From the NCBI RefSeq assembly GCF_000828635.1, contig NZ_AP012547.1, positions 2,170,001 to 2,234,000 on the forward strand: a DNA stretch of 64,000 bases. The letters run 5' to 3'. Below the pieces are notes generated by a model that saw only the letters and a program-made list of their open reading frames with translations, did no database searches and was not told where the DNA came from. The position numbers and the translations under genes are program-made. The stretch is from Sulfuritalea hydrogenivorans sk43H (lineage in GTDB: Bacteria; Pseudomonadota; Gammaproteobacteria; Burkholderiales; Rhodocyclaceae). This document shows positions 1 to 64,000 of this stretch, piece by piece (position 1 is the stretch's first letter; every line of letters begins with the position of its first letter).

Positions 1-1481
1 AGGCGATCAACATTCCCTACGCCTACGCCGACCTGCGCTTCAATCCGGCCTTCGACAAGAAAACCGGTTATTTCACGCGCTCGATTCTCTGCGTGCCCAT
101 CGTCAACAAGCACGGCAAGGTGATCGGCGTCACGCAGGTGCTGAACAAGCGCGGCGGCCCCTTCACCGGCGAGGACGAATCACGTTTGCGCGCCTTTACC
201 GCGCAGATTTCGATCGCTCTGGAAAATGCCAAGCTGTTCGCCGACGTGCAGAACATGAAGAACTACAACGAGGCGATGCTGGAGTCGATGTCGAATGCGG
301 TGATCACGCTCGACGAAAGCGAACGCATTGCCACCTGCAACGCTGCCGGCCTGCGCATCCTGCGCGTGCACCCGCCGCAGATTCTGCAAAAGCCCGCCGC
401 CGAATTCTTCGCCGGCAGCAATGTGTGGATAGCCGAAAAGCTGAAGCGCGTAGCCGAAACGCAAGCCACCGAACTGGCGATGGAGGCGGAACTGATCGTC
501 GGTGAAGACAAGCTGTCGGTCAATCTGACTGCCCTGCCTCTGCTGTCAATGGAGAAGAAACGCCTCGGCTCGATGCTTATGCTGGAGGATATCTCCAGCG
601 AGAAACGCATGCGGTCGACCATGTCACGCCTGATGGATCCAGGCATCGCCGACCAGATGCTGGCTGGCGGTGTCGACACCCTGGGCGGCAAGAACGTGCA
701 AGCCACGGTGCTTTTTTCCGATATACGCGGCTTCACCACGATCACCGAACAACTCGGTGCCCAGGGCACCGTGGCACTGCTCAACGAATACTTCACGCTG
801 ATGGTCGACTGCATTCAGCGCGAGGCCGGGTTCCTCGACAAATTCATCGGCGACGCTGTCATGGCCGCCTTCGGCATCCCGGTCGGCCACGATGACGACG
901 CCGACCGCGCGGTGCGCACCGCAATTTCCATGATCCGCGAGTTGTGGACCTGGAACAAGCTGCGCGTGAGCGAAGGCAAGTTGCCGGTCGACATCGGCAT
1001 CGGTCTCAATACCGACAATGTGGTTTCCGGAACCATCGGGTCCAAGAAACGCATGGATTACACCATCATCGGCGACGGCGTGAACCTTGCCGCCCGGCTC
1101 GAGTCGGCCTGCAAGCAGTATGGCAGCCACATTCTCGTCAGCGAGTTCACCTACAAGGCCCTGAAGACAACCTACTTCAGCCGCGAGCTGGACCTGGTGG
1201 TGGTGAAGGGCAAGACCAGGCCGGTGGCGATCTACGAAATCCTCGACTACCACACGGAAGAAAGCTATCCACAGATGATCGATGCCCTGCGCCATTTCAA
1301 GTCCGGGCTGGTGAAGTACCGGCAGCAGAAATGGACTGATGCAATGGGCGAGTTCAACGAGGTCCTGTCCCTCAACGCGAACGACAAGGCGGCAAAACTT
1401 TACATCGAGCGCTGCCAGCACTTCCTCGCCAGCCCGCCCGGCGATGACTGGGACGGCGTCTGGGTGATGGAATCCAAATAG
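1..1481 (+). CDS. GAF-PAS class III adenylate cyclase (5' end missing)
   Basis: The frame is open from the first base, so the N-terminus lies outside the window; a GTG at 93 is internal to the GAF domain. In order: the end of a GAF domain, a linker, a PAS domain and a class III nucleotide cyclase domain. The cyclase shows both metal aspartates (FSDIRGFT and FIGDAVMAAFG), the Lys before the second one (DKFIGD) and an Asp in the MDYTIIGDGVNLAARLE stretch; this Lys/Asp pair is the family's usual signature for ATP rather than GTP, so cAMP production is likely. The roughly 90 C-terminal residues look like a TPR-type tail. A sensor kinase gene starts 147 nt downstream on the same strand. Family call is firm; the sensed signal is unknown. 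Confidence 0.9.
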   Translation, partial: AINIPYAYADLRFNPAFDKKTGYFTRSILCVPIVNKHGKVIGVTQVLNKRGGPFTGEDESRLRAFTAQISIALENAKLFADVQNMKNYNEAMLESMSNAVITLDESERIATCNAAGLRILRVHPPQILQKPAAEFFAGSNVWIAEKLKRVAETQATELAMEAELIVGEDKLSVNLTALPLLSMEKKRLGSMLMLEDISSEKRMRSTMSRLMDPGIADQMLAGGVDTLGGKNVQATVLFSDIRGFTTITEQLGAQGTVALLNEYFTLMVDCIQREAGFLDKFIGDAVMAAFGIPVGHDDDADRAVRTAISMIRELWTWNKLRVSEGKLPVDIGIGLNTDNVVSGTIGSKKRMDYTIIGDGVNLAARLESACKQYGSHILVSEFTYKALKTTYFSRELDLVVVKGKTRPVAIYEILDYHTEESYPQMIDALRHFKSGLVKYRQQKWTDAMGEFNEVLSLNANDKAAKLYIERCQHFLASPPGDDWDGVWVMESK

Positions 1482-1628
1482 CCGACGCGAGCTTGCGCAA
1501 CCGGGCTTTGCCGAAGTGCTCCGGAGGCTGGCTGCATAGTCGGCCGGACCTGCCGCGAATTGATCGCGAAGACGCGCTTATTTTGGCCATAATCACGCCA
1601 TAGCGCCGCCCCTACCGGAGTCGATCAA

Positions 1629-4600
1629 ATGCAAGCTGCTGCAGCCGGACCCATGCCAGAACAGTTCCAGACGATCATCGACTGTTTCCCCGGCGGCGTG
1701 TCCATTTTCAATGCCAAGCTTGAGATGGTGGCATGCAACCGGATGTTCCGCGACCTGCTCGAATTTCCGGACGAGCTGTTTGCGCAGGGGCGCCCTTCCT
1801 TCCACGCCCTGGTGCTGTTCAACGCAAAACGCGGCGAATACGGACCGGGAAACCCCGAAGCGCAGGCGCTCGAAGCCTGCGAACGGGCGCGCAACATGCA
1901 GCCGCACGTCTTCGAACGCACGCGACCCAACGGCAAGACCCTTGAGATTCGCGGAGCCCCCCTTCCTGACGGCGGCTTTGTCACCATCTATACGGACGTC
2001 AGCGACCGCAAGCGCGCCGAAGCAGATGCCATTCATGCCGGAATTGAGCGCGACGTAAGCCGTACCGGATTGGCACAGATCCTCGGCGGCAGCTCGGTGG
2101 CGACCTTTGTCCTTGATCAGGATCACCGCGTGGCGTACTGGAACCGCGCCTGCGAAAACCTGACCGGGGTCAGTGCCGCCTCGGTATTGGGAACCCGCGA
2201 ACAATGGCGCCCGTTCTATTCCAGCGAACGACCGGTCATGGCCGACTTGATTCTCGCCGGCGGAGCCGAGGAAGCGGTCGATCAACACTACCGCACCAAA
2301 TGGCAACATTCCAGGCTCATCGAAGGCGCTTACGAGGCAGAGGACTTCTTCCCGAATTTCGGAGAGGAAGGACGCTGGGTGTTCTTCACCGCGGCACCGC
2401 TGCGCAACGAAGCCGGACACATCATGGGTGCCATCGAAACCCTGCAGGACGTCACGGAGCGACGCCGGGCCGAAGCGGCGCTGAAAGAACGGGCAGAACA
2501 GGAAAACCTGCGTACCACTTCCTACTTCCAGGAAGTCCTGACCAATCTGCCATTTGGCGTTCTGGTGCTCGACACCGATCTCAATACCATCTTCTGGAAT
2601 GACAAGGTCGAGACTCTTTTCAGCTTGCCGAAGGGCTCGATTTCAAAGGGAGGAACGGTCAGGACCAGCATGCGCATACTTGCCGAGAAGGGCTTCTACG
2701 GGCCCGGCGATGCGGAAGAGCAGGTCGATATCCGTTTCAGTGAACTCGCCAAATTCCCCGCGAGCTCGATTGAGCTCAGCCCTCCTCACGGCGGCACCCT
2801 GCTGGTGCGCTCGGCCCCGGTATTGATCAATGGCTCGCCGGCTGGTCTGATCCTGCTCCAGGAAGACATATCCGAACGCAAGCAGGATGAGCAGCGCGCC
2901 CGCGAACGCGACATGGCGAAGTCGCTATCGGTGCTGCGTAATGCCGTAGGCAATATCAGCCAGGGCATCTCGATGTTCGACGTCAACTTCGATCTTGTCG
3001 TCTGCAACCGCAGATTCCTCGAACTGCTCGACTTTCCGGACTATCTCGGTACTCCGGGAACGCCATTCGAAGCCTACATACGCTACAACGCAGAGCGTGG
3101 AGAATATGGTCCCGGCGATGTCGACCAGCAGGTGCAAACGCGGGTCGCCCAGGCCCTGCGCTGCGAACCCCATGTTTACGAGCGTGAGCGTCCGGACGGC
3201 CTGGTCATCGAGGTGGTCGGCAAACCCTTGCCGGAAGGCGGGTTCATCAGCACCTACACGGACATCACCGAACGCAAGCAAAACGAGATGGCGCTGCGGG
3301 AACTTGCCGCCACGCTGGAGCTCAAGGTGGAGGATCGCACCGAAGCGCTGCGAAAGACCCTGACGGAACTGGGGACGGCGCAAACGCGCCTGGCGCAAAT
3401 CATCGATGGCAGCCCGATCGCGGCTTTTGTGCTTGATCGCGACCACCGGGTGACGCACTGGAACAGCGCATGTGAAAAGCTGACAGGCGTGGCGGCAAAT
3501 TCCATCCTGGGGACCAGCAACCAGTGGCGCGCCTTCTACACCAGCGAACGCCCGATGATGGCCGACCTGATCGTCGCCGGAGACTCGGAGCATGAAGTCC
3601 AGCGCCACTATTCGAAGTGGCGGCGTTCGGAGATCATTGATGGCGCATTGGAGGCCGAAGACTTCTTTCCCAATTTCGGCAAGGCAGGATGCTGGTTGTA
3701 CTTTACGGCAGCGCCGTTGCGCAATCCGGCAGGGCGCGTGATCGGCGCGATTGAAACCCTTCGCGATATCACTGAACAGCGCCGTGCCGAAGCCGGCTTG
3801 CAGGAGCGGGCCGAAGCCTTGCAGCAAGCCCTGACGGAACTGGGCGTGGTGATCCAGAACCTCGAGCAGACGCAGGATGAACTGGTACGCAGCGAAAAGC
3901 TGGCCGGCCTGGGCTCAATGGTCGCCGGAATAGCCCATGAATTGAATACGCCGATAGGCAACAGCCTGATGGTGGCAACTCACCTTGTCGCGACCAGCAA
4001 GAAAATGGGAGAGGCCCTGAAAACAGGATTGAAACGTTCAGCGCTCGATGAGTTCCTGGCCAACACCGATTCGGCCGGCGATGTGCTGGTGCGCAATCTG
4101 AACAAGGCTGCCGAACTGGTATCCAGCTTCAAGCAAGTTGCCGTTGATCAGACGAGTTCGCAAAGGCGAAGTTTCAACCTTGCGGAAATGGTTGCCGAAG
4201 TGGTAACAACGCTGAGGCCGACGATTCGCAAGACGCCTTATTTGATCGAACAGTCGATACCTGATGACATAGTGATGGAGAGCTTTCCCGGGCCACTGGG
4301 ACAGGTGGTGACCAACCTGATCAACAACAGCATCATTCACGGCTTTGACGGCCGCGAGGCTGGCCGGATTCGCATCGATGCCGAAAAATGCGAGGGCAAT
4401 GCAAGCGTCCTGCTGAAAGTCTGCGATGATGGCAAGGGCATACCGCCGGACGTCCTGCCACGCATCTTCGACCCGTTTTTCACCACGAGACTGGGCCAGG
4501 GCGGAAGCGGCCTCGGCTTGAACATAGTGCATAACATGGTATTCAGCATCCTTGGCGGCCGCATTGGTGTCGAGAGCCGTCCCGGACAGGGAACCTGCTT

Positions 4601-4733
4601 CACGCTTACACTGGCCATGGTCGCCCCGGAGCAGGCCCAGTCAAACCAGCCGCTGCATGGATTTGGCAACCGCCGGACGGGCGGGCGCAGGCCAGAGGAT
4701 TTCCGCGACCTGCCACACGACGAAAACCGCTGA
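1629..4733 (+). CDS. Multi-PAS sensor histidine kinase
   Basis: 1034-residue soluble hybrid-less histidine kinase without obvious membrane segments. It has five PAS-type modules: PAS-7-like units at about 10-130, 300-425 and 435-560 (each with a (K/R)G-(E/F)-YGPG signature) and classical PAS units at about 150-282 and 585-725. Coiled coils follow, then HisKA with the phospho-acceptor in VAGIAHELNTPIGN (His770) and a HATPase_c domain with the N-box (NLINNS), CDDGKGIP, FDPFFTT and GGSGLGL motifs, all intact. The two classical PAS units are near-duplicates of each other. The gene ends 2 nt from the convergent response-regulator gene, which is its likely partner. Confidence 0.93.
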   Translation: MQAAAAGPMPEQFQTIIDCFPGGVSIFNAKLEMVACNRMFRDLLEFPDELFAQGRPSFHALVLFNAKRGEYGPGNPEAQALEACERARNMQPHVFERTRPNGKTLEIRGAPLPDGGFVTIYTDVSDRKRAEADAIHAGIERDVSRTGLAQILGGSSVATFVLDQDHRVAYWNRACENLTGVSAASVLGTREQWRPFYSSERPVMADLILAGGAEEAVDQHYRTKWQHSRLIEGAYEAEDFFPNFGEEGRWVFFTAAPLRNEAGHIMGAIETLQDVTERRRAEAALKERAEQENLRTTSYFQEVLTNLPFGVLVLDTDLNTIFWNDKVETLFSLPKGSISKGGTVRTSMRILAEKGFYGPGDAEEQVDIRFSELAKFPASSIELSPPHGGTLLVRSAPVLINGSPAGLILLQEDISERKQDEQRARERDMAKSLSVLRNAVGNISQGISMFDVNFDLVVCNRRFLELLDFPDYLGTPGTPFEAYIRYNAERGEYGPGDVDQQVQTRVAQALRCEPHVYERERPDGLVIEVVGKPLPEGGFISTYTDITERKQNEMALRELAATLELKVEDRTEALRKTLTELGTAQTRLAQIIDGSPIAAFVLDRDHRVTHWNSACEKLTGVAANSILGTSNQWRAFYTSERPMMADLIVAGDSEHEVQRHYSKWRRSEIIDGALEAEDFFPNFGKAGCWLYFTAAPLRNPAGRVIGAIETLRDITEQRRAEAGLQERAEALQQALTELGVVIQNLEQTQDELVRSEKLAGLGSMVAGIAHELNTPIGNSLMVATHLVATSKKMGEALKTGLKRSALDEFLANTDSAGDVLVRNLNKAAELVSSFKQVAVDQTSSQRRSFNLAEMVAEVVTTLRPTIRKTPYLIEQSIPDDIVMESFPGPLGQVVTNLINNSIIHGFDGREAGRIRIDAEKCEGNASVLLKVCDDGKGIPPDVLPRIFDPFFTTRLGQGGSGLGLNIVHNMVFSILGGRIGVESRPGQGTCFTLTLAMVAPEQAQSNQPLHGFGNRRTGGRRPEDFRDLPHDENR

Positions 4734-4735
4734 AT

Positions 4736-6304
4736 TCAGGAGCCTTTGCGAAACGCCTCAACCGCAGCGACAAACGCTTCGACCATCCGCGGATCGAGTT
4801 TTTTGCCCGAGTCCTGCCTGATCATTTCGAGCGCCTGTTCATGACTGAAAGCAGCACGCCACGGACGCGCGGTCGTGATCGCCATGTAGCGGTCGGCAAC
4901 CGCAACGATCCGTCCCGACAAGGGAATATGCTCGCCTGCCAGTTGCTGCGGATAACCCGATCCGTCGAAGTTTTCATGATGGGTCAATATGACTTCGCGG
5001 GCTAGGCTGACCACGCGTCCTCCTTTCACTTCTGAAAGGACCTCCTGCAGCATTGATGCACCAAGTTCCGGGTGCTTGCGGACCATCGCCATATCCTCCG
5101 GAGACAGGGCCGAGGCCTGGTCGAGAATATTCGATGAAATACCCTGATTGCCGATGTCGGCGAGCATTGCGGCACGCTCCAGGATTTCCGGAAGGCGCCG
5201 CTCGATTGCCAGGCCCGGGGCACTTTCCTTCAGTTGCAACGCGATAGCCCGGCTGAGCCGGCCGCGCTTGGCAGCATGGGAAAGCGGCAGGTAGCACGCA
5301 TGCGCCGTCAGCTTTGCCAGCAAGCCGATCTCGACACTCTGATCCAGCTTCGATTGCTCGACAGCCTCGAAGTTGTCGTAGGCGAGGACGATTTTCATGC
5401 AAAAAATATCGATCAATGCCAGTTCTGTTTCGCTGATCTTCTTGGCACCGCCAACATAAACGACCACGTCGCTAAAGTTGGGCATGGGAACCAGGTAGAT
5501 CGATCGCTTGTCGTCGATGTAAGTGGCGCCGCTGGAAAAAACCTGCGCTATGCACGCGATGCCCTTCTCATCAAGCACATCCTCTACCGGCGCCCCGATG
5601 AAGGAATCGAAACCGCCGCACGCGGCCATGATCATGTCCGGGTTGCCGGCGTCTCCGCGCCGAACCAGGATCAGGTCGTTCTCCCCGATATCCAGCAACG
5701 ACCCCAGCTGCATCAGCAGACCGGAGACAAACAGGTTCCGCGAACGGAAATCCATGTTGCTTGCGGCATCGAGCACCTTGACCAGGCCACGGCGACTGGA
5801 CTCGATGGTCTGCAAATCCTGAAACGAACGCAAGGCCGAAACAAGCGAGGTGAACAGCTTTTTCGCCGTCATTTCGGACTTCGATTTGTAATCGTTGATG
5901 TGATAGTTCAACACCACATACTCTTCCGGCGCATGGCCGGGCTGTCCTGTGCGCAGGATGATGCGCACCATCTGGTTGCCGATCTCTTCACGAATGCGCT
6001 GGACTGCCTTGAGTCCGGAATCCTCCGATTCCATCACCACATCGAGAAACACGACAGCGGTGTCGGGGTTCTGTCGCAGAAGCTCGCAGGTCTCATTGCC
6101 ATCGTACGCGTCGAGAAATTCGATGCCACGATTGCAGAAGGAAAAATCCCTCAGAACCAGTTTTGTCGCCACATGAACATCGGGCTCGTCGTCGGCGATG
6201 AGTACCTTCCACGCGGCCTTTTCCTCGCCAGCCCCGACCTCGGCTTCTTCGGCAAAGAGGAAATCATCGGCTTGATCGCCTGACTCACGGGATTTGTCGT
6301 TCAT
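4736..6304 (-). CDS. Response regulator, REC-DUF3369-HD-GYP (degenerate HD)
   Basis: 522 residues. An N-terminal receiver domain (about 33-160) carries the acidic cluster D38-D39-E40 and phospho-acceptor Asp88 (VVFLDVVMES). A DUF3369 region (about 165-330) follows, then an HD-GYP-like domain. The GYP half is intact (HHENFDGSGYP, 442-452), but the HD motif reads LADIGN: the metal-binding His is Ala382, and the upstream conserved His of the family is also not evident. Canonical HD-GYP proteins hydrolyse c-di-GMP; here catalysis may be lost or altered, leaving a binding or output role. The start ATG has GGGAG 5-6 nt upstream. Probably controlled by the convergent kinase. Confidence 0.9.
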   Translation of the reverse strand: MNDKSRESGDQADDFLFAEEAEVGAGEEKAAWKVLIADDEPDVHVATKLVLRDFSFCNRGIEFLDAYDGNETCELLRQNPDTAVVFLDVVMESEDSGLKAVQRIREEIGNQMVRIILRTGQPGHAPEEYVVLNYHINDYKSKSEMTAKKLFTSLVSALRSFQDLQTIESSRRGLVKVLDAASNMDFRSRNLFVSGLLMQLGSLLDIGENDLILVRRGDAGNPDMIMAACGGFDSFIGAPVEDVLDEKGIACIAQVFSSGATYIDDKRSIYLVPMPNFSDVVVYVGGAKKISETELALIDIFCMKIVLAYDNFEAVEQSKLDQSVEIGLLAKLTAHACYLPLSHAAKRGRLSRAIALQLKESAPGLAIERRLPEILERAAMLADIGNQGISSNILDQASALSPEDMAMVRKHPELGASMLQEVLSEVKGGRVVSLAREVILTHHENFDGSGYPQQLAGEHIPLSGRIVAVADRYMAITTARPWRAAFSHEQALEMIRQDSGKKLDPRMVEAFVAAVEAFRKGS

Positions 6305-6468
6305 ATAGCTCCCTCAACTCCAGTTACGTCGATCCCGGGCCCTTGTCTGCAAAACCCCATGCCCTGCATCGTCGTCGCATGACTTCATCAGACCGTTTAT
6401 GATCATCGTAGCGCGTTCCGCGATATCAAGAATCAAAGCTCCCGGTCAATATGCACTGCGAGAATACA

Positions 6469-6483
6469 GGAGAACCCTTCTCC
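6469..6483. promoter_or_regulatory. Inverted repeat upstream of the HD-GYP regulator gene
   Basis: GGAGAA and TTCTCC arms separated by 3 nt, about 165 nt upstream of the regulator start codon. On the minus strand it sits directly before TATTCT, a possible -10, with TGGACT as a weak -35 at a long 19-nt spacing. It could be an operator; nothing else supports a specific regulator. Confidence 0.25.
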
Positions 6484-6572
6484 GTAGTCCACGCCCGTTC
6501 GCGCAAATATATAGCTAAGGTAATAGCAGTGCCGAGGCCGCAGTTTATCAGTGACCGCCTAAGCAACCAAGC

Positions 6573-6596
6573 ATGAGAGCCCACATGAGAGCCCAC
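6573..6596. repeat. Perfect 12-bp tandem duplication
   Basis: ATGAGAGCCCAC occurs twice head-to-tail with no mismatch. Only two units, in non-coding DNA; probably a replication slippage product. Confidence 0.7.
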
Positions 6597-6657
6597 GCAA
6601 CAATCCGCGACTCACTTCCTCATTTTTGGCAGCCCTCCCCCGACGGGAAAGGAGGTG

Positions 6658-7119
6658 TTACTTGATGCGAGTCAGGAAAGGCCTTCCAGATGGCCGCGGC
6701 TCGGAAGGAGCTTCCGCCCCGGAGAACTCTTCGACAGAACTTGCACCAACCGAGGCACTTCCCTGGCCGCCTTTCAACTTCTCATCGGCAGGGGGCGCAT
6801 CTACCGCGGGCGTTTCGGTAACCTCGAAGGCCATACCCTCGCCGTTCTCGCGCGCATAGATCGCTGCGACACGCTCGACGGGCACAACGACCGGGAACGA
6901 GCGTCCGCCAAAACGTGCCTGAAAACTGATCTCCTCGTTCCCCATCAGCAACTGATGGGTCGCCTCCAGGCCGACATTGAGAACGATCTGGTCATCCTTG
7001 ACGAATTCGCGCGGAACGCGAGTTGTCGCATCCACTGAAACTGTCAGATAGGGTGTAAGGCCCTGATCCGCGCACCATTCATGAATGGCGCGGATCAGAT
7101 AGGGCTTGGTTGACTGCAT
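6658..7119 (-). CDS. sspB: ClpXP specificity-enhancing factor SspB
   Basis: About 153 residues from ATG 7119 (start sequence MQSTKPYLIRAIHEW, as in the family); an in-frame start 24 nt upstream would add eight residues without family support. The N-terminal ~110 residues are the SspB fold that binds the ssrA tag of stalled-ribosome products. The C-terminus is a long Ala/Gly/Pro/Glu-rich flexible tail ending in RPFLTRIK, which resembles the XB motif that docks SspB on the ClpX zinc domain. It lies immediately downstream of sspA, the usual sspA-sspB pair. Confidence 0.93.
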   Translation of the reverse strand: MQSTKPYLIRAIHEWCADQGLTPYLTVSVDATTRVPREFVKDDQIVLNVGLEATHQLLMGNEEISFQARFGGRSFPVVVPVERVAAIYARENGEGMAFEVTETPAVDAPPADEKLKGGQGSASVGASSVEEFSGAEAPSEPRPSGRPFLTRIK

Positions 7120-7167
7120 TGAGCTTGCGCCGAGATGAATCAAATTACAGACGCGGACGATACGCCG

Positions 7168-7764
7168 TTAACGGCGCATCATCTTTTCCGTCGGCGTCAG
7201 TGCATCGATGAAACCCTGACGCGAGAAGATGCGTTCGGCAAACTTCATCAACGGCGCCGCGGTCTTCGGCAGTTCGATACCGTAATGGTCGAGGCGCCAA
7301 AGCAGCGGCGCAATCGCCACGTCAAGCATGGAAAAGTCGTCGCCCAGCAGGAACTTCTGCTTGTTGAACATCGGCGCCAGTTCGACCAGACGGTCGCGAA
7401 TGTGGCCCCGCGACTTGTCCGCCGACTTGAGGTTCTTTTCGAGCGCATCGATGTAGCTGAACAGCTCGTGCTCCATCGTGAACAACAACTGGCGCGCCTT
7501 GGCCCGTGTTTGCGGATCGGGCGGCATCAGTTGCGGATGCGGGAATCGCTCGTCGATGTACTCGTTGATGATGTTCGACTCATAGAGCACCAGATCGCGA
7601 TCGACCAGCACCGGAACCCGGTTGTATGGATTGATGACCGCGATATCTTCAGGTTTGTTGAAGAGATCGACGTCGATCACCTGAAAGTCCATCTGCTTCT
7701 CGTACAGGACGATGCGACAGCGATGGCTGAACGGACAGGTCGTGCCAGAGTACAGATTCATCAT
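7168..7764 (-). CDS. sspA: Stringent starvation protein A (GST-fold)
   Basis: About 198 residues from the ATG at 7764; a second ATG follows directly at 7761. The frame stays open upstream to 7851, but that extension has no family counterpart. An N-terminal thioredoxin-like domain (MNLYSGTTCPFSHRCRIVL) is followed by an all-alpha GST C-terminal domain with LLGDDFSMLDVAIAPLLWRL. SspA in E. coli binds RNA polymerase and affects acid tolerance; it is not a typical glutathione transferase. It lies about 100 nt downstream of petC, consistent with read-through from the bc1 operon. Confidence 0.92.
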   Translation of the reverse strand: MMNLYSGTTCPFSHRCRIVLYEKQMDFQVIDVDLFNKPEDIAVINPYNRVPVLVDRDLVLYESNIINEYIDERFPHPQLMPPDPQTRAKARQLLFTMEHELFSYIDALEKNLKSADKSRGHIRDRLVELAPMFNKQKFLLGDDFSMLDVAIAPLLWRLDHYGIELPKTAAPLMKFAERIFSRQGFIDALTPTEKMMRR

Positions 7765-7864
7765 GGCGCTGGTGCCCCAGGAATAATCCGCATCACGCAC
7801 CACTTTGCGCACAGGCGGCGCGTTCATTTCTCGATGCCCCATAATTTGCATTCACGTATCAGTA

Positions 7865-8575
7865 TTAATGGACGTCTTTCCAGTACTCGCGTTTCAGCGC
7901 GTATGCAAAGACAAAGATTACTGCCAGGAAAATCAGAACGATGACGCCAAGCTGCTTGCGGAATTCGGCCATCGGCTCGCCCATGTACTTGAGGAAGGCC
8001 ACCAAGTCACCGACCGCCGCATCGAACTCCTGCGGCTTGAGCTTGCCCGGCTTGACCAGCTTCAGTTTATGGTCCGCCCCCATAACCTGGTCACCTTGCA
8101 GCTCCCAGAGTACGTGCGGCATGCCGACGTTTTCGAACACGACATTGTTCCAGCCGGTCGGCCGGTTCTCGTCGCGATAGAAAGTGCGCAGATAGGTATA
8201 AAGCCAGTCGGCACCGCTGCCGAACTCCGAAGCACGCGCCCGCGCGATCACCGTGAGATCCGGCGGCGCGGCGCCGAACCAGACCTTGGCTTCGGCGCGC
8301 TGCATGGCGATCTTCATGGGCTCACCGACCTTCTCGGCGGTAAATAGCAGATTGTCCTTGATTTGCGCGTCGCTGAGACCGATGTCCTTCAGGCGGTTGT
8401 AGCGCATGTAGGACGCCGAATGGCAGTTCAGGCAGTAATTGACGAAAATCTTGGCGCCGTTTTGCAGCGCAGCCATGTCGCTGGCCTTATCCGGGGCGGA
8501 GTCAAGATGCAGCTGCGCGCCCGCGGCAAGCGCCAGCATCGGCGAAAACAGGATTGCGATCAGGAGTTTCTTCAT
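7865..8575 (-). CDS. petC: Ubiquinol-cytochrome c reductase, cytochrome c1
   Basis: 236 residues. Start ATG 8575 overlaps the cytochrome b stop by 4 nt (ATGA), so the longer upstream reading is rejected. It has a Sec signal peptide (MKKLLIAILFSPMLALAAGA), a heme c motif CLNCH, a Met ligand candidate in KYMGEP, and one C-terminal membrane anchor (about 208-226) before KREYWKDVH. It accepts electrons from the Rieske centre and passes them to soluble cytochrome c in the periplasm. It is the last gene of petABC. Confidence 0.97.
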   Translation of the reverse strand: MKKLLIAILFSPMLALAAGAQLHLDSAPDKASDMAALQNGAKIFVNYCLNCHSASYMRYNRLKDIGLSDAQIKDNLLFTAEKVGEPMKIAMQRAEAKVWFGAAPPDLTVIARARASEFGSGADWLYTYLRTFYRDENRPTGWNNVVFENVGMPHVLWELQGDQVMGADHKLKLVKPGKLKPQEFDAAVGDLVAFLKYMGEPMAEFRKQLGVIVLIFLAVIFVFAYALKREYWKDVH

Positions 8576-9867
8576 TTCATTGTCACCCGGTCCGGTTCCG
8601 GCTTGCAACGATCCAGGGAAGACCAAATCGGCATCGTCAGGAAAAACAGGAAGTAATACACGCTGAGCAATTGTGCGATCGGCGCGCCGGGGATGAAGCC
8701 GAAGAACTTGTAGGCCGGATCCTTGGTGCCGAGGAAACCGAGGATGAAGAAGCCGACGACCCAGATCGAGAGCAGCCACTTGGTGATCGGTCCGCGATAG
8801 CGGATCGACTTCACCGGGCTGCGGTCCAGCCAGGGCAGGAAAGCGAAGATCAACGTGCCGGCACCCATTGCAACCACGCCCCAGAACTTCGCATCGATGC
8901 CGAACAGCGGGTAGGTCACCGCGCGCAGCAGCGAATAATAGGGCGTGAAGTACCAGACCGGCGCGATGTGCGGCGGTGTCACCAGCGGGTCGGCCGGGAA
9001 GAAATTGTTGTACTCGAGGAAGTAGCCGCCGCCTTCGGGCATGAAGAAGACGATGATGGAGAACACCATCAGGAATACCACCACGCCGACGATATCCTTC
9101 ACCGAATAGTACGGATGGAAGGGAATGCCGTCCAGCGGAATTCCATTAGCATCTTTTTTCTTCTTGATCTCGATGCCGTCCGGGTTGTTCGAACCGACCT
9201 CATGCAGCGCGATGATGTGCGCTCCCACCAGGCCCAGCAACACCAGCGGCATGGCGATGACGTGAAAGGCAAAGAAGCGGTTCAGCGTCGCGTCGCCGAC
9301 GACGTAATCGCCGCGCAGCCAGATCGAAAGGTCGTTACCGATCAGCGGGATCGCCGAGAACAGGTTAACGATCACCTGCGCGCCCCAGAAGGACATCTGG
9401 CCCCAGGGCAGCAGGTAGCCGAAGAAGGCTTCGCCCATCAGGCAGAGGAAAATGCCTATGCCGAACAGCCAGATCAGTTCGCGCGGCTTGCGGTAGGAAC
9501 CGTAGAGCAGGCCGCGGAACATGTGCAGATAAACAACCAGGAAGAAGGCCGAGGCACCCGTCGAGTGCATGTAGCGGATCAGCCAGCCCCAAGGCACGTC
9601 GCGCATGATGTACTCGACGCTGGCAAACGCCACCGGCACACCGGACGCGTTCAACGAAGCGTCGGGCTTGAAGTGCATGGTGAGCAGAATGCCGGTAACG
9701 ATCTGGATGACCAGAACCAGCATCGCCAGCGAACCGAAGAAGTACCAGAAGTTGAAGTTCTTCGGCGCGTAGTACTCGGACAGATGGGCCTTCCAGTTCG
9801 ACGTCAACGGAAAACGCTCGTCAACCCAGTTCAGCGTCCCCTGCAATATGGCGTTCACTTTGCTCAT
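8572..9867 (-). CDS. petB: Ubiquinol-cytochrome c reductase, cytochrome b
   Basis: 431 residues from ATG 9867 (MSKVNAILQGTLNWVDERFP), 4 nt after the Rieske stop; a slightly longer reading would overlap petA. About eight or nine membrane helices, with paired heme b His residues (HMHFKPD... region, RYMHSTGAS, AFHVIAMP, GAHIIALHEVGS) and the Qo-site PEW-equivalent region HIAPVWYF before helix F. Fused full-length type (b6 plus subunit IV). Translationally coupled to petC. Confidence 0.97.
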   Translation of the reverse strand: MSKVNAILQGTLNWVDERFPLTSNWKAHLSEYYAPKNFNFWYFFGSLAMLVLVIQIVTGILLTMHFKPDASLNASGVPVAFASVEYIMRDVPWGWLIRYMHSTGASAFFLVVYLHMFRGLLYGSYRKPRELIWLFGIGIFLCLMGEAFFGYLLPWGQMSFWGAQVIVNLFSAIPLIGNDLSIWLRGDYVVGDATLNRFFAFHVIAMPLVLLGLVGAHIIALHEVGSNNPDGIEIKKKKDANGIPLDGIPFHPYYSVKDIVGVVVFLMVFSIIVFFMPEGGGYFLEYNNFFPADPLVTPPHIAPVWYFTPYYSLLRAVTYPLFGIDAKFWGVVAMGAGTLIFAFLPWLDRSPVKSIRYRGPITKWLLSIWVVGFFILGFLGTKDPAYKFFGFIPGAPIAQLLSVYYFLFFLTMPIWSSLDRCKPEPDRVTMK

Positions 9868-9871
9868 CGCA

Positions 9872-10465
9872 TCAGGCCTTCTTGTCTTCGCCAATCACAA
9901 GCTTGGCATCGCCAAGATACATGTGCGGGGGGATTTCGAGATTGTCCGGCGCCGGCTTGCTCTTGTAGACGCGACCGGCGAGGTCAAAGGTGGAACCGTG
10001 ACAGGGGCAGATGAAGCCGCCCGGCCAGTCGGCCTCGATGCCGGATTCTGCTCCGGTCTTGAACTTCTCGGTCGGCGAGCAACCGAGGTGGGTGCAGATG
10101 CCGACAGCCACCAGAATCTCGGGCTTGATTGAACGGGTTTCGTTCTTCGCGTACTCGGGCTGCATGTTCTTGGCCGACTTGGGATCAGCCAGTTTGTCTG
10201 CAATCTTGGCCAGGGCCTCGAGTTGTTCCTTGGTGCGATTGATGATCCAGACCGGCTTGCCGCGCCACTCGACGGTCATCATCTGACCGGGAGCGAGTTT
10301 GCTGATATCCACTTCGACAGGCGCACCGGCAGCCTTCGCCCGCTCGGACGGCAGCATGCTGGCCACGAAGGGCACAGCCACCGCAACCCCAGCCACCCCG
10401 CCTGCGGCTGCCGTGGCAACCAACAGACGCCGCCGACCGCAGTCGACTGTATCGTCACAACTCAT
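9872..10465 (-). CDS. petA: Ubiquinol-cytochrome c reductase, Rieske iron-sulfur subunit
   Basis: 197 residues. The N-terminus CGRRRLLVATAAAGGVAG is a Tat-type anchor with a twin-Arg region, followed by a flexible hinge and a Rieske domain with CTHLGC and CPCHGS, which supply the two Cys and two His ligands and the disulfide. First gene of petABC. A possible promoter lies about 120 nt upstream. Confidence 0.97.
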   Translation of the reverse strand: MSCDDTVDCGRRRLLVATAAAGGVAGVAVAVPFVASMLPSERAKAAGAPVEVDISKLAPGQMMTVEWRGKPVWIINRTKEQLEALAKIADKLADPKSAKNMQPEYAKNETRSIKPEILVAVGICTHLGCSPTEKFKTGAESGIEADWPGGFICPCHGSTFDLAGRVYKSKPAPDNLEIPPHMYLGDAKLVIGEDKKA

Positions 10466-10583
10466 GGTGTAAGTCCCTGAATGCCCAAATGCGAATTCGA
10501 AGTTTCAATAAAACGTAGTTTCGGTGAAGGCTAACGTCGGTTCCATCGGCGTTAAGCGCTACGGCCGCAACTAAAAGACCGCA

Positions 10584-10612
10584 ATTGTAGCGAATCTCGC
10601 AGCGCGATTAAA
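10584..10612 (-). promoter_or_regulatory. Candidate sigma-70 promoter for petABC
   Basis: On the minus strand, -10 TACAAT (10584-10589) and a weak -35 TTTAAT (10607-10612) lie 17 nt apart, about 120 nt upstream of petA. The -10 is good, the -35 poor. Confidence 0.35.
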
Positions 10613-10676
10613 GCCCTGAACTGAGCCGACTTATCGGCGATGACTGTCGCAATGCTAATAATCAGTTATTAATCAT

Positions 10677-11888
10677 CTAGATAGCTCCGTCTCCGCGCAA
10701 GCGAACTATCTCGTCAGGGGAATAGCCGAGGCGATCAAGCACCGTTTCGGTATGCTCGCCCAGCGCCGGACCGAGCCAGCGGGTCTCTCCCGGCGTCAGG
10801 GACAGCTTGGGGATGACCCCGGGTATGCGAAAGTCTTTACCATCAGGGAGTTGCGCCACCTCCAGCATCTGCCGAGCGAGGAACTGGGGATCGCGAAACA
10901 TGTCCGCCACCGAGTAAATGGGACTGGACGGCACCTGGGCCTCCGCAGCGATGCGCAAGACCGTTTCGGCGTCATTGGCCCCGACCCAGGCATCGATCAC
11001 GCCGTAGATTTCCGCGGCACGCGCATCGCGACCGGCGTTGCTGCCGAGTTGCGGGTCGTCGGCCAGATCGACGCGCCCGATGGCCAGCATCAATCGACGG
11101 AATATCGCGTCGCCGTTGGCGCCGATGATCAGATGCTTGCCATCCCGGGTGGTGTGAGTATTCGAGGGCGTAATGCCCGGCATGACATTGCCGGTGCGCT
11201 CGCGAATAAAGCCGAAGACATCGAACTCCGGCACCAGGCTTTCCATCATGGCGAACACCGCCTCGTACAAGGCGACATCGACCACCTGACCTTTGCCGCC
11301 GTGGACCTCGCGGTGCCGCAGCGCCATCAATGCGCCCAGCGCACCCCACAGCGCGGCGATCGAATCGCCTATGGAAATGCCGGTCTTGACCGGCGGCCGG
11401 TCGGGAAAGCCGGTGACGTAACGCAGCCCGCCCATCGATTCGCCGATGGCGCCGAAGCCGGGCTGGCTGGCCATCGGCCCGGTCTGGCCGAAACCCGAGA
11501 GACGTACCATGACGAGGCCCGGATTGATCGCCGACAACGGATCCCAGCCCAGACCCAGTTTTTCCATGACGCCGGGCCGAAAATTCTCGACCACGATATC
11601 CGCTTCAGCGACCAGTTTTCGCGCAATCGCGATGCCTTCGGGATGTTTCAGATTGAGCGTGACCGACTGCTTGTTGCGCGCCTGCACAAACCACCACAGG
11701 GAGGTTTCGCCGTCGCCGGTCGGGTACAGCTTGCGCCACTTGCGCAGGGGATCGCCCTCGCCCGGCGCTTCGATCTTGATCACCTCGGCGCCGAACTCGG
11801 CAAGGATGCGCGAGCAGAACGGGCCGGCGATCAGCGTGCCGAATTCGACGACCTTCACTCCGGCAAGTGGCTTGGCGCTTTCAGTCAA
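10677..11888 (-). CDS. CaiB/BaiF family (class III) CoA-transferase
   Basis: 403 residues from TTG 11888, which overlaps the recR stop by 4 nt; a much longer upstream reading runs through recR and is not real. The N-terminus [17 protein letters not shown] and the block [14 protein letters not shown] are family hallmarks, and the catalytic Asp is expected in the [21 protein letters not shown] region (GD). These enzymes move CoA between carboxylic acids such as succinate and an aryl or alkyl acid through an aspartyl-CoA anhydride. The substrate cannot be told from sequence. The recR location suggests only transcriptional coupling. Confidence 0.9.
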
Positions 11889-12484
11889 ACGAAATCGCGC
11901 CGTTCGCGCAGCGCCTGCGCCACCGTCGCGGCGTCGGAAAATTCCAGTTCGCCGCCTACCGGCAGTCCGCGTGCGATGCGGCTGACCTTGAGCCCGCGCG
12001 CGTGCAGCAACTCGGAGAGGTAGTGCGCGGTGGCCTCGCCCTCGTTGGTGAAGTTGGTGGCGAGGATCACTTCCTTGACCACGCCATCCGTGGCGCGGGC
12101 AAACAGGCGCTCGAAGGCCAGTTCCTTCGGCCCGATGCCGTCGAGCGGCGAGAGGCGGCCCATCAGCACGTAGTAGAGTCCGTTGTAGGCGTGCGTCTGT
12201 TCCATGCTGTTTGCATCGACCGGCATTTCGACGATGCACAGCTGCGATGCATCGCGGCGCGACGAAAGGCAGCGTTCGCAAACTTCGGCTTCGGTAAAGC
12301 TGTTGCAGCGCGCACAGTGGTGCAGCAACTGCAATGCGGCATCGAGGCCGCGGGCAAGGCGGTCGGCGCCTCGCCGATCGCGCTGCAACAAGTGGTAGGC
12401 CATGCGCTGCGCAGACTTCGGGCCGACGCCCGGCAAACAACGCAAGGCCTCGACAAGCTCGTCGAGACTTGACGAGGGGGTCAT
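11885..12484 (-). CDS. recR: Recombination mediator RecR
   Basis: 199 residues, the normal RecR length. Helix-hairpin-helix near the N-terminus ([20 protein letters not shown]), a four-Cys zinc motif (CARCNSF...CERC), a Toprim domain (LCIVEMPVD... [11 protein letters not shown]) and a Walker-B-like C-terminus. It acts with RecF/RecO in RecA loading at gaps. Start ATG 12484 overlaps the YbaB stop by one base (TGATG). Confidence 0.97.
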
Positions 12485-12807
12485 CAAAACGGCAGCTTCA
12501 TTCCGGGGGGAAGATTGAGACCGGCGGTAAAACCACCCATTTTCTCGGCGGTGGTCGCCTCGGCGCGCCGGTTGGCATCGTTGAGCGCGGCGGCGATCAG
12601 GTCTTCCAGCATTTCCTTGTCGTCCATCACCGAGGGATCGATGGTGACGCGCTTGACGTCGTGCTTGCAGGTGATGACCACTTTTACCGCGCCGGCGCCC
12701 GACTGTCCCTCGACTTCGAGTTGCGCGAGTTGCTCCTGCGCTTTCTCCATGTTGGCCTGCATCTGCTGGGCCTGCTTCATCAATCCGGCTATGCCACCCT
12801 TCATCAT
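12484..12807 (-). CDS. ybaB: YbaB/EbfC family nucleoid-associated protein
   Basis: 107 residues, small DNA-binding dimer family conserved between dnaX and recR. Characteristic stretches: [20 protein letters not shown] (coiled helix), [11 protein letters not shown] and LPPGMKLPF at the end. Two adjacent ATG codons (12807, 12804); AGGA lies 6 nt before the first. Part of the dnaX-ybaB-recR operon. Confidence 0.95.
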
Positions 12808-12821
12808 TTTTCCTGCACTCC

Positions 12822-14453
12822 TTAAACGGGTTTGATCGTGGATTCGTCGATGCTCGCATCGAACAGGTCCACCACATCGCGCACGAAGGGATCCTGTTCG
12901 ATCGAGGCGACGGCGCGGTCCTGGCGCTCGCGCTGCGCATTGCGGCTGCGCTCGGCCGGGGTTTCGCTGGCCGGCTCGGCCACATCGATTTCGAGCCGCA
13001 GCGGGCGGCCGTAGGCAAGCTGCAACTCGGCCTGCAGCTTGTCCTGCTGCGGCTTGCCGAGCAGATGCTTGTGCAGCGGCGCCAGGCGCAGGCGGATTGC
13101 CGTTTCGCTGCGCTCCGACAATTCGCAATGCTGGGCCAGTTGCTTGGCCATGCCCGTCAGCGGCAGGCGCGCCAGCAGCGCATGCCAGTCCTCGTCGGCT
13201 GTCGCCGAAACGGTGGCCGCCGATGTCACCGGTGCAGCGGATGGCGCGGGAGTCGGCGCTGGCGCTACGGCGGCAACAGGCCGAGCTGGAGCCGCAGTCG
13301 CTGCTGCAGGCGGCGCCGGGCGCACGGGCGCCGGAACTGCAGGCCTCGTTGCCACCCTGGCCGCACCGCCGCGATCGGGCCGGAACGCATGCAGTCGCAA
13401 CAATGTCATGACAAAGCCGGCATAGTCGTCAGGCGCCAGCGAAAGTTCGTCGCGGCCATGAATGGCAATCTGGTAAGCCAGTTGCAGGTACTCGGCGTCG
13501 AGCGCCTGCGCGTAAGGCGCCAGGCGTGTGCGCTCGGTGTCGTCGAGCAAGGCCTCGGGGGCGAACTGGATCAGCGCGATGCGATGGAACAGCGTCGCCA
13601 GCTCCTGCAGGCCGCCGTCGAAGGACAGGCTGCGTGCATCCATCAGCTTGGCCACCTCGGTCATGGCGTGCACATCCTGCGCCACGAGGCCGTCGAGCAG
13701 CGCAAACAGGTGTTCGTCGCCGACCGTGCCGAGCATGGCGCGCACGCCCTCGTCCTCGACCTTGCCGGCGCCGTGGGCGATGGCCTGATCGAGGAGGGAG
13801 AGCGCGTCGCGCATGCTGCCCGCCGCTCCCTTCGCCAGATGGCGTAGCGCGGCCGGCTCGAAGGCGACGCCCTCGGCCTCCAGCACGCGCGACAGATGCT
13901 CGACGATGTGCGTCAGCGGCATCTGCTTCAGGTTGAACTGCAGGCAGCGCGACAGCACCGTCACCGGAATTTTCTGCGGATCGGTGGTGGCAAGGATGAA
14001 CTTCACATGCTCCGGCGGCTCTTCCAGCGTCTTCAGCATCGCATTGAAGGCGTGCCCGGAAAGCTGATGCACTTCGTCGATGACGTAGACCTTGTAGCGG
14101 CCGATGGTCGGCGCGTAGGTGGCGCGCTCGAGCAAAGCGGTCATGTCGTCGACCCCGCGATTGGACGCGGCATCGAGTTCGATGTAATCGACGAAGCGAC
14201 CGGTATCGATCGCGGTACAGGCCGAACACACACCGCAAGGGGTGGAACCGACACCGGCCTCGCAGTTCAGCGCCTTGGCCATGATGCGCGCCAGCGTGGT
14301 CTTGCCGACCCCTCGCGTACCGGTAAACAGGTAGGCATGATGCAGCCGGTTCTGCTCCAGCGCATGGGTCAGCGCCCGCACGACATGCTCCTGCCCCACC
14401 AGGGTTGCGAAAGACTTGGGGCGCCACTTGCGGGCGAGGACCTGATAACTCAT
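12822..14453 (-). CDS. dnaX: DNA polymerase III subunits gamma and tau
   Basis: 543 residues. AAA+ clamp-loader ATPase with Walker [10 protein letters not shown], a four-Cys zinc module (CEAG...CGVCSAC), Walker [12 protein letters not shown] and the SRC sensor motif (LSRCLQF). An Ala/Pro-rich linker (about 375-425) precedes a shortened tau-specific C-terminus. It organises the replicase and loads the beta clamp. A programmed frameshift site for gamma was not confirmed. The start ATG is only 6 nt from an extended -10 element. Confidence 0.96.
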
Positions 14454-14459
14454 GCGGCG

Positions 14460-14468
14460 ATTTTATCA
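14460..14468 (-). promoter_or_regulatory. Extended -10 promoter element of dnaX
   Basis: Minus-strand TGATAAAAT (TGN plus TAAAAT) ends 6 nt before the dnaX ATG, so transcription from it would begin at or next to the start codon. The same nonamer precedes the 4.5S RNA gene. No -35 of quality is visible. Confidence 0.45.
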
Positions 14469-14484
14469 GGCCCGCCACGCCAAA

Positions 14485-14514
14485 CGGGGCAGCCCGTGAT
14501 TGATGGCTGCCCCG
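14485..14514 (-). terminator. Hairpin between the Spy-like gene and dnaX
   Basis: CGGGGCAGCC and GGCTGCCCCG form a perfect 10-bp stem with a 10-nt loop, 24 nt after the Spy-like stop codon. Only three T residues follow on the minus strand, so it is a terminator-like structure with a weak U-tract. Confidence 0.5.
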
Positions 14515-14537
14515 CTTTGCCGCGAGCCGAAACTACC

Positions 14538-15065
14538 TCAACCCTTGCGCGGTTCCGCGGCAGCCTGACCGCCACGCGGCGCGCCACGACCGGGGCCATG
14601 CCGATGCCGGCCGGCGGCGCTGAACTGCTTGTCCGCCGCCGCCTTTTGCTCTGGAGTCAGCGCGGCGTAGAGTCGATTGAAGGATTCATTGACCGACTCC
14701 ATGGCGGCGACGCGATCCTTCATGGCACTTTGCATCTGCGCCATGCGCTCCGGCGCGCTCATCGGCTTGTCGTCCTTCATGCGTTCACGCATGGCCTGCA
14801 TGCCCTTGCCGGCTTCCGCCTTCGACTTTTCGGCGAAGGCCTGCCAGAGCGGCTCCTGCTCGGCGGTGAGCTTGAGTTCGCTCTTGAACCGGGTCAGGCG
14901 CTGGTCGACACGGGCGCCGGGATCCATCATGCCGCCCTGCATCGCGCTGCGCATCATGCCGGGCTTGCCATCGCCGGCGCAGCCCGGCCCCTGTGCGTAG
15001 GCGATGCCGAAAAAGACGGCGCTGGCGGCAAGAAAGCCCGCAACAATGGTGTTTTTGCGATTCAT
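14538..15065 (-). CDS. Periplasmic LTXXQ-motif (Spy/CpxP-like) protein
   Basis: 175 residues with a Sec signal peptide (NTIVAGFLAASAVFFGIAYA), start ATG 15065 with AGGAG 6 nt before it. Helical, Met/Lys/Glu-rich mature part with two LTxxQ-type motifs (LTAEQEPLWQAF and LTPEQKAAADKQF), the mark of the Spy/CpxP/periplasmic metal-sensor group. A His/Arg/Gly-rich tail (GRHRHGPGRG) could bind metal. Likely an envelope chaperone or stress sensor. It stands alone between ffs and dnaX. Confidence 0.82.
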   Translation of the reverse strand: MNRKNTIVAGFLAASAVFFGIAYAQGPGCAGDGKPGMMRSAMQGGMMDPGARVDQRLTRFKSELKLTAEQEPLWQAFAEKSKAEAGKGMQAMRERMKDDKPMSAPERMAQMQSAMKDRVAAMESVNESFNRLYAALTPEQKAAADKQFSAAGRHRHGPGRGAPRGGQAAAEPRKG

Positions 15066-15192
15066 GGTGTGCTCCTGTCGTAAATGCCTCATGGCAGGAT
15101 GCATTTCACCCGGTGGCTGTAAGCCCGATGTGACAAACGCGCGCAGTTTGTAAGGGAAGATTGCAAAACCACTGTCGGCGCGAAAGAGGGGC

Positions 15193-15288
15193 GGCGAGCC
15201 TGACCCCCGGCACTTGCAGAAAATGGCTGTGGCTGCTTCCTTCCGGACCTGACCAGATTCACCACCCCGCAATGCGGGGAGACCCGCC
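15193..15288 (-). ncRNA. ffs: 4.5S signal recognition particle RNA (small bacterial type)
   Basis: Minus-strand transcript of about 96 nt. It contains the universal SRP core GGTCAGGTCCGGAAGGAAGC, with the GGAA tetraloop and asymmetric loop recognised by Ffh. The ends pair as GGCGGGTCT with AGGCTCGCC (nine contiguous pairs including G-U), which sets the boundaries. An extended -10 TGATAAAAT lies 9 nt before the predicted 5' end. Confidence 0.96.
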
Positions 15289-15297
15289 GCGACGCGA

Positions 15298-15306
15298 ATT
15301 TTATCA
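15298..15306 (-). promoter_or_regulatory. Extended -10 promoter element of ffs
   Basis: Minus-strand TGATAAAAT, with TAAAAT ending 9 nt before the predicted first base of the SRP RNA. No convincing -35, as expected for extended -10 promoters. Confidence 0.55.
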
Positions 15307-15373
15307 GCGCCGCGTCTCGCCAGGGGACTTCCTCGCCGTATCGTCGGCGCCGACTCCCGAAAACCGGAAGTTG

Positions 15374-15649
15374 TCAGCCACCGCCGCGCTGGTAGTAGCG
15401 CGTGAAGCGCCGCATGAAGGCATCCTGGGCGGCTTCGTCAAGGCCATCGAATTCGATTTCGACGCGATGGCGTTCGAGCCGCACCAGGCCGATTTCAAGG
15501 GGAGGAATCGGGGTCAGGCGAACGAACCAGCCGTGACCGCAGAACCGGCCGTCAATTTCATGGAACTCTTCCCCGCCGGTCGCCAGCCGCAACAGCCGAA
15601 CAAAATCCTCGCGCGAGGTCGTCGCGTCGTAGGCGAGCGGGAATTTCAT
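15374..15649 (-). CDS. Small hypothetical protein of the AOR cluster
   Basis: 91 residues, not recognised. The start ATG overlaps the stop of the MoaD-like gene by 4 nt, so it is translated with the AOR genes and is probably needed for the same enzyme. The sequence is mixed alpha/beta and charged, with FCGHGWFVRLTPIPPLEIGLVRLERH in its middle (shown only as FCGHGWFV and IPPLEIGLVRLERH) and a C-terminal YYQRGGG. A Gly-Gly end next to a MoaD-like protein is notable but may be chance. A maturation or accessory role is inferred from position only. Confidence 0.7.
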   Translation of the reverse strand: MKFPLAYDATTSREDFVRLLRLATGGEEFHEIDGRFCGHGWFVRLTPIPPLEIGLVRLERHRVEIEFDGLDEAAQDAFMRRFTRYYQRGGG

Positions 15650-15900
15650 CCGCCGGCAACGGGCGGCCAGATGGCCAGGGTTTCGCCTTCGCGCAGGACT
15701 CGCCCGGCGCGTTCGGCGGGAGGTATGAAAGTGCCGTCGACCAGCACCAAATGGACCAGTTTCTGCGGCAGGCCGAAGCGCTCGATGATCTGCGCCACCG
15801 TGGTGTCCTCGGCCAGTTCGAGGGCCAGCGCATTGGTCTTTTTCGCTTCGGCGGGAAGATAGTCCTGCAGGGTGGCAAACAGCTTGAAAGTGACCCTCAT
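15646..15900 (-). CDS. MoaD/ThiS-family sulfur carrier, AOR-associated
   Basis: 84 residues, beta-grasp ubiquitin-like fold: MRVTFKLFATLQDYLP at the start, LREGETLAIWPPVAGG at the end. The terminal Gly-Gly is the site that is adenylated and thiocarboxylated in MoaD. In molybdopterin synthase MoaD gives sulfur to the pterin dithiolene; a copy inside an AOR cluster suggests a dedicated carrier for the tungsten-pterin cofactor. It overlaps the FAD oxidoreductase gene by 4 nt and the 91-residue gene by 4 nt. Confidence 0.9.
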   Translation of the reverse strand: MRVTFKLFATLQDYLPAEAKKTNALALELAEDTTVAQIIERFGLPQKLVHLVLVDGTFIPPAERAGRVLREGETLAIWPPVAGG

Positions 15901-17149
15901 GCCGCTTTCTGCGCCGTCGCCAGATAGGCCGCCATGAAGCCCGTCGGATCGGCCAGCAGGCGCGCCTTCCATTCGCCGAGCGGCGCCTGCGTCTGCACCA
16001 GCCCGCGCAGGGCGCCGACATGGTCGGTCCAGCCGATGCTGGTGGCGCCGATCAGCACATCGCCCCGGAACTGGAGCGACAGGTAGCGATACTTCGCGTC
16101 ATCCACCAGCTCGACGCTCGCTCCGCCCTGCTCCTTGCCCACACCTTGCCATTGCCCGAAGGAGGTCGAAATCAGGCCCAGGGTATCCAGCACGTTGATC
16201 GCCAGGCTGCCGCCGCTCACCGCAGTTCCGCCGGCCATGTTGTGCGCGGCGACGCGCGCCTGATCGACGGCATTGGGCTGGATCGCGTTGAGTTCCGGCT
16301 GGCCGCTGTGAAAGCCCGGCGCTTCGGTCACATCGCCCGCCGCATAGATGTCCGCAACACTGGTGCGCATCCCGGCATCGACGCGAATGCCGCGTTCGAC
16401 GGCGACCCCGCTGCCCGCCAAAAAAACCGTATTGGGCGCGACCCCGGCGGCGCAGATCACCAGATCGGCGACGATGTCGGTGCCGGTGCTGAGTTTGGCC
16501 GTCAGCGCACCGCCTTTTGCGTGATGGCGGTCACCCCGGCATTGACATGCACGGCGACGCCCTTGCTCTCGACCCAGCGGCGGATCATGTTGCCGGCCTT
16601 GGCGGTCATCATGCGCGGCACCATGCGATCACCCATCTCGACCACGGTCAGCTTGACCCCGCGCGCGGCCAGCGCTTCCATGATGATGCAGCCGATGAAG
16701 CCGGCGCCGATCTGCAGCACGCGGGCACCGGGGGCCGCCTTCGCCGCGATGGCACGCGCGTCCTCGATGGTCCAGCAGGTATGCACGTTGGGCAAGTCCA
16801 TGCCCGCGACCTTGGGCAGCAAGGGCTGCGAGCCGGTAGCGACCAGCAGGCGATCGTAGGGCAGGCGCTCGCCGCTGGCGAACTCGACCTGCTTTTCCTT
16901 CGCATCGACCTTGACCACCCTGCCTTCGATCAAATGGATGCGCTCTTTGGCGAAATGGTCGTGGCTTTTGCGCAGATGCGTACCGCTGTCGGCAATCTTG
17001 CCGATCAGGAAATAGGGAATCGCCATGCGCGAATACGGCGGTTCGGATTCGTCGCCGATGAGGGCGATCTCGGCATCCGGCTGCAAGCGCCGCAAGGTTT
17101 CGGCGGCGACCAGGCCGGCTGGCCCGTTGCCAATGATGACGTGTTTCAT
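15897..17149 (-). pseudogene. aorC: FAD/NAD oxidoreductase of the AOR cluster (AorC-like), 1-nt frameshift
   Basis: Two reading frames make one protein of about 417 residues. The first (16502-17149) has the FAD Rossmann motif (MKHVIIGNGPAGLVAAETL), the NAD site (VLQIGAGFIGCIIMEAL) and ends at a TGA; the second (15897-16511) continues with VICAAGVAPN, the FAD-closing IYAAGDVTEAPG and the C-terminal domain. Reading one extra base in the run of four T at 15... precisely 16515-16518 joins them seamlessly (QKGGALTAKLSTG). The gene is therefore either broken by a single-base loss or miscalled in a homopolymer. It would pass electrons between AorAB and NAD(H). AAGGA stands 6 nt before the ATG. Confidence 0.85.
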
Positions 17150-17167
17150 CGAATATCCTTCAAACGA

Positions 17168-17196
17168 TCGGGGGACCGGCGGTGCCGGTCCCCCGA
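17168..17196 (-). other. Strong intercistronic hairpin between aorB and aorC
   Basis: Perfect 13-bp stem (arm TCGGGGGACCGGC) with a 3-nt loop lies between the aorB stop and the aorC start. No real U-tract follows, so it is more likely an mRNA-processing or stabilising element, or a partial attenuator, than a full terminator. Confidence 0.6.
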
Positions 17197-17209
17197 GGGT
17201 GCTACACGA

Positions 17210-19057
17210 TTACAGACCAAGCCGCGCCAGAGTCTCCTTGCTCGGCACGCCTTCCGCGCTCCAGCCGCGCGCCTTGTAGTACTCCGGCCGCATCTTGTCG
17301 ATGCCGTTCACCAGTCCCTTGGCCGGGCCGGTCTTGGCCGGCTCGGTCTTGAGACGCGGCGGCAGGTCGTCGTCCTTGGCGGTAAAGCCGGCGGCATTGT
17401 TGAACATGCGCTCCATGTTCCACACGCGTTCGCCCAGCAGCGCGAGTTTCTCCATGGTCCACTCGCCTTCGCATGCGGCATCGAGTTGCGGCTGCAGGTC
17501 GGCCAGCGTCCAGGCGAAGGTGGTGAACACGCAGACACCGGCGGAGTCGAACACCGAGGTGGCGTCCTGGAAGGCCTTGACCAGATCGGCCTTGCCTTCG
17601 GTCACCAGCGGGTCGGTCTTGACCGGAATGCCGAGCACTTCCGAAGCCACGGTATAGCCGCGCAGGTGACAGGCGCCACGGTTGGACGTGGCGTAGGCCA
17701 GGCCCATACCCTGGATGCCGCGCGAGTCGTAGGCGGGGAATTCCTGCTTCTTGACGCCCATCGACAGTTCCGGCTTGCCGTACTTTGCGCACAAGCGCGC
17801 TGAACCCAGCGCCAGATCCTTGCCGAAGCCTTCGCCCTTGACCAGCATTTCGGCCAGCGCCACCAGAGCCTGGGCGGAACCGAAGGGCGCGTCGAGGCCG
17901 ATCTGCTCCTTGGTCAGGATGCCCAAGTCATAGAGCTCCATCGCCGCCGCCACGGTGGCGCCGAAGGTGATCGGGTCGAAGCCGTCTTCGTTGCAGATCA
18001 GGTTGGCATATTGCAATGCCTCCAGGTCGCCGACGCCGTTGGCAGCACCCAGTGCCCAGGCGGCTTCGTATTCGAGCCCACCCGATGCGCCCCAGTACTG
18101 CGGCTTGTTCACCACGCTGAAATGCGTCTCGTCGATTTTCGAAATGCGCCCGCAGGCGATGGTGCAGCCGAAGCAGGCGGCGTTGGTCACCAGATGCGGC
18201 TTGCCGTCGGTCGGCCGCTTCTCGTGCATGGCCTCGGCCGAAATCTTGCGCGCATCCTCGAACTGCACATCGCGGTGATTGCGCGTCGGCAACGCGCCCA
18301 TTTCGTTGATGACGTTCATCAGCACCTGGGTTCCATAGGTCGGCAGGCCCTGACCTGTAACCGCATTGTCGGCCAGCACCTTCTTCGCCGTCGCGGCCGC
18401 CTGCATGAAGGCCTTGGGATTCTTGATCGCGCCGGCGCCCTTGGTGCCGCGCACCGCCACGGCCTTGAGGTTCTTCGAGCCCATCACGGTGCCGACGCCG
18501 GAACGGCCGGCGGCGCGATGCAGGTCGTTCACGATGCAGGCATAGAGCACGCCGTTCTCGCCCGAGCGGCCGATGCTGGAAACGCGAATCTGCGGATCCT
18601 GATGGCTCTTCTTGATGATCTCCTCGGTCTGCCACACGGTCTTGCCCCACAGATGGGCGGCATCGCGCAGTTCGACCTTGTCGTCCTCGATCGAGAGGTA
18701 AACCGGCTTCGGCGACTTGCCTTCGAAGATGACCATGTCCCAGCCGGCAAACTTGAGTTCGGCGCCGAAATAGCCGCCGGAATTGGAGCAGGCGATGGCG
18801 CCGGTCAGCGCGCCCTTGGTGATCACCGAGTAGCGGCCGCCGGTCGACGCCGGCGTGCCGGTGAGCGGGCCGGTGGCCATGATCATCTTGTTGGCCGGTG
18901 ACAGCGGATCGACCTTGGGGTCGACTTCCTCGACGAAATACTTGGTGGCCAGTCCGCGCTGGCCGAGGTATTGCTGCGCCCATTCCATGTTGAGGGGCTC
19001 CGACGTGCAGGTGCCCTTGCTCAGATCAACGCGCAGGATCTTTCGTGTCCATCCCAT
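17210..19057 (-). CDS. aorB: Aldehyde:ferredoxin oxidoreductase, tungsten-pterin subunit
   Basis: 615 residues from ATG 19057, preceded by AGGAG; the frame runs on upstream through the ferredoxin gene but that part is not real. Typical start MGWTRKILRVDLSKG, AOR N-terminal domain (cofactor-binding NSGGYFGAELKFAGWD, GRSGENGVLYACIVND, RAAGRSGVG), and a [4Fe-4S] site made of AACFGCTIACGR (about residue 293-302) plus a distant Cys in SAGVCVF. Oxidises aldehydes to acids or does the reverse at low potential. With AorA and AorC it matches the multi-subunit AOR known from Aromatoleum rather than archaeal single-gene AORs. Confidence 0.93.
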   Translation of the reverse strand: MGWTRKILRVDLSKGTCTSEPLNMEWAQQYLGQRGLATKYFVEEVDPKVDPLSPANKMIMATGPLTGTPASTGGRYSVITKGALTGAIACSNSGGYFGAELKFAGWDMVIFEGKSPKPVYLSIEDDKVELRDAAHLWGKTVWQTEEIIKKSHQDPQIRVSSIGRSGENGVLYACIVNDLHRAAGRSGVGTVMGSKNLKAVAVRGTKGAGAIKNPKAFMQAAATAKKVLADNAVTGQGLPTYGTQVLMNVINEMGALPTRNHRDVQFEDARKISAEAMHEKRPTDGKPHLVTNAACFGCTIACGRISKIDETHFSVVNKPQYWGASGGLEYEAAWALGAANGVGDLEALQYANLICNEDGFDPITFGATVAAAMELYDLGILTKEQIGLDAPFGSAQALVALAEMLVKGEGFGKDLALGSARLCAKYGKPELSMGVKKQEFPAYDSRGIQGMGLAYATSNRGACHLRGYTVASEVLGIPVKTDPLVTEGKADLVKAFQDATSVFDSAGVCVFTTFAWTLADLQPQLDAACEGEWTMEKLALLGERVWNMERMFNNAAGFTAKDDDLPPRLKTEPAKTGPAKGLVNGIDKMRPEYYKARGWSAEGVPSKETLARLGL

Positions 19058-19067
19058 GTCGTTCTCC

Positions 19068-19547
19068 TTAGGCGCTGGCGCGCGGTTGAGTGTCGGTCTT
19101 GCCGGCCCACTGGCGCATCTTGTCGAGCCCGGTCCAGTCGGCATCGACGTAGGTGATGGCACCGGTGGGACAAGCCGTGGCACAGGCCGGATCGCCGCCG
19201 CAGAGGTCGCACTTCTGCACCTTGCCCGATTCCGCCACGTAATTGACCGTGCCGAACGGACAGGCGATGGTGCATACCTTGCAGCCGACGCAGACATCTT
19301 CATGCACGACCTTGGCGCCCGTGCCGGCATCGATGCGGATGGCATCGACCGGGCAGGCGGTCATGCACCAGGCTTCGGCGCATTGGGTACAGGTGTAGGG
19401 GACTTTGCGTCCGGCGTGTTCGAAGTCGAAGACCTTGATCCGCGACTTGGAGATGTTGAACACTCCGTGATTCTCGAACGAACAGGCCATCTCGCATTGG
19501 AGGCAGCCTGTGCATTTGTTGGGGTCGATGTGCAACGATTTCTGCAT
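19068..19547 (-). CDS. aorA: Polyferredoxin-like subunit of AOR (four [4Fe-4S])
   Basis: 159 residues, first gene of the AOR operon, with GAGGAG 5 nt before its ATG. Four sets of clustered Cys: CTGCLQCEMAC, CTQCAEAWCMTACP, CVGCKVCTIACP and CDLCGGDPACATACP, the layout of DMSO reductase B/HycB-type electron-transfer subunits. It carries electrons between the tungsten subunit and the FAD subunit. It has no signal peptide, so the complex is cytoplasmic. aorB starts 10 nt after its stop. Confidence 0.92.
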   Translation of the reverse strand: MQKSLHIDPNKCTGCLQCEMACSFENHGVFNISKSRIKVFDFEHAGRKVPYTCTQCAEAWCMTACPVDAIRIDAGTGAKVVHEDVCVGCKVCTIACPFGTVNYVAESGKVQKCDLCGGDPACATACPTGAITYVDADWTGLDKMRQWAGKTDTQPRASA

Positions 19548-19664
19548 GATGTCTCCTCTATTGCTGCGTGCGGGGGATATGCGAAAGCGTACCTATTCTA
19601 GGCCTCAATAAATGATGTTATTAGAACTTTCGATGCTGCACCGCGGCACGCGAATATCCCCCGC

Positions 19665-20519
19665 TCAAACAAGGAGAAATTCGCGCACCGGCGCTACCTG
19701 CGCTTCGTCCATCAGCATCGGCGCATGACCCACGCCGGGCACTTCGATCAGTTGGGCGCGCGGTCCGCGCTGCCCCATTTGCAGGGCGGCTTCATGCGGC
19801 AACAGATCGGAGGTCTCGCCACGCAGCAGCAGGGTCGGGCAGGTGATGCCGTCATACAGCGGCCACAGTTCGACATCCTTGCCGCCGCTGGTGGCATATG
19901 CTTCCTGAAACGACTTGGCAATGTCCGGGTCGTAGGCGAATTCCACCTTGCCGTCGGCGGCGGTGCGCGTCACATGCACCGTAAGGTGCCGCCACTGCTC
20001 GTCGGAAAACCTGCCGAAGGTGGCCGAAACAAAACGGACGAAGGCTTCCGCCTGCTCGATGCCGTCGAAGCGCGGCGCCTGGCCGAGATAGGTGCCGATC
20101 CGCTCCAGCGACGCCGCCGTGATCACCGGGCCGACATCGTTCAATACCAACCGTGCGATCGGCGTTTCCGGCTGGCTGGCCAGCGCCATGCCGATCAGGC
20201 CGCCCATCGAGGTGCCGACCCAATCGACGGTCTCCACGTTCAATTTCGCCAGGAGTGTTGTCATGTCAGCGCAGTATTGCGGCAGTCCATACAGTCCCTT
20301 GTTGCGCAGCCAGTCGCTACGCCCACGCCCGACCACGTCGGGGCAGACCACGCGATACCGATCCGCCATCGCCTGTGCGAAGAAATCGAAATCGCGCGAG
20401 CAGCGCGTCAGGCCATGAACGCAGACCAGCACTTTCGGATTGGCCGGATCGCCCCACTCCACATAAGCCATGTGGTGAAAGCCGGCGGCACTCAAACACT
20501 TCACTTTTCCTTCACGCAT
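19665..20519 (-). CDS. Alpha/beta-hydrolase
   Basis: About 284 residues from ATG 20519 (MREGKVKCLSAAGFHHMAYVEW). A GTG two codons upstream has better spacing from GGAGAA and a TTG at 20561 is also open, so the start is uncertain. Shows the oxyanion HG (CVHGLTRCSRDFD), nucleophile elbow GTSMGG, an acid candidate in LLRGETSDLLP and the catalytic His in GVGHAPML. Substrate unknown. It is a separate unit between the AOR cluster and srkA. Confidence 0.88.
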   Translation of the reverse strand: MREGKVKCLSAAGFHHMAYVEWGDPANPKVLVCVHGLTRCSRDFDFFAQAMADRYRVVCPDVVGRGRSDWLRNKGLYGLPQYCADMTTLLAKLNVETVDWVGTSMGGLIGMALASQPETPIARLVLNDVGPVITAASLERIGTYLGQAPRFDGIEQAEAFVRFVSATFGRFSDEQWRHLTVHVTRTAADGKVEFAYDPDIAKSFQEAYATSGGKDVELWPLYDGITCPTLLLRGETSDLLPHEAALQMGQRGPRAQLIEVPGVGHAPMLMDEAQVAPVREFLLV

Positions 20520-20570
20520 TTCCACGTTTGCTTCTCCAAATTCGCGGGCAAAATCCGCCAAATATAGTCA

Positions 20571-20589
20571 CCCCCTTCCCGGAAGGGGG
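20571..20589. repeat. GC-rich inverted repeat before the hydrolase gene
   Basis: CCCCCTTCC and GGAAGGGGG arms around a single C form a tight hairpin about 50 nt upstream of the hydrolase start. Could end transcription from srkA or regulate the hydrolase. Confidence 0.4.
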
Positions 20590-20620
20590 CCTGGGGAATG
20601 TTCATCCAATTTACCGGAAT

Positions 20621-20647
20621 GGTGAGGGGCGCCTGCGCCCCCTCACC
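20621..20647 (-). terminator. Hairpin overlapping the srkA stop
   Basis: GGTGAGGGGCGC pairs with GCGCCCCCTCACC with one bulged C and a 2-nt loop. It covers the srkA stop codon; no U-run follows, so intrinsic termination would be weak. Confidence 0.4.
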
Positions 20648-21632
20648 GTGGCACCAGCGCCGACTCCTGCATTATTGCGATCTGCTCGCGCAGTTCGAGA
20701 ATCCGTTCTTCCCAGTAGCGGTTCGTCGCGAACCACGGAAACGCCACCGGGAAAGCCGGGTCGCTCCAGCGTCGCGCCAGCCAGGCCGAATGATGCATCA
20801 GGCGCAAGGTGCGCAGGGCTTCCACCAGTTGCAGTTCGCGATCGTCAAATTCGCGGAACATCTCGTAGCCGGCCAGCACATGGCCGAACTGCCGGCCCAT
20901 TTCTTCGGCATCGCCGGACAGCAGCATCCACAGGTCCTGAATCGCCGGCCCCATGCGGGCGTCGTCGAAATCGACAAAGTGCGGGCCGTCCTGCGTCCAT
21001 AGCACGTTCCCTGCATGGCAGTCGCCGTGCAGGCGCAGCTGATTGACGCGGCCGGCGCGCTCGAAACAGGCGCGCACGCCGTCCAGCGCCTGATCGGCCA
21101 CGCCCCGCCATACCGATTCCAGTTCCGCCGGAATGACGCGATTGGCCAGCAGCCAGTCGCGCGAATCGACGCCGAAGCGCTGAATGTCGAGGGTTTCGCG
21201 CGCCACGAACGGCTCCCGCGCACCCACCGTGTGGATGCGGGCCATCAGCCGCCCCATCCATTCGAGTATCTGCGGCTCGCCGAATTCCGGCGCCCGTCCG
21301 CCCTGGCGCGGAAACACCGAAAAGCGGAAACCGTTGTGCACGAACAATGTCTTGCCGCCGATGGCCACGGGCGTCACCACCGGCAGTTCGTCCGCCGCCA
21401 TGGCCGCCGTGAACGCATGTTCCTCGGCAATCTGCGCATCGCTCCAGCGGCCGGGCCGGTAGAACTTGGCGATCACCGGCGCGCCTTCGTCGACGCCGAT
21501 CTGCCAGACGCGATTTTCGTAGCTGTTGAGCGCCAGCAGGGCGCCGTCGCAACGATAGCCCACGCTTTCCAGTGCATCGAGGATGCACTCCGGATTCAGT
21601 CCGGCAAAAGGAATCGCATCGCTTGGGGTCAT
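20643..21632 (-). CDS. srkA: Stress response Ser/Thr protein kinase SrkA (RdoA/YihE)
   Basis: 329 residues from ATG 21632, matching the usual family length; an upstream extension into the comEC 3' end is not real. Aminoglycoside-phosphotransferase fold: LNSYENRVWQIG, an ATP-binding Lys in PVIAKFYRPGRW, catalytic loop LHGDCHAGNVLW and metal-binding FVDFDDARMGP. In E. coli it is a Cpx-regulated kinase that protects against stress-induced death. It follows comEC by 28 nt. Confidence 0.93.
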   Translation of the reverse strand: MTPSDAIPFAGLNPECILDALESVGYRCDGALLALNSYENRVWQIGVDEGAPVIAKFYRPGRWSDAQIAEEHAFTAAMAADELPVVTPVAIGGKTLFVHNGFRFSVFPRQGGRAPEFGEPQILEWMGRLMARIHTVGAREPFVARETLDIQRFGVDSRDWLLANRVIPAELESVWRGVADQALDGVRACFERAGRVNQLRLHGDCHAGNVLWTQDGPHFVDFDDARMGPAIQDLWMLLSGDAEEMGRQFGHVLAGYEMFREFDDRELQLVEALRTLRLMHHSAWLARRWSDPAFPVAFPWFATNRYWEERILELREQIAIMQESALVPR

Positions 21633-21660
21633 GGCAAGGCCGACAGTGTTCGGGCGCCGA

Positions 21661-24009
21661 TTATAGTGGCGGCCGGGCATGCCAGTAGCGCCGGCGCTCC
21701 TCGCGCTCATGCCGGAAGTTTGTGCCTGCCGCGCCCAGGCCGACCCTGACCGCACCGTCGGCATCCGTGCGATGCAGTCGCGCACCAGCCTCGACGTAGC
21801 GCGCCACCACATCCTCTTTCGGATGGCCGAAGCGATTGCGATAGCCGACCGGAAAGATCACGTCGCGGGCGGCAACGGCGGCGATGAAGCCGGACGTCGA
21901 TGAGGTCCGGCTGCCGTGGTGCGGCACGGTCATCACGTCCGCCGCCAGATCGGCAGGATGCCGCTTGAGCAGCACCGCTTCGGAAACCGCCTCGATGTCC
22001 GAGGTCAGCAGCATCGACTTTCCGCCGGCCGTGACGCGCAGCACGCAACTCACATCGTTGGTCTTGCGCGACAGCGGTTCCGCGCCCGGATGCAGCATGT
22101 CGAAGCGCACCCCATCCCAGATCCACGAATCGCCTTCGACGCAAGGCTGTTGCGGCACGGGCTGTGCCGACAAGGCGTGCTCGAAGGGCAGCGAAGCCTT
22201 GAGGACAGCTACCGGCAGTGCCGCCAGCACCGATGCCGCGCCGCCTTCGTGATCCTTGTCGGCATGGCTGATCACCAGTACATCCAGCCCGCGCACGCCC
22301 ATCGCCCGCAAATACGGCGCGATGATGCGATTGCCGCTGTCGGCTTCCGCCGAGAACGCCGGCCCGGCATCGAACAACAGGTCGTGCGCGGACGTCTGGA
22401 CATGAATCGCCAGACCCTGCCCGACATCCAGCACCGTGACTTCCGCCGTGCCGACCGCGGGTCGCGGCGGCACGGCCGTCAGCAACGGAAGAAACGCCAG
22501 CAGGCCCAGCCAGCGCGCCGGGAATCCGCGCGGCAACAACAGCCAGATGCCCCCGGCCAGCGCCAGCAGCACGGCCCAGGCCGGCGGCGCTGCCTGTTGC
22601 CAGATCGCCAGCGGCAGTGCTGCGAGCCAGTCGATGAACACCATCAGCCAACCGGTGACAAGATGCGCCAGCGATAGCAGCGGGTCCAGAAAGGGCAAGG
22701 CACCTGCCAATGCAAGCGGCGTGACGATGAAGCTGACAACAGGAATTGCCACCGCATTCGCCAGCGGCGAGACCAGCGAAAACTGCTGGAACAAGGCCAG
22801 CAATGCCGGCAGCATGCCCAGTGTCACGGCCCATTGCGCACGACCCCATTCCAGCAGCCAGTGCGCCGGCCCCAGGCGTCCGCCGCCGATGTGGAACAAC
22901 AGTGCGACAGCGCCAAAGGACAGCCAGAAGCCCGCGGCCAGCACTGCCCACGGATCGAGCAGCAGTACCAGCAGCAGGGCCAGCAACAACACGCGGGAGG
23001 TGGCGATCTCGCGTCGCGCCAGCCGCGCCAGGGCGACCACGGCGAGCATGTACAGCGTGCGCTGCGCCGGCACCGCAAAACCGGCCAGCAGGCAATAACA
23101 GAAGGCGGCGAATAATCCGCCAATCGCCGCCGCATGCTGCGCCGGCAGCCTCAGCGGCAGCCTGGCCGAGCGCCGCCACAACCAGTTGGTCAATGCATGG
23201 AACAGCCCGGCAAACATGGTCACATGCAAACCGGAAATGCTCATCAGGTGGGTGATCCCGGTGCGGGCGAAGGTCTGCCACAACTCGGCATCGATCGAAT
23301 GCTGGTCGCCGATCGCCAGTGCGATCAGGATTCCCGCATGCGACGCATCGGGCAGCGCGGCACGAAAACGATCGCGGATGTGCTCGCGCAGCATTTCTAC
23401 CGCGTAGCCCGGCCGCCACATCCGCGCATCGATGCGCTCGGCGCTGCGCGGCCGCACATAGCCGGTGGCGCGAATGCCGCGCTCGAACAGCCATGCCTCG
23501 TAGTCGAAACCGTGCGGATTGAGGTTGCCATGCGGGCGCTTGAGTCGAACGGTGAAGCGCCAGCGCTCGCCGGCGCGAACGGGAATCAGCGGGGAGGCCT
23601 CGTCATCGACCGCATCGGGGCTGCGATACCAGGCCAGCGAAATACGCGACGGCACGCCCGTGCCGGCATCCTCCACATCGAACTCGAAACGCACGCCGCG
23701 CTCCAGTGCCTGTGGCAGGCCGGCAACCACGCCGCTCAGTTGGATGTCGCGGCCCTCGATGGCCGCCGGCAGTTCCTCCGCCAGACGCAGATGGGCGAAG
23801 CCCGCCGCCCAGACAAACCCCAGCGCTGCAGCGGCCAGTACAAGCAGTGCCGATGCAACAAGTCGCCGTATCGCCAGCGCCGACTTTCGCAGTGCGAACA
23901 ACAGCAGTGCGCCGATACAGATGCCGGCCAGCCAAGATGCAGCAGGCAACTCGGCCTGCTGCTGCAACAGCCAGATGCCACAGGTGAAAGCCGGGATGAA
24001 AAGGCGCAT
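21661..24009 (-). CDS. comEC: DNA internalisation protein ComEC/Rec2
   Basis: 782 residues. N-terminal membrane helices and a DUF4131/OB-fold region, the Competence membrane-channel core (LIALAIGDQHSIDAELWQTF, THLMSISGLHVTMFAG) and a C-terminal metallo-beta-lactamase-like domain (VTVLDVGQGLAIHVQT, VISHADKDHEGG, TVPHHGSRTSS). It is the inner-membrane channel for single-stranded DNA in natural transformation. The gene looks complete; the Competence and lactamase motifs are intact. Confidence 0.95.
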   Translation of the reverse strand: MRLFIPAFTCGIWLLQQQAELPAASWLAGICIGALLLFALRKSALAIRRLVASALLVLAAAALGFVWAAGFAHLRLAEELPAAIEGRDIQLSGVVAGLPQALERGVRFEFDVEDAGTGVPSRISLAWYRSPDAVDDEASPLIPVRAGERWRFTVRLKRPHGNLNPHGFDYEAWLFERGIRATGYVRPRSAERIDARMWRPGYAVEMLREHIRDRFRAALPDASHAGILIALAIGDQHSIDAELWQTFARTGITHLMSISGLHVTMFAGLFHALTNWLWRRSARLPLRLPAQHAAAIGGLFAAFCYCLLAGFAVPAQRTLYMLAVVALARLARREIATSRVLLLALLLVLLLDPWAVLAAGFWLSFGAVALLFHIGGGRLGPAHWLLEWGRAQWAVTLGMLPALLALFQQFSLVSPLANAVAIPVVSFIVTPLALAGALPFLDPLLSLAHLVTGWLMVFIDWLAALPLAIWQQAAPPAWAVLLALAGGIWLLLPRGFPARWLGLLAFLPLLTAVPPRPAVGTAEVTVLDVGQGLAIHVQTSAHDLLFDAGPAFSAEADSGNRIIAPYLRAMGVRGLDVLVISHADKDHEGGAASVLAALPVAVLKASLPFEHALSAQPVPQQPCVEGDSWIWDGVRFDMLHPGAEPLSRKTNDVSCVLRVTAGGKSMLLTSDIEAVSEAVLLKRHPADLAADVMTVPHHGSRTSSTSGFIAAVAARDVIFPVGYRNRFGHPKEDVVARYVEAGARLHRTDADGAVRVGLGAAGTNFRHEREERRRYWHARPPL

Positions 24010-24181
24010 GGCCCCAATTATGTCCCGGACTGTCGTCCGGGACGGTATCCCCCGGTGGGATAGACCATGCAGACCATGCGTCAGGCATCGCCAGATGGCG
24101 CTGCGGTTCAGGTCAAGTGAAGCTCATTGAAGACCCGACCGCAAGGCCCTGCCGTTCGTTTTAAACAGGGCGCTCCTGAAT

Positions 24182-24772
24182 TCAGGTCTTGAGCGCCACG
24201 CTGATCTCGGCGAAAGTCTGGGCGATCTCGATGGTTTCCACCGGCTCGTTCAACTGACGGGCGAGTTGCGAGCATGAAAACAGTCCGCGCAGAATCTGGT
24301 TGCCGGATGCGTCCTCGTCCACCACGGCGGCGTGCCGCCGGCCCTTGGCCTTCAGCGTGGTCACCACATGGCCGACACGGGCATGCATCACATCGTCCAT
24401 GGCGATCACTTCGAGCCGATCTTCCGGCGTCATGATGTCGCGCACTCGTGTTTCCTCGCGGGAAATGCCGCGCGCGCTGATGCATTGAAGAACCTTTTCG
24501 CCGATCAGGTCGTTCGACGTGATGATGCCGAGGACATGGTTCTCGACATTGACGACCAGCAGCAAATGCACGTTGCGCCGTTGCATGACCCGCGCGGCGC
24601 TGTCGGCGCTGACATCCGGATCGACCGTGAAGGCGGTGACTTTCTGGAAATCCGTCATCACCGCGATCGCGGGGTCGTCGAGCGTAAGCCTGGGCGGCTG
24701 GGTCTGGCCAGGCGTATGGAAACTGGTACGTGGCCGCAAGGGCTTGCTGGGCAGGGCGGAATACTGGCGCAT
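24182..24772 (-). CDS. CBS-domain protein
   Basis: 196 residues from ATG 24772 with GAGGA before it; a longer frame upstream lacks an RBS. Two CBS repeats: VMTDFQKVTAFTVDPDVSAD to VLGIITSNDLIG, and IMTPEDRLEVIAMDDV to the C-terminus. Such pairs bind adenylates and regulate partners. A non-conserved basic N-terminal 40 residues precede them. No enzymatic domain is attached, and neighbouring genes give no hint of its partner. Confidence 0.88.
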   Translation of the reverse strand: MRQYSALPSKPLRPRTSFHTPGQTQPPRLTLDDPAIAVMTDFQKVTAFTVDPDVSADSAARVMQRRNVHLLLVVNVENHVLGIITSNDLIGEKVLQCISARGISREETRVRDIMTPEDRLEVIAMDDVMHARVGHVVTTLKAKGRRHAAVVDEDASGNQILRGLFSCSQLARQLNEPVETIEIAQTFAEISVALKT

Positions 24773-24946
24773 GGTGTTTCCTCCATTCGATGGTCTCGGG
24801 CCTGCTTCTGCGAGCAGGTTCGGATCATTCTTCGCCTCCCTCCCAATCGCCGTCAACGTCAAATTTTCTATGGCGCCATTGAATCAGCCCGCGCTATCCG
24901 ACTCCCCTCCCATGGCATTCGCGTCCACGCCTCTTTCCGCCATGTT

Positions 24947-25396
24947 TCAATAGGGCGTCTTGATCCTCATCAGTTCTTCCTTGGTGATTTCGTTTGGCTT
25001 CTTCATGATCCAGGCATCTTCGCCGACCCATTGCTTGAAGAGCTTGAGGTTGGCCTGGCGTTCTTCCTCGTTCTTTCCGAGTCGCTTGTACATGTTGCCC
25101 GGAACGCCGTCCTTCTTGTTCTTGCCATCATCCAGGCGACGCATGATGGCACCGGTGTCCGGCCAGCCGATAAAGAAAATCAGGTCGGCATAGCTGTCCA
25201 TGCGCGGCCCCTTGTCGTCCTTCTCGTATTCCTTCTTGTTCTCCTCGAAAGTTCCCAAGTAGGGAGCGCTGCTGCCGTGGCAGCGCTCGCATTTGTCCTC
25301 CCACAATGGACGGATGTGTTTGCGATAGGTGATTTCCTGAGCGGAAGCCAACGACGATACAAACAGCAGCAAAACCCATGCGACGAAGCTTTTCAT
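24947..25396 (-). CDS. Periplasmic monoheme c-type cytochrome
   Basis: 149 residues from ATG 25396 (another ATG lies two codons earlier). Sec signal peptide (MKSFVAWVLLLFVSSLASAQ), one heme motif CERCH near residue 37 and several conserved Met/His candidates for the sixth ligand. The Lys/Glu-rich part resembles the planctomycete-type or cytochrome c domains seen with a following WEDKCxRCH pattern. It probably serves electron transfer; the specific partner is not evident. Confidence 0.83.
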   Translation of the reverse strand: MKSFVAWVLLLFVSSLASAQEITYRKHIRPLWEDKCERCHGSSAPYLGTFEENKKEYEKDDKGPRMDSYADLIFFIGWPDTGAIMRRLDDGKNKKDGVPGNMYKRLGKNEEERQANLKLFKQWVGEDAWIMKKPNEITKEELMRIKTPY

Positions 25397-25563
25397 GATC
25401 ACTCTCGCTATTCCAGAAATATGCTCAAAAACACTTTATCGTAAAACATGCCACGGCCGCGTGGCATGCCGATTTCCTCACCGGCAAGGAAATTGCACCA
25501 AGGCGTCCTTATGACCGCGCTGCTCAATAGGCGATAATCCGTCGTACATCATCAGGAGCCGCC

Positions 25564-26262
25564 ATGAGCTACGTCATCCCCCCCGCCCTGCTTCCCGCCG
25601 TGCCGGTCGCCGGCAGCCCCGACAGCTTTCCGGTGCGGCGCATCTATTGCGTCGGCCGCAATTACGCGGCACATGCGCGCGAGATGGGTTCCGACCCGGA
25701 TCGCGATCCGCCCTTCTTTTTCTGCAAGCCGGCCGACGCAGTCGTCCCGGTGGCGCAGGGTGTCACCGGCGAGGTTGCCTACCCGCCGGAAACCGCCAAC
25801 TACCATCATGAAGTCGAACTGGTGGTAGCGATCGGCAAGCGCGGCAGGAACATCGACGTCGCCGAAGCCAACGACCATGTCTGGGGTTATGCCACCGGTT
25901 TCGACATGACCCGCCGCGACTTGCAGTTCGCCTTGCGCGACAAGGGCCGTCCGTGGGAACTGGGCAAGGCCTTCGACCAGTCTGCGCCCATCACGCCGAT
26001 CGTTCCCGCCAGCCATTGCGGCCACCCGACCAGGGGCAAAGTCTGGCTCGCGGTCAACGGCATGAGGAAACAGGAAGGCGACCTCGCCGACCTGATCTGG
26101 TCGATACCGGAGACCATCGCTCACCTTTCGAAGTACTTCGAGCTATTCCCCGGCGACCTGATTTTTACCGGAACCCCCGAAGGCGTCGGCCCGGTGGTCA
26201 GGGGCGACGTGCTCACCGGCGCGGTCGAGGGCATCAGCGAACTGTCGATCCGCATCGTCTGA
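25564..26262 (+). CDS. Fumarylacetoacetate hydrolase family protein
   Basis: 232 residues with AGGAG 6 nt before the ATG. Core FAH fold: [16 protein letters not shown], the metal ligands in [38 protein letters not shown] and [13 protein letters not shown]. Members cleave C-C bonds of fumarylpyruvate, acylpyruvates or oxaloacetate, or hydrate related dienoates. Substrate unresolved; glutathione-dependent gentisate or general acylpyruvate hydrolysis is plausible. A GATAAT box lies about 30 nt before the start. Confidence 0.93.
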
Positions 26263-26291
26263 GCCGGAACACAGATCCGACGGGACTGCAC

Positions 26292-26837
26292 ATGCGGCGC
26301 CATATCCTCAAGTTTCTTCCTGATCATGAAGCGATCCGGGGAAACCGCTGGCTGGCGCCGTTCGAGAACACGCTCCTGCATCCGCGACTGTGGCATCTCA
26401 ACCGCCGCTCGGCGGCCGGGGCCGTGGCGGCGGGTCTTTTTTGCGGATTGATCCCGGGACCACTGCAGATGCTGGGGGCCGCAGTCTGCGCGCTCATCTT
26501 CCGCGTCAATCTGCCGCTGGCGATGCTGACCACGCTCTACACCAACCCCTTCACCATCGTCCCGCTCTACATCGTCGCCTATGCGATAGGCCAATGGGTG
26601 CTGCCCGGCGCGCACGAACATTTCGTCGCGCCGCCGGAACCCGGCGACGCCGGCCTGATCGCCTGGATGCAGGCCTTGATCGACTGGATGCTCGGCCTCG
26701 GCGCGCCGCTGGCCGTGGGCCTGGTGCTGCTCGCGGCCGGATTGGCGCTGGCGGGCTACCTGCTGATTCGCGCTACCTGGCGGATCTACCTGGTACGCGT
26801 TTGGCATCAGCGGCGACAACGCCACCGCGCAACCTGA
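26292..26837 (+). CDS. DUF2062 inner-membrane protein
   Basis: 181 residues from ATG 26292, 29 nt after the FAH-family gene. About three membrane segments: GAVAAGLFCGLIPGPLQMLG, LPLAMLTTLYTNPFTIVPLY and LAVGLVLLAAGLALAGYLLI. The conserved PGPLQM and TNPFT motifs mark DUF2062, a widespread family of unknown function in proteobacteria. The C-terminus is basic. It ends 2 nt from the convergent lolD. Confidence 0.9.
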   Translation: MRRHILKFLPDHEAIRGNRWLAPFENTLLHPRLWHLNRRSAAGAVAAGLFCGLIPGPLQMLGAAVCALIFRVNLPLAMLTTLYTNPFTIVPLYIVAYAIGQWVLPGAHEHFVAPPEPGDAGLIAWMQALIDWMLGLGAPLAVGLVLLAAGLALAGYLLIRATWRIYLVRVWHQRRQRHRAT

Positions 26838-26839
26838 CG

Positions 26840-27514
26840 CTAAGCCAGCACCCCGTCCTGCAGTCTCAGGACTCTGGCGGTTTTCGCCGCAAGATCCGAG
26901 TCATGGGTCACCAGCACCAACGCCGCCTGATGCTCGCGACACAATTCCAGCAGCAGGCCGAACACCGCATTGGCGGCGCTGCGGTCCAGGTTGCCCGTCG
27001 GTTCATCGGCCAGCAGGCAATCCGGTTCGGTGACCAGCGCGCGCGCCACCGCAACCCGTTGACGCTCCCCGCCGGACAGTTCGCCGGGCCGATGCGTCAG
27101 GCGATGGCCGAGACCGACGCGCTGCAACACCCCGGTTGCCTGTCGCATGGCCTCGGGGCGTGGCAGGCGCCGAATCAGCAGCGGCATCGCCACGTTTTCC
27201 ACGGCGGTGAATTCCATCAGCAAATGGTGGAACTGATAGACAAAACCGAGCGACTTGTTGCGCAAAGCCCCGCGCTCCGCCTCGCCCACCTGCGCCAGGT
27301 TCCGTCCGTGGAGCAGGACCGTGCCGGCAGTCGGCCTATCCAGTCCGCCGAGCAGATGCAGCAAGGTGCTCTTGCCGGAACCGCTGGCGCCGACTATTGC
27401 CACCGTATCGCCAGCGCCGACTTTCAAATCGACGCCGGTGAGCACCGGAACCTCGGCCGCCCCTTGCCGGAATATCTTGCTCAAGCCGCTGCATTCGAGA
27501 ACGGCCTCATTCAT
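26840..27514 (-). CDS. lolD: Lipoprotein-releasing ABC transporter, ATP-binding subunit
   Basis: 224 residues. Walker [11 protein letters not shown]-loop in [15 protein letters not shown], signature [15 protein letters not shown] and Walker [13 protein letters not shown], with the switch His in LVTHD. MacB/LolD subfamily by the [10 protein letters not shown] stretch. With the permease upstream it extracts mature lipoproteins from the inner membrane for LolA. The first 8 nt overlap the permease gene. Confidence 0.95.
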
Positions 27515-28760
27515 AGCGCAGCGCCTCCGCCGGTTGCGTGCGCGAGGCGCGCCAGCTCGGATACAGGGTCGCCAGCAGGGTCAGGACGAAAGACACAACG
27601 CCGATGGTGCCGACATCGGACCAATGCAAATCGGAAGGCAGGTCGCTGATGTAATACACGTCCTTGGCCAGGAACTTGAGCCCGAGCAGGCTTTCCAGCG
27701 CCGGCACCACAACGTCGATATTGAGCGCCAGCGCCACGCCGCCCGCGATGCCCGCGGCCAGGCCCACTGCGCCGATCAGCGTGCCCTGCACGATGAAAAT
27801 GGCCATGATGCTTTGCGGGCTGGCGCCCAGCGTGCGCAGGATGGCGATGTCGGCGCGCTTGTCGGTAACCGCCATGACCAGGGTCGACACGATGTTGAAG
27901 GCGGCAACGGCGACGATCAGCAGCAGGATCAGGAACATCATGCGCTTCTCGATTTCCACGGCGCGAAAGAAGTTGGCGTGGCTGCGGGTCCAGTCGCTGA
28001 CCCAGGCATCCATGTCGAGATAGCGCAGCAGTTCGCGGCCGATCTGCGGCGCGGCGAAAAGATCGTCCACCTTGAGCCGCACGCCGGAAACCCGCTCCTC
28101 CATGCGATAGAGCTTCTGCGCATCGGCCATGTGGATCAGGCCGAGGCCGGAATCGAATTCGAACATGCCGGCTTCGAAAATGCCCACCACGCGGAATTGC
28201 TTGACGCGCGGCAGGATCGCCGCCGGCGTCACCAGTCCCTGTGGCGCCAGCAGCGTGACCTTGTCGCCGGTCCGGGCGCGCAGGGCGCGCGCCAGTTCAA
28301 TGCCGAGCACGATGCCGAATTCGCTCGGCAACAGTTGCGAAAGTTTGCCCGCCTTCATGTGGCGGGCGAAGTCGGCGACCTTGTCTTCGGCCTCGGGCAG
28401 GATGCCGCGCACCATCACGCCGCGCACCTGGCCGTCGAAGCTCAGCATGCCCTGGGCCTGCACATAGGGCGCGGCGGCCGTGACCCGCGGATGCCGCGCC
28501 ACGTCCTGCACCACCTTGCTCCAGTCCGCCAGTTCGCCGCTTTCGCTGCTGACCTGGACGTGGGAGACGACACCCAGAATGCGCTCGCGCAATTCCTTCT
28601 GGAAGCCGTTCATCACCGACAGCACGACGATCAGCGCCGCCACCCCGAGCGCCAGCCCGAGCATGGAAATCAGCGCGATGAAGGAAATGAAGCGGTTGGC
28701 GGACCCTTCGCGCGGCTGGGCGCGCGTGTAACGCAGGCCGATGAGGAGTTCGTAGTTCAT
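27507..28760 (-). CDS. lolC: Lipoprotein-releasing ABC transporter permease (LolC/LolE)
   Basis: 417 residues. N-terminal membrane helix ([21 protein letters not shown]) with the family stretch [18 protein letters not shown], a large periplasmic MacB-like domain and three C-terminal helices of the FtsX fold. Many betaproteobacteria have a single LolC/E-type permease in this position, so LolC versus LolE is arbitrary. Overlaps lolD by 8 nt. An accessory island starts just upstream (higher coordinates). Confidence 0.94.
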
Positions 28761-28894
28761 GCGCTATTTCGGATAACCCGATCGGTCACAAGCCCATTCG
28801 ATTCTCTGTAGCTTAGACATGCGGCTACGAGCCGCCGCTTTCGGGCGAAAGTCCGAAGATCCGCTTGTGCCGTTCAGCAACCCAGTCATGCCAT

Positions 28895-29281
28895 TCAAAT
28901 CTCGATGACTGTGTCGCTGTAACGCGCCACCATCGGGTCGTGGGTAATCAGCCGCATCGGCTCGACAAGAGCTTGTGCAACCAGGATGCGGTCGAACGGG
29001 TCGTGATGGTGAGATGGGAGGCCTTCGACCGCCGCAGCATGCTCGGGCTCCACCGGCAGGAAGCGATAGCCGGACTCGCGAAAGTAGCGCAGCGCATCCT
29101 GGCTGGATACTGGCATGTCGCCGCGCCTCAGGCTGTGTTTAATGGCGATTTCCCAGATGGTCGCAGCACTGATCCAGACCGACGACCTGGACGACTCGAT
29201 CATCTCGCGTGCCTTCTTTGGCAGCTTCGGGTTATCGGTAATTGCCCACAGGGCAACGTGCGTATCGAGCAGGAGGTTCAC
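28895..29281 (-). CDS. PIN-domain toxin (VapC family)
   Basis: 128 residues, PIN-domain ribonuclease with the acidic active site spread over MNLLLDTHVALWAI (Asp), WEIAI (Glu), DPFDRILVAQAL (Asp) and LITHDPM (Asp). Starts 2 nt after the stop of the Phd-type antitoxin and therefore forms a toxin-antitoxin pair with it. It probably cleaves tRNA or other RNA when free. The pair sits next to a recombinase. Confidence 0.92.
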   Translation of the reverse strand: MNLLLDTHVALWAITDNPKLPKKAREMIESSRSSVWISAATIWEIAIKHSLRRGDMPVSSQDALRYFRESGYRFLPVEPEHAAAVEGLPSHHHDPFDRILVAQALVEPMRLITHDPMVARYSDTVIEI

Positions 29282-29283
29282 GA

Positions 29284-29523
29284 TTACGCACCCAGGAACA
29301 TGCGAGCGACCTCATCGTTGTGCTCGTCGATGCTGTCCGGCACCTTGAACTTGCCCTTGGCGACGCCGATGCGCTTGCCGGCCGGCGCCGTGTCCATGGG
29401 CACAAGCTTGGCGGCAGGACGACCGTTGCGAGCGATGACGATCTCGCGTTCCTGCCCCTGTTCGATAGCTTCGACCAGGCGGGACAGCGAAGACTTCGCT
29501 TGCAGCATGTTGACGGACTGCAT
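29284..29523 (-). CDS. Phd/YefM-type antitoxin
   Basis: 79 residues. N-terminal DNA-binding domain typical of Phd/YefM (MLQAKSSLSRLVEAIEQGQE, IVIARNGRPAAKLVPM) followed by a toxin-binding C-terminus (DSIDEHNDEVARMFLGA). A strong Shine-Dalgarno AGGAGG lies 6 nt before its ATG, and a good sigma-70 promoter is just upstream. It should repress its own promoter together with the toxin. Confidence 0.93.
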   Translation of the reverse strand: MQSVNMLQAKSSLSRLVEAIEQGQEREIVIARNGRPAAKLVPMDTAPAGKRIGVAKGKFKVPDSIDEHNDEVARMFLGA

Positions 29524-29547
29524 AGGGTTCCTCCTAAATTAGCGGTT

Positions 29548-29576
29548 AGTCTAGTCTAGCCATAGGCGCAAGTCAA
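29548..29576 (-). promoter_or_regulatory. Sigma-70 promoter of the first toxin-antitoxin pair
   Basis: -35 TTGACT (29571-29576) and -10 TAGACT (29548-29553) with an exact 17-nt spacer on the minus strand, about 25 nt upstream of the antitoxin ATG. The TAGAC-TAGAC direct repeat covering the -10 could be the autorepression operator. Confidence 0.65.
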
Positions 29577-29582
29577 GCGCGG

Positions 29583-30206
29583 TCAGACCTCAGTCTGCTC
29601 CGCCAGCTCAAGCGCATCATCTACCTCGACGCCCAGGTAACGGACTGTCGACTCCAGCTTGGAGTGCCCAAGCAATATCTGGATGGCCCGCAGATTCTTG
29701 GTGCGCCGGTAGATCAATGTGGGTTTCGTTCGGCGCAGTGAATGCGTCCCGTATGCCGTTTCATCCAGAGCCATCTCCGTCACCCACCCGTCGACGATCC
29801 GGGCATATTGCCGTGTCGATAGATGGGCTGACTTTCGCAGGCGGCTTGGAAACAGAAAGCCATCGGAGCGAAGGTTGGCGGCCTGGATCCATCTGGCAAC
29901 CGCTTGCCGCGTCTCCTCGGTGATTTCGAACTGCACGGGCCGCTGGGTCTTCTGCTGCATGACCGTGGCACGGCTCGAAATTCGCTGGCCGTGAGCAATG
30001 TCCCTGATACGGAGCTTGACCAGATCGCTGGCGCGCAGCTTACTGTCAATTGCCAGGTCAAAAAGCGCCAGGTCGCGAGTTCGGCCGGACAACTGCAAAC
30101 GCATCCGGATTCCCCATATTTCCTTGAGCTTGAACGGGGCTTTCTGACCGACGAGCTTTCCCTTGTTCCAGGGCTCGCGGTGGTGTACCGACGATGTGGT
30201 TTCCAT
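29583..30206 (-). CDS. Short tyrosine recombinase (integrase)
   Basis: 207 residues. Only the catalytic domain: Arg I in SKLRASDLVKLRIRDI, the HxxR box in THSLRR, the second His in LLGHSKLES and the nucleophile Tyr in VRYLGVE. An N-terminal SAM-like arm domain is missing, but short recombinases of this length form their own widespread group beside small islands. It lies between two toxin-antitoxin pairs, so it is the likely agent of the island. No flanking att repeats could be fixed by eye. Confidence 0.87.
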   Translation of the reverse strand: METTSSVHHREPWNKGKLVGQKAPFKLKEIWGIRMRLQLSGRTRDLALFDLAIDSKLRASDLVKLRIRDIAHGQRISSRATVMQQKTQRPVQFEITEETRQAVARWIQAANLRSDGFLFPSRLRKSAHLSTRQYARIVDGWVTEMALDETAYGTHSLRRTKPTLIYRRTKNLRAIQILLGHSKLESTVRYLGVEVDDALELAEQTEV

Positions 30207-30422
30207 GGCGATCTCCAGGCAATTGTTGGAAGATCACTATGCGCCGGTCACCTAATAGAAGCAGCCATCTGGCCATGATTGCGGGTCGAGTTTGTGGCAA
30301 CGGCGCATCATTTCCGCTTGTGATTTTGAATGGGATATTGGATACACGATTCGCGTGCGGATAGCCAAGGGAGCAAGAACTCAGGGCACTTACTGAAGCC
30401 GTGAATTATTGAAATGGAATGG

Positions 30423-30448
30423 CGGCCCAGACCGGCCGGTCTGGGCCG
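30423..30448. repeat. 26-bp perfect palindrome
   Basis: A perfect, spacer-less palindrome with centre GACCGGCCGGTC, 22 nt downstream of the second VapC stop. Possible bidirectional hairpin terminator or recombination/regulatory site; only short T-runs flank it. Confidence 0.6.
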
Positions 30449-30469
30449 GAGACAGTCATTACATGGTTG

Positions 30470-30865
30470 TCAGACACTTATAAACCCCGGCAATCTGGAT
30501 GCCTTCACATCAAAGGTCGCGGTGGCCGAGCAACCCTGCCTTTTGTTGCGGGCTCCGATAAGGCAATCGGCAAAGCCGACAGGGTTGTCTTTCCAGACAA
30601 AAAGCGCCTCCTCGACCGCTGGTTCATCTTCAAACTGGACGTCGTTTGCATCCAGCAAGCCGGAGACGACCTCGACGATTTCACCCTTCTGCAAACCGTA
30701 ACGGCTGCGCAGTACCCATTCGGTTTCCAGAAGAACCAGTTGGCTGACGAATACACGACGTCCGGCCACTATTTCACGCCGGATCAACCTGCGCGCCTTT
30801 TCAAACTGGGATTCGTCATCCCGCACCAGAAAGCGTACGAGGACATTCGTGTCGATTCCAAGCAT
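30470..30865 (-). CDS. PIN-domain toxin (VapC family), second pair
   Basis: 131 residues. Acidic residues at MLGIDTNVLVRFLVRDD, LLETEWVL, ADCLIGARNK and FDVKASRL fit the PIN fold. Its ATG overlaps the antitoxin stop by one base (TGATG). Unrelated in sequence to the first PIN toxin, so the two modules are independent acquisitions. Confidence 0.92.
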   Translation of the reverse strand: MLGIDTNVLVRFLVRDDESQFEKARRLIRREIVAGRRVFVSQLVLLETEWVLRSRYGLQKGEIVEVVSGLLDANDVQFEDEPAVEEALFVWKDNPVGFADCLIGARNKRQGCSATATFDVKASRLPGFISV

Positions 30866-31083
30866 CAGATCGACAGTTGCCCGGTCGGAACCGCCTTCCG
30901 CCCTTTCTTGTGCAGCATGCCGGCAAGCTCCATGACGCCCTTGCTCTTCACGCGCATGACTACCGTGGCATCGGGCATCAACGTGAAGGTCATCCGATCC
31001 CCAGGCTTCATTCCAAGGCTATCCCGAATTTCCTTGGGGATTGTTGTCTGGCCCTTGCTGGTAAGTGTGGCGTCTGCTGGCAT
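30865..31083 (-). CDS. AbrB/SpoVT-type antitoxin (VapB-like)
   Basis: 72 residues from ATG 31083 (MPADATLTSKGQTTIPKEIR); the frame continues 60 nt upstream, but this start has GGGAG at 6 nt and matches the family. Swapped-hairpin AbrB DNA-binding motif (TSKGQTTIPKEIRDSLGMKP) with a C-terminal toxin-binding tail. Partner of the second PIN toxin. A promoter with a consensus -10 lies 32 nt upstream. Confidence 0.93.
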   Translation of the reverse strand: MPADATLTSKGQTTIPKEIRDSLGMKPGDRMTFTLMPDATVVMRVKSKGVMELAGMLHKKGRKAVPTGQLSI

Positions 31084-31114
31084 CTCAAGCTCCCGTTTAT
31101 TCCTTACGAGTTCG

Positions 31115-31143
31115 ATTATAGTAAGGCTTCGAGGGAAAGGCAA
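31115..31143 (-). promoter_or_regulatory. Sigma-70 promoter of the second toxin-antitoxin pair
   Basis: Perfect -10 TATAAT (31115-31120) and -35 TTGCCT (31138-31143) with a 17-nt spacer on the minus strand. The -10 also overlaps a GAAGCCTTAC-TATAAT stretch that could be the operator. Confidence 0.7.
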
Positions 31144-31249
31144 ATAGGGTCTGAATTCGTGTCGCCGGATTTCCCCGCACCGAAGAAATCAATGCCGAAT
31201 TCCAGAGACCTCCTTTTTTGTGCTTGATAGCCCGTGTTAACATGCGTCC

Positions 31250-32248
31250 ATGCTGACGCTCATCGTGCCCGGCCTCATCTGGACGCGCCAGGCGCTCGCG
31301 GACCTCACCTGTGACCTGCCCCTGCCCGCCTTCGCCACCCTGCTGGGACGCGGCCGCCTGACTCGCCGCCCGCCGCATGGCACCGCCGCGACCCTTGCCG
31401 AACTATCGGGCCTCCGTGCTCCGCTCCCTGCCGCCGCCTTGCGCCGGCTTGCCTTGCGGCAGCATCCGGGAGAGTCCGACTGGCTGTGCCTCGATCCGGT
31501 TCGGCTGCGCTTCCATGAACGCCACCTGATCGTCGACGATCCGCGACAACTGGACCTGGGCGACGACGAAGCCGCCGCACTCGCCGTGTCGCTGGCGCCG
31601 ACTTTTGCCGCGCTTGGCCAGCTGGAGGTACTTGCCGCCGGCTCGTGGAACCTGCGCCTGTCTGCCGGCGCCCCCGATTTTCAGGCCTTGAGCGAAGCCG
31701 CCGGACGTGCGGCCGCGCCGCTGCCGCTGACCCCTGCTTATGCAGCCTGGCGCCAGGCCATCAACGAAGCGCAGATGGTGCTGCATGACCATCCGGTGAA
31801 TCGCGCGCGCGAAGCGGCCGGACGACCGCTGGTGAATTCACTCTGGCCCTGGGGTGGCGGAGCGTTACCGCAATCCGGAAACAGTCCGCACGATGCCATC
31901 TGGAGCGACGATCCCGTGGCGCAGGGCATCGCCCGTTTGCTGCAAGTCGACTGCGGAGAACTGCCAGTCGGCTTTTGCCGGACGACTGCCCGCGCACCAC
32001 TGGCGGTATTCGACGCGCTGGAACAGCCGGCCCGCGTCGGCGATGCGCTGGTCTGGCGCGACCAGCTGACCCGCTTCGAATCCGCCTGGCTGGCGCCCGC
32101 GCTCGACGCATTGCGCAACGGACAACTCGATTCCCTTCGACTCGTCGCTCCCGGCGAGCTCGCCGCCGCCGAACTGCGCGTCAGTCGCGGTGATCTGTGG
32201 AAGTTCTGGCGCAAACCGGGCGCATTGACCGATTTGGCGGCCGCATGA
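31250..32248 (+). CDS. RpfE-like protein (cofactor-independent phosphoglycerate mutase-like fold)
   Basis: 332 residues. In proteobacteria a protein of this type, called regulatory protein RpfE in Xanthomonas, is regularly found directly before recJ. Characteristic features are an N-terminal LIVPGLIWT, WLCLDPVRLRFHERHLIVDD, a QMVLHDHPVNRAREAAGRP block and SLWPWGGG. Function unproven; the fold resembles alkaline-phosphatase-like enzymes. Its stop overlaps the recJ start by 4 nt (ATGA), so the pair is translationally coupled. Confidence 0.85.
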   Translation: MLTLIVPGLIWTRQALADLTCDLPLPAFATLLGRGRLTRRPPHGTAATLAELSGLRAPLPAAALRRLALRQHPGESDWLCLDPVRLRFHERHLIVDDPRQLDLGDDEAAALAVSLAPTFAALGQLEVLAAGSWNLRLSAGAPDFQALSEAAGRAAAPLPLTPAYAAWRQAINEAQMVLHDHPVNRAREAAGRPLVNSLWPWGGGALPQSGNSPHDAIWSDDPVAQGIARLLQVDCGELPVGFCRTTARAPLAVFDALEQPARVGDALVWRDQLTRFESAWLAPALDALRNGQLDSLRLVAPGELAAAELRVSRGDLWKFWRKPGALTDLAAA

Positions 32249-33948
32249 CGCGCATCACCGTACGCGACATCCCACCCCGCGCCACCTGGGCGCTCGAACA
32301 GGGCGGCGTGCATCCGCTGCTGGCACGACTGTATGCCGCTCGCGGCATCCGCAGCACCGAAGAACTCGATACGCGCAGCAGCGCCCTGCTCCCGCCCGAA
32401 ACACTCAAGGGTACCCGCGCGGCCGCAACACTGCTCGCCGACACCATCGCCGCAGGCAGGAAGATTCTGATCGTGGCGGATTACGACTGCGATGGCGCCA
32501 CCGCCTGCGCGGTCGGCATCCGCGCGCTGCGCATGATGGGCGCCCATGTCGATTACCTGGTGCCCGACCGCTTTACCCTCGGTTACGGGCTCTCGCCGGA
32601 GGTGGCGCGACTGGCGGCCGAGCGCCGGCCCGAGCTGGTGGTCACGGTGGACAACGGCATCGCCAGCGTCGAAGGCGTGGCGGAACTCAAACGTCTCGGG
32701 ATCGCGACCCTGATTACCGACCACCACCTGCCGGGCGAGGAATTGCCTGCCGCCGACGTGATCGTGAATCCCAATCAGCCCGGCTGCGACTTTCCGAGCA
32801 AGGCACTGGCCGGTGTCGGCGCGATGTTCTATGTCGCGCTGGCCCTGCGTGCGGAACTGCGCCGCCGCGGTGCCTACGCCAGCGAGCCGGAACCCAATCT
32901 GGCCGGCCTGCTCGACCTGGTGGCGCTCGGCACCGTGGCCGACGTGGTGCCGCTCGACCGCAACAACCGCATCCTCGTCGCCCAGGGCCTGGCGCGCATC
33001 CGCGGCGGCCAGATGCAGGCCGGCGTGCGGGCGCTGTTCGCCGTGGCCGGCCGCGACACCGGCCGTGCCGCGACCTTCGACCTCGGCTTTGCGCTCGGCC
33101 CGCGCCTCAATGCCGCCGGACGCCTGGCCGACATGTCGCTGGGCATCGAGTGTTTGGTCACCGACGACCCCAACCGGGCCATGAACATCGCCCAGCAACT
33201 CGATGCCATCAACCGTGAGCGACGCGTCATCGAAGCCGGCATGCGCGACGACGCTGAACTCCTGCTGACCACGCTCGATCCCGGCAGCCGCGCCAGCCTG
33301 ACGCTGTTCGATCCCGACTGGCATCAGGGCGTGATCGGCATCCTCGCCGGGCGCGTCAAGGAGAAGCTGCACCGGCCGACTTTCGCCTTCGCCCGCGGCA
33401 ATGCCGGCGAGCTGAAGGCATCGGGCCGCTCGATTCCCGGCCTGCATCTGCGCGATGCGCTGGACCTCGTGGCCAAGCGCCATCCGGGTCTGCTGCTGCG
33501 CTTCGGCGGCCATGCCGCCGCCGCCGGGCTGACGCTCAGCGAAGACCGCCTCACGGATTTCGAAGCCGCCTTCGATAAGGTCTGCCGCGAATTGCTCTCG
33601 CCGGCCGAACTCACGCGCACGCTGGAAACCGACGGCCCGCTCGAATCGGGCTACTTCTCGATCGATGCCGTGCGCCTGATGCAGCAGGAAGTCTGGGGCC
33701 AGGCCTTCCCAGCGCCGATATTCGCCGACAGCTTCGAGGTGCTCAATCAGCGCATCCTGAAAGACAAGCACCTCAAGCTCAAGCTGCAAAAAGGCGGCCA
33801 GCGCTTCGACGCGATCCAGTTCAACTTTGCCGACGGGTTTGCCAACGGTGTGCCGGAGCGCATCCGCGCCGCCTTCCGCGTCGATATCAACGAATGGAAC
33901 GGCACCCAGACCGTGCAACTGATGCTGGAGCATTTCGAGCCAGCCTGA
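32245..33948 (+). CDS. recJ: Single-stranded-DNA exonuclease RecJ
   Basis: 567 residues from ATG 32245, the family's usual length; the 16 extra upstream codons overlap rpfE and are rejected. DHH motifs: VADYDCDGATA, VTVDNGIAS, ITDHHLPGEE and NPNQPGC; the DHHA1 region is GGHAAAAGLTLSEDRL. RecJ degrades ssDNA 5'-3' in RecFOR recombination and mismatch repair. All catalytic Asp/His motifs are present. Confidence 0.97.
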   Translation: MTRITVRDIPPRATWALEQGGVHPLLARLYAARGIRSTEELDTRSSALLPPETLKGTRAAATLLADTIAAGRKILIVADYDCDGATACAVGIRALRMMGAHVDYLVPDRFTLGYGLSPEVARLAAERRPELVVTVDNGIASVEGVAELKRLGIATLITDHHLPGEELPAADVIVNPNQPGCDFPSKALAGVGAMFYVALALRAELRRRGAYASEPEPNLAGLLDLVALGTVADVVPLDRNNRILVAQGLARIRGGQMQAGVRALFAVAGRDTGRAATFDLGFALGPRLNAAGRLADMSLGIECLVTDDPNRAMNIAQQLDAINRERRVIEAGMRDDAELLLTTLDPGSRASLTLFDPDWHQGVIGILAGRVKEKLHRPTFAFARGNAGELKASGRSIPGLHLRDALDLVAKRHPGLLLRFGGHAAAAGLTLSEDRLTDFEAAFDKVCRELLSPAELTRTLETDGPLESGYFSIDAVRLMQQEVWGQAFPAPIFADSFEVLNQRILKDKHLKLKLQKGGQRFDAIQFNFADGFANGVPERIRAAFRVDINEWNGTQTVQLMLEHFEPA

Positions 33949-33973
33949 GGTTCCAGGCCGGATCGCGACAGCG

Positions 33974-36900
33974 TTAGACGATGATCTGGAGCGCCGACTC
34001 CTGCAGCGCTTCCGCCGTTCCGGGCCGGCCGAACAGATAGCCCTGGTAGGCGTGACAGCCCTCGCTGGCAAGAAACTCGCGCTGCCCTTCGGTCTCCACG
34101 CCTTCGGCGATCACTTTCATTCCCAGGCTCTTGGCGAGGGCGATGATGGTGCGGGCAATCGCCGCATCGTTGCTGTCGGTGAGCACGTCGCGCACAAACG
34201 ACTGGTCGATCTTGAGTTGTCCCAGCGGCAGCCGCTTCAGGTAGGAAAGCGATGAATAGCCGGTACCGAAATCGTCGAGCGAGAAACTCACGCCTTCGGC
34301 CTTCAACGCCGTCATTTTGGCAATGATGTCTTCCATGTCATGCAGCAGCAGGCTCTCGGTCAATTCCAGCTTGAGCTTGTGCGGATTGGCGCCGGTCTCC
34401 TGAATCACCGAGAGCACATCCTCGACAAAGTCCCTCTGGCGAAACTGGCGGCTGCTGACATTCACCGCCACGGTGAGATGCGCCATCTCGGCGCGCTGAG
34501 CCCATTCCAGCAACTGGTTGCACGCAGCCTTCAGCACCCAGCGCCCCAGGGGCAGGATCAAACCATTGTCTTCGGCGAGGGGAATGAACTCGCCGGGCGC
34601 CACCAGGCCCCGTCGCGGATGCCGCCAGCGTACCAGTGCTTCGGCGCCCGTTACACGGCCTGCGCCATCGACCTGCGGCTGGTAGTGCAGCAGGAACTGG
34701 CCTTCGCGCACTGCATTGCGCATGTCCGCATTCATCTCCGCGCGGACCGCGACCACCGCCTGCATCGCCGGATCATAGAAGCGCATCGTATTGCGGCCCG
34801 CTGCCTTGGCCTGATACATGGCCGTGTCGGCACGTTTCATCAACTCCTCGACGGAAACCGACTGATCCCTGAACAGGGTGATGCCGATGCTGGAAGTGCA
34901 GTGATAGCTTCTTGTATCCCTTTCCACTCCGGCAAGGCTCAGGTCGAGCACATAGGGCCGGCTCAGCGCCGCCTGGATCTTGACGGCGATGCTCTCTGCC
35001 TGCATCGCCGCCAGGGTTTCCGCATCGAGGTCTTCGAGAATGACCACGAACTCGTCCCCCCCCAGCCGCGCCACGGTATCGCCTTCGCGTATGCAGGACT
35101 CCATGCGCCTGCCCACTTCCACCAGGAACTGGTCGCCGACATCATGCCCGAGCGTGTCGTTGAGGGTCTTGAAGTCGTCCAGGTCGAACAGCATCAGGGC
35201 GCCGTGACGTCCATGGCGGGCGCTGCTGGTCAGGGCCTGGCGCAAACGATCGAGCATCAGCCGGCGATTGGGCAACTGGGTCAGCGGATCATAGAAGGCC
35301 AGATTCCTGATTTCGTCCTCCGCCGCCTTGCGCAGCGTAATGTCGGAAAAGGTGCCGACGTAGTGGGTGATGGTTCCGTCGCTGGCCTTGACCGCCGTGA
35401 CGCTCAGCCATTCCGGATAGATTTCGCCATCCTTGCGCCGGTTCCAGATTTCACCGCGCCATGTTCCGTTCTTCTCCACGCTCTCCCACATCGCGTCGTA
35501 GAAAGCGGCCTCATGGCGCCCCGAACTGAGCAGGCGCGGGGTCCTGCCGACGGCCTCCTCGCTGCTGTAGCCGGTGATTTCGGAAAAGGCGTGATTGACG
35601 CGCAGCATCACCTTCTGAGCATCGGTGATCATCATGCCTTCCTGGGATTCGAAGGTGATGGCGGCAATGCGCTGGCTCTGCTCCGCCATCCTCCGCTCGG
35701 TAATGTCGTTCATGAAATTGACGGTGCACGGCTCGCCGGCAAACTCGATGAACGAAGACGACATCAGGATGTTGCGCTGCACCCCCGCTGCATCGCGGAA
35801 CACGACCTCGTATTCATGGAGTTCACCCTCGCGCTGCAAGGCTTCGAACCAGCGCATGCGCGCCTCGGCACTGGGCCAGTAGCCGGTCTCGATCGAGGTC
35901 CGCCCCACCATCTCTTCGCGGCTGCGCCCCTGCATCCTGGCAAAGGCCTCGTTGACTTCGACAAAGCGGGCATCCGCGATGCTCGTGATGGCGATTGCGA
36001 TCGGGCTGGTGTGGAAGATGATGACATCGCGCTGCTCGGCGCGGCGCCTGACATCCTCCGCCAGCAATCGCTCGGTGATGTCGAGGAAGCTGCCGCGGAT
36101 CAGCCGGCGGTCCGCCGAAGGCAGCCGGATCAGCCGCACTTCACAGCGCATGGTTTTGCCCTGGGCGTTGCACACCGTGCGCTCGATGGAAACCTGCTCC
36201 CCGGCCAGTGCCCGATCAAGCATTTCCCTGACGCTCTGCGCCGCGGTTTTCCCGTTGAACTGCTCGGGAGGATAAAAGCGCTCCGGCCCGGCCTTGAGCA
36301 ATTCCTCGCGACTGCAGCCAAAAAGCTTCTCCGCCTGGGCGTTGGCATCGACAAAGCAGCCCAGATCGACGTCGTGCACCACGATGGCATCGGGCGCCTG
36401 CTCCACCAATGTCCTGAAACGAGCCTCGCTTTCCCGCAGCGAACCGGTCATTTCGTGGGCCAGGCGCACGGCCCGATCACGCGTGGTGGCCAGCGACCAG
36501 GCAATGGCGAACAGCAGTAGGCTGGTCAGCAGCCCTCCGGCCAGAACCTGTGTCGAGCGCCCCATGTCGCCGCGCACCTCGAGCTCCGGCATGCTGGCAT
36601 AGCTCAGTGTCCACGGCCGCCCGCCGACGACCAAGGTTTCGCTGTGGACGAATTTCGCGGCGGACGGCCGTTCCTTCGTATCACTGCGATAAAACAGGTT
36701 TTCCGGACGTGGATCGACACCGTCATGGATGCTCAGGGAGACGTCGCGGGGGCTTCGCTTCATCAAGTCGGCAATCAGGGCAGGCATGCGGAACGGACTC
36801 AGCACGTAGCCGTAGACCTCGCCGCCGGACCTCGACGGCACCGGCAGCATCATGACGAACGACGGGACGGGATGCTGCGCGTCCATCTGCAGCCTGACCT

Positions 36901-37480
36901 TGCCGGTGATCACCGGCTGAGTGGCATTGCGCGCCCGCTCCAGGGCTTCGCGTCGCGCCGGATCCTGGAAAATATCGCGACCGAGTGCCTGCACATTGAG
37001 GCCGACGTAGGGCTCGGCATAAACGCTCACGACATGGCGCTCGCGTCGGCCCGGCGGCCGCACTGCATAATCGGCGATGCCGCTCTTGCGTACCTCGCGC
37101 ACCAGTGCGCCGAGTTCCTCGCCCGTCACGGCGCGCGCAAAAATCAGCGCCTGCATCGCCGGATAATCGGTCTCCAGCCTGAGTCCGGCGACGTAGCCGT
37201 GCCAATCCTCGCGCGTCACCTTGTCGCTGGCGGCAAACAGCGCGGCCGCCCCGCGCAGTGTCCGCATATAACCGGCGATGCCGGCATCGATGTCGGCCCG
37301 CATCTGGCTGACCCCGGCGTCAAATTCGGCGCGCATCCGGCGGTCGAGATCCTGCTGGGTGTAGCGCCAGGCAACCACCGTCAGCGCCAGCGAGCAGACC
37401 AGCGCGATCCAGGCCGGCCACAACCCGAAGCGGGATGGCGTGGCTGAATTGATCACGTCGGCAGGCTGGGCAGTCGGCAT
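33974..37480 (-). CDS. CHASE-PAS-PAS-PAS-GGDEF-EAL c-di-GMP protein (paralog 1)
   Basis: 1168 residues. Two membrane segments (AWIALVCSLALTVVAW and LLTSLLLFAIAWSL) enclose a periplasmic CHASE sensor (about 60-310). Three cytoplasmic PAS domains follow, then GGDEF with RLGGDEF near residue 807 and EAL with EALVRW near 947. Both active-site signatures are intact, including the EAL metal motif DDFGTGYSSLSYLKRLPLG, so it may make or break c-di-GMP according to signals. Closely related, also at DNA level in the GGDEF-EAL part, to the protein at 48176-51355. Confidence 0.94.
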   Translation of the reverse strand: MPTAQPADVINSATPSRFGLWPAWIALVCSLALTVVAWRYTQQDLDRRMRAEFDAGVSQMRADIDAGIAGYMRTLRGAAALFAASDKVTREDWHGYVAGLRLETDYPAMQALIFARAVTGEELGALVREVRKSGIADYAVRPPGRRERHVVSVYAEPYVGLNVQALGRDIFQDPARREALERARNATQPVITGKVRLQMDAQHPVPSFVMMLPVPSRSGGEVYGYVLSPFRMPALIADLMKRSPRDVSLSIHDGVDPRPENLFYRSDTKERPSAAKFVHSETLVVGGRPWTLSYASMPELEVRGDMGRSTQVLAGGLLTSLLLFAIAWSLATTRDRAVRLAHEMTGSLRESEARFRTLVEQAPDAIVVHDVDLGCFVDANAQAEKLFGCSREELLKAGPERFYPPEQFNGKTAAQSVREMLDRALAGEQVSIERTVCNAQGKTMRCEVRLIRLPSADRRLIRGSFLDITERLLAEDVRRRAEQRDVIIFHTSPIAIAITSIADARFVEVNEAFARMQGRSREEMVGRTSIETGYWPSAEARMRWFEALQREGELHEYEVVFRDAAGVQRNILMSSSFIEFAGEPCTVNFMNDITERRMAEQSQRIAAITFESQEGMMITDAQKVMLRVNHAFSEITGYSSEEAVGRTPRLLSSGRHEAAFYDAMWESVEKNGTWRGEIWNRRKDGEIYPEWLSVTAVKASDGTITHYVGTFSDITLRKAAEDEIRNLAFYDPLTQLPNRRLMLDRLRQALTSSARHGRHGALMLFDLDDFKTLNDTLGHDVGDQFLVEVGRRMESCIREGDTVARLGGDEFVVILEDLDAETLAAMQAESIAVKIQAALSRPYVLDLSLAGVERDTRSYHCTSSIGITLFRDQSVSVEELMKRADTAMYQAKAAGRNTMRFYDPAMQAVVAVRAEMNADMRNAVREGQFLLHYQPQVDGAGRVTGAEALVRWRHPRRGLVAPGEFIPLAEDNGLILPLGRWVLKAACNQLLEWAQRAEMAHLTVAVNVSSRQFRQRDFVEDVLSVIQETGANPHKLKLELTESLLLHDMEDIIAKMTALKAEGVSFSLDDFGTGYSSLSYLKRLPLGQLKIDQSFVRDVLTDSNDAAIARTIIALAKSLGMKVIAEGVETEGQREFLASEGCHAYQGYLFGRPGTAEALQESALQIIV

Positions 37481-37584
37481 CGGGAAGGGATCATATGGCG
37501 GCGACGGGAGATATTACACTGCCCGTTTCATCCCACGGCCATCGCCGCTGGCCGTTCGTCGGTTCCAGACGCCCGATCGGCGGT

Positions 37585-37606
37585 TGCGTTAACCGGCTAC
37601 CACCCG
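37585..37606. repeat. 22-bp motif shared with 51447-51468
   Basis: Nineteen of 22 bases are the same at 51447-51468. Both copies lie about 90-125 nt upstream of the start codons of the two CHASE-GGDEF-EAL genes. The core CCGGCTAC is conserved. Either a duplicated regulatory element or a REP-like unit. Confidence 0.5.
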
Positions 37607-37614
37607 CCTCGTAT

Positions 37615-38142
37615 TCAGCGCTCTAAGAGCCACTCCTCGCGCAGGATCGACACCAGTACCTGATCGACCCATTCTCCGCGTCGCCAGGCTACCTGACGTT
37701 GCACTCCCTCCTCGGAAAACCCGGCACGTGCATGAATGATTCTGGATGCAATATTCGGCGCAAGATAATTCGAGACGATCTTCCTCAATCCCAGGTCCCG
37801 GAAACCCCGGCTGACAAGCGAACGCAGAACGGCCGTACCCAATCCCCGATTCGACAGGCTGCGGTCGCCAAGCACGATAAAGAAGCGGGCGACGCCATTG
37901 CCGGGATCGTAGTCTTCCAGGCCGGCCATCCCGACAAATCGTCCCTCGGACTCGATTGCCAGCCTGCACCATGCCTCGCCGAGGACAAAGGCCAGCGCAT
38001 GGTGGAAATGAACCGGCCTCTGGCAGCGATCCTCAAGCCAGATCGTGACCTCCGGATCGGAGATGAACACTGCATAGGCGCCGACATCGTCGTATCGTGG
38101 AGCGCGCAGAAGAAATGAAGGTGTCACCGAGTCATCAGCCAT
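37615..38142 (-). CDS. GNAT acetyltransferase (RimJ/RimL-like)
   Basis: 175 residues. GNAT fold; the acetyl-CoA loop is LSNRGLGTAVLRSLVSRGF, preceded by GRFVGMAGLEDYDPGNGVA and followed by ASRIIHARAGFSEEG. This pattern fits RimJ/RimL-type N-acetyltransferases that act on amines or N-termini of small molecules and proteins. It is the last gene on the minus strand before the c-di-GMP gene and 162 nt after the NAD-synthase-like gene; it may belong to the unusual operon as a tailoring enzyme. Confidence 0.88.
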   Translation of the reverse strand: MADDSVTPSFLLRAPRYDDVGAYAVFISDPEVTIWLEDRCQRPVHFHHALAFVLGEAWCRLAIESEGRFVGMAGLEDYDPGNGVARFFIVLGDRSLSNRGLGTAVLRSLVSRGFRDLGLRKIVSNYLAPNIASRIIHARAGFSEEGVQRQVAWRRGEWVDQVLVSILREEWLLER

Positions 38143-38285
38143 TTCGATTTTCCGGATATCGGGAGGTACGCCAGGCAGGCCGCTCTTGCGACATCCGGGC
38201 CTGCCCGTAAAACTTTACACCGATCGGGGGTTTGCCAAGCCAATGCGTTCTCCGGTTCCATCCTCGACGACCCGAGCCACGGCAT
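38124..38285 (-). CDS. Possible 53-residue small protein between the NadE-like gene and the GNAT gene
   Basis: Not recognised and not certain to be a gene. ATG 38285 follows an AAGGA box at 4-5 nt spacing, 20 nt after the NAD-synthase-like stop, and the frame ends inside the GNAT start region, overlapping it by 19 nt. The product is MPWLGSSRMEPENALAW then a Cys-containing C-terminal half. Third-position GC is only about two thirds. Its place in a putative RRE-guided pathway makes it a possible substrate, but this is inference. Confidence 0.3.
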   Translation of the reverse strand: MPWLGSSRMEPENALAWQTPDRCKVLRAGPDVARAACLAYLPISGKSKWLMTR

Positions 38286-38304
38286 GCCATCCTTGCAGTC
38301 GGCG

Positions 38305-39201
38305 CTATTCGCATGACTCAAGACGGACTCCAAGCGGAAGGCCCCGAATCGTTCGCGCTGCGTCAATCAGCAGCAACAGCCTGTGCGCGGTTGCCACCGA
38401 CAACGCCGAGGATGCGGCGATGGCACCGGCATCCCGCTTGCCACCGGCAATGGCCTGCAAGCCGCGATCGATCCGGTCGAAAGTGAGTTCCGACCGGATC
38501 GCCCGCGCCAGTTCGATTTCTGCGGGACTGAAGTATCGCTGTGCGCCGACGGGCTTCTCATTCACCAGCCAGTAGGCAATATCTTCAAGGTCGCTCTCCC
38601 CATTCCAGTATCCCGCCGACGCCGGCTGGCGGATCACTTCCGGATCGCAGCCCAGAGCCGCGGCCAACTGATAGACCTGCGTCTTGTAAAGATGCGCGAG
38701 CGGCCCCAGATGCCAGATGCCGTCGCCGAGGCGAACGAAGAATCCGCATTCGACTTCAGTCCGGTTCGACGTTCCCAGAGTGATGTAGCCCCGGTCGTGA
38801 TAGGTCGAATAGACCACCGTGCGCAGAGAGTTTTTGGCTCGTCCGACATCAAGAAAAGCCGAGTTGCTGAAACCTTCGTGAGGGTCGGTTTGCATCAGCA
38901 TGTTGATCAAAGCCGGAGCCCATCCGGTCAGCGGAATCTCCACCAGCGGGATTCCCAATTCGGTCGCCAGCTTTCTGGCATTGCGCAAATGGCGAAGCTC
39001 CATATCGGCCTGAACCACCGTGAATAACTTGAGTCTTTCGGCCCCCAGCGCACGCACGGCCAGCCGTGCGGTCACATCCGAATCGATTCCCCCCGAAAGC
39101 CCCAGCACGGCTTTCTCTCCTGGCTGAATCCGGCTGGAAAGAAAGCCGACAATCCGTTCAATCTCGTTTGCCAACCGGTCCGGCGAGTATTGAAGGCTCA
39201 T
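38305..39201 (-). CDS. NH3-dependent NAD synthase-like amidating enzyme
   Basis: 298 residues of the adenine-nucleotide alpha-hydrolase (PP-loop) fold. PP-loop VLGLSGGIDSDVTARLAV, then LGTSNRTEVECGFF, VRLGDG and HLGPLAHLYKTQVYQLAAALG as in bacterial NadE; no glutaminase domain, so free ammonia would be the nitrogen donor. NadE would make NAD from nicotinate adenine dinucleotide. Alternatively it amidates another carboxylate. The ATG overlaps the upstream sirtuin-fusion stop by 4 nt; downstream of a sirtuin, local NAD supply is an attractive reading. Terminal part differs from housekeeping NadE. Confidence 0.82.
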   Translation of the reverse strand: MSLQYSPDRLANEIERIVGFLSSRIQPGEKAVLGLSGGIDSDVTARLAVRALGAERLKLFTVVQADMELRHLRNARKLATELGIPLVEIPLTGWAPALINMLMQTDPHEGFSNSAFLDVGRAKNSLRTVVYSTYHDRGYITLGTSNRTEVECGFFVRLGDGIWHLGPLAHLYKTQVYQLAAALGCDPEVIRQPASAGYWNGESDLEDIAYWLVNEKPVGAQRYFSPAEIELARAIRSELTFDRIDRGLQAIAGGKRDAGAIAASSALSVATAHRLLLLIDAARTIRGLPLGVRLESCE

Positions 39202-40859
39202 GAAAAAGTCGCTTTCGGCGGCGATGCTTCCAGAAGTCTGGCCAGAGCAGGCAGAACAAGTTCAGCCGGACCGTCGATCACGGTGTCGCCGGGAAATAGC
39301 GGTACGGCCAGCGAACCAAGTGTAAGAAAAACGCAGGGTACGCCGCGGGCGCGGGCAGAGGCAAGCAAGGCGCTGGCGGAAGAGACTGCGAGTTGCGAAC
39401 CGACGACCAGTATGGCTCCGCACTGCGCGGCCTTCTCCGTGGCGTCATGCCAGGTTGCCAGGCGAATGCTCTCGCCGAATGCGATTACCGCCGGTTTCAG
39501 CAAACCTCCGCACATCTCGCAACAGGGGCTCGCATGTCTCCAGAGGTCGGCAGCCGGCCATTCCGCCTCATGATCACAGGCAAGGCACCGAACCGAGAAA
39601 ATGGTTCCATGCAGTTCGCCGACCTGTCGGCTGCCAGCCGCCTGATGCAGTCCGTCGACATTCTGCGTAATCGTGGCAAGAATGTAGCCCGACGCTTCCA
39701 GCCCGGCGAGTGCCAAGTGTCCATTGTTCGGTTTGGCCCTGGCGGCGACCTCGCGAAACCGGGCGCACGCATCCCAATACAAGCTGCGGGATTCCGCATC
39801 CGCCAGAAACGCACCGTAGCTGTAACGGGAAGCAGGGACTCCTGGGGCCAGCCAATGGCCGGCGGTGTAATCGGGAATTCCGGATGCCGTGCTGACCCCT
39901 GCCCCCGTCAGCACAAGGGTAGCTCCCGCGGGTCTGGCTCGATCCAGAACATGAGCCGCATGCTGTACTCCCAAGTCAAGGCAAAACTGCCGCTCCTTCC
40001 CCAGTACCAGGATCAGGGCACTCCAGATACCGATGAACAGCGGCCCCATCAGCGGCGGGACGTTTTCCAATAGCGGCATGTGATTCCATAGCAGCCAGAT
40101 GGCTGCGGACAGCAACGCCGCCGTCGCTCCGACTTTCCACCCCTGGCGAAAGCCATTGAGGAAAACCGCCGAAGACGCAAAGATCGCCGGGGCTGCGGTG
40201 AACGCCCACAAGCCTGCTCCCTGGATCGAGAGCGGGTCGCCGCCGGCAACCGAATACAGGATCGCGGTCGCGGTCGCCACCAGCACTGAAGCAGCGGCTG
40301 CGCGACGGCACTTGAGGAACAAGCCGAGGGTCACGAAAAAAATCGCTACCGCCGGACCCGCCGATCCAAAGGAATTGGACCCAGGGGTATTGTTCGGCGA
40401 AGCAAGCCAGAAGTCGGCCCCGAGCGCCGAGAAGACGCCAAGCGAAAGCCAGATGCTGATGAGGCCCGGCAAAGCCAGCACCGGCATCCCAAGGCCATTG
40501 AGACGGGAAACCAAAGGACCGCGCATGGCGAGACAGGCCAGGACAGCCAAGCCCAGCAGAAACATCATTTGCGGGCCGCAGGAGAATGCCCCTCCCCAGG
40601 CGATGCCGAGGAGCGCGCAATCGTAGGCACCGAGCCCCTCCTTCCATTCCCATTCGCTTTGTGAAAAGAAGGGCTTGCCCAGCAGGATCGCCAGGGCCGC
40701 GCCGAATGCGGCGGCGGCGGCGCTCCATGGCGCTATCGCGGCAATCGCCACAAAGACCAGCAGACCGTGAGTCGGTCGATCGAGGAACGCGACGTGGGCA
40801 AAGCTTTTGAGCCAGGCCTGAGCGGCGTCCTGCAATAGGCGGCCTGTCATTCTTGCCAT
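39198..40859 (-). CDS. Urea-transporter-like membrane domain fused to a sirtuin
   Basis: 553 residues. Residues about 25-288 are strongly hydrophobic with around ten helices and resemble the urea-transporter (SLC14-like) family: GLGAYDCALLGIAWGG and a LNGLGMPVLALPG repeat-type motif. Residues about 295-553 are a Sir2 NAD-dependent deacylase: GAGVSTASGIPDY (319-331), TQNVDGLH (398-405), catalytic His417 in ELHG, and a zinc module with Cys425, Cys428, Cys447 and Cys450. The Arg that normally follows GIPDF is Thr332, an unusual change near NAD. I know of no common architecture of this kind. Preceded 3 nt by the decarboxylase stop. Confidence 0.78.
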   Translation of the reverse strand: MARMTGRLLQDAAQAWLKSFAHVAFLDRPTHGLLVFVAIAAIAPWSAAAAAFGAALAILLGKPFFSQSEWEWKEGLGAYDCALLGIAWGGAFSCGPQMMFLLGLAVLACLAMRGPLVSRLNGLGMPVLALPGLISIWLSLGVFSALGADFWLASPNNTPGSNSFGSAGPAVAIFFVTLGLFLKCRRAAAASVLVATATAILYSVAGGDPLSIQGAGLWAFTAAPAIFASSAVFLNGFRQGWKVGATAALLSAAIWLLWNHMPLLENVPPLMGPLFIGIWSALILVLGKERQFCLDLGVQHAAHVLDRARPAGATLVLTGAGVSTASGIPDYTAGHWLAPGVPASRYSYGAFLADAESRSLYWDACARFREVAARAKPNNGHLALAGLEASGYILATITQNVDGLHQAAGSRQVGELHGTIFSVRCLACDHEAEWPAADLWRHASPCCEMCGGLLKPAVIAFGESIRLATWHDATEKAAQCGAILVVGSQLAVSSASALLASARARGVPCVFLTLGSLAVPLFPGDTVIDGPAELVLPALARLLEASPPKATFS

Positions 40860-40862
40860 GAA

Positions 40863-42248
40863 TCAGAACTTCGCGCCCTTGGCCTTCAGTCGCGCCGGAA
40901 CACGGTCCATGTCGAAGATGTCGCTGCGCGTCTCACGCCGCCTGATCTCTTCCACGCCACGCGGACCCAGCAGCACAACGGCAGGACGCGGCTGGATGAA
41001 CTGCATCGACTGCGTGATGCAATAGGCGCCGACATTCGAGATCATCAATGGGGAGCCCAGCGACAGGTTCGGCAGGACGGCACGTTCGCGCAACACATCG
41101 ACCTGCATGCATAGCGGACCGAACACGGCAACCGGCTTGGCTCCGGCCGCCTCCTGCATATCGCGGCTCGACGCCGCATTGATGCGATGGTCATACCAGT
41201 AGGCGGTCGGCAGCAGATTCACGCCGGCGTCCACGATCACCGCCTCACCCTGCCCGGCGATGTTCTTGCGCGCCACTACGGAGCACGCCAGCCGAAACGC
41301 GGCATCGACCAACGCGCGGCCGGGTTCCAGCACCATTGTCGGCCGCGCGCCGAACGCCTTGCGCGCCTTGCTCAACGGGCCGACAATGGCCTCGGCAAAC
41401 GGTGCCAGAAATTGCCCGCTGGATCCCGAGCCGCCCGCCACATCGAAGCCCGGTTTCAAGCGATTGTTTGACGGGTAGCCTCCGCCGAAATCAGCAATGG
41501 CGGGCTCCAAACCCATCGTCCTGGCCGCCCTCGCGACGCCGATCAAGACCTGCGCCGCACGCGAATAGATTTCCGGATTGGTCTGGAAGGTGCCGGAATG
41601 ATTGTGCAAGGCTTCGAAGTGCAGCGATTTTCCGGCCTTCTTGATCCGATGCAAAGCCTCAAGCGCTTCGCCATTGTCGGCATTCACGCCGAACTTCGTC
41701 CACGACTGCCGGCCATGCTGAAAGTTGATGCGCAATCCGGTGCGGGCGGCAATCCCCAGATTCCGTGCAGCCGAAATCAGCATATCCAGTTCATCAAAGC
41801 CATCGACATTGATCAGAGCCTCTTCCTTGATGGCACGGGCCAACTCTTCCGGCCTTTTGTACGGGCCGTTGAAGATGATCTTGCCGCCAGGAACCCCGAG
41901 TGAGCGCGCCAGATCGTATTCCATGCCCGACACCACCTCCGCCCACGCGCCTTCCTGATGCAGGATGGAACAGACCGCCGGCAGATAATTGGTCTTGTAC
42001 GAGTAGGCAACCACGGTATCGATTCCGGGCGCGGCAAAGGTGTCGCGAAAGGAACGATATTGGGCGCGAAGCATCTTCTCCGACAGAATGAAAAGGGGCG
42101 AGCCGAACTCTCGCAGCAGCCCCTTGACATCGCCTATTTCGTCCAGGGCCGAATCCGCGGAGCTGATGTCGACCGTTCGATGCTTCTGCATGCCGCGCGA
42201 CGTAATCAGTTCGAGCCGTGGCGCCGTGTAGGGGACCCGCTTAGTCAT
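40863..42248 (-). CDS. Fold-III PLP-dependent amino-acid decarboxylase (LysA/ODC family)
   Basis: 461 residues from ATG 42248, overlapping the ATP-grasp stop by 8 nt; a TTG two codons upstream is less likely. Alanine-racemase-like barrel with PLP Lys85 (AYSYKTN), glycine loop DFGGGYP, phosphate-binding EPGR (about 308-311) and C-terminal active-site Cys380/Asp384 (GPLCMQVD). All catalytic residues are present, so it should decarboxylate a basic or diamino acid such as lysine, ornithine, arginine or diaminopimelate. Substrate cannot be told. Its place beside a ligase suggests it produces an amine or trims a conjugated amino acid. Confidence 0.88.
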   Translation of the reverse strand: MTKRVPYTAPRLELITSRGMQKHRTVDISSADSALDEIGDVKGLLREFGSPLFILSEKMLRAQYRSFRDTFAAPGIDTVVAYSYKTNYLPAVCSILHQEGAWAEVVSGMEYDLARSLGVPGGKIIFNGPYKRPEELARAIKEEALINVDGFDELDMLISAARNLGIAARTGLRINFQHGRQSWTKFGVNADNGEALEALHRIKKAGKSLHFEALHNHSGTFQTNPEIYSRAAQVLIGVARAARTMGLEPAIADFGGGYPSNNRLKPGFDVAGGSGSSGQFLAPFAEAIVGPLSKARKAFGARPTMVLEPGRALVDAAFRLACSVVARKNIAGQGEAVIVDAGVNLLPTAYWYDHRINAASSRDMQEAAGAKPVAVFGPLCMQVDVLRERAVLPNLSLGSPLMISNVGAYCITQSMQFIQPRPAVVLLGPRGVEEIRRRETRSDIFDMDRVPARLKAKGAKF

Positions 42249-44406
42249 ATGCAATCTCGCCGCGATTGACGAACGCCGCCATGGTCGAGGCGGCAGCCGG
42301 GATCTCCTCCACCGTCCTCATGAAAATGGCGCCCTGGATCGGACCCGTATTTCTGCCAGCGGGTACGGGCGGACGCTCCATTGCGGCGAGCAGGAGCTGG
42401 CGTGGCAAGTTGCTCCCCGCCATCCCGGAAAATCCGATCCAGCCCGGGAAGCGCGGATTAATTTCGATCAGTTCCAGCCGTTCCGTCACCGAGTCGCGAA
42501 TGAACTCGACGTCGGCGGGCCCTGCCCAGGCGACCTTCCGGAACATCTCGGCCAGATCCGCGACAGCCTGCGCCAGCGGTACCGAAGTCGCCGCCCACGT
42601 CTTGCCGCGTTCGCACATCACCAGCTTTTTAAGCGCCATCGAATCGATCAGGTTTCCGTTGCCATCGCATACGACGCCTATGCCGAACTCCTCGCCAAAC
42701 AATGAAGGCTGGGCGAGTAACCGAGTCTCCCCCTCCGCCTTGAAGCGCATCCACGCCATCAAGGCCTGCTTCAGGGAAAACAGGCGGGCAGCACCGGCCA
42801 CAAGCCCCTTGAGCATCAGCGGGCTGCCGAACCGGTCCCAGGCACGAATCAGATCGGAGCGGGTCTTGATCAGCATCGTTTCCGGATACTCGAACCCGCT
42901 CCACTGATGCCGTCCGATCAGTTCGGCAAGGCCCAGTTTGCCCAGTTTTCGCCTTGCGGCGGCACTGGGCAGCAAGGTCCTGATTCCGATTCGATCAAGC
43001 TCTGAAGCGATACGCCGATAGCGATCGATTTCGAAATCAAGATTGGGAATCACAAGGTCCAGGCCGCGCTTCTTCTTGATGGCTGCGAGTCGATCAAGAA
43101 GCATTGCGTCACCCTGCCCCTCATTTGCCTCGCCGTGCTCGAAACCGATCCGGCAGCACGCGTCAAAGAGTTCCGAACGAAACAGGCCGGTATCATTCGG
43201 CGTGTAGGCAAGTCCGACCAGACGTCCCACCTCCGGCGCGGCCCTGAGGCAGCGAGCCACACCGAGGCCCGGTTGCGTCAGCTCAAAGGCCGAAATGCCG
43301 GTGACGCCGACTGCCAGATCGCCTCGTTGCCTGCGCATTGCCTTGAACCGCGGCACCGGCGCACTTCCGGAACGCTTGAGCTCGCGAACGGCGGCGATGG
43401 GCACCGCCATCTCCTGAACATCACGGGCATACATCGAGCCCGCTCGCCCCTTGCTGCGTGATGTCGTTCCGGGAGACAGGATTTCTTTCACCAGGGCGAC
43501 CGGCATGTTGGCGCGGGCAAACTCGGTGAGCAGCACCCATGCCGGGAAACGGCAGTTGATCTCGATCAGGTAGAACTGTCCGCCGCTGGCTGCGCGAACG
43601 AATTCCAGTTCCAGCGGCCCTTGCCAATGAAGCTTGCTCAGCAGGCGCAAGGCGATGCGTTTCAGCACGGGATCGTCGATGACGCCGCCGATCACGCTCT
43701 TGCCGCGCTGATTGGTGCCCAACTTGCGCGCCGCAACCATCGAGAGGCAACTGCCGTCGCGCCGTGCGACGGCCGCCACCATGTGCTCGCTGCCTTCGAT
43801 CGCCTCCTGCAGTAGCACCCCGCCGCCCCATTTTGCAGCGAGAATCTCCGCTTCGAATACGGCTTGCTCCCGGTTATAGACCTTCTTGGCGCCTGCCACG
43901 GTTCCCTTGACCCAGAGCGGGTAGCCAAAGCTGTCGGCATGCAGGGCAACCGTCGACAAGTCCCGCACATGCACGGTGCGCGGCGTGACGACATCATTGG
44001 CATAGCAATACGCGCTGAGATTGATCTTGCTGATCGCCTGCACGTCCCCGGGGTCCGGCAGCAGCGTTCCGATTCCGGCGCGGGCCAGACGACTCGACAA
44101 GCGCGAGATGACCGGCACCTCAAGGTCAAGGCAAGGGACAAGAACATCGATTCGATGTTCCTGGTGAAGCGCCAGAAGCCGGTGAAGGACGGCGTCGTCT
44201 CCCTGGGCGATGGGCGGGATCAGATGCAGGCAGTTGGCAACGCCGGGCGTCCAGCCGCCGGTGGCAAGCGCATCGTAGACCAGGCCGTCGATCCGCAGCG
44301 ATCCCCGCCATCCGCGGCGCAAGGCCCGGGCAACGGCCAGCCCGGGCTCCGGATTGTCGAGTCCGGACCAGCCGGTCAGCGCCACATGGATCTCAGGCGT
44401 TGTCAT
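42241..44406 (-). CDS. Tandem ATP-grasp ligase (two catalytic units)
   Basis: 721 residues from ATG 44406, which overlaps the PqqD-like stop by 4 nt. Two homologous halves, about 1-360 and 365-721. Each has a pre-ATP-grasp Rossmann-like part, an ATP Lys in a matching block (WVKGTVAGAKKV and MLKGLVAGAARL) and a metal site LIEIN followed by RFPAW or RFPGW. Both units therefore look active. ATP-grasp enzymes of this group activate a carboxylate as acylphosphate and couple it to an amine or thiol, as in CPSase large subunit or peptide ligases. Substrates unknown. Confidence 0.85.
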   Translation of the reverse strand: MTTPEIHVALTGWSGLDNPEPGLAVARALRRGWRGSLRIDGLVYDALATGGWTPGVANCLHLIPPIAQGDDAVLHRLLALHQEHRIDVLVPCLDLEVPVISRLSSRLARAGIGTLLPDPGDVQAISKINLSAYCYANDVVTPRTVHVRDLSTVALHADSFGYPLWVKGTVAGAKKVYNREQAVFEAEILAAKWGGGVLLQEAIEGSEHMVAAVARRDGSCLSMVAARKLGTNQRGKSVIGGVIDDPVLKRIALRLLSKLHWQGPLELEFVRAASGGQFYLIEINCRFPAWVLLTEFARANMPVALVKEILSPGTTSRSKGRAGSMYARDVQEMAVPIAAVRELKRSGSAPVPRFKAMRRQRGDLAVGVTGISAFELTQPGLGVARCLRAAPEVGRLVGLAYTPNDTGLFRSELFDACCRIGFEHGEANEGQGDAMLLDRLAAIKKKRGLDLVIPNLDFEIDRYRRIASELDRIGIRTLLPSAAARRKLGKLGLAELIGRHQWSGFEYPETMLIKTRSDLIRAWDRFGSPLMLKGLVAGAARLFSLKQALMAWMRFKAEGETRLLAQPSLFGEEFGIGVVCDGNGNLIDSMALKKLVMCERGKTWAATSVPLAQAVADLAEMFRKVAWAGPADVEFIRDSVTERLELIEINPRFPGWIGFSGMAGSNLPRQLLLAAMERPPVPAGRNTGPIQGAIFMRTVEEIPAAASTMAAFVNRGEIAYD

Positions 44407-44678
44407 TTCTGCTCCAGCAAGTCCATCAACTGCAACTCGCCAACCAGTGCCAAAACGTCTTTCCGGGCGGTATCGGGATCGACCTCGAAGATTGTTGTCA
44501 GGCCCTTCGCCAACGCATCCGCGTCGGCCCCGCGCTTCAGCGCCTTGAGGCTTGCCCAAGCCGACTCGTTGCACGCACAGATCGTTCCGCTCTGCGTATC
44601 GAGCATCATGCCGCCCTTGCCTTCCGCATCGGTTTCGAGGCGCACGTGCGGCCGCAGTTTCAGTTTTGCACTCTTCAT
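44403..44678 (-). CDS. PqqD-like protein (RiPP recognition element)
   Basis: 91 residues of the PqqD/RRE winged-helix family: LDTQSGTICACNESAWASL (the LN-x-T/S-A-W pattern), then helices with DALAKGLTTIF and VLALVGELQLMDLL. In known pathways this domain captures the leader of a ribosomal peptide for a modifying enzyme. It overlaps the TPR gene stop and the ATP-grasp start by 4 nt each. No radical-SAM enzyme and no clear precursor peptide are nearby. Confidence 0.85.
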   Translation of the reverse strand: MKSAKLKLRPHVRLETDAEGKGGMMLDTQSGTICACNESAWASLKALKRGADADALAKGLTTIFEVDPDTARKDVLALVGELQLMDLLEQK

Positions 44679-47600
44679 GGTTTCCTGACGGCGGCCAGTC
44701 CCTTTAATGCGTCGGGATACTGCGGTGAAATCCTGAGAGCCCGATCGAAATATATCTGTGCTCCGGCAGCATCCTTGAGCGCGAGTCGCACATAGCCGAG
44801 ACCCGTCAATGCATCGATGTTAACAGGGTTGTCGGTCACAGCGGCAGTGAACAGTTGATCTGCCCTGGCATGAGCACCCAGCCGATGGTGCGCCCAAGCC
44901 AGCGTTGTTCCCGCCGTATACTCAATCGTCCAGGATTGATTGGTACCCGGAATCGGGACAGTATCGACAATGGGCAACAGCTTTTCCGGCTCCAACTTCA
45001 TCGCGGCCTCAAGCAACGGCAGGGCATCCCGATACCTGCCCTGCCGGAACAAGGCAAAACCCTTGCCGCGGGCTATGTTCGGATCGGTCGCACCGACCCG
45101 CAATGCAGCATCGAAGCGCTTGATGGCGCCGGCATTGTCTCCCGCAAAATACAAGCCCCAGGCGAGACTGGGCAGCGCCGTGCGGGCAGCCCTGGGCGGG
45201 AGTCCGAGGCGGTCGAACGCCGGATCGATGTAGGCTGGAGCAAGGGTCGCGGCGGTCGCGGCCTTGTGTGCCGCAGTGTCCTCATCGCCGAGGCCGAGGG
45301 CCGTCCGCGCGAGCAGGAACTGAATGTCCGACGAATAGGGATAGACCTTCTCGCCGACGCTCAGTACTTCCTGCGCCTGCGGGTAGGCCTTGCCATCGAT
45401 CAGTTTCAAGCCAGGTACGGTGTAGGACGTCACGCCCTGATACGGCGCAAGCGAATAGGCAGTGACCAGCGCTCTTGCGGCAGCGGAGTACTGCTTGCGC
45501 TCGATCGCCAGATAGCCGAGCCCCTTGTGCGAAAGGTAAGCCCTTGGCATCTTCGCCACGATTGCCTGGAAAGCTTTCTCCGCCCCGTCGTAATCCTTGG
45601 TGTAGAGAGCCAGCCAAGCCAGGCCGTCGTCGATCAGCCAGATAAACTCCGGGGCGCTTTCCTTGCGCGCATTTTCGAACTTCGTCCGGGCCTGATCGAA
45701 CTGTCCTGCTTCGAGGTGGCCCCAAGCCTGCTGATAGAGGACAAGCTCGGCCCTGCGCGCTGCAATGCGTCCGCTTTGCGAAGAATAATAGTCCGCATCG
45801 ATCCTCAAGGCCTTGTCGAAGGCATCGCGTGCAGCCCTGGTGTTCCCCATTGCCAACAACGTCCAGCCGCGCCCATCCTCGGCTGCCGGATTCCTGGCCG
45901 CGGCAGCCGCATTCAGTTTCGCCTCGAACGCATTCAGAGCCTTCTTGTAGTCCTCCTTGTAATAGGCATCCCATCCATCCTTGACCAAAACGGTCTTGCG
46001 GAACTGGATGGCTGCCAGACCGGATTGGGCGGATGCATGATTGGGGAGCGCCCTCAGCGCGGTCTTGAAGCTTCGTTCGGCATCGGCGAACTGCTCGCTG
46101 CCCATCTGGATCCAACCGAGGCCTGCATGCGCATCCCCGGTGTCGCCGCCCCTGATCGCCGCTTCAAAGGACTTTCTGGCGCCCGGCTGGTTCTTGAGCG
46201 CCAGTTGCGACCAGCCGCTGCCCAGCAGCCCGCCCACCGCGGTGCCCCCCGCCGCGACGTATTGTTCGAATCGCTTCGCTGCAGCCGCCGCACCTCCGGC
46301 GTAATAGAGCGCCCAGCCGATCGACAGCAGGGCCGTCTGCTTCGCCTGCAAACCAAGCGGTACCTTGTCGAAAACCGGATCGATATGGAACGGCGCCAGT
46401 TCCGCGGCCTTTGCCAGGCTCGTACCCGCACCCTGTTCCTCGTTCAGACCGGACTGCGCCCGCGCCAGCAGATAATGGATGTCGGCTGAAGATGGGTAGA
46501 TACGCTCGCCCCGCATCAGGATGTCCCTGGCGTCCCTGAACTGTCCGGCATCGATCAGTTTCGCTGCCGGAATGGTGTAGGAAACCAGCAACTGATAGGG
46601 ATTCAGCAGCAAGGACCTCGACACATGCCTGATCGCTGCACTGTAGTCCTTGCGTTCCAGGGCTACCCGCCCGAGTCCCATCTCGGAGAGATAGGCATCC
46701 TTGTTCGATGCAAGAACCGCGGCAAAGCCCTTCTCCGCCGCCGCATACTCTTTCCTGAAGAAGGACACCCAGGCCAGACCATCCTGAATCAGCCATTGCA
46801 GGTCCGCCGGCGTCTGGCTGCGGGCTTTGCCGAACATCGAGACAGCCTCGTCGAAACGCCCCGCATCGAGCAGGATCCAGGCCTTGCGGTAGTTACCCAG
46901 AAGCCGGCCCTCGGCAGTGGCAAGGCCGCTGACCGAGTAGAAAAACTGCGGGTCCATGGCGATTGCGGCGCGGAACGCGTCCCTGGCTTCCCCATTCCTG
47001 CCCAAGGCGAGCAGAGTCCAGCCGCGGCCGTCCTCCGCCGAGGGATTCCTGATCGCCGCGGCCTGCTTTCGTTTGCCATCGAACAGGCTCAGAGCCTTGT
47101 CGTACAAACCCCTGAAGTAAGCTTCCCAGCCCTCCTTGACGATGCGGGTCCTGAGAATCTGCAGGGCGGCGATTCCCGCCTGCGCCTCGGAATTTCCCGC
47201 GTCGGTCGCCAGCACCTTGCGAAACTCCGCCTCGGCTTCTTCAGCCCGACCTTCCGCAAGCAACGCGTTGCCCAAGCCGATCCGGTAGGCGATCACATTC
47301 GGGTGCCGCGCTATCAGGGTCTCGTAAATCCGCCGACTGGAAGCCGGATCGTTCATGGCGGCCAGAACTGACGACAACAGGGAGTTGAGCCCCGGACTGT
47401 CGCTGGTCACTTCCATGCCCCCCAGGACCTGGCCAAGAGCCACCTTGAGTTCACCGCGGGCCAGCGCGATACGCGCCAGGCCGTCGCGGCAGAAAAAGCA
47501 TTTCGAATCACGGGCCAGACCGCGTTCGAATTCCTGCCTGGCCCTAGCCAGATCACCGCGATTGAAAGCCAGCCAGCCCAAGCCGACCGCTGCGTCAGAC

Positions 47601-48064
47601 CTTACCGCGCCTCCCGGATCCATTTCCTCATCCTCGAAATGCCGGGCCGCCGCGATGTAATTGCCCCGCTTCATCGCCTGCCATCCCTTCAGGTCGTGAA
47701 CCAGCGGCCGCTGCCAGGCCACCGTGACGGCTTCCGCCTTTTTGAGATACTTCTCGGCCTCCGCCAGATTTCCCGTCTTGGTATGGACCCAGGCCAAGCC
47801 CAGCAACGCATCGAAGTCATTGGGCCAGCTTCTTTCAAGCTTGCGAAAGCTGTTCATCGCCGAACCGTAGTCGTCGAGCATGAACTGGCTCCAGCCCAGA
47901 ATGCCCAGGTCGTCAAGACTGGCGCTTCTTGCCGCAAGGTCCCGCGCCTCGACAAACCTTTTTCTGACGAACGACTCCTCCGCGCCGGCCCAGATTGACG
48001 ACGAAACGCATAGCAACAGCAATAGAGCAAATGCCCTACGCATTTGCAGACTGTTGATGATCAT
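44675..48064 (-). CDS. Secreted TPR-repeat protein with large internal duplication
   Basis: 1129 residues from ATG 48064, which has GGAG at 5 nt; a longer frame to 48106 lacks one. Signal peptide (MRRAFALLLLLCVSSSIWAGA) after a seven-residue lead. The rest is almost all TPR helices. Two units of about 300-340 residues, around 304-604 and 688-990, repeat each other with blocks such as EDGRGWTLLA, IRLIDDGLAW-type WLI(D/Q)DGLAW and YP(S/Y)SSDIQ-like motifs. It probably scaffolds a periplasmic complex. First gene of the unusual operon; 111 nt separate it from the c-di-GMP gene upstream. Confidence 0.88.
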   Translation of the reverse strand: MIINSLQMRRAFALLLLLCVSSSIWAGAEESFVRKRFVEARDLAARSASLDDLGILGWSQFMLDDYGSAMNSFRKLERSWPNDFDALLGLAWVHTKTGNLAEAEKYLKKAEAVTVAWQRPLVHDLKGWQAMKRGNYIAAARHFEDEEMDPGGAVRSDAAVGLGWLAFNRGDLARARQEFERGLARDSKCFFCRDGLARIALARGELKVALGQVLGGMEVTSDSPGLNSLLSSVLAAMNDPASSRRIYETLIARHPNVIAYRIGLGNALLAEGRAEEAEAEFRKVLATDAGNSEAQAGIAALQILRTRIVKEGWEAYFRGLYDKALSLFDGKRKQAAAIRNPSAEDGRGWTLLALGRNGEARDAFRAAIAMDPQFFYSVSGLATAEGRLLGNYRKAWILLDAGRFDEAVSMFGKARSQTPADLQWLIQDGLAWVSFFRKEYAAAEKGFAAVLASNKDAYLSEMGLGRVALERKDYSAAIRHVSRSLLLNPYQLLVSYTIPAAKLIDAGQFRDARDILMRGERIYPSSADIHYLLARAQSGLNEEQGAGTSLAKAAELAPFHIDPVFDKVPLGLQAKQTALLSIGWALYYAGGAAAAAKRFEQYVAAGGTAVGGLLGSGWSQLALKNQPGARKSFEAAIRGGDTGDAHAGLGWIQMGSEQFADAERSFKTALRALPNHASAQSGLAAIQFRKTVLVKDGWDAYYKEDYKKALNAFEAKLNAAAAARNPAAEDGRGWTLLAMGNTRAARDAFDKALRIDADYYSSQSGRIAARRAELVLYQQAWGHLEAGQFDQARTKFENARKESAPEFIWLIDDGLAWLALYTKDYDGAEKAFQAIVAKMPRAYLSHKGLGYLAIERKQYSAAARALVTAYSLAPYQGVTSYTVPGLKLIDGKAYPQAQEVLSVGEKVYPYSSDIQFLLARTALGLGDEDTAAHKAATAATLAPAYIDPAFDRLGLPPRAARTALPSLAWGLYFAGDNAGAIKRFDAALRVGATDPNIARGKGFALFRQGRYRDALPLLEAAMKLEPEKLLPIVDTVPIPGTNQSWTIEYTAGTTLAWAHHRLGAHARADQLFTAAVTDNPVNIDALTGLGYVRLALKDAAGAQIYFDRALRISPQYPDALKGLAAVRKP

Positions 48065-48175
48065 GTCTCCAGAAAGTATCCACAATGAATAATCACACGA
48101 CGCCATGGGAACATTTCACCGCGGAGGGCTGAACACTGTTGCTTCAACAGGCCCTGCTGCATGAACTTGCCTTGG

Positions 48176-51100
48176 TCAATCGTCCGCCTTGCATCCTTTC
48201 AGAAGGTCATCCGCCGTGCCCGGCCGGCCGAACAGGAATCCCTGATAGGCCTGGCAACCCTGCCGGGCGAGAAACTCGCGCTGCCCCTGGGTCTCCACCC
48301 CTTCGGCGATCACACCCAGGCCGAGGCTCTGTCCGAGGGCAATGATGGTGCGGACGATCGCCGCGTCGTTGTTGTCGTCGAGCACATCCTGCACAAAGGA
48401 CTGGTCGATCTTGAGCTGTCCCAGGGGCAGGCGCTTCAGGTAGGAAAGTGACGAGTAGCCGGTACCGAAATCGTCGAGAGAGAAACTCACGCCTTCCCCC
48501 TGCAGCGCCGCCATCTTGGCAATCATGTCCTCCACGTCATGCAGCAGCAGGCTCTCGGTCAGCTCCAGCTTGAGTCGCGCCGAGCTGGCGCCCGTATCCC
48601 TGAGTATCGCGAGCACATCGTCGACGAAGTTCTTCTGCCGGAACTCGCGACCGCTGACATTGACCGCCATCGTGAGATGGGAGGACTCCTCTCGCTGCCC
48701 CCACACCGCCAGTTGCTGGCATGCGGTTTCCAGCACCCAGCGGCCCAGTGGCAGGATCAGGCCGTTGTCCTCCGCCAGGGGGATGAAATCGCCGGGCGGA
48801 ACCATTCCCCGGCGCGGATGTTGCCAGCGCACCAGCGCCTCGACGCCAGTCACGAGCCCGGCCCCATCCACCTGCGGCTGGTAGTGCAACAGGAACTGCC
48901 GGTCGCGCACGGCTGATCGCAAGTCCGAATTCAGGATCGCGCGCGCGGCCACCGCTGCCTGCATTTCCGGATCGAAGAAACGCAAGGTGTTGCGTCCCGC
49001 CGCCTTGGCCTGATACATCGCCGTGTCGGCGCGCTTGAGTAACTCATCGGCTGACAGCGATTGATCGCGAAACAGGGTAATGCCGATACTCGAGGTACAG
49101 TGATAACTTCGCGTGTCGCGGTCGTCAGCATAGCTCGCATGAAGGGCATAGGGCTGGTTCAGGGCCGCCTGGATCTTGACCGCCACAATCTCGGCCTGCG
49201 TTGCTGCCGAGGCTTCGGCATCGAGGTCTTCGAGGATCACGACGAATTCATCGCCACCGAGGCGGGCTACCGTATCACCTTCACGTATGCAGGATTCCAT
49301 GCGCGCGGCGACTTCAACCAGAAACTGGTCGCCGACGTCATGCCCCAGCGTGTCGTTCAGAGTCTTGAAGTCATCCAGGTCGAACAGCATCAGGGCACCG
49401 TGGCGCCCGCGCCGCGCGCTGCTGGTCAGGGCCTGACACAGGCGATCCAGCATCAAGCGCCGATTGGGCAGGCCTGTCAGCGGGTCATAGAAGGCCAGAT
49501 TCCTGATTTCCGTCTCTGCCGCCTTGCGCAGGGTGATATCGGTAAAGGTTACGACCACCCCAACGATCTTTCCATCGCGCCGCAGCGGATGTGCTCCATA
49601 GCGCACCGGAAATCCGAGGCCATCGGCACGAAAGAAAACCTCATCTTCCACCCAGATATCCTCGCCGGTTTCGAGCACTTTGTAGATCGGGCATTCATCG
49701 GCAGGGTAGGCGGAACCGTCGGGTTTCTGGAAATGCGTCAGCCCGTGCATTTCGTGCCCGAGCAGATCCCGCTCGTCGGCCCATCCCAGCATGCGCACGC
49801 CGGCTGGATTGCAGAAAGTGCAGCGACCCTCCCGATCGATGCCGTAGATCGCCTCGCCGGTGGAATTCAACAACAACCGGACTCGTTCTTCGCTGTGCCG
49901 TTGTGTCTCCTGTTCCTGCGCGCGGGCCTTTTCCGCCAGCCTGCGTTCGGTGATATCCACGAAGCTGCCACGCACCAGTCGGCGTCCGACGGCAGGCAAA
50001 CGCACCAGCCGCATCTCGCAATGCAAGGACTGGCCTTGGGCATTGAGAAACGAACTTTCCATCGTAATATGGTCGCCCGCCAGCACACGGTCAATCATCT
50101 CCTGCAGATTTTCCGATGCAAACTTGCCATTGAAGATGCCGGGCGGCAGGAATCTTTCAGGGCCTCCGGCCAGAAGCTCTTCGCGGGGACAGCCGAACAA
50201 CTGTTCGGCCTGGGAATTCGCCTCGATGAACCGCCCCAAATCGACGTCATACACGGCGATGGCGTCGGGTGCCTGTTCCACCAGAACCCTGAACTGCGCC
50301 TCGCTTTCCCGCAGGGAAGCCGTCATCCTGCCCGCCAGGCGCACGGCGCGGTCGCGATTGGTGGCAAGCGACAAGGCAATGCTGAACAGCAGCGCGCTAC
50401 CCAACAAGCCTCCCAGCAGTACTTTTGTCGGACGCGACGTGTCCCCACGCGCTTCAAGCGCCGGTCGGCTGGAATAGGTCAAGGTCCATGGCCGCCCACC
50501 CACCACGGCTTTCTCGCTGAAGCCGAATCGCGCGGGAGGCCCAATCTGTTCCGGGTCGCTGCTGTACAGCAGGTTTTCCTCGCGAGCCACCGTGCCGTCG
50601 TGGATGCTCAGGGAGATGCCGCGGGGATTCCGCTTGAGCAGATCCGCCATCAGCGCCGGCATGCGCACGGGACTCAGCACATAGCCAAAAACCTCCTTCC
50701 CCGACCCCGTCATCACCGGCAGATACATGATGAAGGACGGCACCGGATTCTGGTCGTCGATCAGGAGCGTGACCCTGCCGGTGATCATCGGCTCGCCGGC
50801 GCCGCGCGCCCGTTGCATGGTCTCGCGGCTTTCCGGGTTCTGCCACATGTCGAGTCCGATTGCCTTGTTGTTGAGTCCGACGCGTGGTTCGGCATAGACA
50901 TTCACCACGTAATGCTCGCGGCGTCCCGCGGGGTGCGCGGCGAAATCCGGCATACCGTTGTTTCGCATCGAGCGGACCAGCGCACCAAGTTCCGACTCGG
51001 CAACGGAACGGGAAAAAATTACGGCCTGGATTCCCGGATAGTTGGTTTCCAGCTTGAGGCCGGCCACATAGTCGCGCCAATCCTTGCTCGTGACCCTCTC

Positions 51101-51355
51101 GCTGGCAGCGAACAGGGCGGCCGCCCCGCGCAAGGTTTGCGTATAAGCAGCCATGCGACTGTCGAGGTCGGCCCGCGCCTGCGTGGCCTCGGCTTCGAAT
51201 TCAAGACGCAACTGGCGCTCGACGTCCTCGCTGGAGTAACGCCAGACGACAGCCGTCAGTGCCAGTGAACAGGCAAGCGCGATCCACGCAGGCCAGAGTC
51301 CCAAGCCTGAAAGCCCCGCAGATCGATCCTCGTCGTCAAGCATGTCTTGCGGCAT
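48176..51355 (-). CDS. CHASE-PAS-PAS-GGDEF-EAL c-di-GMP protein (paralog 2)
   Basis: 1059 residues. Same plan as the protein at 33974-37480: a membrane segment (WPAWIALACSLALTAVVW), CHASE sensor, second segment (LLGSALLFSIALSLAT), PAS domains (two), RLGGDEF near residue 700 and EALVRW near 838, and DDFGTGYSSLSYLKRLPLG. It lacks one PAS domain that paralog 1 has. Both catalytic signatures look intact. It lies 111 nt upstream of the TPR gene on the same strand and may share its transcript. The start ATG has no good SD. Confidence 0.94.
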   Translation of the reverse strand: MPQDMLDDEDRSAGLSGLGLWPAWIALACSLALTAVVWRYSSEDVERQLRLEFEAEATQARADLDSRMAAYTQTLRGAAALFAASERVTSKDWRDYVAGLKLETNYPGIQAVIFSRSVAESELGALVRSMRNNGMPDFAAHPAGRREHYVVNVYAEPRVGLNNKAIGLDMWQNPESRETMQRARGAGEPMITGRVTLLIDDQNPVPSFIMYLPVMTGSGKEVFGYVLSPVRMPALMADLLKRNPRGISLSIHDGTVAREENLLYSSDPEQIGPPARFGFSEKAVVGGRPWTLTYSSRPALEARGDTSRPTKVLLGGLLGSALLFSIALSLATNRDRAVRLAGRMTASLRESEAQFRVLVEQAPDAIAVYDVDLGRFIEANSQAEQLFGCPREELLAGGPERFLPPGIFNGKFASENLQEMIDRVLAGDHITMESSFLNAQGQSLHCEMRLVRLPAVGRRLVRGSFVDITERRLAEKARAQEQETQRHSEERVRLLLNSTGEAIYGIDREGRCTFCNPAGVRMLGWADERDLLGHEMHGLTHFQKPDGSAYPADECPIYKVLETGEDIWVEDEVFFRADGLGFPVRYGAHPLRRDGKIVGVVVTFTDITLRKAAETEIRNLAFYDPLTGLPNRRLMLDRLCQALTSSARRGRHGALMLFDLDDFKTLNDTLGHDVGDQFLVEVAARMESCIREGDTVARLGGDEFVVILEDLDAEASAATQAEIVAVKIQAALNQPYALHASYADDRDTRSYHCTSSIGITLFRDQSLSADELLKRADTAMYQAKAAGRNTLRFFDPEMQAAVAARAILNSDLRSAVRDRQFLLHYQPQVDGAGLVTGVEALVRWQHPRRGMVPPGDFIPLAEDNGLILPLGRWVLETACQQLAVWGQREESSHLTMAVNVSGREFRQKNFVDDVLAILRDTGASSARLKLELTESLLLHDVEDMIAKMAALQGEGVSFSLDDFGTGYSSLSYLKRLPLGQLKIDQSFVQDVLDDNNDAAIVRTIIALGQSLGLGVIAEGVETQGQREFLARQGCQAYQGFLFGRPGTADDLLKGCKADD

Positions 51356-51446
51356 TGGATAAATTTACAAAACACATAGCTGACCAATATGTTACACGCC
51401 CCATATTTCTGACAGGGTTAATTGCCTTTGAGGTCCACTGGCCCGA

Positions 51447-51468
51447 TGCATTAGCCGGCTACTACCCG
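51447..51468. repeat. 22-bp motif shared with 37585-37606
   Basis: Counterpart of the motif upstream of paralog 1, with CCGGCTAC conserved; 92 nt before the start codon of paralog 2. Confidence 0.5.
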
Positions 51469-51539
51469 ATTCGCCCCATCAACTGAAACAATGCCCCGGG
51501 GCATGCCTGTGCATGCCCATCCATGACAAGGAGAGAGAC

Positions 51540-52103
51540 ATGGCAGCCAAAAAGATACTGATGCTGGTCGGCGATTACGTCGAGGACTATGAAGTGATGG
51601 TGCCGTTCCAGGCCCTGCTGGCCGTCGGCCACACGGTGCACGCGGCCTGCCCCGACAAGAAGGCCGGTGACAGCGTCGCCACGGCGATTCACGATTTCGA
51701 AGGCCAGCAGACCTATTCGGAAAAACGCGGCCATAACTTCGCGCTGAACGCCAGCTTCGCCGACCTCAAGGCGGAAAGCTACGACGCGCTGGTAATCCCC
51801 GGCGGCCGCGCACCGGAATACCTGCGCCTCAATCCCGTGGTGCTCGACATCGTGCGTCATTTCTTCAGCGCCAGCAAACCGGTGGCCGCCATCTGCCACG
51901 GCGCCCAGTTGCTGGCCGCGGCCGGCGTGCTCAAGGGCCGCACCTGCTCCGCCTATTCATCAGCGCCGACCCTGAACTGTATCGCTGCCGTTCCCGTTCC
52001 CTGCGGCTTTCGGGCGTGGCCACCAGCATCCGCCTGGAGAACCTGTTCTGGCAGGTGCTGGAGGAAATCGGCGCGCGCGACGGTCTCAGCGTTGCCCAAC
52101 TGA
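51540..52103 (+). pseudogene. DJ-1/PfpI-family protein, C-terminus lost by out-of-frame junction
   Basis: The first 140 or so residues are a normal DJ-1/PfpI protein: [36 protein letters not shown] and the nucleophile elbow [16 protein letters not shown]. After GRTCSAY (about 51939-51956) similarity stops and the remaining 46 residues are an out-of-frame reading of the next gene. The usual protein is about 190 residues, so about 50 residues of the core are missing and activity is doubtful. Start ATG 51540 has AAGGAGAG just before it. Members are deglycase- or protease-like chaperones. Confidence 0.8.
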
Positions 52104-52345
52104 TCACGCGTCTCTACGACGAGTTGGCCGAGACTGGTGGCGACTGTGCCAACTTCAGTTCGTTTCTCCGCGTCAGTTGCGGCCGCTATCTGGCCCTGCA
52201 GGTGTCCGGCCGCATTCCCGCCGACGTCGGGGTGCCGATCCGCTCGCTCGATGCGGACTGGGTGCTGGCCGGCGAAAAGCCGCGACGTCCAGGCGGATTT
52301 CCCGCCGCCTTGCCGAGGATGGAGATCGTACAAGCGGCAAACTGA
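52016..52345 (+). pseudogene. Ribbon-helix-helix domain protein, 5' truncated
   Basis: The frame continues upstream without a usual start to about 51944 and reads [20 protein letters not shown] followed by [20 protein letters not shown], the hallmark of a small RHH_4-type transcription-factor-like family that normally begins with MC-x-(L/I)-F. So the true start codon has been lost at the same junction that truncates the PfpI gene. The listed GTG at 52016 is the first usual codon. The C-terminal 110 residues look intact. Confidence 0.7.
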
Positions 52346-52466
52346 TCCCAAAGGTAGCGCATCGCCGTTACCTGCCCGCGTCCCACAAGGGGATACCGTC
52401 CCTCCGGGACATAAAGCGGAATCCCAGGTACGCAGAGCCGCCAGCGCCGACTCTTCGCCAGCACCG

Positions 52467-52472
52467 TATAAT
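52467..52472 (+). promoter_or_regulatory. Possible -10 of prfC
   Basis: Consensus TATAAT 31 nt upstream of the GTG start of prfC; no convincing -35. Confidence 0.3.
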
Positions 52473-52503
52473 CGCGGCCCTTGGCATCAATCTCCCTGCC
52501 GCC

Positions 52504-54078
<1,575 letters not shown>

Positions 54079-54109
54079 CACCCGGACAACGAGGCGCCGG
54101 CGCTGTCGA

Positions 54110-54814
54110 TTACTGCCGCAACGTGGCTTCCTCGATCAGCACCTTGTAGGAATAACCGGCGCCAAAGTCCTTGTCGGTGCGCACGATACCCTTGACCAGC
54201 ACCACATCGCCGACCTTGGCCTGATCGAGCGTTGTCACCAGCACGTCGTTCGTGCCGTCCGCCGCCGAACCCGATCCATCGCGCAGATGAATCCAGTTCT
54301 TGCCCATGATCGAGGGGTTGAACTTGACGACCTGGCCGCGAACCTGGACCGGCCTGTCCTTGAGTTCAGCACTCCTGACAATGACCTCTGCAACTGTTCG
54401 CGCATCGGGACCGCTGGCCTTTGCCACCTTGACGTCGGCTACGGGCTCGGCTTTCGGCACACTCGCGTGGGCCGAGGCCATCGCGCTCCCAGTGACGCCT
54501 GGCTTTGCAGAAGCCCCGGCCAGGCTGCCAAACGCGATCTTGTCGAATTTTCGCTTCAGCGACTTGCTCTCGAAATTGTTCATCACCATCACGTTTTCGA
54601 CGGTGACCTTGGCGCCCTTCTTTACCGGCGCCCTGGACACCGCGGCCCAGATTTCGCCATCCCCGGTCTTGAGTCGCAGATAGCTATAGCTCTCGACGTC
54701 CCTGACTTCCAGAACTTCGCCCTTGAGCACGGTTGCCGGAGCCGGCATCGGTTGTTCGGCGCTCCAGCCGGCGCTGGCGCAAAGCACTGTCAAAAAAGCA
54801 AGAATGAACTTCAT
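54110..54814 (-). CDS. Periplasmic tandem OB-fold (NrfJ-like) nucleotide-binding-type protein
   Basis: 234 residues with signal peptide (MKFILAFLTVLCASAGWSA). Two OB-fold-like modules: GEVLEVRDVESYSYLRLKTG (about 31-50) and VQVRGQVVKFNPSIMGKNWIH (split as VQVRGQVVKF and NWIHLRDGSG), joined by an Ala/Lys-rich linker. Similar secreted proteins occur near cytochrome genes in betaproteobacteria. Role unknown; binding of a small ligand or protein partner is likely. It is convergent with prfC. Confidence 0.75.
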   Translation of the reverse strand: MKFILAFLTVLCASAGWSAEQPMPAPATVLKGEVLEVRDVESYSYLRLKTGDGEIWAAVSRAPVKKGAKVTVENVMVMNNFESKSLKRKFDKIAFGSLAGASAKPGVTGSAMASAHASVPKAEPVADVKVAKASGPDARTVAEVIVRSAELKDRPVQVRGQVVKFNPSIMGKNWIHLRDGSGSAADGTNDVLVTTLDQAKVGDVVLVKGIVRTDKDFGAGYSYKVLIEEATLRQ

Positions 54815-54934
54815 GAATGAGTTGTCCCGTAAAAAAACGCGCTCCGAGCACTGTCGCTCGGCGATGGGCCATTGTACCCATCGCCTGGCGCTCGACCCAG
54901 CCCCTGCGCAAGCGCTGCCGCGCCAAGGACGAAT

Positions 54935-55396
54935 TCACACCGGCAGCGCCGTCTCATATTTCAGTTCGCGCAGGACCACGCTGGTCCGCACGTTGGCGAC
55001 GCCCGGCAAGGTAAACACGACCTGGTTGAGGAAGGCATCGAAGGCCTTGATGTCGGGCGCGACGACCTTCAGCAGGTAATCCGCCGCGCCGGTCGCGCTG
55101 AAGCATTCGACCACTTCCGGGCACTCGGCAATCGCCGTTTCGAATTCTTCGATTGCCCCCTTCACGTGACGCTGCAGATTGACGCTGACCAGACAGCAGA
55201 CATGCAGCCCGAGCTTCTCGCGATCCAGCAGCACCGTGTAGCGCCGGATCAGTCCGGATTCTTCCATTTCCCTGACGCGCCGCCAGCACGGCGTGCCGGA
55301 AAGGCCGACGCGGGCTGACAAGTCCTGCATCGAGCGGCGTGAGTCGAGTTGCAGTTCGCGCAGGAGCTTCTTGGAGTAGCCATCGAGTTCATTCAT
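54935..55396 (-). CDS. Lrp/AsnC-family transcriptional regulator
   Basis: 153 residues. N-terminal winged HTH (LDSRRSMQDLSARVGLSGTP, CWRRVREMEESGLI) and C-terminal ligand-binding RAM domain (VVECFSATGAADYLLKVVAP). Feast/famine regulators of this type sense amino acids. Divergent from the indolepyruvate oxidoreductase gene with 145 nt between them, so it likely controls that gene in response to an aromatic amino acid. Confidence 0.94.
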   Translation of the reverse strand: MNELDGYSKKLLRELQLDSRRSMQDLSARVGLSGTPCWRRVREMEESGLIRRYTVLLDREKLGLHVCCLVSVNLQRHVKGAIEEFETAIAECPEVVECFSATGAADYLLKVVAPDIKAFDAFLNQVVFTLPGVANVRTSVVLRELKYETALPV

Positions 55397-55423
55397 TTCG
55401 ATATTCCTGTTTTATGGAAACGA

Positions 55424-55455
55424 TTGTTCTTGTTTGCACCTGATACAGAGAACAA
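55424..55455. promoter_or_regulatory. Inverted repeat between the Lrp-type regulator and the IOR gene
   Basis: TTGTTCT and AGAACAA, perfect 7-bp arms 18 nt apart, in the divergent intergenic space. Candidate operator of the Lrp-type protein. Confidence 0.4.
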
Positions 55456-55541
55456 AAGGTAACACTTTCTCCACCCTGATGTCTAAAGTGCTGTGCGATA
55501 GCGGCATCGCCATCCAAAAAGCCGCGACACCGGAGGAGCGC

Positions 55542-58500
55542 ATGAACAGTACCCATCGGCCGCCGTTGCCGCGCGGCGACTATCGGCTTGAAGACGCGCT
55601 GGCAGCGACCGGCGGCAGGATTTTCCTCACCGGCACCCAGGCGCTGGTGCGCCTGCCGCTGATGCAGCGTCAGCGCGACATCGCGGCCGGACTCGACACC
55701 GCCGGCTTTATCAGTGGCTACCGCGGCTCACCGCTGGGCGCCTACGACCAGGCCCTGTGGCGGGCCAATGCGCAACTGGCCGCCGCCAACATCCACTTCC
55801 TGCCGGCCATCAACGAAGAAGCCGGCGCCACCGCCGTACTCGGCAGCCAACAGGTGGAAAGCGACCCGCAGCGCACGGTGACGGGTGTCTTCGCGCTCTG
55901 GTACGGCAAGGGACCGGGCGTCGACCGCGCCGCCGACGCGCTGCACCACGGGAATGCCTACGGCTCTTCGCCGACCGGCGGCGTACTCGTGGTGGCCGGC
56001 GACGACCACGGCTGCGTTTCATCGTCCATGCCGCACCAGAGCGATTTCGTGATGCAGGCCTGGGGCATGCCGGTGGTGAACCCGGCCAACGTCGCCGAGA
56101 TGCTGGAGTTCGGCCTCTACGGCTGGGCGCTGTCGCGCTTCTCGGGTGCCTGGGTCGGCTTCAAGGCGATTTCGGAAACCATCGAAAGCGCGATGACGGT
56201 GGATCTGGATGCCATCGCGCCGCGCTTCGCCGCGCCGGAAGGCTTTGTTGCGCCGCCGGGCGGGCTGCATTTCCGCCCCAACGACAACCCCAGCCCGGCC
56301 ATCGAGCTGCGCCTTGCGGCCAAGCTCGATGCCGTGCGGCACTTCGCCCGAACCAACTCGATCGACAAGCTGATCTGCCCCGGCCCCGACGCCGACATCG
56401 GCATCGTCACCTGCGGCAAGGCGCATTTCGACCTGATGGAAACCTTCCGCCGGCTTGGCTTGAGCCTCGCCGAACTCGACGCCCAAGGCGTGCGCATCTA
56501 CAAGGTCGGCTTGAGCTTCCCGCTGGAAACCGGCCGCATCGACGAGTTCTGCACGAACCTCAAGGAAGTTCTGGTGATCGAGGAAAAGGGTGCGGTGGTC
56601 GAACAGCAACTGCGCACGCAGTTTTACAACCGGCCCGAAGCAGAGCGCCCGCGCATCATCGGCAAGACTGATGTGCTGGGCAAGCCGCTGCTCGCCGCCA
56701 CCGGCGAACTGCGCCCTTCGCGCATCATGCCGGTCGTCGCAAACTGGCTCGCCGGCCACAAACCGGCGCTCGACCGGCGCGAACGGGTGGTCGATTTCAC
56801 CGCCCCCGCGGTACTCTCCAACGCCGCCGATGCGGTGAAGCGCATTCCGTATTTCTGTTCCGGCTGCCCGCACAACACCTCGACCCGCGTCCCCGCCGGA
56901 TCGGTCGCCGCGCCCGGCATCGGCTGCCACTACATGGCCTCGTGGATGGACCGCGACACCGCCGGCGCCATCCACATGGGCGGCGAAGGCATCGATTGGG
57001 CGGCGCACAGCCTGTTCACCACGCGCCGGCACATGTTCCAGAACCTCGGCGACGGCACCTATTTCCATTCCGGCATCCTCGCCATCCGCCAGGCCATCGC
57101 CGCCCGCGCCAACATCACCTACAAGATCCTCTACAACGACGCGGTGGCGATGACCGGCGGCCAGCCGCCGGACGGCTCGATCTCGGTGGCCCGGATGGCG
57201 CGCCAGGTGGAAGCCGAAGGCGCGCAGCGCGTGGTCATCGTCAGCGACGCACCGGAGAAATACCGCGGTCAGGAAGGCGATTTCCCCAAAGGAACGAGCT
57301 TCCATCCCCGCGCGGAACTCGATGCCGTGCAGCGCCAACTGCGCGAAGTATCGGGCGTCACGGTGCTGATCTACGAACAGGTCTGCGCCGCCGAAAAACG
57401 CCGCCGCCGCAAAAAGGGAGAGTCGGCGCTGGCGGCACGGCGAATTTTCATCAACAGCGAAGTCTGCGAAGGCTGCGGCGACTGCGGCAGGAAGTCGAAC
57501 TGCCTCTCGGTGCTGCCGCTGGAAACCCCGCTCGGACGCAAGCGCATCATCGATCAGGCCGCCTGCAACCAGGACTATTCCTGTGTCGATGGCTTCTGCC
57601 CGAGCTTCGTTTCCGTGATCGGCGGCACGCCGCGCCGTGGCGCCATGGCCGACCGCGAACAACTGCTGCAAGCGGCAACTGCCCTGCCCTTGCCGGAATC
57701 CCCGCTGGCCGATGCGCCTTACGACATCCTCGTCACCGGCGTCGGCGGCACCGGCATCGTCACCATCGGCGCCCTGATCACCATGGCCGCCCACCTCGAC
57801 GGCCACAGCGCCTCGGTGCTCGACTTCATGGGCTTCGCGCAGAAAGGCGGTGCCGTGCTGTCCTTTGTGCGCCTCGCGGCACGCCCCGACTTGCTTAACC
57901 AGGCGCGCATCGACACGCAGCAGGCCGACATGATGCTGGCCTGCGACACGGTGGTCGGCGCCAGCGAAGCCGCGTTGCAGACCCTGAGCCGCGGCCGCAC
58001 CCGGCTGGTGGTCAACAGCCATGAAATCCCGACCGATGCCTTCGTCAGGAATCCGGATGCCGACCTGCACGCCGCCGAGCTTCTGGAAAAAATGCGCTTT
58101 GCCGCCGGCGCCGGACAAATCAGCATCTGCGATGCCAACGAACTTGCGACACGCCTGCTCGGCGATGCGGTGGGAAGCAACATCCTGCTCATGGGCCACG
58201 CCTGGCAGCAGGGTTTGATCCCGGTGTCGCTCGCCGCGATCGAGCGCGCCATCGAATTGAATGGCGTGGCGGTGGATATGAACCTGCTGGCCTTCCATAT
58301 CGGCCGGCTGTCCGCCGCCGAGCCGGCCGCGCTGGACCGCATCGGCAGCAACGGAGCGGCGGCAAACGACGACAGCCCCGGCGCACTTATCGAGGCGCGC
58401 GCGGCCCAGCTCACGGCCTATCAGGATGCCGCCTATGCCGATACGTATCGCCGCTTGGTGGAGCGCGCCATGCACGCCGAACAGGCCGTCGCCGGCAGCG

Positions 58501-59012
58501 ATCCGGAACTGCCGCTGACCCGCGCCGTGGCGAAGAACTTCGCCAGGCTGCTGGCCTGCAAGGACGAATACGAAGTGGCCCGTCTGTACACCGACGGAAC
58601 GTTCAGCAAGGCGCTGGCGGAAGCCTTCGAAGGCGACTACCACCTTCAGTTCCACCTCGCCCCACCACTGCTGGCCGGCCTTGACGCCAGCGGCGCGCCG
58701 AAGAAGCGCAGCTACGGCCAATGGCTGCTGCCGCTGCTGAAGCTGCTCGCCCGCGCCCGGCGTTTGCGCGGCACCTGGCTCGACATCTTCGGCTACGGTG
58801 CGGAGCGTCGGCTGGAACGCCAGCTGGCCAGCGACTACGCGCGAATGATCGATGGCGTTCTGCCCCGACTCGATGCGCGAACCCTGCCCGTGCTGCTGGA
58901 ACTGGCCGCGCTGCCGGAGCAGATTCGCGGCTACGGCCACGTCAAGCGGGCCGGCATCGAGAAGGCCAGGGCGCGCGAGCAGGAACTGCTGGCGGCGCTG
59001 GCGGCCGGATAG
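55542..59012 (+). CDS. Indolepyruvate:ferredoxin oxidoreductase, fused subunits
   Basis: 1156 residues from ATG 55542, preceded by GGAGGAG; earlier in-frame starts lack an RBS. Order: TPP/pyrimidine domain (GYRGSPLGAYDQALW, SSSMPHQSDF), a middle region, TPP-diphosphate part (GDGTYFHSGILAIRQAI, YNDAVAMTGGQ), a two-cluster ferredoxin stretch (CEGCGDCGRKSNC and CVDGFCPSF) and a C-terminal gamma-type domain (GVGGTGIVTIGALI). Decarboxylates aryl- or branched 2-oxoacids such as indole- or phenylpyruvate to acyl-CoA and reduced ferredoxin. It fits anaerobic aromatic amino-acid use together with the AOR cluster. Confidence 0.94.
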   Translation: MNSTHRPPLPRGDYRLEDALAATGGRIFLTGTQALVRLPLMQRQRDIAAGLDTAGFISGYRGSPLGAYDQALWRANAQLAAANIHFLPAINEEAGATAVLGSQQVESDPQRTVTGVFALWYGKGPGVDRAADALHHGNAYGSSPTGGVLVVAGDDHGCVSSSMPHQSDFVMQAWGMPVVNPANVAEMLEFGLYGWALSRFSGAWVGFKAISETIESAMTVDLDAIAPRFAAPEGFVAPPGGLHFRPNDNPSPAIELRLAAKLDAVRHFARTNSIDKLICPGPDADIGIVTCGKAHFDLMETFRRLGLSLAELDAQGVRIYKVGLSFPLETGRIDEFCTNLKEVLVIEEKGAVVEQQLRTQFYNRPEAERPRIIGKTDVLGKPLLAATGELRPSRIMPVVANWLAGHKPALDRRERVVDFTAPAVLSNAADAVKRIPYFCSGCPHNTSTRVPAGSVAAPGIGCHYMASWMDRDTAGAIHMGGEGIDWAAHSLFTTRRHMFQNLGDGTYFHSGILAIRQAIAARANITYKILYNDAVAMTGGQPPDGSISVARMARQVEAEGAQRVVIVSDAPEKYRGQEGDFPKGTSFHPRAELDAVQRQLREVSGVTVLIYEQVCAAEKRRRRKKGESALAARRIFINSEVCEGCGDCGRKSNCLSVLPLETPLGRKRIIDQAACNQDYSCVDGFCPSFVSVIGGTPRRGAMADREQLLQAATALPLPESPLADAPYDILVTGVGGTGIVTIGALITMAAHLDGHSASVLDFMGFAQKGGAVLSFVRLAARPDLLNQARIDTQQADMMLACDTVVGASEAALQTLSRGRTRLVVNSHEIPTDAFVRNPDADLHAAELLEKMRFAAGAGQISICDANELATRLLGDAVGSNILLMGHAWQQGLIPVSLAAIERAIELNGVAVDMNLLAFHIGRLSAAEPAALDRIGSNGAAANDDSPGALIEARAAQLTAYQDAAYADTYRRLVERAMHAEQAVAGSDPELPLTRAVAKNFARLLACKDEYEVARLYTDGTFSKALAEAFEGDYHLQFHLAPPLLAGLDASGAPKKRSYGQWLLPLLKLLARARRLRGTWLDIFGYGAERRLERQLASDYARMIDGVLPRLDARTLPVLLELAALPEQIRGYGHVKRAGIEKARAREQELLAALAAG

Positions 59013-59080
59013 TCTTGCGCCACCGGCGGAGGTATTGAGCCGCTACACTGGCAGCCGGCAAGCGGTGTGGAGCGAGTGAC

Positions 59081-60025
59081 ATGAAGATTGCGGTGATGGG
59101 CGCCGGCGCGGTCGGCTGCTACTACGGCGGCATGCTGGCGCGCGCCGGGCATGAAGTCGTCCTGATCGGGCGGCCGCAACACGTCGAGGCCGTGCGCCGC
59201 GCCGGCCTGTTCCTCGACACGCAAACATTCCAGGCCCATGTGCCGATGCAGGCCGCCACCGACGCCAGCGGCACAAAGGACGCGAAGCTGGTGCTGTGCT
59301 GCGTCAAGTCGACCGACACCGAAACCGCCGCCGCGGAAATGGCGCCGCACCTCGAACCCGACGCCGTCGTATGGAGCTTGCAGAACGGCGTCGACAATGC
59401 CGAGAGATTGCAGGCACGGCTCGGACGCGAGGTTATCCCGGCGGTTGTCTATGTCGCCACCGAAATGGCCGGGCCCGGCCACGTCAAACACCACGGGCGC
59501 GGCGAACTGGTCATCGGGCCGGCGGCCACCAGCCAGGCGTTGGCCAGGATGTTTGCCGACGCCGGAGTCCCGGTGCAAATCTCCGACAATGTCGCGGGCG
59601 CGCTCTGGGCCAAGCTGATCGTCAATTGCGCCTACAACGCCCTCTCCGCGATCACGCAACTGCCCTACGGCCGGCTGGTGCAGGGCGATGGCGTCGAACG
59701 CCTGATGCGCGACGCGGTGCAGGAGTGCCTTGCCGTGGCACAGGATGCAGGCATCAGCGTGCCCGGCGACATGTGGGAAGCGGTACAGCGGATCGCGCTG
59801 ACCATGCCCGGCCAGCTTTCCTCCACCGCGCAGGATCTGGCGCGCCGCAAGCCCAGCGAGATCGACCATCTGAACGGTTACGTGGTGCGCAAGGGCGAGG
59901 CATTGGCGATTGCCACCCCGGTCAATCGCACCCTACATACCCTGGTCAAGCTGCTCGAAGCGCCGGCTTTGCGGCGCGATGCCAGCGACCGCGGCTGTTG
60001 TCTCGAAATCGCGCCCGGCTTATAG
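59081..60025 (+). CDS. panE: 2-dehydropantoate 2-reductase
   Basis: 314 residues. N-terminal Rossmann motif [24 protein letters not shown] (NADP side), then QNGVDNAE and the catalytic Lys in [16 protein letters not shown] with N and E ([12 protein letters not shown]). Catalyses NADPH-dependent reduction of ketopantoate to pantoate in CoA synthesis, though paralogs act on other ketoacids. It lies 68 nt after the IOR gene and 7 nt before moaA; the grouping has no obvious metabolic logic. Confidence 0.88.
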
Positions 60026-60032
60026 TTGGTAC

Positions 60033-61124
60033 ATGAGCAAAGGCCACATCATTCCCATCGCCAGGACCACCCGGGCCACGCTGCCGCCGGCCCGCGACCT
60101 TGCCGCGCCGCCCGAAGGCGAGCTGGTCGACCGGCGCGGGCGGCGCGTGCGCGACCTGCGCATCTCCGTCACCGACCGCTGCAATTTCCGCTGCGTGTAT
60201 TGCATGCCGAAAGAAGTGTTCGGCGACGACTACGCCTTCCTGCCGCGCCAGCAGCTGCTCTCCTTCGAGGAGATCGTCCGCGTCGCGAAAATCTTCGTCG
60301 ATCAGGGCGTGGAAAAGATTCGCATCACCGGCGGCGAACCGCTGCTGCGCCGGCATATCGAGAACCTGATCGGGCAACTGGCGAAGCTGCCGGTGGAACT
60401 CACGCTGACCACCAATGGCTCGCTGCTGGCGAAGAAGGCGCGGGCGCTGAAGGATGCCGGCCTCACCCGCGTCACGGTCAGCCTCGACGGCATCGACGAC
60501 GCCGTGTTCAAGCGCATGAACGACGTCGATTTCGCGGTCGGCGACGTGCTCGACGGCATTGCCGCCGCCGCAGCGGCGGGCCTGGCGCCGGTCAAGGTGA
60601 ATTGCGTGGTCAAGCGCGGCAGCAACGACGACCAGATCCTGCCGCTGGCCCGCCATTTCCGCAACAGCGGCCACATCCTGCGCTTCATCGAGTACATGGA
60701 CGTCGGCGCGTCGAATGGCTGGCGCATGGACGAGGTGCTGCCCTCGGCCGAGGTCATCGCCCGCATCGCCGCCGAGTTTCCGCTCGCCGCCATCGACGCC
60801 AACTACCCCGGCGAAGTCGCCGAGCGCTGGCGCTATACCGACGGCGGCGGCGAAATCGGCGTCATCTCCTCCGTGACGCAGGCCTTCTGTTCCAGTTGCA
60901 CCCGCATCCGCCTGTCCACCGAGGGCCAGCTCTATACCTGCCTCTTCGCCCGGGCCGGCCATGACCTGCGCGCCCTGCTGCGCCACGGCGCCGGCGACGA
61001 GGCGCTGCGCCGTGAAATTGCCGCCGTCTGGCGCGGGCGCGACGACCGCTACTCCGAGATACGCACCGCCGCCACCGCCCTGCCAGAGCGCGGCAAGATC
61101 GAAATGTCCTACATCGGCGGTTAG
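60033..61124 (+). CDS. moaA: GTP 3',8-cyclase MoaA
   Basis: 363 residues from ATG 60033, 7 nt after panE; a longer frame runs through panE and is rejected. Radical SAM cluster [15 protein letters not shown], a C-terminal second [4Fe-4S] motif [19 protein letters not shown], and a terminal GG (YIGG). Converts GTP toward cyclic pyranopterin for molybdenum or tungsten cofactor. Followed 21 nt later by moeA. Confidence 0.96.
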
Positions 61125-61145
61125 TCCGCCGTTCCCCACCACCTG

Positions 61146-62429
61146 ATGACTTCACTACTCCAGACCCTGTCCTGCGCCGACGACTACGATCCGAATTCGC
61201 TCCACGTCGACCGCGCCCGTGAACTGATCCTCGACCTGCTGCCGCCCGTCACCGGCCATGAGCGCGTCTTCGTGCGCCAGGCGCTGGATCGCGTGCTGGC
61301 GGCGGACGTCATCTCGCCGATCGACGTGCCGAGCCACGACAACTCGGCCATGGACGGCTGGGCAGTGCGCTTCGACGACCTCGCCGCCGAGGTTGAAACG
61401 CGCTTGAGAAACATCGGCACCGCCTTCGCCGGCCGCGCCTTCGACGGCAAAGTCGGCGCCGGCGAGACGGTGAGGATCATGACCGGCGCGATCCTGCCGC
61501 AAGGCGTCGACTGCGTGGTGGTCCAGGAAGTGGTGCGCGTCGAGGGCGATGCCGTCATCATCCCGCCGGGCCAGCGCCGCGAGCAGAACACCCGCCGCGC
61601 CGGCGAAGACCTGCAGGCCGGACGCCCCGCGATTCCCGCAGGAAAGAAGCTGCGCCCGGCCGAGATCGGCATCATCGCCTCGCTTGGCATCGGCGAAGTC
61701 TCGGTGCGTCGCCGGGTGCGCGTCGCGCTGTTCTCCACCGGCGACGAGCTGTGCTCGATCGGCACGCCGCTCGCACCCGGCGCGGTGTACGACAGCAACC
61801 GCTACACGCTGTGGGGCATGCTGACGCGCCTCAACTGCGAAGTCATCGACATGGGCGTGGTGAAGGACGATCCCGCCTCATTGGAAGCGGCCTTCCGCGA
61901 AGCCGCCGGCTGCGCCGATGCCATCATCACCAGCGGCGGCGTCTCGGTCGGCGAGGCCGACTTCATCAAGCAATTGATGACCCAGCTCGGCGAAGTCGCC
62001 TTCTGGAAAATCGCCATGAAGCCCGGCCGCCCGATGGCCTTCGGCCGCATTCAACCTGATGGACCGGAGCGCCCCGGCGCCTGGCTGTTCGGCCTGCCCG
62101 GCAACCCGGTGGCGGTGATGGTCACCTTCTACCAGTTCGTGCTGCCGGCCATCCAGAAGCTGGCCGGTGTCGATCCGCTCAAGCCCGTCCCCGCCTTTCC
62201 CGCGCGCTGCACCGAGGAAATGAAAAAAGGCCGCGGCCGCACCGAATTCCAGCGCGGCATTTTGTTCCAGGAAAACGGCGAGTGGTGCGTGCGTCCCACC
62301 GGCGCACAGGGTTCCGGCGTCCTGCGCTCGATGGCGGAAGCCGACTGCTTCATCGTGCTAGAAGCCGGGCGCGACAAAGTCGGCGCTGGCGACACGGTGA
62401 ATGTGCAGTTGATGAACGGGCTGGTGTAG
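61146..62429 (+). CDS. moeA: Molybdopterin molybdenumtransferase MoeA
   Basis: 427 residues. Typical MoeA: SHDNSAMDGWAVR, MTGAILPQGVDCVV, LRPAEIGIIASLG, GVVKDDPASLEAA and TSGGVSVGEADFIK, ending in the C-terminal beta-barrel domain. It inserts molybdate (or tungstate, in W-using organisms) into adenylated pterin. Given the AOR at 17-19 kb a role in tungsten cofactor is possible. Start ATG without a strong SD. Confidence 0.95.
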   Translation: MTSLLQTLSCADDYDPNSLHVDRARELILDLLPPVTGHERVFVRQALDRVLAADVISPIDVPSHDNSAMDGWAVRFDDLAAEVETRLRNIGTAFAGRAFDGKVGAGETVRIMTGAILPQGVDCVVVQEVVRVEGDAVIIPPGQRREQNTRRAGEDLQAGRPAIPAGKKLRPAEIGIIASLGIGEVSVRRRVRVALFSTGDELCSIGTPLAPGAVYDSNRYTLWGMLTRLNCEVIDMGVVKDDPASLEAAFREAAGCADAIITSGGVSVGEADFIKQLMTQLGEVAFWKIAMKPGRPMAFGRIQPDGPERPGAWLFGLPGNPVAVMVTFYQFVLPAIQKLAGVDPLKPVPAFPARCTEEMKKGRGRTEFQRGILFQENGEWCVRPTGAQGSGVLRSMAEADCFIVLEAGRDKVGAGDTVNVQLMNGLV

Positions 62430-62441
62430 GGCGCTCGATCG

Positions 62442-64000
62442 TCAATCAGCCGGCTCGGCGCCGCGAATCTGCGTCCGCACCTGACCGAGGCTGGCATTCA
62501 GGTCGGGCAGCCTGAGGCCCATCGACACCACCGCCGACTGCCCCGGCTGCAAGCTTCCAGGCACCCAGTACTCCCGGCTGAAGCCGCCCTGCGGCACCGC
62601 GCCGACGACGCGGAGCTTGTGCACGGCCACCGCGCTGCGGTTGGTGACGCGCAGCCCCAGATTGCCGTTGCCGTCCGCCACTGGCTCGACCTGGATGTAG
62701 TTGCCCGGATTGCGCGGCAGATCGAGGCGGGTCAGTTCGGAACCGGCGCGCTTGCCGACATCCGACTCGGAACTGGCGGCGAGCTTGAAATGCTCGATGG
62801 CCTTGGGTCGATTGTTGGCGTTCTGCGCGATGGTGCCCAGCACATAGTGGGCCGCGGCGGTCGGCAGCAGGGCGTTGCTGCGCTCCAGGTCGCTCTGCGC
62901 CCCGGCGGCATTGCCCAGGCGGCTGCGGGTCAGGCCGCGATTCAGGTAATAGGCGTAGTACTCGCCGTTGCGCTTGATCGCTTCGCCGTAGTCCTGTTCA
63001 GCCTCCGCCGCACGGCCCAGCTTCTTCAGGGCATCGCCGCGCAGGGCGTAAAACATCGCTTCGCGCGGCTCCAGCTTGATCGCCCGCTCGGCCTGCACCA
63101 GCGCATGCGCCGGGTCCTTTTCAAGCGACTTGCGGCCTTCGTCGTGCGCCGCGTAGGCCGGCTTCGAACGCAGCAGGAAGGCGATCCTGCGCTGGTAGAC
63201 ATCTTCGCCGCGATACAAACCCGCCGGCAATGTCGCCGCCATGCTGCGGTTGGCCTCGACGCGCTCCTGCGACGGCGGGTGGGTGGCGAACATCCCCGCC
63301 AGCCAGTTGGATTTCTTGTCTCCCGACAGGCGCACGAAGGTTTCCTGCAGTTCCACCGCCGCCTTTGGATCGTAGCCGGCGCGCACCATGTAGTCGATGC
63401 CGTAATGATCGGCTTCGAGCTCGTGCTCGCGGCCGAAACGGAAGCTCAGCAGGGCCGCCCCGCCCGCCGCCGCGAACTCGACCAGGTCGGAATGCTTGCG
63501 GTCGGATGCCAGCACCGAAATGATCGCCGCGCCGGCCGACAGCAGGATGCCCCGCTCCATCGCGCTGGCGCCGTGGCGGGCGGCGGCATGCACGATCTCG
63601 TGCGAGAGCACGGCGGCCAGTTCCGCTTCGCTCTTCAGCTCCAGCAGCAGGCCGCGATTGACCGCCAGCTTGCCGCCCGGCAAGGCCCAGGCATTGGGCA
63701 CCGAATCGTTGATGACGACGAACTCGAAGGGCAGTTTGGGCCGGTCGCTGACCTTGACCAGCTTCTGCCCCACTTCATTGACATACGCCGTGAGCTGGGG
63801 ATCGAGGATGAACCTGCCGCCGGCCGACTGCTGGTTCTGCAGGTATTGCTGGGTGCCGATCCTGACTTCCTGCTGCTCCGACATCCAGGCCACTTCCGAC
63901 TTTTTGGTCACCGGGTTGGTGGCGCAGCCGCCGAGTGCGAGCGCGGCCAGCAGCGCCAGGGAGGCGCCATGCAAGATGCTGCGGGATCGATGGTGTGCAT
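62442..64000 (-). CDS. M48 metalloprotease lipoprotein with TPRs (5' end outside window)
   Basis: At least 519 residues; the frame is open to the last base, so the start codon is probably outside (a TTG at 63974 is the first start codon inside). A lipobox ALGGC marks a lipoprotein. M48 zinc motif HEIVHAAARHG with a distant third ligand EADHYGID; then TPR-like repeats from about residue 270 and a C-terminal beta-rich domain. It resembles BepA/YfgC-type outer-membrane quality-control proteases. Convergent with moeA. Confidence 0.92.
   Translation of the reverse strand, partial: AHHRSRSILHGASLALLAALALGGCATNPVTKKSEVAWMSEQQEVRIGTQQYLQNQQSAGGRFILDPQLTAYVNEVGQKLVKVSDRPKLPFEFVVINDSVPNAWALPGGKLAVNRGLLLELKSEAELAAVLSHEIVHAAARHGASAMERGILLSAGAAIISVLASDRKHSDLVEFAAAGGAALLSFRFGREHELEADHYGIDYMVRAGYDPKAAVELQETFVRLSGDKKSNWLAGMFATHPPSQERVEANRSMAATLPAGLYRGEDVYQRRIAFLLRSKPAYAAHDEGRKSLEKDPAHALVQAERAIKLEPREAMFYALRGDALKKLGRAAEAEQDYGEAIKRNGEYYAYYLNRGLTRSRLGNAAGAQSDLERSNALLPTAAAHYVLGTIAQNANNRPKAIEHFKLAASSESDVGKRAGSELTRLDLPRNPGNYIQVEPVADGNGNLGLRVTNRSAVAVHKLRVVGAVPQGGFSREYWVPGSLQPGQSAVVSMGLRLPDLNASLGQVRTQIRGAEPAD

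Follow-up and report, generated by a model that had tools for sequence, protein, structure and literature searches.

An operon of unnamed kind in Sulfuritalea hydrogenivorans sk43H combines PqqD-like, ATP-grasp and decarboxylase genes with a urea-transporter-fold channel fused to a sirtuin

In butirosin synthesis, BtrJ is the ATP-grasp partner of the decarboxylase BtrK, and a second acyl addition takes place that is later removed by a cyclotransferase. BtrK is, like the decarboxylase of the operon described here, an AR-fold enzyme, and its PDB name (L-glutamyl-[BtrI acyl-carrier protein] decarboxylase) gives carrier-bound glutamate as the substrate; it is a further relative, scoring only 71 bits, and no acyl carrier protein was noticed in the operon's loci. 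In rhizoferrin synthesis, the decarboxylase FslC/FigC (PDB 7kh2, PMC7857480) is partnered, as in the operon, with an ATP-using amide-forming synthetase, but this partner is a NIS synthetase, whereas that of the operon is an ATP-grasp enzyme. Pearlin pathways (PMC9303977) likewise build on a carrier through an amide tether and release the product by proteolysis. Unlike the operon, they rely on PEARL ligases, which depend on tRNA, and on a carrier peptide with a gene of its own; no such peptide was found here. The urea transporters (UT/SLC14) share a complete UT fold with the operon channel (Z 26 in the sirtuin-carrying form A, 36 in the peptidase-carrying form B), which differs in its sirtuin or M23 fusion, the loss of the LP-box Thr and the operon context. 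The preliminary description of this DNA knew no name for the gene set. No description of it or of the UT::sirtuin and UT::M23 fusions was found in the open-access PMC literature searched (subscription papers lay outside this scope).

The window is a stretch of 64,000 nucleotides of the Sulfuritalea hydrogenivorans sk43H genome, in which seven minus-strand genes form one run from 48064 to 37615. The first gene encodes a TPR-repeat protein (44675–48064; open frame 44675–48106, in-frame Met at 48064) and the second a PqqD-like domain protein of the peptide/carrier recognition type (44403–44678). They are followed by a double ATP-grasp ligase with two units (42241–44406; frame 42241–44574, likely start ATG 44406) and an FslC-like PLP-dependent AR-fold decarboxylase (40863–42248; frame 40863–42254, ATG 42248). 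A UT-fold membrane channel fused to a sirtuin (UT::SIR2, 39198–40859), recognized by Pfam and a structure model, precedes a second copy of a NadE-like ammonia-dependent NAD synthetase (38305–39201) and a GNAT acetyltransferase (37615–38142). Neighbouring genes overlap by 4 nt (TPR/PqqD, PqqD/ATP-grasp, UT/NadE) or 8 nt (ATP-grasp/decarboxylase) or are 3 nt apart (decarboxylase/UT), and GNAT follows NadE after 162 nt. The coordinates and coupling in the preliminary description were exact at every position, and its protein families were borne out by Pfam matches above cut-off for 7/7 proteins. In a consensus scan of 37400–48400, the minus strand showed no sigma-70-like sites, and no internal promoter was detected; the single site in this interval lies on the plus strand, and 1.8 are expected by chance. 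The genome separately encodes full-length NadE, LysA and another sirtuin. The NadE, decarboxylase and sirtuin of the operon are therefore not sole housekeeping copies, and the operon appears to be dedicated rather than housekeeping.

The seven-gene order was found again in a second genome of the same genus, G117, with 52–73% identity. Among 80 homologous loci, which were chosen by ATP-grasp similarity alone, the full order occurred in 7; L047, one of these, is apparently G117. The dN/dS of the window against L043 was 0.03–0.21 across the seven genes, with dS >1 throughout, which makes the ratios rough; the operon genes appear to be under purifying selection. The PLP decarboxylase followed the ATP-grasp gene in 77/77 testable loci, a UT domain lay downstream in 69/69, and PqqD preceded the ATP-grasp in 76/78. 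PqqD, ATP-grasp, PLP decarboxylase and UT make up the conserved core. Its order is kept in at least ten phyla (eleven named ones), and wherever the core was found, its genes lay together. Of the outcomes that would have counted against the preliminary description (genes apart in related genomes, internal promoters, sole housekeeping copies), none turned up in the material examined.

The loci fall into two forms with the same core and order. All 23 sirtuin loci (form A, as in the window) carried two ATP-grasp units. In form B, found here in 43/80 loci, one ATP-grasp unit accompanies a UT domain fused to an M23 metallopeptidase instead of the sirtuin, and two units occurred in 0/43. Form B additionally includes a small TPR protein, joined in some lineages by a protein that resembles a barrel. 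The NAD-dependent tailoring claimed in the preliminary description thus fits form A only, since form B has M23 behind the channel. The rule joining the sirtuin to two ATP-grasp units may reflect a small number of evolutionary events, perhaps a single one. A separate origin in Omnitrophota (L078, L090) was hinted at by a quick tree built from 118 ATP-grasp units. A mixture-model tree restricted to 78 of them grouped both with form A (support 97), and a topology that keeps the N halves together with one Omnitrophota gene was not rejected (p-AU 0.737); the second origin was dropped. L033, apparently the contig of L047 over again (both 136,470 bases), was left out of the decarboxylase and ATP-grasp trees. 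The LysA outgroup branch was very long in one tree, which leaves its root unsure. The iterated HMMs were trained on the very loci scored with them. In 398 genomes sampled from the phylum, this decarboxylase lay within 1.5 kb of 23 of the best 30 of 60 UT matches. If the proposed system is real, many bacterial 'urea transporter' family proteins belong to an unknown biosynthetic system.

The decarboxylase matched PF02784/PF00278, and its nearest solved structure was the N-citrylornithine decarboxylase 7kh2 (158 bits). A Met, as in FslC/FigC, replaces the acidic residue right after the catalytic Cys in 80/80 decarboxylases; PMC7857480 lists the corresponding M355 among the changes that fit an N-acylated substrate. 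Two residues of the FslC specificity helix named there are mostly kept, T327 (Thr 75/80, Ser 5) and Y331 (Tyr 78/80, Phe 2), whereas the columns of H357 and R387, which bind citrate in FslC, and of T330 in our alignment hold Ile (75/80), Gln (77/80) and Trp (78/80). The FslC model scored 190.6, below its cut-off of 500. Diaminopimelate decarboxylase was ruled out, as the curated LysA model scored 190.3 against a cut-off of 297.9 and the residue after Cys is Met and not acidic; the genome's own LysA carries CESGD. Because this Met is shared with N-citrylornithine decarboxylase, the substrate is probably an acylated amino acid. The amino-acid decarboxylation suggested earlier therefore stands as an enzyme class, but not as the free diaminopimelate or ornithine type.

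The ATP-grasp protein matched PF15632 and ATP-grasp_3, and its two halves are 30% identical. In 28 form A rows, most of the N halves and most of the C halves retained the catalytic columns; among these rows L033 and L047, apparently the same contig, count one locus twice. An amide-forming type of ATP-grasp is supported for these units.

UT::SIR2 is a genuine fusion within a single protein, modelled with an AlphaFold pLDDT of 91.5. Its UT part aligned with 9j22 over 286 residues (Z 26.4, rmsd 3.5; residues 1–307), and its sirtuin part gave Z 28.6 (residues 295–544); UT and sirtuin were the only folds among the matches listed. PF03253 (65.5 bits) covered the first UT half only (residues 9–140), and the second half is visible in the structure model. 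Form B reached Z 36 for the UT fold, and both fusions were modelled with high confidence and contain complete UT folds. Both forms showed a negative mid-loop and positive termini, although this charge test is weak, with only 1.23 basic versus 1.05 acidic residues at the form A N-terminus. Since these charges fit an N-in/C-in topology, the sirtuin and M23 domains are probably both cytosolic.

The GAG, QNxD, catalytic His and two CxxC motifs are all intact in the window sirtuin. The A of GAG, Q, N and His were present in 21/22 rows and the remaining tested columns in 22/22 (alignment A3, which includes both L033 and L047 and leaves out L068 with its extra hydrolase domain and degenerate sirtuin). 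Sirtuins usually carry a PDFR motif with Arg. In the operon sirtuins this column holds Thr (15), Val (4), Ile (1), Leu (1) or Pro (1) of 22, and the window reads PDYT. The sirtuin is degenerate (His to Tyr) in two form A members, L079 from Colwellia and L068, and cleavage is thus not always needed. The M23 His/Asp columns were invariant across 42 form B rows, with L095, cut by a contig end, left out of alignment A4.

We tentatively read the operon, at somewhat less than even confidence, as a dedicated, horizontally spread biosynthesis-and-export line; its gene set and order are observed, and its chemistry is what we infer. In the cytosol, the ATP-grasp enzyme, guided by the PqqD-like domain, would amide-link an amino acid to an acceptor, which could be a carrier/peptide or else a small acid, and the decarboxylase would then strip the alpha-carboxylate from the amide-linked amino acid. 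The channel may be rewired for a different, probably larger neutral amide. An amide-cleaving enzyme on its cytosolic C-terminus, the NAD-dependent deacylase sirtuin in form A or the zinc M23 peptidase in form B, would release or deprotect the product at the channel mouth. The product would leave through the channel to periplasmic TPR partners, with outer-membrane-barrel-like partners beside some loci. The second ATP-grasp unit of form A may add an acyl group that the sirtuin later removes, and NadE and GNAT would be accessories for NAD supply and N-acylation. The product would be an amino-acid or peptide conjugate. In favour of this reading are the conserved gene set, the Met of the decarboxylase and its relationship to BtrK, the intact sirtuin and M23 residues, the models of both fusions, the lost LP-box Thr, the topology that the charges suggest, the Trp-ending proteins beside some loci and the purifying selection. 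Against this reading, the normal target of sirtuins is acyl-lysine in proteins; the weak charge test, the altered FslC columns, the PDYT motif, the two degenerate sirtuins and the few events behind the two-unit rule also weigh against it. A wider proposal is possible but doubtful: the operons would form a new, phylum-spanning class of small-molecule assembly line. A decarboxylated amino acid, tethered by an amide, would be freed by an enzyme fused to the mouth of the channel that exports it. This channel would derive from a urea transporter, and in evolution the releasing enzyme would have been swapped between zinc peptidase and NAD-dependent sirtuin, along with the change between one and two ATP-grasp units. 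If true, the two fusions would be a new way of coupling product release to export, and sirtuins would gain a role in small-molecule synthesis. With its clean pairing of the sirtuin with two ligase units and the peptidase with one, the system offers a direct way to test the chemistry.

The window NadE-like protein scored 108 bits with TIGR00552 (cut-off 63.65) and 89.6 bits against 2e18 and has the P-loop SGGIDS, and full-length NadE equivalog models stayed below cut-off (e.g., PRK13980, 125 vs. 255). The GNAT matched PF13302 with 60.7 bits. Both could belong to an acylation switch like PatZ/CobB, in which GNAT acylates and the sirtuin deacylates pathway enzymes or the channel, NadE feeds the reaction and UT is an ordinary solute channel. 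The intact catalytic residues, the tethering of the sirtuin to the channel and a GNAT near 12/23 sirtuin loci fit such a switch. We nevertheless consider it unlikely, as a lysine switch leaves the M23 of the 43 form B loci unexplained, no GNAT was found near the other 11/23 sirtuin loci, and GNAT occurs in the form-B-like loci L159 and L161, where no sirtuin was found. NadE is not conserved either: it occurs in 7/23 sirtuin loci (contig ends lower both the NadE and the GNAT count). The NAD-making partner of the preliminary description is therefore present in the window as a lineage add-on and not as part of the core.

The PqqD-like protein scored 37.7 bits with PF05402 (cut-off 23.4), and the PQQ partners PqqA/PqqE are not among the families of the seven operon genes. 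In PQQ synthesis, PqqD acts as a peptide chaperone (PMC8939145), and in pearlin pathways amino acids can be built up at the C-terminal end of a carrier peptide and then cut off (PMC9303977). The operon could thus be a RiPP pathway, in which PqqD binds a leader, the ATP-grasp and decarboxylase modify a precursor encoded elsewhere, and M23 or the sirtuin trims it. This is rather improbable, as no conserved precursor peptide was detected among 2379 short frames (18–75 aa, operon strand) clustered from 89 loci (L034–L122). Thirteen clusters spanned at least 4 loci, and 85/86 of their frames lay inside another frame of at least 150 aa, which marks them as shadow frames. No graspetide-type NCBIfam match was among those listed for the window ATP-grasp. 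TetR::PqqD fusions also exist; PqqD could therefore sense rather than present, which counts against the biosynthesis-and-export line, as does the lack of a conserved precursor peptide near these 89 loci.

The LP-box Thr residues of both boxes line the urea filter of urea transporters, and the Gln of the first pore helix is a UT pore residue. If the operon served to take up and exploit nitrogen from amides or urea-like compounds, UT would import, a carbamoyl-phosphate-synthase-like ATP-grasp would carboxylate, and the hydrolase domains would split the amide. The UT fold agrees with this, as do the first-half pore Gln in 21/22 form A rows (His in the window; 5/42 in form B, 7/7 in stand-alone UTs) and the NCBIfam name 'carbamoyl phosphate synthase-like' of the ATP-grasp matches, all of which were below cut-off. 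The LP-box Thr, however, was kept in 0/22 form A rows in both boxes and in 0/42 (first box) and 8/42 (second box) form B rows, versus 7/7 stand-alone UTs, and the decarboxylase and PqqD are ill-suited to catabolism. Neither a urease gene nor one for a biotin carrier was noticed next to the loci. We regard such nitrogen use as very unlikely. With the filter threonines lost, urea itself is doubtful as the cargo, and of the earlier 'urea channel' the fold stands and the substrate is in doubt; a urea-like cargo is conceivable, given the first-half Gln kept in most form A rows. A chance assembly of unrelated genes has nothing in its favour beyond the mixed family names and is refuted by the multi-phylum core order, the recurring seven-gene order and the low dN/dS.

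The TPR protein matched TPR families and is probably periplasmic, judging from an N-terminal signal-like segment read by eye. A PEP-CTERM/XrtA system is not supported, as the PrsT model (159.2 bits, cut-off 312.2) and the dCO2ase_PEP1 model (92.2, cut-off 478.45) were both under cut-off. A known anti-phage defence system was rejected (0 PADLOC families at E 0.001 for 7/7 proteins). Plasmid spread was set aside, as 6/72,556 plasmid records matched, the best at 28% identity over 87% of the query. A histidine kinase cluster was present in 28 loci and was judged generic. Thirteen signal-peptide-like proteins ending in Trp adjoin 12 form B loci and 1 form A locus.

The seven-gene operon occupies positions 37615 to 48106 of the minus strand. 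The reading frames reproduced the gene positions and spacings of the preliminary description, and Pfam and NCBIfam agreed with the family that it had given for each gene: TPR, PqqD-like, ATP-grasp, AR-fold PLP decarboxylase, a urea-transporter-fold membrane domain fused to a sirtuin (UT::SIR2), NAD synthetase and GNAT acetyltransferase. The ATP-grasp gene encodes two ATP-grasp units in a single chain. Its best start, ATG 44406, gives a 4-nt overlap with the stop of PqqD. A scan of 37400–48400 detected no sigma-70-like site in the minus-strand direction. One 3.8-Mb contig makes up the genome, and the operon genes are not its sole copies: a second full-length NadE (540 aa), a LysA bearing the typical CESGD motif and a further sirtuin are encoded elsewhere.

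The gene set is conserved. In a survey of 199 family genomes, both units of the double ATP-grasp were matched in just two, the window genome and another of the same genus. The contig of the latter carries all seven genes in identical order (52–73% identity); the other four sampled genomes of the genus gave no match. Eight further family genomes matched over one unit only (32–37%). The PqqD and decarboxylase genes adjoin the ATP-grasp gene in all eight, and a UT fused to an M23 domain (UT::M23) is present in 5/5 of those whose sequence continues far enough. The matches in 28 of the 38 matching family genomes were only weak (E 1e-11 or worse) and were taken as other ATP-grasps.

Scanning the ATP-grasp alignment against one genome per species gave at least 496 relatives, and the best 80 (loci L043–L122) were compared, with gene presence counted only where the contig was long enough. 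The closest relative at the locus among the scanned genomes was a Sulfuritalea MAG (80% in the first ATP-grasp unit); the window's own record possibly lay outside the scan. Within these best 80, PqqD lies upstream of the ATP-grasp in 76/78 testable loci (exceptions L073 and L085), the decarboxylase downstream in 77/77, and UT after the decarboxylase in 69/69. The system has two forms. A sirtuin comes next in 23 UT loci, all with two ATP-grasp units (form A, as in the window); M23 comes next in 43, none of which has two units (form B). Larkinella sp. C7, whose record carries no MAG label, has form B. Sirtuin and M23 never occur together, and three UT loci stop short of either. For the seven genes, dN/dS between the window and locus L043 was 0.03–0.21 (dS exceeded 1).

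The best 80 loci cover eleven named phyla. The 29 with two ATP-grasp units belong to Pseudomonadota (24), Rokuibacteriota (2), Omnitrophota (2) and Nitrospinota (1). The other 51 belong to Pseudomonadota (22), Cloacimonadota (12), Bacteroidota (4), Planctomycetota (3), Fidelibacterota (2), Myxococcota (2), Armatimonadota (1) and Elusimicrobiota (1), with four unplaced. A decarboxylase tree of 80 rows plus the window genome's LysA (quick search, SH-aLRT support only) placed 24 form A rows in one clade (SH-aLRT 100). Within it, Pelagibacter, Rokubacteria, Nitrospina, Colwellia and Rhodocyclales are intermixed, as would be expected from horizontal spread. The two Omnitrophota decarboxylases fall outside this clade. 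Their loci encode the ATP-grasps, UT and sirtuin all as separate genes; the fusions therefore unite functions elsewhere encoded apart. Since the trees are compatible with a single origin, the association of two ligase units with a sirtuin may be one evolutionary event rather than 23.

The active sites are mostly intact. The solved structure closest to the decarboxylase is N-citrylornithine decarboxylase (7kh2, 158 bits), in which Met replaces the acidic residue that binds the side-chain amine beside the catalytic Cys of ordinary decarboxylases (PMC7857480). This Met, the PLP Lys and the catalytic Cys are each present in 80/80 decarboxylases of the best 80 loci. T327 and Y331 of N-citrylornithine decarboxylase are mostly retained, whereas T330, H357 and R387 are not, so the acyl moiety must be a different one. 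A published list of AR-fold decarboxylases that act on modified or bound amino acids includes BtrK (PMC8503589). The main ATP-grasp catalytic columns are present in most N and C halves; the Glu of ExN occurs in 25/28 N and 27/28 C halves, and the K236 column is less conserved (25/28 and 16/28). The sirtuin Q, N and His are present in 21/22 aligned rows and the zinc Cys in 22/22, and PDY is followed by a non-Arg residue in 22/22. The His is Tyr in L079, the one exception, and in L068, which was left out of this alignment. The M23 His and Asp columns are invariant in 42 rows. The Kiloniellales UT::SIR2 of L068 (13528–16215) has an extra dienelactone-hydrolase-like domain and a degenerate sirtuin.

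AlphaFold models of UT::SIR2 (pLDDT 91.5, pTM 0.88) and of the L107 UT::M23 (pLDDT 93.1, pTM 0.88) both showed a complete UT fold, matching 9j22 (Z 26.4 over 286 residues, rmsd 3.5) and 8xd7 (Z 35.9 over 301 residues, rmsd 2.6), respectively. The domain behind it is a sirtuin (Z 28.6) in the former and LytM-like (Z 14.4) in the latter. The pore is altered. The LP-box threonines occur in 7/7 stand-alone UTs, whereas form A lacks them in both boxes (22/22 rows) and form B in the first box (42/42) and mostly in the second (34/42). The first pore helix keeps its Gln in 21/22 form A rows (His in the window) and 5/42 form B rows. In both forms the mid-loop is net negative and the termini are net positive, a weak signal. 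UTs have an N-in/C-in topology. Together, charges and topology weakly suggest that the sirtuin and M23 domains are both cytosolic. UT was above cut-off in 55/398 genomes of the phylum and in 0/14 control genomes; this decarboxylase lies within 1.5 kb in 23 of the best 30 of 60 UT matches in the 398.

We propose that the ATP-grasp would form an amide and that the amino acid linked through it would be the substrate of the decarboxylase; the sirtuin or M23 tethered to the channel would cut an amide, and the product would exit via the UT channel. A release or deprotection step is favoured chiefly by the fact that two unrelated amide-cleaving enzymes share one position. The restriction of two ligase units to sirtuin loci suggests a functional pairing of the sirtuin with the second ligation. 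All individual domains are already known. A full-text search of the open-access literature found no description of the gene set or the UT fusions; it appears that neither the system, nor UT::sirtuin and UT::M23 as components of it, nor the A/B switch has been described.

Accessory genes vary. NadE accompanies 7/23 sirtuin loci, all labelled betaproteobacterial in their records, and four other betaproteobacterial sirtuin loci (L048–L050, L060) have a second sirtuin downstream. The form A-like Omnitrophota locus L078 has a full-length glutamine-type NadE some kb upstream on the opposite strand (4720–6387, minus), which was left out of the 7/23. GNAT is near 12/23 sirtuin loci and in two form-B-like loci (L159, L161). 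TetR_N::PqqD fusions occur in some form B loci (L088:9186–10001, L112:252–1079), where PqqD may act as the sensor of a ligand or peptide. Signal-peptide-like proteins of about 300 aa adjoin 12 loci of form B and one of form A (L059), and 13/13 homologues end in Trp. C-terminal Trp is frequent in outer-membrane barrels, and we infer that these proteins are barrel-like; the L107 member had no Pfam match. A UT-like half and TPR-like repeats share one frame in L058 and L159–L161 (in the latter downstream of the UT::M23 gene), possibly a third architecture. In Cloacimonadota form B, a lipoprotein-like protein of about 925 aa lies near the TPR genes (L082:7792–10572 and seven other loci).

In the window, two similar CHASE-PAS-GGDEF-EAL proteins (c-di-GMP) lie on either side of the operon on the same strand (33974–37480 and 48176–51355, minus). 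A DJ-1/PfpI-like frame (51513–52103, plus), read by eye, has apparently lost its C-terminus and runs into an adjoining frame resembling a ribbon-helix-helix protein; it is possibly a gene remnant or frameshift. A bacterial small SRP RNA (81 bits) is located at 15190–15288 of the minus strand.
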